From contig VBKY01000201.1 in NCBI GenBank assembly GCA_005879255.1, positions 1 through 18,853 on the forward strand: 18,853 nucleotides of DNA, given 5' to 3'. Shown piece by piece: positions 1-18,853 of the stretch. A program made the position numbers and the translations under genes. Numbering within the stretch: position 1 is the first letter of the stretch; every line of letters begins with the position of its first letter. The DNA comes from Deltaproteobacteria bacterium. GTDB lineage: Bacteria; Desulfobacterota_B; Binatia; UBA9968. Below the pieces are notes generated by a model that worked only from the letters and a program-made list of their open reading frames with translations, was not told the origin of the DNA and ran no database searches.

Positions 1-987
1 AACCGCACGGAGATTTTTCCGGCCTTCGATCATATTCACTTCCACTTCTTGGAAGGCGGCGAAAAGCGCTCGCGAACCGGCAATGTCGGGCCGCGAGAAT
101 GGATCGACTTTCTGGATAAAACCGAAATCGATTGGACCGTGGTTTATCCCACCGCAGGCTTGGCCGTGGGGAGAATTATCGCCGAAGACTGGGCTATCGC
201 CGCGTGTCGCGCTTACAATAATTGGCTTTATGAAAAATTCACCAACGTCAGCTCGCGCATCAAAGGCATGGCGCTGATTCCGATCCAAGATACGGAGGCG
301 GCATGCGCAGAGCTGCGCCGCGCCGTCAAAGAATTGGGCATGGCCGGCGCGATGCTGCCGTCCAATGGCGAAGGCATCAAAGGTCACTTCGGATCAAAAA
401 TTTATTGGCCGCTCTACGAAGAAGTGGAAAAGCTCAACGCTCCGCTCGCGGTGCATGTTGGCGCACTGCACCATCTCGGTATGGATAGTATCGGCGTTTA
501 TTACCCGGTCCACGCCCTCGGCCATCCCTTCGGCATCATGGCGCAAGCCGCCGCGATGTTGTCTTACGGCGTGTTCGATCGCTTCCCGAAGCTGCGCGTT
601 GGTTTTCTCGAAGGCGGCGCGACCTGGGTGCCATTTTTCATGGACCGCCTCGACCGGTCCTATCCGCACCATCTGCAGGTCGACATCAACGGAGAATTCT
701 TGTCCAGCTCCAGGCCTGACGTCACCGCGAGCAAGTATTTTCGCCGCCACGTCAAAGCCGGCCGGATCTTCGTCGGCTTTGACTGCGACGACCGCGGCCT
801 CGGCTTCGCTATCAAGGAAGCCGGCAACGAACCTTTTCTTTTCGCGACGGATTTTCCGCACGAAAGCTTCGACGCAAAGCATTGCCGGAAGGAGATCGAC
901 GAACTGCTGGAGCGGGATGACATTTCGCGCGCGGACAAGGAAGCGATCTTGGCGACCAATGCAAAGAAATTTTACGGCGCTGAGTAA
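1..987 (+). CDS. Amidohydrolase family 2 (ACMSD/decarboxylase-like), 5' truncated by window
   Basis: The frame is open from base 1, so the true start lies upstream; a TTG at 49 is internal and should not be taken as the start. The visible 328 residues fit the amidohydrolase-2 (PF04909) TIM-barrel family of metal-dependent hydrolases and non-oxidative decarboxylases. The first residues hold an FDHIHFHF stretch that may be the metal-binding HxH segment. Further on are a KLNAPLAVHVGA strand with a probable metal or catalytic His, the FPKLRVGFLEGGATWVPF segment and a late FATDFPHESFD motif, which supplies the conserved Asp and His of the (S/T)DYPH signature. The C-terminus NAKKFYG is typical of the family. 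It ends in TAA 66 bases before the hydrolase that follows. Substrate is unknown; carboxylated aromatic or cyclic compounds are usual for relatives. It is a divergent relative of the amidohydrolase at 16424-17482, not a close copy. Confidence 0.88.
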   Translation, partial: NRTEIFPAFDHIHFHFLEGGEKRSRTGNVGPREWIDFLDKTEIDWTVVYPTAGLAVGRIIAEDWAIAACRAYNNWLYEKFTNVSSRIKGMALIPIQDTEAACAELRRAVKELGMAGAMLPSNGEGIKGHFGSKIYWPLYEEVEKLNAPLAVHVGALHHLGMDSIGVYYPVHALGHPFGIMAQAAAMLSYGVFDRFPKLRVGFLEGGATWVPFFMDRLDRSYPHHLQVDINGEFLSSSRPDVTASKYFRRHVKAGRIFVGFDCDDRGLGFAIKEAGNEPFLFATDFPHESFDAKHCRKEIDELLERDDISRADKEAILATNAKKFYGAE

Positions 988-1053
988 TTAATTAGGTACG
1001 GCGCGCCAGGCAAGACTGTGAAACCGCCGCGAGCGGCGATCGAGAAAGCCGAA

Positions 1054-2058
1054 ATGAATTCGTTATGGAATAACCCGTTGACAAGACGAGCAGTTCTCAA
1101 AACCGTGGGCGCGATAGGAGCATTTATGGTAGCAGATCAGGTTTCCGCTCAACAAGCTTCAACAGCAAGGGCCAAAGGGCCGCTTGTCTGGCTCGACATG
1201 GATCAAAAAGAGCTCGATGACGCCTACGACCAAAGCGTCTATGCGCCGAATCAGCAACTGCTCGCTAAGCGCCGCCGTATAGCGAGCGAAGCGGCGCTCA
1301 AACGGCTTGGCCAACCCGAGCGTGTCGCCTACGGCCCGACGGAGATCGAGAAGCTTGATATCTACAGAACGCGTCGCTCGAACGCGCCGATTAATATTTT
1401 CATTCACGGCGGCGCTTGGCGAAACGGCCAGGCAAAGGACTCCGCCTTTTTAGCAGAGATGTTCATCAATGCCGGAGTTCATTTGGTGATTCCAGACTTT
1501 GTGCAAGTGCAGGATGCGGGCGGCAGCCTTATGCCGATGGCCCAACAAGTTCGCAGCGCCGTGGCTTGGGTCTACAAGAACGCGGCGCGCTTCGGCGGCG
1601 AACCAAATCGCATTTACATCATGGGGCATTCTTCCGGGGCTCATCTCAGCGGTTGCACGCTCGTTGCCGACTGGCAAAAGGATTTCGGCTCGCCAGCGAA
1701 CATTCTCAAAGGCGGGTTCTTGATCAGTGGCATGTACGATTTGAAAGCCGTCAGGTTATCAAAGCGCAGCGAATATGTGAAGTTCACCGATGAGATCGAG
1801 CACGCGCTGAGCTCGCAACGTCACCTCGATAAATTAAATGCGCCCATCATCGTCGCCTACGGCTCACAAGAAACGCCCGAGTTTCAGCGCCAGAACCGCG
1901 AATTTGCCGCCGCCGTAAAAACCGCGGGCAAGCCGGTCGAGTTGATTGTCGGCGAAGGCTTCAATCATTTCGAAATGCAAGAAACACTGGGAAATCCCTA
2001 CGGCGTCGCCGGCCGCGCCGCACTGAAGCTAATGAACCTATCAATGAATCCAAGCTAA
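1054..2058 (+). CDS. Tat-exported alpha/beta hydrolase, arylformamidase/carboxylesterase-like
   Basis: The product is 334 residues from ATG 1054. An in-frame GTG at 1018 would add 12 residues, but ATG 1054 puts GAGAAAG just upstream and gives a clean leader. That leader has LTRRAVLKTVG (twin Arg at residues 11-12), a hydrophobic stretch and an SAQQ processing site near residue 33, suggesting Tat export. The fold is shown by the oxyanion-hole motif HGGAW (118-122), the nucleophile elbow GHSSG with Ser193, an acidic residue in GSQETPEF near 273, and His305 in GFNHFEM. This arrangement fits the kynurenine formamidase / BD-FAE-like branch acting on small esters or formamides; that assignment is by motif only. 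The next gene starts 11 bases after the stop, so the two are probably cotranscribed. A secreted arylformamidase-like enzyme is unusual, and the substrate cannot be named. Confidence 0.85.
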   Translation: MNSLWNNPLTRRAVLKTVGAIGAFMVADQVSAQQASTARAKGPLVWLDMDQKELDDAYDQSVYAPNQQLLAKRRRIASEAALKRLGQPERVAYGPTEIEKLDIYRTRRSNAPINIFIHGGAWRNGQAKDSAFLAEMFINAGVHLVIPDFVQVQDAGGSLMPMAQQVRSAVAWVYKNAARFGGEPNRIYIMGHSSGAHLSGCTLVADWQKDFGSPANILKGGFLISGMYDLKAVRLSKRSEYVKFTDEIEHALSSQRHLDKLNAPIIVAYGSQETPEFQRQNREFAAAVKTAGKPVELIVGEGFNHFEMQETLGNPYGVAGRAALKLMNLSMNPS

Positions 2059-2069
2059 GAGGAGTAACC

Positions 2070-2609
2070 ATGAGCCGAATTCCCCGCGCACAACGCGAAG
2101 AACTGTCAGCCGAACATCAACAAATTTGGGATCACATCAATGCCGCGCGAAGCGGCGGCGCCGGACCTTATTCCATGCTGCTGCATGTGCCGACCCTCGC
2201 TGGGCATCTCGCGGCCACCGAAGACTATTTTAGATTGAATGCAGCGCTTCCCGACGCCGACCGCGAGATCATTATTCTCACGGCGGCGCGCGAGCTGGGT
2301 GCGCACTATCCGTGGACGCGTCACGAGATTCGCGCGCGCAAGGCCGGGCTGCGCGCGGAAGTGATCGAGACCATTCGCGCCAAAGGCTCCTTTTCCGGTT
2401 TCACGCCGAGGGAAAAGCTCCTGGCGGAGATTCCTCTGAGCTTGATGCGTGAACATCGCTTGTCGGACGAATTATTCGCACGCGCGGAACGTGAGCTAAG
2501 CCGGCGAGAGCTGATCGAGGCGATCGCGCTCGTCGGCCATTACGCGACGATCGGTTTCGTGGTCAATGCCTTCGATGTAAAGGCTCCGGAGGGTAGCAAG
2601 ACGTTTTAA
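2070..2609 (+). CDS. Carboxymuconolactone decarboxylase (CMD)-family protein
   Basis: This is a 179-residue all-helical protein. ATG 2070 is preceded by AGAGGAG at 2058-2064, which overlaps the end of the upstream hydrolase and marks an operon. The core LTAARELGAHYPWTRHEIRARKAG (about residues 69-92) matches the CMD/AhpD-like helix pair usually written as ELGAxYEWxxHExxARKAG. The His pair and acidic residues are kept, but the redox CxxC of true AhpD peroxidases is absent, so a thiol peroxidase role is unlikely. A second conserved stretch, RRELIEAIALVGHYATIGFVVNAF, lies near the C-terminus and is typical of the single-domain relatives found beside aromatic-degradation genes. Activity is not known; gamma-carboxymuconolactone decarboxylase itself is only one member of this fold. 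It is the last gene of the plus-strand block and is followed by a palindromic repeat element. Confidence 0.85.
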   Translation: MSRIPRAQREELSAEHQQIWDHINAARSGGAGPYSMLLHVPTLAGHLAATEDYFRLNAALPDADREIIILTAARELGAHYPWTRHEIRARKAGLRAEVIETIRAKGSFSGFTPREKLLAEIPLSLMREHRLSDELFARAERELSRRELIEAIALVGHYATIGFVVNAFDVKAPEGSKTF

Positions 2610-2636
2610 TATCATCGAATCGGATGAGTCTCTTGT

Positions 2637-2734
2637 CCGTCATTCCTGCGAAAGCAGGAATCCAGGTTCGGATTCCGTGTCGCCCCGCCCGTTGAAACAT
2701 GCCTCCTGGATGCCGGCGTTCGCCGGCATGACGG
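2637..2734. repeat. Paired palindromic dispersed repeat (two inverted hairpins, REP/MITE-like)
   Basis: A 30-base unit at 2637-2666 and its inverted copy at 2705-2734 match at 25 of 30 positions and enclose 38 bases. Each arm also folds alone: ATTCCTGC-GAAA-GCAGGAAT on the left and TGCCGGC-loop-GCCGGCA on the right. Four of the five differences fall as two base-pair swaps (T-A to G-C) within the stem and the fifth is in the loop, so pairing is preserved. This general form (GTCATTCC...GGAATCCAG) is common between genes in soil proteobacteria. It lies between a plus-strand stop at 2609 and a minus-strand stop at 2775, so it may also end transcription from both sides, although no U-tract is seen. 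Confidence 0.8.
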
Positions 2735-2774
2735 CAGGAAGCCGATCAACTTATTTTAGCAATCTACGATCACT

Positions 2775-3965
2775 TCATATGACCGACACCATTCCATGCT
2801 CGCGCTTGAATAGCGTTTCGCAACCTCGATCCGTAACAATCAGCGGGCCGCCGCAGCTGAATTGAATTTTTTCATCGGCTGTCATCGCGATCGGTTTCCA
2901 AACAAAAGTGTTGCCTTTTTCGATCCGCAAATCGCGAACTCTATCTCCCCGTGATCTGGCCGAGAGCAGCGGCCCATCGTCGCCATAGCCGCAGCCGTGC
3001 AGCTGGACGACGGACTTCACGCCTCGTTTCACGCCCAAGCCATCGACGAACTCTGTCAATGCCCCGAACGTCGTGCCCGGTTTGATCGTTGCCAAGCCGG
3101 CTTCATAAACCTCCTTGTGCAGTTCAATCAGCGGCTTCCAAGCGTCAGGAATCTTGCCGAGCAAAATAGGTTGGCACACTTGCGTCAGCTGGGCGCCGCG
3201 AATGGCGTTTACCTCATTGGTAATCAGCGCATTCGGTCCCAGCCGCCGTCCGAGCGGCGGATTTAAATAGCGTTTGGGTTTTTCCGTGCCGATCGCGTCG
3301 ATCGTTAAAGCGAGCGGAAAATATTCGCTGCGCAGCTCTATCAAGCGCCCCAGTACGTCGGCGTAAAGAACGCCGGCATCGACGCCCGGCCGCGCCAGCT
3401 TGATTAATTCGTCAATGCCCGCCGTTGCGACTTCGGTCGATTGACGCACGAATGAGATTTCCTCATCGCTCTTGACGTAGCGGACGACGCCGACAAGGTC
3501 CGTCGCATCTTCGAACGTCGCGTTGGGCAATTTGCTCATGACATATTCGAACGCCGTGTGATTGACCACGCCGTCGATCGAGGTGCAGTGGCTCACCGAT
3601 CCGCCCTTCAAGCCCGCGACACCGATGCGCGCGCGCTGCATGCCGAGATCGAGCAGCGCTTCGCCCATCGGTTCAGCCCATTCGCGACCGGTCTGCCAGG
3701 GCTCGGGCACCCACGCGTTACTCGATCGACGATCGGCGATCACCATCGGCGCGCGACCATCGGTCGGCAGCACCATCGCCGAGCAGCGTAACTGCGTCAG
3801 GTAGCGCCCGTCGACGCCGTTGCCTAACGGCACGAAGATGCAATCCATGCCTGCCTTTGCGGCGTTTGCTCTGACAGCGTTCCAGCGCCGATCGCGCTCC
3901 GCTAATGAGTATCCGTTCCAGATGTGAACTGTCGCGCCAGAGGCGGCGGGTGTGGTCCAGGGCAT
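2775..3965 (-). CDS. M24 (creatinase / aminopeptidase P fold) protein, likely metal-free, paralog 1
   Basis: The product is 396 residues; ATG 3965 is preceded by AGGAG (3974-3978 on the complement). The N-terminal part (about 14-150) is creatinase-N-like, with GYSLAERDRRW, DCIFVPL and LPTDGRAPMVIADRRSS. The C-terminal part (about 165-396) follows the M24 pita-bread fold, with YVKSDEEISFVRQS, IKPGTTF and LHGCGYGDDGPL. By eye the usual five metal ligands are mostly lost. The first Asp region reads ITNEVNA (Glu251), the second Asp is in LTQVCQP, the EPG glutamate is replaced in WKPIAM, and the last Glu is replaced in CGGPLIVT. Only His323 of HGxG is kept. Peptidase activity is therefore doubtful; a creatinase-like or other metal-free hydrolase or lyase role is possible. 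It is a tandem paralog of the next gene and probably the last gene of this minus-strand block. Confidence 0.85.
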   Translation of the reverse strand: MPWTTPAASGATVHIWNGYSLAERDRRWNAVRANAAKAGMDCIFVPLGNGVDGRYLTQLRCSAMVLPTDGRAPMVIADRRSSNAWVPEPWQTGREWAEPMGEALLDLGMQRARIGVAGLKGGSVSHCTSIDGVVNHTAFEYVMSKLPNATFEDATDLVGVVRYVKSDEEISFVRQSTEVATAGIDELIKLARPGVDAGVLYADVLGRLIELRSEYFPLALTIDAIGTEKPKRYLNPPLGRRLGPNALITNEVNAIRGAQLTQVCQPILLGKIPDAWKPLIELHKEVYEAGLATIKPGTTFGALTEFVDGLGVKRGVKSVVQLHGCGYGDDGPLLSARSRGDRVRDLRIEKGNTFVWKPIAMTADEKIQFSCGGPLIVTDRGCETLFKREHGMVSVI

Positions 3966-3979
3966 GATAATAACTCCTG

Positions 3980-4007
3980 TTTCGGGTCTCGCGTTTCGGG
4001 TTTCGGG
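3980..4007. repeat. Short TTTCGGG tandem/interspersed repeat
   Basis: TTTCGGG occurs at 3980-3986, 3994-4000 and 4001-4007, in the 74-base gap between the two M24-like genes. A further degenerate unit, TCTCGCG, lies between the first two copies. The tract sits just upstream of the AGGAG site of paralog 1 and so falls in the untranslated spacer if the pair is cotranscribed. Function unknown; it may be one of the short dispersed repeats seen at other gene borders here. Confidence 0.5.
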
Positions 4008-4039
4008 TTAAACACGGGACGCAAAACCCTAAACGGTTT

Positions 4040-5254
4040 TCAAGTAATCGACACCATTCCCGGCGTCCGCTTCACCAGCGGCTCGCCGCCTTTGTCCGTC
4101 ACGAGGACGCAGCCGCCCCAGCTGGTATCGAAGCTGTCATCGGCGGTTTTGACGATGGGCTTGACGATAAAAACATTTCCGCTCTCGATCAGCACGTCGC
4201 GGTTGCGCGCGCCGCGGTTTTGCGGCGTGAACAGCGGGCCGTCGTCGCCGTAACCGCGGCCGTGCATGAGCATGATACTCTTCGCGCCGCGCTTCTCGCC
4301 AAAGCCGTTGACGAAATCCATGAACTCGGCGAAAGGCTGACCCGGCGTCAGGTGCTCAAGCGCCGCGTAGTAAAGATCGTGCTGAACATCAATGGCAGTT
4401 TTCCACTCATCGGGAATGGGTCCTAAAAAAATCGGCTGCTGCTCTTGTGCGATCAGCCCGCCGAACACCGCATCGACTTCGTTGGCGATCCGATACATCG
4501 GCCGGAGCGTTCTGCCTTCCGTCGGATCTTCAAAGCGAGGCAACCGGCCCCCGCCATGAAGACCACTATAAAATGCCATCGGATAGTATTCGCTGCCCAG
4601 CTCGACCATCCGCTTCATCACGCTGGTGTAGAGAATGCCTTCGTCCATGCCCGGGCGCGCCAGCTCGATCATTTTATCGATGCCGGCCGCGGCGATCGCC
4701 GAGCCGCACCTCAGGCAGGCGATTTGTTCTTCGCTCTTGACGTAGCGCGCATGGCCGACCACTTCGGTGGCATTGTCGAACGTCGCATTGGGCAGGAGCC
4801 GCAACACCTCGGCGTAAGAACTATGGTTGACCACGCCGTGATAGGCGCGGCCGTGGGTGTACAAGCTGCGGCGAATGCCGGAGACGCCGATGCGCGCGCG
4901 CTCCATGCCGGCATCGATCAACGCCCGCGCCATGCTCGTTCCCCACGATCCATCCACGGGACGGAGCTCCGGAATCCAATCGTTGCCGCTCTCTTGATCG
5001 GAAATGATGATCGGCTTGCGGCCGTCGGTGGGCAAAATCACGGCGGCGTTTTCTAGTTGCGTGAGAAACCGGCAGTCGGACCGCGTGCCGCGCGCCTGCT
5101 CCAGAGAAAGGTGCAAATTGCGACCATCGACGCAGAGGGGCACGAAGATGCAATCGAATCCGGCTTTGGCCGCATCGTCGCGCACCCGCTGCCAGCGCCA
5201 ATCGCGCTCAGCCAATGAATAGCCAGTCCATTCAATATCAGCCGGTGATTCCAT
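4040..5254 (-). CDS. M24 (creatinase / aminopeptidase P fold) protein, likely metal-free, paralog 2
   Basis: The product is 404 residues. Two ATG codons stand in tandem (5257 and 5254). AGGAGG at 5262-5267 lies 4 bases from the first and 7 from the second, so 5254 is preferred. The domain order matches its downstream neighbour: GYSLAERDWRW, DCIFVPL and LPTDGRKPIIISDQES in the N-domain, then YVKSEEQIACLR, a conserved MHGRGYGDDGPLF block and GGCVLVTDKGGEPL in the C-domain. About half the residues appear identical by eye. This copy has roughly 19 extra residues in the N-domain around its second FLTQL segment. It shows the same substitutions at the expected metal sites (IANEVDA, EQQPI, IVKPIV, WGGCVLVT) and the same retained His. 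Shared loss of ligands in both paralogs suggests an old property of the subfamily rather than decay. The next gene begins 74 bases downstream on the same strand. Confidence 0.86.
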   Translation of the reverse strand: MESPADIEWTGYSLAERDWRWQRVRDDAAKAGFDCIFVPLCVDGRNLHLSLEQARGTRSDCRFLTQLENAAVILPTDGRKPIIISDQESGNDWIPELRPVDGSWGTSMARALIDAGMERARIGVSGIRRSLYTHGRAYHGVVNHSSYAEVLRLLPNATFDNATEVVGHARYVKSEEQIACLRCGSAIAAAGIDKMIELARPGMDEGILYTSVMKRMVELGSEYYPMAFYSGLHGGGRLPRFEDPTEGRTLRPMYRIANEVDAVFGGLIAQEQQPIFLGPIPDEWKTAIDVQHDLYYAALEHLTPGQPFAEFMDFVNGFGEKRGAKSIMLMHGRGYGDDGPLFTPQNRGARNRDVLIESGNVFIVKPIVKTADDSFDTSWGGCVLVTDKGGEPLVKRTPGMVSIT

Positions 5255-5327
5255 CATTGATCCTCCTAAGCTACTCTAAGCGTGAACTAACAATCTGCGG
5301 CGAGCCGGTCGAGATCATCAAGGTCTG

Positions 5328-5408
5328 CTACGGGCGCATCGCCAGCGCTTCTTCGAGATCGACGACTTTCAGGATATCGCGGTTGTTCACGTTGACGCCG
5401 CGCCGACC
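5328..5408 (-). pseudogene. Possible C-terminal remnant of an unidentified gene
   Basis: Read on the minus strand, the segment gives a 26-residue protein-like tail, GRRGVNVNNRDILKVV followed by DLEEALAMRP, then TAG at 5328-5330. An in-frame TGA at 5409-5411 lies directly upstream. The alternation of hydrophobic and charged residues and the DLEEALAMRP ending look like a real C-terminus rather than random translation, but no family is recognised. It stops being readable about 23 bases from the 20-base palindrome at 5434, as if a repeat or deletion cut it. Low confidence. Confidence 0.22.
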
Positions 5409-5433
5409 TCATGGTGCGATTTCCTCATTCGCT

Positions 5434-5453
5434 GGGCACAGCATGCTGTGCCC
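5434..5453. repeat. Perfect 20-bp palindrome, dispersed-repeat type
   Basis: GGGCACAGCATGCTGTGCCC reads the same on both strands and is followed by CTACATT. Palindromes of the GTAGGGGCACAGCATGC type recur between genes in many environmental proteobacterial genomes, so this is best read as one member of a dispersed family. It has no U-tract. It could also serve as a protein-binding site or a stem in the leader of the M24-like genes. Confidence 0.65.
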
Positions 5454-5463
5454 CTACATTTCC

Positions 5464-5490
5464 TCTCTGCGAACTCCGCGCGTCTCTGCG
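5464..5490. repeat. TCTCTGCG short repeat tract
   Basis: TCTCTGCG occurs at 5464-5471 and 5483-5490, separated by an AACTCCGCGCG spacer. The 11-mer GCGCGTCTCTG (5478-5488) is repeated at 13459-13469, in the spacer upstream of the MmgE/PrpD gene. The tract resembles the low-complexity CTCTGCGxxCTCTGCGG repeats scattered in such genomes. No function assigned. Confidence 0.4.
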
Positions 5491-5574
5491 GTAAAATCCG
5501 TCTCCTCGTGCCCGTGTCTGTCCTTCACGTATCCGATCAATTTTTTGCGCGCGCCGAACCCGAAACTCATACTA

Positions 5575-6597
5575 TTAAGGCGCGCATGCCAGCGTGCGGA
5601 TTCGGCCCTCGCTGGGCAGCTCGATATCGAGTTTTTGCCAACTCTCGCCGCCGTCGGCGGTATTGTAGAGTTTGCCATCGGCGGCGCCCACATAAAGCGA
5701 CTCGGCTGCCAACGGATCCATCGCGAGCGCATTCCAACCGACGATATAAAGCGGTCGGATCGCAGTGGCGATTTCCTCAAAGCTCGTTCCACCATCCGTG
5801 CTTTTGTAAATCGAGCTTTCATTTTTGGCGCCGCTGGGCGGCGCCATCGAGGCCGTGGCGTAGATGACGTTAGGGTCGTGCGGGTGAAGTACCACCGCGC
5901 CGAAGTATTTTTTCATTCGATAACCGCGATCGAGCCGCAACCAATTTGCGCCGCAATCGTCGCTGCGATAGAGACCGTCACCGGTCGTGACGAAGAGTCG
6001 ATCCGGATCCTGCTGCGAAAGTTTGACCACATGGCAATCTTGATAGACTCCGGTGACCCGGCTTACGGGCCGAAAGGTCTCCGCCTCCCCTTTGCTCACA
6101 TACCGCCAGCGCTCCCCGGCGTCGACACTCTGAATGACTCCGCCTTCTTCAATCGAACAGTACATCACTTCCGGATCCTCGGGATGAATGGCGATTCCTT
6201 TGATATGCGCAATATGCGGCGGGGGCGGATAGCTCCATTTATTTCGACCCGGCAGTTTCCGCACGCCCGTAAGCTCCATCCAAGTCTCGCCACCGTCATT
6301 GCTTCTGAACAGGAACGGCGGCTCGGCGCCCGCATAGACGGTCATCGGATCCGACGGATGAAAGGCCAAGGAAAAAATTTTGCACTCCGCCAATCCCTTG
6401 AGTTGCCACGTGCGTCCGCCGTCGGCGCTCTTATACAGACCTTTTTCAGTGCCTGCCAGAAAAGTCTCCTCAGCGCCGGGAAGCGCCGCAACGACGATAC
6501 AATCGGCGAGACCCGAGGAGACGCTGTGCTTCTCCAGATCGACGACAAAAACTCCTGTCCCCTGCATGGCAACGAGAAGTTTCCGCGAGCCTTTCAT
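5575..6597 (-). CDS. Asp-box (BNR) beta-propeller protein, copy 1
   Basis: The product is 340 residues from ATG 6597, which is preceded by AGGAGGT (6601-6607); an upstream in-frame ATG at 6612 lies outside that site and is rejected. Six Asp-box motifs (SxDxGxxW) are visible: SADGGRTW, SNDGGETW, SVDAGERW, SDDCGANW, STDGGTSF and TADGGESW. They mark the turns of a six- or seven-bladed propeller of the sialidase/VPS10/YCF48-like superfamily. No signal peptide or membrane segment is seen, so it is probably cytoplasmic. Outside the boxes it shares PPPHIAHIKG, an IEEGG motif and a QDCHVVK segment with the homolog at 7624-8640, which suggests a common His/Glu-lined site. It follows the LLM oxidoreductase by 22 bases. 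The sialidase catalytic Arg triad is not evident. Role unknown: an enzyme, scaffold or binding protein are all possible. Confidence 0.85.
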   Translation of the reverse strand: MKGSRKLLVAMQGTGVFVVDLEKHSVSSGLADCIVVAALPGAEETFLAGTEKGLYKSADGGRTWQLKGLAECKIFSLAFHPSDPMTVYAGAEPPFLFRSNDGGETWMELTGVRKLPGRNKWSYPPPPHIAHIKGIAIHPEDPEVMYCSIEEGGVIQSVDAGERWRYVSKGEAETFRPVSRVTGVYQDCHVVKLSQQDPDRLFVTTGDGLYRSDDCGANWLRLDRGYRMKKYFGAVVLHPHDPNVIYATASMAPPSGAKNESSIYKSTDGGTSFEEIATAIRPLYIVGWNALAMDPLAAESLYVGAADGKLYNTADGGESWQKLDIELPSEGRIRTLACAP

Positions 6598-6619
6598 ATT
6601 ACCTCCTGACATGTCTTAG

Positions 6620-7618
6620 TCATACCTTTGCGTTCTTGGCGTCTTGGCGCGCTGACAGTCGAGGCCGCAGTTCGTTCATCAAGAGTCGTATTTGCGTTCG
6701 CGCATCCGCAGTGACCAACCGCGCGACGATGGCGTTTAGGCCGGCATCGACATAAGCTTGCAGCTTTAGCGCGATCGTCTCCGGCGTGCCAAAAAAAGGC
6801 GACAGATGACCGAGCTTAGAGCGCGGCTGGCGAAAATAACGTTCGGCCAAGCTCCAGCCTTCCTCTTCGGCATCCGCGCCGCCCGTCGTGAGATGAAAAG
6901 TGGCGAAGAGGATAGAAGGTATTTTCTCGCCGTCGCGGTCATACTCTTTGGCGCACTTCTCGATCTTCCGCCGCCGTGCAAAAAATTTCTCGAAAGTAGG
7001 CGCTACCGTAAACCAGCCGTCGCCCAAGCGCGCCACGCGCCGCAGCGCGTTTTCGTTGTCCCCGGCGGCGATCCAAATGGGGATGGGCCTCTGGATCGGT
7101 TTGGGCTCGATGCCAAGCTCCTCGAAGCGATAGTATTTGCCTTCGAAGGCAAACGAAGCTTCGGTCCATAAACGTCGTAACAATTGAATCGATTCGTTCA
7201 AACGGCCCGCCCTTTGCTGGTACGGCACACCGCAAGCGTCGAATTCGCGCTCGGCGAATTGATACTGATGCACGGGGCTCACGCCGACGATGGTTCTACC
7301 AGCCGAGATGACATCCAGTGTGGCCAAACTGTGCGCCGTCAGCACCGGATTTCTCAGCGCCAAGATGAGCGGCACCATGCCGATTCTTATCTTGCGCGTT
7401 CTCGCTGCGATAGCAGCCGTCATTACAATGCAATCTGCATGGGCTCTGTCCTGCATCGACAATCGCGGGCTGTCGCCGACCCAGAGATGATCGATTCCCG
7501 ATTCCTCGGCAAACGCCGCGGTTTCCCAAAGCTCGCCCACTTTAGACAAACCTTCGCCTTCGCCCATCAGGTGACGCGTGTGCAGCAACAGGCCGAGCTC
7601 AAGAATCGGTGCTGACAT
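6620..7618 (-). CDS. LLM-class (luciferase-like) F420/FMN-dependent oxidoreductase
   Basis: The product is 332 residues from ATG 7618, chosen because MSAPILELGLLLHTRHL is the normal first strand of the family; an earlier ATG at 7681 overlaps the upstream gene by 58 bases. Family features are WETAAFAEESGIDHLWVGDSP, the RIGMVPLILALRNPVLTAHSLATLD segment, GVSPVHQYQFAEREFDACGV, a GRLNESIQLLRRLW helix, the PIPIWIAAGDNENALRRVARLGDGWF strand-helix and a late DAGLNAIVARLV. These support a TIM-barrel bacterial-luciferase-like monooxygenase or reductase using reduced flavin or F420; which cofactor is not decided by sequence. It starts 5 bases after the stop of the upstream propeller gene, so translational coupling is likely. 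The last residues, RQDAKNAKV, are encoded by a dispersed repeat (6625-6649) and look like a late addition. Confidence 0.88.
   Translation of the reverse strand: MSAPILELGLLLHTRHLMGEGEGLSKVGELWETAAFAEESGIDHLWVGDSPRLSMQDRAHADCIVMTAAIAARTRKIRIGMVPLILALRNPVLTAHSLATLDVISAGRTIVGVSPVHQYQFAEREFDACGVPYQQRAGRLNESIQLLRRLWTEASFAFEGKYYRFEELGIEPKPIQRPIPIWIAAGDNENALRRVARLGDGWFTVAPTFEKFFARRRKIEKCAKEYDRDGEKIPSILFATFHLTTGGADAEEEGWSLAERYFRQPRSKLGHLSPFFGTPETIALKLQAYVDAGLNAIVARLVTADARTQIRLLMNELRPRLSARQDAKNAKV
6625..6649. repeat. Dispersed repeat forming the 3' end of the LLM gene
   Basis: The unit TCTTGGCG is repeated head to tail at 6634-6641 and 6642-6649, preceded by CCTTTGCGT. On the coding strand this reads as the CGCCAAGA-CGCCAAGA-ACGCAAAGG type of short repeat found between genes of many bacteria. 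It lies inside the open frame of the flavin oxidoreductase and encodes its final residues. Confidence 0.55.
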
Positions 7619-7623
7619 GAGCG

Positions 7624-8640
7624 TTAGTGGCGGGCCACTCGGATGCTCGAAACCGATGGCAGGCCGCCGAGAACCTGGCAAAACGATTCGCCGCCGTCTT
7701 CGCTCAACCAGATCGTACCATCGGTCATACCGACAAAGAAGGCGTTCGGCTCTTCAGGATCGCCCGCGGTCGCCCGCGGCGCTGCCTTGAAATGATCCGG
7801 CAATCCCCCGGAAAGTCTTTGCCAAGCCTCGCCCTGGTTCTCGCTGCGATAGAAGGCCGCGCCCGCTCCTTCGGGCCGGCGCCATAACGGCGGCGGAACC
7901 GCCGCGGCGGCCGAGAAGAGCACATGGGGCCGCGCGGAGTGGCAAACGAGTTGCGCCATGTAGCGGCAGTCGAGCCCGTGGCTGGACTCAACGAAGCTAT
8001 CGCCGCCGTTGGTACTCTTGAAGACTCCCTGGCCGGAGGTGGCGATCACGACTTCCGGATTATCCGTCATTACCGCGACCGAGTGCGCATCAAACTCGAC
8101 GCCTTCTTTTATGTTCTTCCAACCCTTCCCGCCATCTTGGCTACGCACCACCCATCCCTCTTCGATCGCGCCGAAAATAACCATGGGATCATCCGCGCAA
8201 AGCGCCAGTCCCTTGACATGGCTCACGTGGGGCGGACGCGGGAAGGTCCAATCGATAGTTTCAGGCAGGTCCCTGAGCCGTTCGCAATCAAGCCAATGAT
8301 CGCCGCGGTCGTTACTCTTAAACACAGACGATGGGCCGGTGCCGACAAAAAGCTCCGCCGTCTTGGGGTGCTGGACGATACACCATGTTTCTTTATAGAG
8401 AATACCGTCGTTGATCTCCCGCCAGCTCGTGCCGCCATCTTCGCTGCGCTGCACGCCGCCTCGACCGGTTGCGGCGTAGAGGCGCCGCGGATCGTCCCGG
8501 TCGATCAACACCGGCGACCTCAATGCGCCTTTGCCCTGAAGTGCCAAGGGACGAGAGTTGTACTCTTTGCCATTGGGCTCAGCCAGGTACAAACCATCTT
8601 CAGTACCGACATAGAGGACGCGAGTTGAATCGCCTATCAT
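7624..8640 (-). CDS. Asp-box (BNR) beta-propeller protein, copy 2
   Basis: The product is 338 residues from ATG 8640, preceded by AAGGAG about 6 bases away. An upstream in-frame ATG at 8733 would add 31 residues that are unlike the family and lack a good ribosome site. Asp boxes are SEDGGTSW, SNDRGDHW, SQDGGKGW, STNGGDSF, SENQGEAW and SEDGGESF. It parallels the propeller at 5575-6597 in blade order. The two share non-box motifs: a RPPHVSHVKG block after the second box, IEEGW before the third, and a FDAHSVAV segment. No export signal is visible. It is the first gene of the minus-strand operon, read from the divergent spacer 8641-8816 and followed 5 bases later by the LLM oxidoreductase. Shared motifs and synteny suggest the two propellers arose by duplication and act in the same process. 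Function is not established. Confidence 0.85.
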   Translation of the reverse strand: MIGDSTRVLYVGTEDGLYLAEPNGKEYNSRPLALQGKGALRSPVLIDRDDPRRLYAATGRGGVQRSEDGGTSWREINDGILYKETWCIVQHPKTAELFVGTGPSSVFKSNDRGDHWLDCERLRDLPETIDWTFPRPPHVSHVKGLALCADDPMVIFGAIEEGWVVRSQDGGKGWKNIKEGVEFDAHSVAVMTDNPEVVIATSGQGVFKSTNGGDSFVESSHGLDCRYMAQLVCHSARPHVLFSAAAAVPPPLWRRPEGAGAAFYRSENQGEAWQRLSGGLPDHFKAAPRATAGDPEEPNAFFVGMTDGTIWLSEDGGESFCQVLGGLPSVSSIRVARH

Positions 8641-8816
8641 AAAACTCTCCTTCCTGAGATCAGAAACTATCCCGAATAATTTGCCGTATCTATCCGTTCC
8701 CGTACGGTTGCGCTTGCAACCAGGCATACTCATCGCCTGTCAATTTGCATCAATCGAACAGGAGTTGTTACAACTGACCAATTCATAGTATAGGCGGCAC
8801 CGTGAGACAAGATTCG
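8641..8816. promoter_or_regulatory. Divergent promoter/operator region between propeller operon and binding-protein gene
   Basis: About 176 bases separate the start of the minus-strand propeller gene from the plus-strand binding-protein gene, so both promoters should lie here. Two symmetrical sites stand out: a hairpin-capable GGTTGC-GCTT-GCAACC at 8706-8721 and an 11-base palindrome GTTGTTACAAC at 8764-8774. A loose plus-strand promoter (TTGTTA at 8766, TATAGG near 8790) overlaps the second palindrome. Promoter boxes are only suggestive, and no regulator gene is present in the window. Confidence 0.4.
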
Positions 8817-9834
8817 ATGCGTCTATTTCCTGTTACCGCGCTATTTGGGTTTTTGCTGCTTCATTCCGCGCTCGTCGGAGCCCAAGTCGAGAAAGTAAAA
8901 GTCGGGCTGCTCATGATCAACGCCGACGCCGGTGTCTTCCTGGCGCAGGAGAAGGGTTATTTTCGCGAGCAAGGACTCGCCGTTGAGATAACTTATTTTA
9001 GCTCCTCCGGCGGCCCACAGATGGCCGCGTTGACTACAGGCGAGTTGGACGTGGGCAGCGGCAGTATCAGCCCAGGAATCTACAATTCAGTAGCGGCCGG
9101 CTTAAATATGAGAGTGGTTGCCAGCAAATCGCGTGTCGGCCCGCGGGGTAGCGGCAAGTACATGGTGCGCCGCGCGTTGGTCGAGCCAGGCAAACCCTTC
9201 ACGCTCAAAGACCTCAAGGGAAAAGTGATCGCGCTCAACAGCGTCGGCGGGTCATCGCGCCTCTACATGGACGGCTTGTTAAGAAAGGCGGGGCTTAGGG
9301 AAAGCGATGTCATCGTGCGCGTCCTATCCTTCAATGACATGGTCGGCGCGCTATCCCAGGGCGCGGTCGATGTGGCGTTTCTGGTACAGCCCTTCATCAC
9401 CATAGCCGATGAAAAAAATATCGGCGTGGGCATCGCCGATCTTTGGGAGCTGTTCCCCGGTCATATGACCAATAACTTGTTTTACTCCGATGCCTTCATT
9501 CGCAATCGCCCAACGGTGGCGGAAAAGTTTATGGCAGCCTTCCTCAAAGGGCAGCGATATTTCTACGACGCCGTCGTCAAGAAGAAAGAGTCCCTCGACA
9601 GCGTCGTCGACATCGTCGCCAAGTACTCACGCACCGGAGATCGAAAGGTGCTGCGACTCGGCGTCGGCGTGACGGAGCTCACCCCCCAACGGTGAAATGG
9701 ATCTCAAAGAAATCCAGGACGACCAAGATTGGTATTTTCAGAAAGGGCTGGTCAAAACCAAGGTCGATGTCAACAGGATGGTGGATTTGCACTTCCTGCA
9801 GTTTGCGGTGAAGAGTTTGGGAATCTACAAATAG
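8817..9834 (+). pseudogene. ABC-type (NMT1/SsuA-like) substrate-binding protein, frameshifted
   Basis: The first frame runs from ATG 8817 (alternative GTG 8802) to TGA 9693-9695. It starts with a Sec signal peptide (MRLFPVTALFGFLLLHSALVGA, cut before Gln23) and then shows periplasmic binding-protein features: DAGVFLAQEKGYFREQGL, ALTTGELDVGSGS, FTLKDLKGKVIALNS and AAFLKGQRYFYDAV. The C-terminal part continues in the +1 frame from 9697 to TAG 9834 (MDLKEIQDDQDWYFQKG ... LQFAVKSLGIYK). Removing one C from the C6 run at 9682-9687 joins the two as TELTPNGEMDLKEIQDD and gives a 338-residue protein, a normal length for the family. So either the gene is a recent frameshift mutant or the run is a sequencing error. 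No permease or ATPase gene is nearby. The ligand is unknown; relatives bind sulfonates, nitrate, or pyrimidine or aromatic anions. Confidence 0.85.
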
Positions 9835-9881
9835 CGGGAGCTGGCGTCCTTGATACGGCATTCCGAGCGAGCCGGTTGCGA

Positions 9882-9942
9882 TTCAGCCCCCGCCACAAAA
9901 TCTTGGCCAGCCGTCAGAAGCCCTGTGGCGGATCAGGCTGAA
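9882..9942. terminator. Long imperfect inverted repeat between convergent genes
   Basis: The left arm 9882-9897 (TTCAGCC then CCGCCACA) pairs with the right arm 9924-9942 (TGTGGCGG then GGCTGAA), giving 7 + 8 base pairs with a small bulge and a 26-base loop. It lies between the plus-strand binding-protein stop (9834) and the minus-strand SET gene stop (9994), where a shared terminator would be expected. No U-tract follows on either strand, so a factor-independent terminator is not proved; a repeat remnant is the alternative. Confidence 0.35.
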
Positions 9943-9993
9943 GCTGGCGCGACCCGGAATCCAGAAATTGACGGGGGAGATAAATAAGTTATT

Positions 9994-10458
9994 TCATTCT
10001 TCCTCACCGAGCATTGTGCCGCGGCAGCGTCGCGCTTTGCAGAAGCAGGCATGCTCGCGCTTCGCCTTCTTCGTATGCTTTTCGCCGATCTGCAAATTGT
10101 AATCATAGGTGAGTTCCTCGCCGGCGCGGATATCGCGGCGAGCGTCGATGAAGATGCGATGGCCTTCCTCCTCGATCTCGCAGTTGGGCGCACACGAATG
10201 ATTGATCCAACGCGCCGAGTTGCCGCGGCGTGTGGCGTCGATTACCAACCCGCCATCGAGCGAGAAGAGCATCGTATGCGGTGAGTTCGCGTGCATGCGG
10301 CTGTAGCGCCGGTCGGCCTCTTTGTCAGTAATGAGCTTGCCTTTGTATTCGATGATACGCACGCCCTTTGGAATACGCCTCAACGCAAACACACCGCGCC
10401 CATGAATTGGCGAGTTATGGACAGCGATGCGGCGGCGTTTGTTTCTCGGTTCCGGCAT
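9994..10458 (-). CDS. SET-domain protein-lysine methyltransferase homolog
   Basis: The product is 154 residues; ATG 10458 is preceded by GGGAG (10463-10467 on the complement). It is a compact stand-alone SET domain. It shows SPIHGRGVFA (16-25) for SAM binding, EYKGKLIT (37-44), the pseudoknot signature RWINHSCAPNC (83-93) and GEELTYDY (113-120) with the active-site Tyr. A post-SET zinc motif CxCx4CRG follows (Cys138, Cys140, Cys145), with Cys89 of NHSC as the usual fourth ligand. All the main catalytic features of eukaryotic-type SET enzymes are therefore present, and methyl transfer from SAM to a protein lysine is expected. Bacterial substrates are largely unknown; DNA-binding or ribosomal proteins are candidates. 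The basic N-terminus (PRNKRRR) could bind nucleic acid. It starts 36 bases after the HpaB-like gene stop, so cotranscription is likely. Confidence 0.92.
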   Translation of the reverse strand: MPEPRNKRRRIAVHNSPIHGRGVFALRRIPKGVRIIEYKGKLITDKEADRRYSRMHANSPHTMLFSLDGGLVIDATRRGNSARWINHSCAPNCEIEEEGHRIFIDARRDIRAGEELTYDYNLQIGEKHTKKAKREHACFCKARRCRGTMLGEEE

Positions 10459-10493
10459 GTTACTCCCAACGACAATTACTCGATGGACATGAA

Positions 10494-11927
10494 TTAGCGG
10501 TCGTTGTCCATGCCCTTGACGAATTTAAGCATCCGTTCCATTGGTACGGGATCTTGGTACTGGCCGTACAGACGAAGGCGCATGCGGTCGACCTCGCCGC
10601 TCTGCAGGCGCTCATACAACTGGCTGCGCTTGCCGAACGGACTCATCACCATGTCGGCGGCAATCGCCATCAAGCGCAAATGTTCCTTGGTGTTCGGCGC
10701 ACCACCGCGAAAGTAACGGTCGACCAGAGGACCGATGCCTCCGCTGGTGAGATCGGATGCTCCGCCGCTCAACATCAGAGTGCTGGTCAGCAAAGCTTCC
10801 ATCGTCCGTTCTGCGCGGTCCGACGCTTCAATGCTATGGACACGATACGCCGCGCTCAAGCGCGGCGCCCAGGTGCCGCCAGGGCTCATATATCCTTTCG
10901 TCTCAGCGACTTGAATGCAAGAACGAAGGATCTCAATGTCTTGCATCAAGCTCGAAAGCAGAATCTGTGATGACGGGCTCTTGTTGCGCCCGCCATATTG
11001 CGTCAATAGCTGGGCGACGCCGAGAAATCCTTCCAGCTTGGTGATCAGCCGCAGCATCGTCGAATACTGCGCCCAGGTGTGAATGTACATGATACCGGAA
11101 AGAAGCTTGGGATCTTTGTAAACGAAGATACGCTCCCAGGGCACGATCACGTCATCAAAAATCAGCGCTGCGTCGACTTCGTCGAAACGGGTCGTCAAGG
11201 GATGCCGCTCAGGATCGGCGTGCTCAGCGTACAGATCGCGGCAAAGGATCTTCAATCCTCGGGTATTCATCGGAATCGCGAACGCGATCGCGTAGTCGGC
11301 CTCATCCGGATCGCGTGGCCGGTTGGGATACACCAGAACTTCATCTGAGATCGGCGCGAGGGTCGCCAGCGTACGCAGGCCGCGAACCACCGCGCCTTCT
11401 TTGGTTTCGTCGACGATGTGCAGGATCAAGTCCGGATCTTCTTGCTCGCTTACCCTTTTCGATCGGTTGTAATATTGGTCGGTAAGCGCGTGAGTCAAGC
11501 AAAGATCGTTACGCCGGCAGTGAAGATAATAGTTCCTGGCATTTTCGGCCCATTGTTTATTGTGTTTTTCGATCGCGTGCGTCCAGTCAAGCAGCCCTAC
11601 CACGAGCTGGGCACAGAAGTCGGGATAGCGCCCCATCTGACCAAAAGTCTGCTGCGCCCAAAACTCGATGTTGCGTCGTTTGAGCGCGAGATCTTCTGAA
11701 ATCTTCGGCGCCAGATAGCTATACGATATTCGTTCGCCCTCGTGCTCCAAAGTCATGACATCCCGGTACTCCGGCGAATGCTGTTTGTCGTACAGATCGG
11801 CGAGAGTCTTGATCGTGCCGGTGAATCCTGAATGAGTCGTTACGTCCTCAATGCGCCGTCCGGCGTGCCAAACTTCCCGGCCGTCGCTTAGCGCGCGGAT
11901 AAAGTCAGCCCCTCTTCTAACGGGCAT
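10494..11927 (-). CDS. 4-hydroxyphenylacetate 3-hydroxylase (HpaB)-family FADH2-dependent monooxygenase
   Basis: The product is 477 residues, the normal length for the large oxygenase component; ATG 11927 has GGAGG at 11937-11941. The acyl-CoA-dehydrogenase-like fold is shown by an N-domain with FGQMGRYPDF (95-104) and ENARNYYLHCR (128-138), CLTHAL with His146, the AFAIPMNTRGLKILCR segment, SRFDE-like TTRFDEVDAALIFDDVIVPWERIFVY and a helical C-domain ending MERMLKFVKGMD. These enzymes use reduced FAD from a separate reductase (HpaC type) to hydroxylate phenols; no reductase gene is in the window. Relative to HpaB as I remember it, Arg100 and His146 are retained, but the substrate-contacting Tyr four residues after the Arg is Phe104. 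A different substrate, or a 4-hydroxybutyryl-CoA-dehydratase-like side branch, is therefore possible. It lies between the MmgE/PrpD and SET genes on the same strand. Confidence 0.87.
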   Translation of the reverse strand: MPVRRGADFIRALSDGREVWHAGRRIEDVTTHSGFTGTIKTLADLYDKQHSPEYRDVMTLEHEGERISYSYLAPKISEDLALKRRNIEFWAQQTFGQMGRYPDFCAQLVVGLLDWTHAIEKHNKQWAENARNYYLHCRRNDLCLTHALTDQYYNRSKRVSEQEDPDLILHIVDETKEGAVVRGLRTLATLAPISDEVLVYPNRPRDPDEADYAIAFAIPMNTRGLKILCRDLYAEHADPERHPLTTRFDEVDAALIFDDVIVPWERIFVYKDPKLLSGIMYIHTWAQYSTMLRLITKLEGFLGVAQLLTQYGGRNKSPSSQILLSSLMQDIEILRSCIQVAETKGYMSPGGTWAPRLSAAYRVHSIEASDRAERTMEALLTSTLMLSGGASDLTSGGIGPLVDRYFRGGAPNTKEHLRLMAIAADMVMSPFGKRSQLYERLQSGEVDRMRLRLYGQYQDPVPMERMLKFVKGMDNDR

Positions 11928-12009
11928 GGAAACGAACCTCCAAGCTCGATGTGGCTGTTTCTTTGAGCATGAAAGTTTATAGCGTCAATTGCTCGGCGCA
12001 GGCAACCCG

Positions 12010-12026
12010 CCGAACTCTCAGTTCGG
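12010..12026. other. 7-bp hairpin between MmgE/PrpD and HpaB-like genes
   Basis: CCGAACT-CTC-AGTTCGG is a perfect 7-base-pair stem with a 3-base loop, in the 120-base spacer between the two minus-strand genes. A T-rich tract (12031-12045 on the complement) precedes the hairpin instead of following it in the direction of transcription, so it does not look like a standard intrinsic terminator. It could be a processing or attenuation stem. Confidence 0.35.
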
Positions 12027-12047
12027 ACCAATGGGAAAAAATAAAGA

Positions 12048-13400
12048 TCAACCCCTAAGGATTTCACAGAGCGGCTGGATGTCCGTGAGCGCGTCCAACT
12101 TTTCAATGTAATCCAAAGCCCGTGCTGTGCCGCCTTCGTCAATCGCTTGGCGCGCACATTCGGCAAACTTCCCTCGAAGCTCTTCTTCGGTCATGGGAAA
12201 CTCGGGACCGCCTCTGGCGTGTTGCGCCTCGCGGGAAAGGGTTTGGCCGCTTTTCAGACGAATCGTGACTCGGCAAGGCCGGCCTCCCAGATCGGTTTTT
12301 TTGAGATTGTCATCCAGTTTCATCTGCACTCGTTCGGCGAGCTTTAAGACGTTTTGATCCCGCACCGCGGCGTCGGTAAAAATATCTAATCCGACTTTGC
12401 CGTCGATGATCGCCCGCGCCACTAGGTAAGGCATGCAGAACTTTCCCTGAATACCGGTTTGGGGAACCCGGAAGACGATTCTTTCGAAAGTGTGCTTGAC
12501 TACGTCGACATCGACGGCCTCGATCATCTCCGGAGTTAGGCCATGCTTCGCTCTAAACTCGATCACCGAGTCGATGACTTGATGGGTAAGACCACCGCAA
12601 GGATAGGGTTTGATTCTGATACCGTCGCTTAGCAGCGCATAGGACTCGCCAAGTTCGTCAATCGGTTGCTCGTGAATCGCCGTGCCCTGATGCAACACTT
12701 GGTAAAATCCAAAGCCGCCTTCGATCGCTTTTGCGTTGGCCGTGTAACCACCTTGCGCGAGTTTGGCGGTCAGGACGCCGTTTCGCGCGCCGAGGCCGAC
12801 GTGCAGCGGCTTTGTCATCGTGCCGAAATTGGCCACGATGCCGCCGGCCATCGACGCCGCGATGCCGAGCGCCATCTCGAGTCGAGCTGCGCTGAGGCCG
12901 AGCAGTTTCCCGCACGCGGCGGTGGCGCCAAAGGAACCCAACGTACTCGGCGCGTGCCAGCCGTCATGGGCGCTGTCGCGCAGTGAATGAGCCAGTTTCC
13001 CGGTCACTTCGAAACCGGCGACGTACGCTTCGATCAGTTGACGACCATTGACGCCGAGGGACTCTCCCAAAGCGAAGACCGCGGGAATGATCGGCGCCGT
13101 GGGTTGTCCCATAATCGTGAAGCTGTGGTCGAAATCGAGCGCGTGCGCCGCCGTACCGTTGGCGAGGGCCGCGTTTAGTGGCGAAGTCTTGAATCCGTGA
13201 CCGATTACGGTGGTCTCCTCCTTGGCGTTTTCTTGGCGCGCAATCTGCGCGCAGATTTTTGCGTCCTCTTCTTGGCTGCCGGCGAGCGCGACACCGAGGC
13301 AATCGCGCACCGCGGTCTTGGCCGTTTGCACGGCTGCGGGCGGGATGCTTTGGTATTTCAACTCCGAAACAAATCGAGCGATTCTTGCAGTGACATCCAT
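12048..13400 (-). CDS. MmgE/PrpD family protein (2-methylcitrate dehydratase fold)
   Basis: The product is 450 residues from ATG 13400, preceded by GGAGG at 13405-13409. An upstream in-frame ATG at 13610 would add 70 residues of Pro/Arg-rich, non-family sequence and is rejected. Family features are ALANGTAAHALDFDHS near 80-95, WHAPSTLGSFGATAACGKLLGL, the GTMTKPLHVGLGARNG lid segment, KPYPCGGLTHQVIDSV and the small C-terminal domain with RVTIRLKSGQTL. The family includes 2-methylcitrate dehydratase, cis-aconitate decarboxylase and iminodisuccinate epimerase. Here the usual DDT...HPS segment reads DHSFTIMGQPTAP, so the exact reaction is uncertain. No methylcitrate synthase or lyase gene is nearby, which argues against propionate metabolism and for a catabolic dehydratase or isomerase. 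It is the first gene of the block that continues to the HpaB-like and SET genes. Confidence 0.87.
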   Translation of the reverse strand: MDVTARIARFVSELKYQSIPPAAVQTAKTAVRDCLGVALAGSQEEDAKICAQIARQENAKEETTVIGHGFKTSPLNAALANGTAAHALDFDHSFTIMGQPTAPIIPAVFALGESLGVNGRQLIEAYVAGFEVTGKLAHSLRDSAHDGWHAPSTLGSFGATAACGKLLGLSAARLEMALGIAASMAGGIVANFGTMTKPLHVGLGARNGVLTAKLAQGGYTANAKAIEGGFGFYQVLHQGTAIHEQPIDELGESYALLSDGIRIKPYPCGGLTHQVIDSVIEFRAKHGLTPEMIEAVDVDVVKHTFERIVFRVPQTGIQGKFCMPYLVARAIIDGKVGLDIFTDAAVRDQNVLKLAERVQMKLDDNLKKTDLGGRPCRVTIRLKSGQTLSREAQHARGGPEFPMTEEELRGKFAECARQAIDEGGTARALDYIEKLDALTDIQPLCEILRG

Positions 13401-13707
13401 AAATCCTCCATGAAGGTTTCTTCGTAGCTTTTTGCTTTGAGTCTCTTCTAGCAAAGCTGCGCGTCTCTGACTAGGCAAAAAAAACTGCCATCGGTGCTGC
13501 AGCACACAGCACAAAGGGCAGCGAAGTCGCAAGCAAAAAGGTGGAGCATGGCCCGCTCTTCGATCCTCCCCCGCGTGCGGGGAGAAAAGAGGTGGTCGTG
13601 GGCACGGCAAGCGAACCGATCGGCTGGGACTCTGGAAGTAGCGCGGCGGAATCCAAGCGCGCGTCGACGCGACCAGCTTTTCGTGCTACGCGTTAGGGAT
13701 TAACTCC
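13401..13707. other. 307-base divergent spacer with hairpin repeat
   Basis: This separates the minus-strand MmgE/PrpD gene from plus-strand MurJ and must hold both promoters. It contains an A8 run near 13478-13485, the palindrome GTGCTGCAGCAC (13494-13505), the 11-mer GCGCGTCTCTG (13459-13469, also at 5478-5488) and the GC-rich hairpin at 13566-13584. No convincing -35/-10 pair or small gene is seen; the open frames crossing it have no family character. Confidence 0.55.
13566..13584. repeat. GC-rich hairpin repeat (CTCCCC...GGGGAG)
   Basis: CTCCCCCGCGTGCGGGGAG folds on itself and is followed by AAAAGAGG, with CTCTTCGATC before it, so the outer flanks can pair weakly too. Hairpins of this CTCCCCCGC-GCGGGGGAG type are common dispersed elements in high-GC soil bacteria. 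It lies about 125 bases upstream of the MurJ start. Confidence 0.5.
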
Positions 13708-15354
13708 ATGGAAAGTGTGGAATTGCAGAGCGCTGAGCACCCGCGCGCGAGTGTCGCGCGCAACGCCGGGATCATCAGTCTAGCCGTAATGGCGAGCCGC
13801 GTTCTGGGCTTGGTGCGCGATCAAGTCTTTGCCGCGCTCTTTGGCGCCGGGCTTCAGTACGACGCTTTCCTCACCGCGTTTCGCATACCGAATCTCCTGC
13901 GCGATCTCTTTGCTGAAGGCGCACTCTCCGCCGCCTTTGTCACGACCTTTACTCAGACTCTGCAGAGCAAAGGTAAAGAGGCGGCAATACTGCTGTGGAA
14001 TCGCGTCGCCACGTTGATCATTTTATTTATCATCGCCATTTCTATCCTAGCGTGGATATATACGCCGGCTATCGTTAGGGTGCTCGCTCCCGGTTTTTTC
14101 GACGTCGCCGGCAAAGCCGAGCTCACCATCAGTCTGACCCGCATCATGATTCCTTTTTTGTTGCTCATCGCGCTCGCGGCTCAGGCCATGGGCATGTTGA
14201 ACTCGTTTAACGTTTTCGGCATTCCCGCGCTTGCTTCGGCGTTTTTCAACCTCGGCTCGATCATTGGCGGGCTGCTACTTGGATTCTGGCTCGGTCCAGC
14301 CCTCGGCCTCAGCCCCATCGCCGGCATGGCATACGGCACGTTGGTCGGCGGCCTTTTGCAATTTGCCGTTCAGTGGCCGAGTCTGCGACGACGCAGCGTC
14401 AGCTATCGTCCCATGATCAGCTTCAGCGATCCTGGCGTGCACCAAATTATCCGTCTTATGGGACCCGCTATCATCGGCACTGCCGCCGTGCAGATCAATG
14501 TTTTTGTCAACACGAACTTCGCCTCGGCGATCATCGACCCAGCAACAGGCACCGTTACCAACGGGCCCGTGTCATGGCTAAGTTATGCGTTTCGTTTTAT
14601 GCAATTTCCCATTGGCGTCTTCGGTGTCGCCATCGCTACCGCAACGTTGCCTCCATTGTCACGAAGCACGGCGAATCCGAACTATATCGAGTTTCGTCAG
14701 ACTCTGGCGCACTCGTTGGCACTGGTTTTTCTCTTGTGTATTCCGTCCGCAGTCGGACTGGCGGTGTTAGGCCGGCCGATTGTAGCGCTCGTGTTCGAAC
14801 ATGGGAAGTTTACTGGTTTCGACACCGTGCAGACGGCGAATGCTTTGGCCGCTTACTCCATCGGTCTCGCCGGCTACGCCGCAATTAAAGTCTTATCTCC
14901 GGCTTTTTATGCGCTCAACGACGCGCGCACGCCGATGCTGATCAGTCTCGGCTCCATCGCCGTCAACTATGTGATGAATTCTTTGCTCGTCGGCCCGTTC
15001 GGCCACGTGGGATTGGCCTTTTCGACGTCAACAGTCGCGCTGGTGAATTTCTTGCTGCTGGCGCTTTTGATGCGCCACAAATTGACGCGGCTCGACGGCC
15101 GCCGGCTCGGCTCAACGGTACTGCGAATTTCCGCAGCGTCGGCCGCAATGGCCGTGATCGCTTGGCTGGTCAATGAAATCGCGGGAGCCTTGCCACTGCG
15201 CGGGCTCGCGCTTAATTTCGTACGAGTCACCGTGGCGATCTCGGTCGCCGCTGTAACTTTCTATCTCTGCTGCCGCCTGCTCAGGGTAGAAGAAGTGGCA
15301 GAGGCCGTTGATGTCATCGTCGGACGATTCTCGCGCGTTCTTCGGCGCAAGTAG
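13708..15354 (+). CDS. murJ: Lipid II flippase MurJ
   Basis: The product is 548 residues from ATG 13708; only a weak AGGGA (13695-13699) precedes it. MurJ belongs to the MOP/MATE-like exporter superfamily and moves lipid II across the inner membrane for peptidoglycan synthesis. The N-terminal signature is complete: ISLAVMASRVLGLVRDQVFAALFGAG, YDAFLTAFRIPNLLRDLFAEGALSAAFV. Next come many hydrophobic segments (about 14 expected), GPAIIGTAAVQINVFVNTNFAS around TM7, a FPIGVFGVAIATATLPPLSR segment and the late YSIGLAGYAAIKVLSPAFYALNDARTP. The key Arg residues of the cavity (for example in LGLVRDQV and FRIPNLLRDLF) are present. Length is slightly above the usual 510-530 because of extra helical sequence at the C-terminus. 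It is probably the only essential housekeeping gene here, standing among accessory metabolic genes with no other cell-wall gene beside it. Confidence 0.96.
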   Translation: MESVELQSAEHPRASVARNAGIISLAVMASRVLGLVRDQVFAALFGAGLQYDAFLTAFRIPNLLRDLFAEGALSAAFVTTFTQTLQSKGKEAAILLWNRVATLIILFIIAISILAWIYTPAIVRVLAPGFFDVAGKAELTISLTRIMIPFLLLIALAAQAMGMLNSFNVFGIPALASAFFNLGSIIGGLLLGFWLGPALGLSPIAGMAYGTLVGGLLQFAVQWPSLRRRSVSYRPMISFSDPGVHQIIRLMGPAIIGTAAVQINVFVNTNFASAIIDPATGTVTNGPVSWLSYAFRFMQFPIGVFGVAIATATLPPLSRSTANPNYIEFRQTLAHSLALVFLLCIPSAVGLAVLGRPIVALVFEHGKFTGFDTVQTANALAAYSIGLAGYAAIKVLSPAFYALNDARTPMLISLGSIAVNYVMNSLLVGPFGHVGLAFSTSTVALVNFLLLALLMRHKLTRLDGRRLGSTVLRISAASAAMAVIAWLVNEIAGALPLRGLALNFVRVTVAISVAAVTFYLCCRLLRVEEVAEAVDVIVGRFSRVLRRK

Positions 15355-15425
15355 GCCGCGGTCAATGATTTGCAAACCTCCAACAAAGTAGGGTTATTAT
15401 AGATTTGATCTTGAAGGTGATTGGA

Positions 15426-16322
15426 ATGACTCGGTCGGTGGCCTCTTTGCCTGTTCATAGACTCTTGCTCCGCTGCATTTTAGCCGCGAGCTTATCGGTC
15501 TCGTGGGTGGCGGCGTCCGTTGCCCAGGAGCTCAGCAAGCTTCCCTATGTGCCGACGCCGCAAATCGTCGTCGATGAAATGCTCAAGCTGGCCAACGTGA
15601 CGGCCAAGGATTTTGTCATTGATCTTGGCTCGGGCGACGGCCGGATGATCATCACCGCGGCGCGAAACTTCAAAGCCAACGGCTTGGGTGTCGATATCGA
15701 CGCCAAGCTAGTGCAATTATCCAACAAACAGGCCAAAGCCGATGGTGTCGATGAACGGGTCAAATTCATCGAACAGGACATGTTCAAAACCGACATCAGC
15801 AAAGCAACCGTCGTAACGCTCTATGTTTTGCCGGATTTCATGGAAAAGCTGCGGCCTAAAATGTTGGCGGAATTGAAACCCGGTTCGCGCATCGTGGCGC
15901 ACGACTATTACATGAGCGACTGGTATCCAGACCGGCAGCTTTCGCTCACCGTACCGGAAAAAGTGAAAGCCAATGGAACGGATAAAGCCTATCTTTACCT
16001 ATGGATCGTTCCCGCTGTGGTCGAGGGCCGCTGGCGGATGGAATTCGATATGGGCGGAAACAATCAACAGCCGATTGGTCTGATCATCAATCAGCAATTT
16101 CAAATGTTGAATGCGTCGGCGGAAAACGTTCTCGGCCCCACGAAAGTAGAGAACCCGGTACTCAAAGGAGATGAGATCAGCTTCAATCTAGCCGTCGGCG
16201 CAAATCAATACCAGTTCACCGGCAAGGTCAGCGATGGGAAGATGGAAGGAACCGCAGTTTCCTCCGCAAGCAGCAAGCCCATTGCATGGCGCGCCGGCAA
16301 ATTGCAGTCGGAGAACAAGTGA
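15426..16322 (+). CDS. Class I SAM-dependent methyltransferase with N-terminal signal peptide
   Basis: The product is 298 residues from ATG 15426, preceded by GAAGGTG; a TTG at 15405 would add 7 residues before the leader and is less likely. Residues 11-33 form a hydrophobic Sec-type leader ending SVA before Gln34, predicting export or membrane anchoring. The Rossmann core follows: YVPTPQIVVDEML, motif I DLGSGDGR (66-73), LGVDID (87-92), motif II around IEQDMF, TVVTLYVLPDFMEKLRP and LKPGSRIVAHDYYMSDWYPD. The last ~90 residues are beta-rich (IGLIINQQFQ, ENPVLKGDEISFNLAVG, KVSDGKMEGTAVSS) and form an extra domain of unknown role. The core is complete, so a methyl-transfer fold is secure; target is not known. 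SAM is not expected in the periplasm, so either the leader is a membrane anchor or the protein binds something else. It follows MurJ by 71 bases. Confidence 0.86.
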   Translation: MTRSVASLPVHRLLLRCILAASLSVSWVAASVAQELSKLPYVPTPQIVVDEMLKLANVTAKDFVIDLGSGDGRMIITAARNFKANGLGVDIDAKLVQLSNKQAKADGVDERVKFIEQDMFKTDISKATVVTLYVLPDFMEKLRPKMLAELKPGSRIVAHDYYMSDWYPDRQLSLTVPEKVKANGTDKAYLYLWIVPAVVEGRWRMEFDMGGNNQQPIGLIINQQFQMLNASAENVLGPTKVENPVLKGDEISFNLAVGANQYQFTGKVSDGKMEGTAVSSASSKPIAWRAGKLQSENK

Positions 16323-16423
16323 GTTTGACTTCAAGGCGAGGGTTTCATAGGAAAGACAGTGTCGTTAGGCAAATTGGCGTTTTCATGAAATAGAAGCTCT
16401 GATCGAAAGCGAGGACAAAACCT

Positions 16424-17482
16424 ATGAGCACAGCCGCATCCGCATATACGCCTGAAACCGTATTGGCTGGAGAGAAAATCATCTCGGCGGATTCGCATAT
16501 TATCGAGGCGGATGACTTGTGGGTCAAAAATCTTCCGCCCACTTTGAAGTCCAAATATCCCAGCTTTCCTAAACGCAATTCACCCGGCGAGCGTGACGGC
16601 GGCTGGGATCCCAAGGCGCGCGTCAGAGAGATGGAAGTCGATGGAGTTTCCGCCGAAGTGCTCTATCCGACGCTTGGGCTTCGCTTGTTCGCTTTGGAAA
16701 GCGCCGAGCTCCAGGAAGCCTGTTTCCAGATCGCCAACGATTGGATGATCGATTACTGCAAAGTGACGCCGGGACGTTTGATCGGCATTCCGATGATCTC
16801 GCTGTACAACATCAACAACGCCATCAAGGAGCTCGAACGCTGCAAAAAAGCCGGGCTCATCGGCAGCTTGATCTGGCAGGTGCCGCCTGAACATCTGCCG
16901 TTTACCAGCGATTACTACGATCCCTTCTGGGAAGCCTCAGCGGAAATGAATATGCCGGTGAACCTGCACATTTTGACCGGCTTCAATTACAGCCGTTTCG
17001 AACGCAAAGGACTCGACACTTACAAAACTGCTGTTAACGATAAGGTCAATGACGCAGCAAATACATTATTCGATCTCGTGTTTACCGGAGTGCTGGCACG
17101 TTTCCCGAAATTGAAACTGGTTTACGTCGAAAACGAAGTCGCGTGGCTGCCTTTCTACATGCACGAATGGGACAAGTACTACGTGCGCTTCAAAAACAAA
17201 GTGCCGCTGCCATTCATGAAGAAACTACCCGGCGAATATTGCGCGGAACAGGTTTACGCGACGTTTTTCAGCGATCCCTGCGGCGGCCAATTAATGAATC
17301 GTTTCGGCCAGGACACATTCATGTGGTCCAACGACTACCCGCACGCGGCGTCGACATGGCCGAATTCGCGCAAAGTGATCGCCGAAGAGCTCGGCCATTT
17401 GCCCAAAGAAGTGCTGCGTAAGGTCGTGCGTGAGAACGTGATCAAGCTGTACGATTTGAAAATTGACGGCATTAATAACTAA
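16424..17482 (+). CDS. Amidohydrolase family 2 (ACMSD/decarboxylase-like), complete
   Basis: The product is 352 residues; ATG 16424 has GAGGAC a few bases upstream. It is a complete TIM-barrel amidohydrolase-2. Residues ISADSHIIEADDLW (20-33) give Asp23, His25 and Glu28 of the N-terminal metal motif; VNLHILTG gives the central His. FPKLKLVYVENEVAWLPFYMHEWD is the conserved seventh-strand region, and MWSNDYPHAASTWPNS carries the catalytic Asp and the SDYPH signature. VVRENVIKLYDL closes the protein. Relatives include aminocarboxymuconate semialdehyde decarboxylase and gamma-resorcylate or 5-carboxyvanillate decarboxylases; hydrolases also occur, so the reaction is not fixed by sequence. It starts 101 bases after the exported methyltransferase and precedes a repeat-rich spacer and the Rieske oxygenase. 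A role in the same aromatic catabolism is an inference from that proximity. Confidence 0.93.
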   Translation: MSTAASAYTPETVLAGEKIISADSHIIEADDLWVKNLPPTLKSKYPSFPKRNSPGERDGGWDPKARVREMEVDGVSAEVLYPTLGLRLFALESAELQEACFQIANDWMIDYCKVTPGRLIGIPMISLYNINNAIKELERCKKAGLIGSLIWQVPPEHLPFTSDYYDPFWEASAEMNMPVNLHILTGFNYSRFERKGLDTYKTAVNDKVNDAANTLFDLVFTGVLARFPKLKLVYVENEVAWLPFYMHEWDKYYVRFKNKVPLPFMKKLPGEYCAEQVYATFFSDPCGGQLMNRFGQDTFMWSNDYPHAASTWPNSRKVIAEELGHLPKEVLRKVVRENVIKLYDLKIDGINN

Positions 17483-17496
17483 ATCGCTTTATCGCG

Positions 17497-17554
17497 TTGT
17501 CATCCCGAACGAATGTGAGGGATCTTAGATTTCTCGCTACTCTCGAAATGACAA
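17497..17554. repeat. Dispersed repeat with inverted ends (TTGTCAT...ATGACAA)
   Basis: The 58-base element begins TTGTCATCCCGAACGAATG, continues GTGAGGGATCTTAGATTTC and ends with ATGACAA, the exact inverse of its first 7 bases. The GTCATCCCGAACGAA-GTGAGGGATCT form is a very common short intergenic repeat in environmental bacteria. It starts 15 bases after the amidohydrolase stop and may act as a transcript end or mRNA stabiliser; no U-tract is present. Confidence 0.7.
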
Positions 17555-17602
17555 ACTGGTAATAATGCGGTTTTTGCTGTCGCGATCTAATCAGAAATTC
17601 GG

Positions 17603-17635
17603 AAAAGGGGAAAAGGGGTCGGGAGTCTTTTCGCG
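17603..17635. repeat. G-rich REP-like element (AAAAGGGG direct repeat)
   Basis: AAAAGGGG is repeated at 17603-17610 and 17611-17618, followed by TCGGGAGTCTTTTCGCG. AAAAG and CTTTT at the ends of the second copy can pair. Similar G-rich AAAGGGGTCGGGAGTC sequences are, from memory, associated with REP elements mobilised by RAYT transposases, but no transposase is in the window, so this link is tentative. Confidence 0.4.
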
Positions 17636-17818
17636 CACTAAAACTCGCACGTTTGCTCAATTGCGCAAATCCGCAACCATCACAGAGATGCCGACGACGA
17701 GTCGATGAATTTTGCCAGCGGCTCGATAAGCTGTGGGTTTCACCTTGTTCGTATCGGCGCAAGTTGTTGACACTGTTACAAATCGCCGATGATCATGGCC
17801 AAGGACAAAAAGTACGAC

Positions 17819-17995
17819 CTAGTTCTTTTTTAGCAGCAGCAAGTCTTTCGCGCGACTGACTGCCCGCTTGCTCGTGATCAAACCCTCCAGAGTTAAAGCC
17901 TTGCAGCGCATGCCGAAAATTTCTCCATAACTCGACGTCAGCATTGCGCGGAGCGTCAAGCTAAAGTCCTGATAAGTTGACACCCCGGCCACCAT
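17819..17995 (-). pseudogene. C-terminal remnant of a nucleotidyltransferase-like protein
   Basis: The minus strand encodes 58 residues from ATG 17995 to TAG 17819-17821, with an in-frame TAA directly before the ATG. The sequence runs MVAGVSTYQDFSLTL, then SSYGEIFGMRCKALTLEGL and ITSKRAVSRAKDLLLLKKN. The pattern VxGVxxYxD ... FG ... L.LEGLI..KRA.xRxKDL is the C-terminal part of small nucleotidyltransferase-fold proteins, which normally continue KDLxxLPELEALLE. The catalytic N-terminal half (GS...DxD) is missing upstream, and the end is cut after KDLLLL, where an A6 run (17826-17831 on the complement) may mark a further frameshift. So this is a decayed gene, perhaps once half of a toxin-antitoxin pair. 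It has no good ribosome site and is unlikely to be functional. Confidence 0.6.
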
Positions 17996-18055
17996 TTACT
18001 AGCATCGCTCCGTCAGTTCGGAGTACAACGCTAATTCATTTGATAGTAAGGGGCC

Positions 18056-18853
18056 ATGCTCACACCGGAAGAAAACGAATTGCTCACGCGCATCGGTCCC
18101 GGAACACCAGGCGGCGAACTGTTGCGACGCTACTGGAACGTTGTCGCGGCGGCGTCCGAGATCACTGAAGAAAAACCAAAAAAGAAGGTCAGGATCCTCG
18201 GCGAAGATCTGGTGCTGTATCGAGACCGCGGTGGCAAGTATGGACTTATCGCCGAGCACTGCGCCCACCGCGGCGCGTCCCTTTACTACGGATTTGTCGA
18301 GGAGGACGGCATCCGCTGCGCCTATCACGGCTGGAAGTACGACGCCTGCGGCAAGTGTCTGGAACAGCCTTTCGAAAACCCCGAGGCTGGCTTCAAAGAT
18401 AAAATCTCGCAGCCGGCGTACCCCGTGGAGAAACTGGCTGGGCTCTTGTTCGCCTACTTGGGACCGCCGGAAAAAAAACCTCTCCTGCCCAAATGGGACA
18501 TGCTCACGCGCCGAGATGGAGTGAGAAAGCTGGAGATTTATCAGACCTTGCGCTGCAACTGGCTTCAGGCGATGGAGAACTCGGTCGATCCGGTTCACAC
18601 CTACTATCTTCATGCCCATACCCTGAGAATGCGCGGCAACAACCAAGGGGCGTATTACTATCGGCCGCTGAGCAAGCTCGATTTCGAGCTGGTGGTGCAT
18701 CCTGCCTGGGCCGGGATTCAGAAACAACGGGTCTTTGCCGGCGACGCCAGCCACGTCGAAGCGCCCCACCCGCTCATCTTTCCTAATATGCTCATGGTCC
18801 CCGCCACCAACGGTTACAACATGCATTTTCGCACGCCGGTCGACGATCAGAAT
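18056..18853 (+). CDS. Rieske non-heme iron aromatic-ring oxygenase, alpha subunit (3' truncated by window)
   Basis: From ATG 18056 the frame is open to the right edge, giving 266 residues of an enzyme expected to have about 400-450. The Rieske [2Fe-2S] centre is complete: CAH (Cys69, His71), 16 residues, then CAYH (Cys88, His91). The mononuclear iron site follows in NWLQAMENSVDPVHTYYLH, with Asp178 as the bridging residue and His181 and His186 as ligands; the third ligand lies beyond the window. The start IGPGTPGGELLRRYW is typical of the phthalate 4,5-dioxygenase-like group of one-component-type alpha subunits, which hydroxylate or O-demethylate carboxylated or methoxylated rings with electrons from a separate reductase. 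No beta subunit or reductase is visible on this side. A large open frame on the opposite strand (17999-18826) is its shadow. Confidence 0.94.
   Translation, partial: MLTPEENELLTRIGPGTPGGELLRRYWNVVAAASEITEEKPKKKVRILGEDLVLYRDRGGKYGLIAEHCAHRGASLYYGFVEEDGIRCAYHGWKYDACGKCLEQPFENPEAGFKDKISQPAYPVEKLAGLLFAYLGPPEKKPLLPKWDMLTRRDGVRKLEIYQTLRCNWLQAMENSVDPVHTYYLHAHTLRMRGNNQGAYYYRPLSKLDFELVVHPAWAGIQKQRVFAGDASHVEAPHPLIFPNMLMVPATNGYNMHFRTPVDDQN

Follow-up and report, generated by a model that had tools for sequence, protein, structure and literature searches.

GH33 sialidases have an arginine triad and a nucleophilic Tyr as their hallmarks, Vps10/sortilin combines a ten-bladed propeller with 10CC domains, and YCF48 (HCF136), likewise an Asp-box propeller, assists photosystem II assembly. 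Reut_B4987 (YP_299179.1; PDB 3b7f) is an Asp-box propeller of unknown function. We describe a family of Asp-box propellers, two of which flank a luciferase-like (LLM) oxidoreductase in a bacterium related to Candidatus Binatia. To our knowledge, no activity is known for any of its members. Our literature search found no published activity for a family member and nothing on point about the family or about propeller-LLM pairing, and a term search of the main text of PMC8262859, on Binatota genomes, gave no luciferase, propeller, BNR, aromatic, F420 or flavin.

The window, by which we mean the whole 18,853-nt stretch of contig VBKY01000201.1 analysed here (positions 1 to 18,853), contains the following three genes:

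7624-8640, minus strand: propB, first gene, seven-bladed Asp-box beta-propeller of 338 aa (open reading frame, SD-like sequence, six Asp boxes)
6620-7618, minus strand: LLM-class (luciferase-like) oxidoreductase, middle gene, 332 aa (PF00296)
5575-6597, minus strand: propA, last gene, seven-bladed Asp-box beta-propeller of 340 aa (open reading frame, six Asp boxes)

Gaps of 5 bases (propB/LLM) and 22 bases (LLM/propA) separate these genes, and re-deriving them from the open reading frames reproduced the single-strand arrangement described in an earlier note on this DNA. propB starts at an ATG preceded by the SD-like sequence AGGAAGGAGAG, and LLM also starts at an ATG. The propA ATG at 6597 has AGGAGG ahead of it and listed homologs align to the same start; a longer alternative at 6612 is also open. 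Other genes in the window encode HpaB, MmgE/PrpD, two amidohydrolases and an NMT1-type binding protein, and propB, LLM and propA have the appearance of a single transcription unit within a catabolic region. Between 2600 and 9000, a promoter scan found 0 sites against 3.2 expected and terminator-like sites numbered 4 against 7.4 expected, while Rfam and tRNA scans of the window at default thresholds gave no match. No signal peptide was evident by eye at the N-termini of the window's propA and propB, and the propeller family is probably cytosolic. The middle gene is a member of PF00296 (Bac_luciferase; 169.5 bits, gathering cut-off 27.9, E 1.6e-49); its best NCBIfam model, the F420-dependent TIGR03619 subfamily of LLM oxidoreductases, scores 158.7 bits, below the cut-off of 166.9.

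Six Asp boxes each ([ST]x[DN]xGxx[WF]), structure models and fold matches together place propA and propB among the Asp-box beta-propellers. Their AlphaFold (AF2) models are confident seven-bladed propellers (pLDDT 94.6 and pTM 0.92 for propB, 91.9 and 0.91 for propA), that of propB being weakest at the loop with Trp131, two Pro and His138 (mean pLDDT 57 over residues 131-140). Both share the further motifs that the earlier note had observed besides the boxes, and in our analysis PPHxxHxKG stands after Asp box 2, IEEG 8 residues ahead of box 3, and DxH ahead of box 4:

8209-8235, minus strand: propB PPHVSHVKG, residues 136-144 (coordinates from ORF start); His141 is modelled to begin the inner strand of blade 3
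8155-8166, minus strand: propB IEEG, residues 159-162; Glu160 is modelled at the end of strand 2 / loop 2-3 of blade 3
8083-8091, minus strand: propB DAH, residues 184-186; Asp184 is modelled just ahead of, and His186 in, the start of the blade 4 inner strand (185-190 in the AF2 model)
6196-6222, minus strand: propA PPHIAHIKG, residues 126-134 (ORF translation)
6142-6153, minus strand: propA IEEG, residues 149-152 (ORF translation)
6031-6039, minus strand: propA DCH, residues 187-189 (ORF translation)

Conservation of the shared residues extends well beyond these two copies. Asp184 (propB numbering) is invariant in 100 sequences, and in the 76 sequences of set A3 Glu155, Asp192 and His194 (propA, long-start numbering) are invariant, with His136, Trp126 and Tyr236 each at 90% or above. 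Across 80 surveyed regions, Glu160, Asp184 and His186 (propB numbering) occur jointly in 74 and Tyr227 in 74, whereas His141 is found in 61 and is swapped (mostly for Tyr) or unaligned in 19; the Lys143 position is mostly Arg. The Glu160/Asp184/His186 set is also present in members from Virgibacillus, Haloferax, Novosphingobium and Roseomonas. Parts of the proposed motifs are more restricted: the first PPH His is retained in only 28 of the 80 regions, and of the IEEG pair the first Glu is retained in 74 but the second in none. Judged from sequence, that second Glu characterises the A and B clades, with 116 of 120 listed propB relatives and 33 of 33 listed propA relatives reading IEEG or VEEG, and the alignments show a family-wide set of Glu / Asp-x-His / Tyr, usually joined by a second His and a Trp.

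By strand positions in the models, the conserved set occupies the starts of inner strands and the 2-3 loops in blades 3-5. PMC2716378 gives a face rule for Asp-box propellers, in which the functional top face lies opposite the Asp boxes. With the confident models and this rule, the predicted topology puts the conserved set close to the channel on the functional top face, opposite the Asp boxes. The common binding or catalytic site suggested in the earlier note is consistent with the wide conservation of the shared residues and with their predicted placement.

propA and propB are 28% identical over 296 aa (E 1e-45, far above chance) and fall into separate clades of a quick tree (SH-aLRT 100 each), which rules out a recent duplication of one propeller; by their sequences, the two are deep (old) paralogs. 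We retrieved 593 propB homologs at E 0.001, and for propA 4856 of 7999 scored candidates passed E 0.001, a number that includes more distant Asp-box propellers. The motif-bearing family is widespread in bacteria and haloarchaea; the propA/propB family is large, uncharacterised and often located among breakdown genes. In viral contigs, single-query searches with propB and with LLM found no relative, and a profile scan gave 7 weak relatives (22-27%).

Within Candidatus Binatia, linkage was approximated by propB and LLM sequence clusters that share the exact size of their longest contig, with 120 shifted controls. Thirteen of 120 listed propB clusters coincide with an LLM cluster (11 from a shared source); the controls average 1.9 and never exceed 8. 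From these coincidences the propB-LLM pair seems to be kept in Candidatus Binatia. Linkage of propA to propB or LLM is not above control, with 2 of 31 coincidences for propA/propB (one, at 5650 bp, with matching source) and 1 of 31 for propA/LLM, each against a control mean of 0.5 and maximum of 4. Profile hits place an LLM within 5 kb in 14 of 86 loci and none was seen in 72; several loci, among them L095, L112 and L122, have less than 5 kb of flanking sequence, so that a missing LLM at such loci is not proof of absence. The 86 loci comprise a group of 31, chosen by eye for Lys143 (exception L002, Arg), and a group of 55. They leave aside L112 (3 kb), L176-L182 (four 3b7f-like, three others), L102, L001 (same gene as L093), the short-flank L081-L090 and L094, and the remaining loci. 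One propeller, the best, was counted per locus; the regions of L148 and L149 overlap and have one LLM in common, and part of the genome scans scored at most 5 candidates per genome. An LLM lies within 5 kb in 9 of 31 against 5 of 55 loci, a weak contrast (Fisher p 0.030, all LLM hits counted; by clustering, 4 of 55 in the second group and p 0.011). In the group of 31, LLM density predicts 2.42 loci with an LLM within 5 kb (9 observed) and 0.29 within 500 bp (5 observed), under a uniform null that ignores clustering of catabolic genes and kinship of genomes. LLMs at loci outside Binatia are distant relatives only (42-52 bits against the window LLM family model), and 1 of 10 B-type copies there has an adjacent LLM. 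The earlier note's dedicated propeller-LLM-propeller system does not hold as a general statement, because most loci have no LLM in view and the propA coincidences stay within the control range. That note had named homologs mostly without an LLM neighbour as telling against its proposal; the wider family shows this pattern, and Binatia propB, as far as seen, does not.

Other neighbours of propeller loci include flavin monooxygenases, Zn-alcohol dehydrogenases, ring-cleavage-type genes and uptake genes. The propeller is fused to a Zn-alcohol dehydrogenase reading frame in two genomes (L092 and L100), and in L093 a Zn-ADH lies 35 bp away. A Roseomonas plasmid carries consecutive genes for a flavin reductase, an acyl-CoA-dehydrogenase-type protein, an alpha/beta hydrolase and a propeller; on a Caballeronia plasmid the propeller occurs with an aldolase/citrate lyase family protein, two binding proteins, VOC, amidohydrolase, SDR and fumarylacetoacetate hydrolase. 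For six haloarchaeal members, the directly adjacent genes include no annotated oxygenase or ring-cleavage gene. Rieske proteins, found at 10 of 31 against 2 of 55 loci, were set aside as true partners because each of 7 genomes has between 14 and 128 Rieske matches, which makes a background effect possible.

We tentatively propose that the propellers are a cytosolic enzyme of oxidative catabolism that recruits different oxygenases and acts at one top-face site, a putative activity that we regard as a genuine but by no means assured possibility. The conserved set would form a single top-face site binding a metal or polar substrate. The LLM may oxidise an imported organic compound using reduced flavin or F420, and the propellers may perform a non-redox step on its substrate or product, such as a hydrolysis, the opening or closing of a lactone, or an isomerisation, in a manner akin to propeller lactonases or to the muconate cyclase of fungi. 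The two propellers would then handle two intermediates. Alternatively, the propeller-LLM pairing could be mechanistically meaningless, with large paralogous families meeting in mixed catabolic regions and the Binatia pair merely inherited. The numbers of LLM matches per genome (1 to 114 in 13 relatives), the 72 loci without an LLM in view, the single adjacent copy among B-type propellers outside Binatia and the propA result all fit this, but the 5-base gap and the excess of LLMs within 500 bp do not, nor do the exact-size, same-source coincidences, which extend to LLMs 63-79% and propB 66-84% identical to the window's proteins; we consider it somewhat unlikely.

It is also conceivable, though we think it quite unlikely, that the propellers are non-catalytic and bind the LLM, and elsewhere other oxidoreductases, as scaffold, stabiliser or substrate-presenting subunits, much as YCF48 acts in assembly. 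Short gaps, the propB-LLM pair seemingly kept in Binatia and the fusion to a different oxidoreductase in two genomes point that way, and by the titles of their structures YCF48 and sortilin, both Asp-box propellers, have been solved with bound peptides. Neighbours nevertheless vary widely or are absent while Glu160, Asp184 and His186 are retained in 74 of 80 regions, a pattern more in keeping with a small-molecule site than with a surface for a partner. Listed relatives are named sialidase, glycosyl hydrolase or photosystem II stability/assembly factor-like, and GH74 xyloglucanases rank high among the fold matches, for propA above most others; that the propellers are ordinary glycosidases or sialidases is nonetheless very improbable. 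PF13088, which we take to be the Pfam sialidase domain, is present in the precomputed domains of some homologs but absent from both window propellers in Pfam at E 0.1, the NCBIfam F510_1955 family glycosylhydrolase model gives 105.2 and 97.0 bits where membership would require 175, and no carbohydrate-active family appeared among the 15 window proteins scanned. Tests on the window propellers do not support any of these names, including the photosystem II type.

The enzyme reading can be set against the described families. Pfam PSII_BNR, the YCF48/HCF136 model, matches propA (47.2 bits, cut-off 27), whereas propB stays under the cut-off at 23.4 bits, and against the NCBIfam Ycf48 equivalog the two score 55.2 and 21.2 bits for a cut-off of 326 and are not members. 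Vps10/sortilin clears its Pfam cut-off on the strength of short segments (at best 72-81 of 446 positions); membership is ruled out, as these are propellers of 338-340 aa whose models match seven-bladed propellers over their full length. The fungal 3-carboxy-cis,cis-muconate lactonizing enzyme (1jof) shows fold likeness only, and it and the propeller gluconolactonases (6igb, 6nau) reach 6-10% identity, with Z tied with many unrelated propellers. When aligned, PDB 3b7f has Ser-Ser at the Glu-Glu position and Lys at the His position and lacks the PPH block; 3b7f-like loci stand apart as a motif group of their own, in which Ser replaces Glu160, His replaces Gly203 and Phe replaces Tyr227. The family may, though this is unlikely, represent a new enzyme class built on the Asp-box propeller fold. 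Its members would be cytosolic, would not be glycosidases, and would use a conserved Glu/Asp-x-His (usually plus His) top-face site to catalyse a common non-redox step (lactone hydrolysis, isomerisation or cyclisation) beside various oxygenases of bacteria and archaea; in the window, the two copies flanking a single LLM would deal with two successive intermediates. The conserved polar set and the oxidative-catabolism neighbours together suggest a concrete, testable function for a large family. Since that family is often found among breakdown genes and has one conserved residue set in common, its propellers appear to be a catabolic enzyme in search of a function, and not an entirely new system.

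We confirm the propeller-LLM-propeller layout, with Asp boxes and shared motifs, that the earlier note had read from the sequence: a luciferase-like (LLM) oxidoreductase lies between two Asp-box beta-propellers with intergenic gaps of 5 and 22 bases.

7624-8640, minus strand: propB, six Asp boxes, three shared motifs, Shine-Dalgarno-like sequence before the start
6620-7618, minus strand: LLM oxidoreductase, Bac_luciferase (Pfam)
5575-6597, minus strand: propA, six Asp boxes, three shared motifs, Shine-Dalgarno-like sequence before the start
2775-5257, minus strand: two tandem M24-type (M24-fold) proteins sharing 48% identity, located downstream of propA and co-oriented with it

PropA and propB share 28% identity over 296 aligned residues; in the Pfam scan, Sortilin-Vps10 matches both, and PSII_BNR and BNR are above cut-off in propA only. 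Among the listed relatives that carry an organism name, two of five for propB are Candidatus Binatia, the others being Acidoferrales, Saccharimonadales and Verrucomicrobiae MAGs, and five of six for the LLM are Candidatus Binatia, the sixth a Deltaproteobacteria MAG. Also around the operon are an NMT1-type binding protein, an HpaB-type hydroxylase, MmgE/PrpD, two amidohydrolases, an alpha/beta hydrolase and a carboxymuconolactone-decarboxylase-family protein, which, going by the usual roles of their families, we take to be a catabolic setting. A small stand-alone SET-domain protein (PF00856; window 9994-10458, minus strand) adjoins the catabolic genes, and an Amidohydrolase_2 protein (window 49-987), whose match begins at profile position 54, is perhaps truncated by the window edge.

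Conservation of the propeller residues (propB numbering) extends well beyond this operon. Invariant columns among 27 sequences picked from the closest relatives include Trp131, Pro134, Pro137, His138, His141, Lys143, Glu160, Glu161, Asp184 and His186. With more distant members added (100 sequences), Asp184 is still invariant and Trp131, Pro134, Pro137, His141, Glu160, His186 and Tyr227 reach at least 90%; a third alignment, of 76 sequences, shows no variation at the set's Glu, Asp and His. Among 400 genomes surveyed from a single GTDB phylum, the one to which genome G020 belongs and whose loci are labelled Chloroflexota or Dormiibacterota, 105 gave propeller matches at E 1e-55. Taking the best propeller in each of 80 regions retrieved from among these matches, Asp184 is present in 76, His186 in 80 and Glu160 in 74, all three together in 74; Tyr227 occurs in 74, Trp131 in 77, His141 in 61 (elsewhere mostly Tyr), His138 in 28 and Glu161 in 0, with Lys (19) or Arg (37) at position 143. 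Having both Glu residues is typical of members of the propA and propB clades. The residue set is found too in Virgibacillus (L006), Haloferax (L010) and Novosphingobium (L008) loci, on a Roseomonas plasmid (L183) and on haloarchaeal plasmids.

Exact PPHxxHxKG occurs in 98/120 listed propB-clade relatives, 12/33 listed propA-clade relatives and 3/86 wider ones, and the looser PPxxx[HR]x[KR] in 114/120, 29/33 and 53/86, respectively. The shared motifs are thus conserved as a family signature and are not specific to the LLM pairing. Family members on haloarchaeal plasmids (L184, L185, L187, L191, L192, L193) are named glycosyl hydrolase or hypothetical protein, and weak relatives among Asp-box propellers, 22-27% identical, turn up on seven contigs of a viral collection (L195-L201).

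As a linkage proxy, we compared the longest contigs of 120 listed propB homolog clusters and of the 119 LLM clusters with a recorded length for exactly equal size. Coincidences were found for 13/120 propB clusters, 11 of the 13 also sharing a source by eye, against a mean of 1.9 and a maximum of 8 in controls shifted by 1-60 bases without the source filter; this indirect evidence favours a retained propB-LLM pair. Coincidences for propA (2/31 with propB, 1/31 with LLM) fall inside the control range (maximum 4) and say nothing firm on its linkage. In the surveyed phylum, ten copies of at least 48% identity occur in 6/400 genomes; an LLM lies 25 bases from one and an LLM match 8.9 kb from another, and the fetched stretches around the remaining eight hold no LLM. 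The pairing of propeller and LLM in one operon thus seems to be a form particular to its lineage.

Across the wider family, an LLM lies within 5 kb in 9/31 loci (Lys143 in all but one) versus 5/55 others (Fisher p 0.030), or 4/55 others when the contrast is drawn by clustering (p 0.011). Against expectations from LLM density in the same genomes, 5/31 loci have one within 500 bp (0.29 expected), the same 5/31 within 2 kb (1.10 expected) and 9/31 within 5 kb (2.42 expected), figures weakened by clustering of catabolic genes and genome kinship. LLM partners seem to have been recruited separately, since nearby LLMs score just 42-52 bits against a model of the window LLM's relatives. Rivals to the enzymatic reading proposed below are that the propellers may be scaffold-type, non-catalytic partners of the LLM, or that the pairing may lack any mechanistic link. 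LLM matches are numerous in uncultured Chloroflexota-type genomes (G003, G004, G008, G017, G020, G021, G046), reaching 114, as are Rieske matches, reaching 128.

Other neighbours are varied. A Zn-alcohol dehydrogenase followed by a B-type propeller forms a single reading frame in two copies, with linkers of different length:

L092, 2238-4670: dehydrogenase/propeller frame
L100, 7051-10071: dehydrogenase/propeller frame

In both, a FAD-binding-3 monooxygenase match adjoins or overlaps the upstream part of the frame; the overlapping first part in L100 is probably non-coding. The dehydrogenase lies 35 bp from the propeller in L093, and two more loci have weak matches within 2 kb. Acyl-CoA-dehydrogenase-fold proteins lie within 5 kb in 5/31 versus 0/55 loci, the query's own locus counted. 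The Roseomonas plasmid carries, in a row, a flavin reductase, an acyl-CoA-dehydrogenase family protein, an alpha/beta hydrolase and the propeller; the Novosphingobium MAG propeller is flanked by an amidohydrolase and an acyl-CoA-dehydrogenase-type gene, with a LigB-like dioxygenase and an RraA-like protein recognised by eye. On two Caballeronia plasmids, propellers sit amid aldolase, VOC, amidohydrolase and fumarylacetoacetate hydrolase genes (L188) or amidohydrolase, MmgE/PrpD and NMT1 genes (L190); both lack the WPP block but have Glu160, Asp184, His186 and Tyr227. Counting against this association, none of these neighbour genes is annotated directly alongside the six haloarchaeal plasmid members, and four further plasmid records carry no annotation around the propeller.

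We demonstrate the operon-like layout, conserved residue set, modelled fold and neighbourhoods of these proteins, and propose that a putative top-face site may act on an intermediate of oxidative catabolism, the LLM being perhaps one among several possible oxidising partners. Literature searches of open-licence publications returned nothing on point for the pairing or the family. The propellers are of the Asp-box kind and belong to an uncharacterised subfamily whose residue set and context are consistent. Four of the 80 surveyed regions (L176, L177, L181, L182) instead resemble the Asp-box propeller Reut_B4987 (PDB 3b7f), with Ser, Gly, His, His and Phe at Glu160, Asp184, His186, Gly203 and Tyr227.
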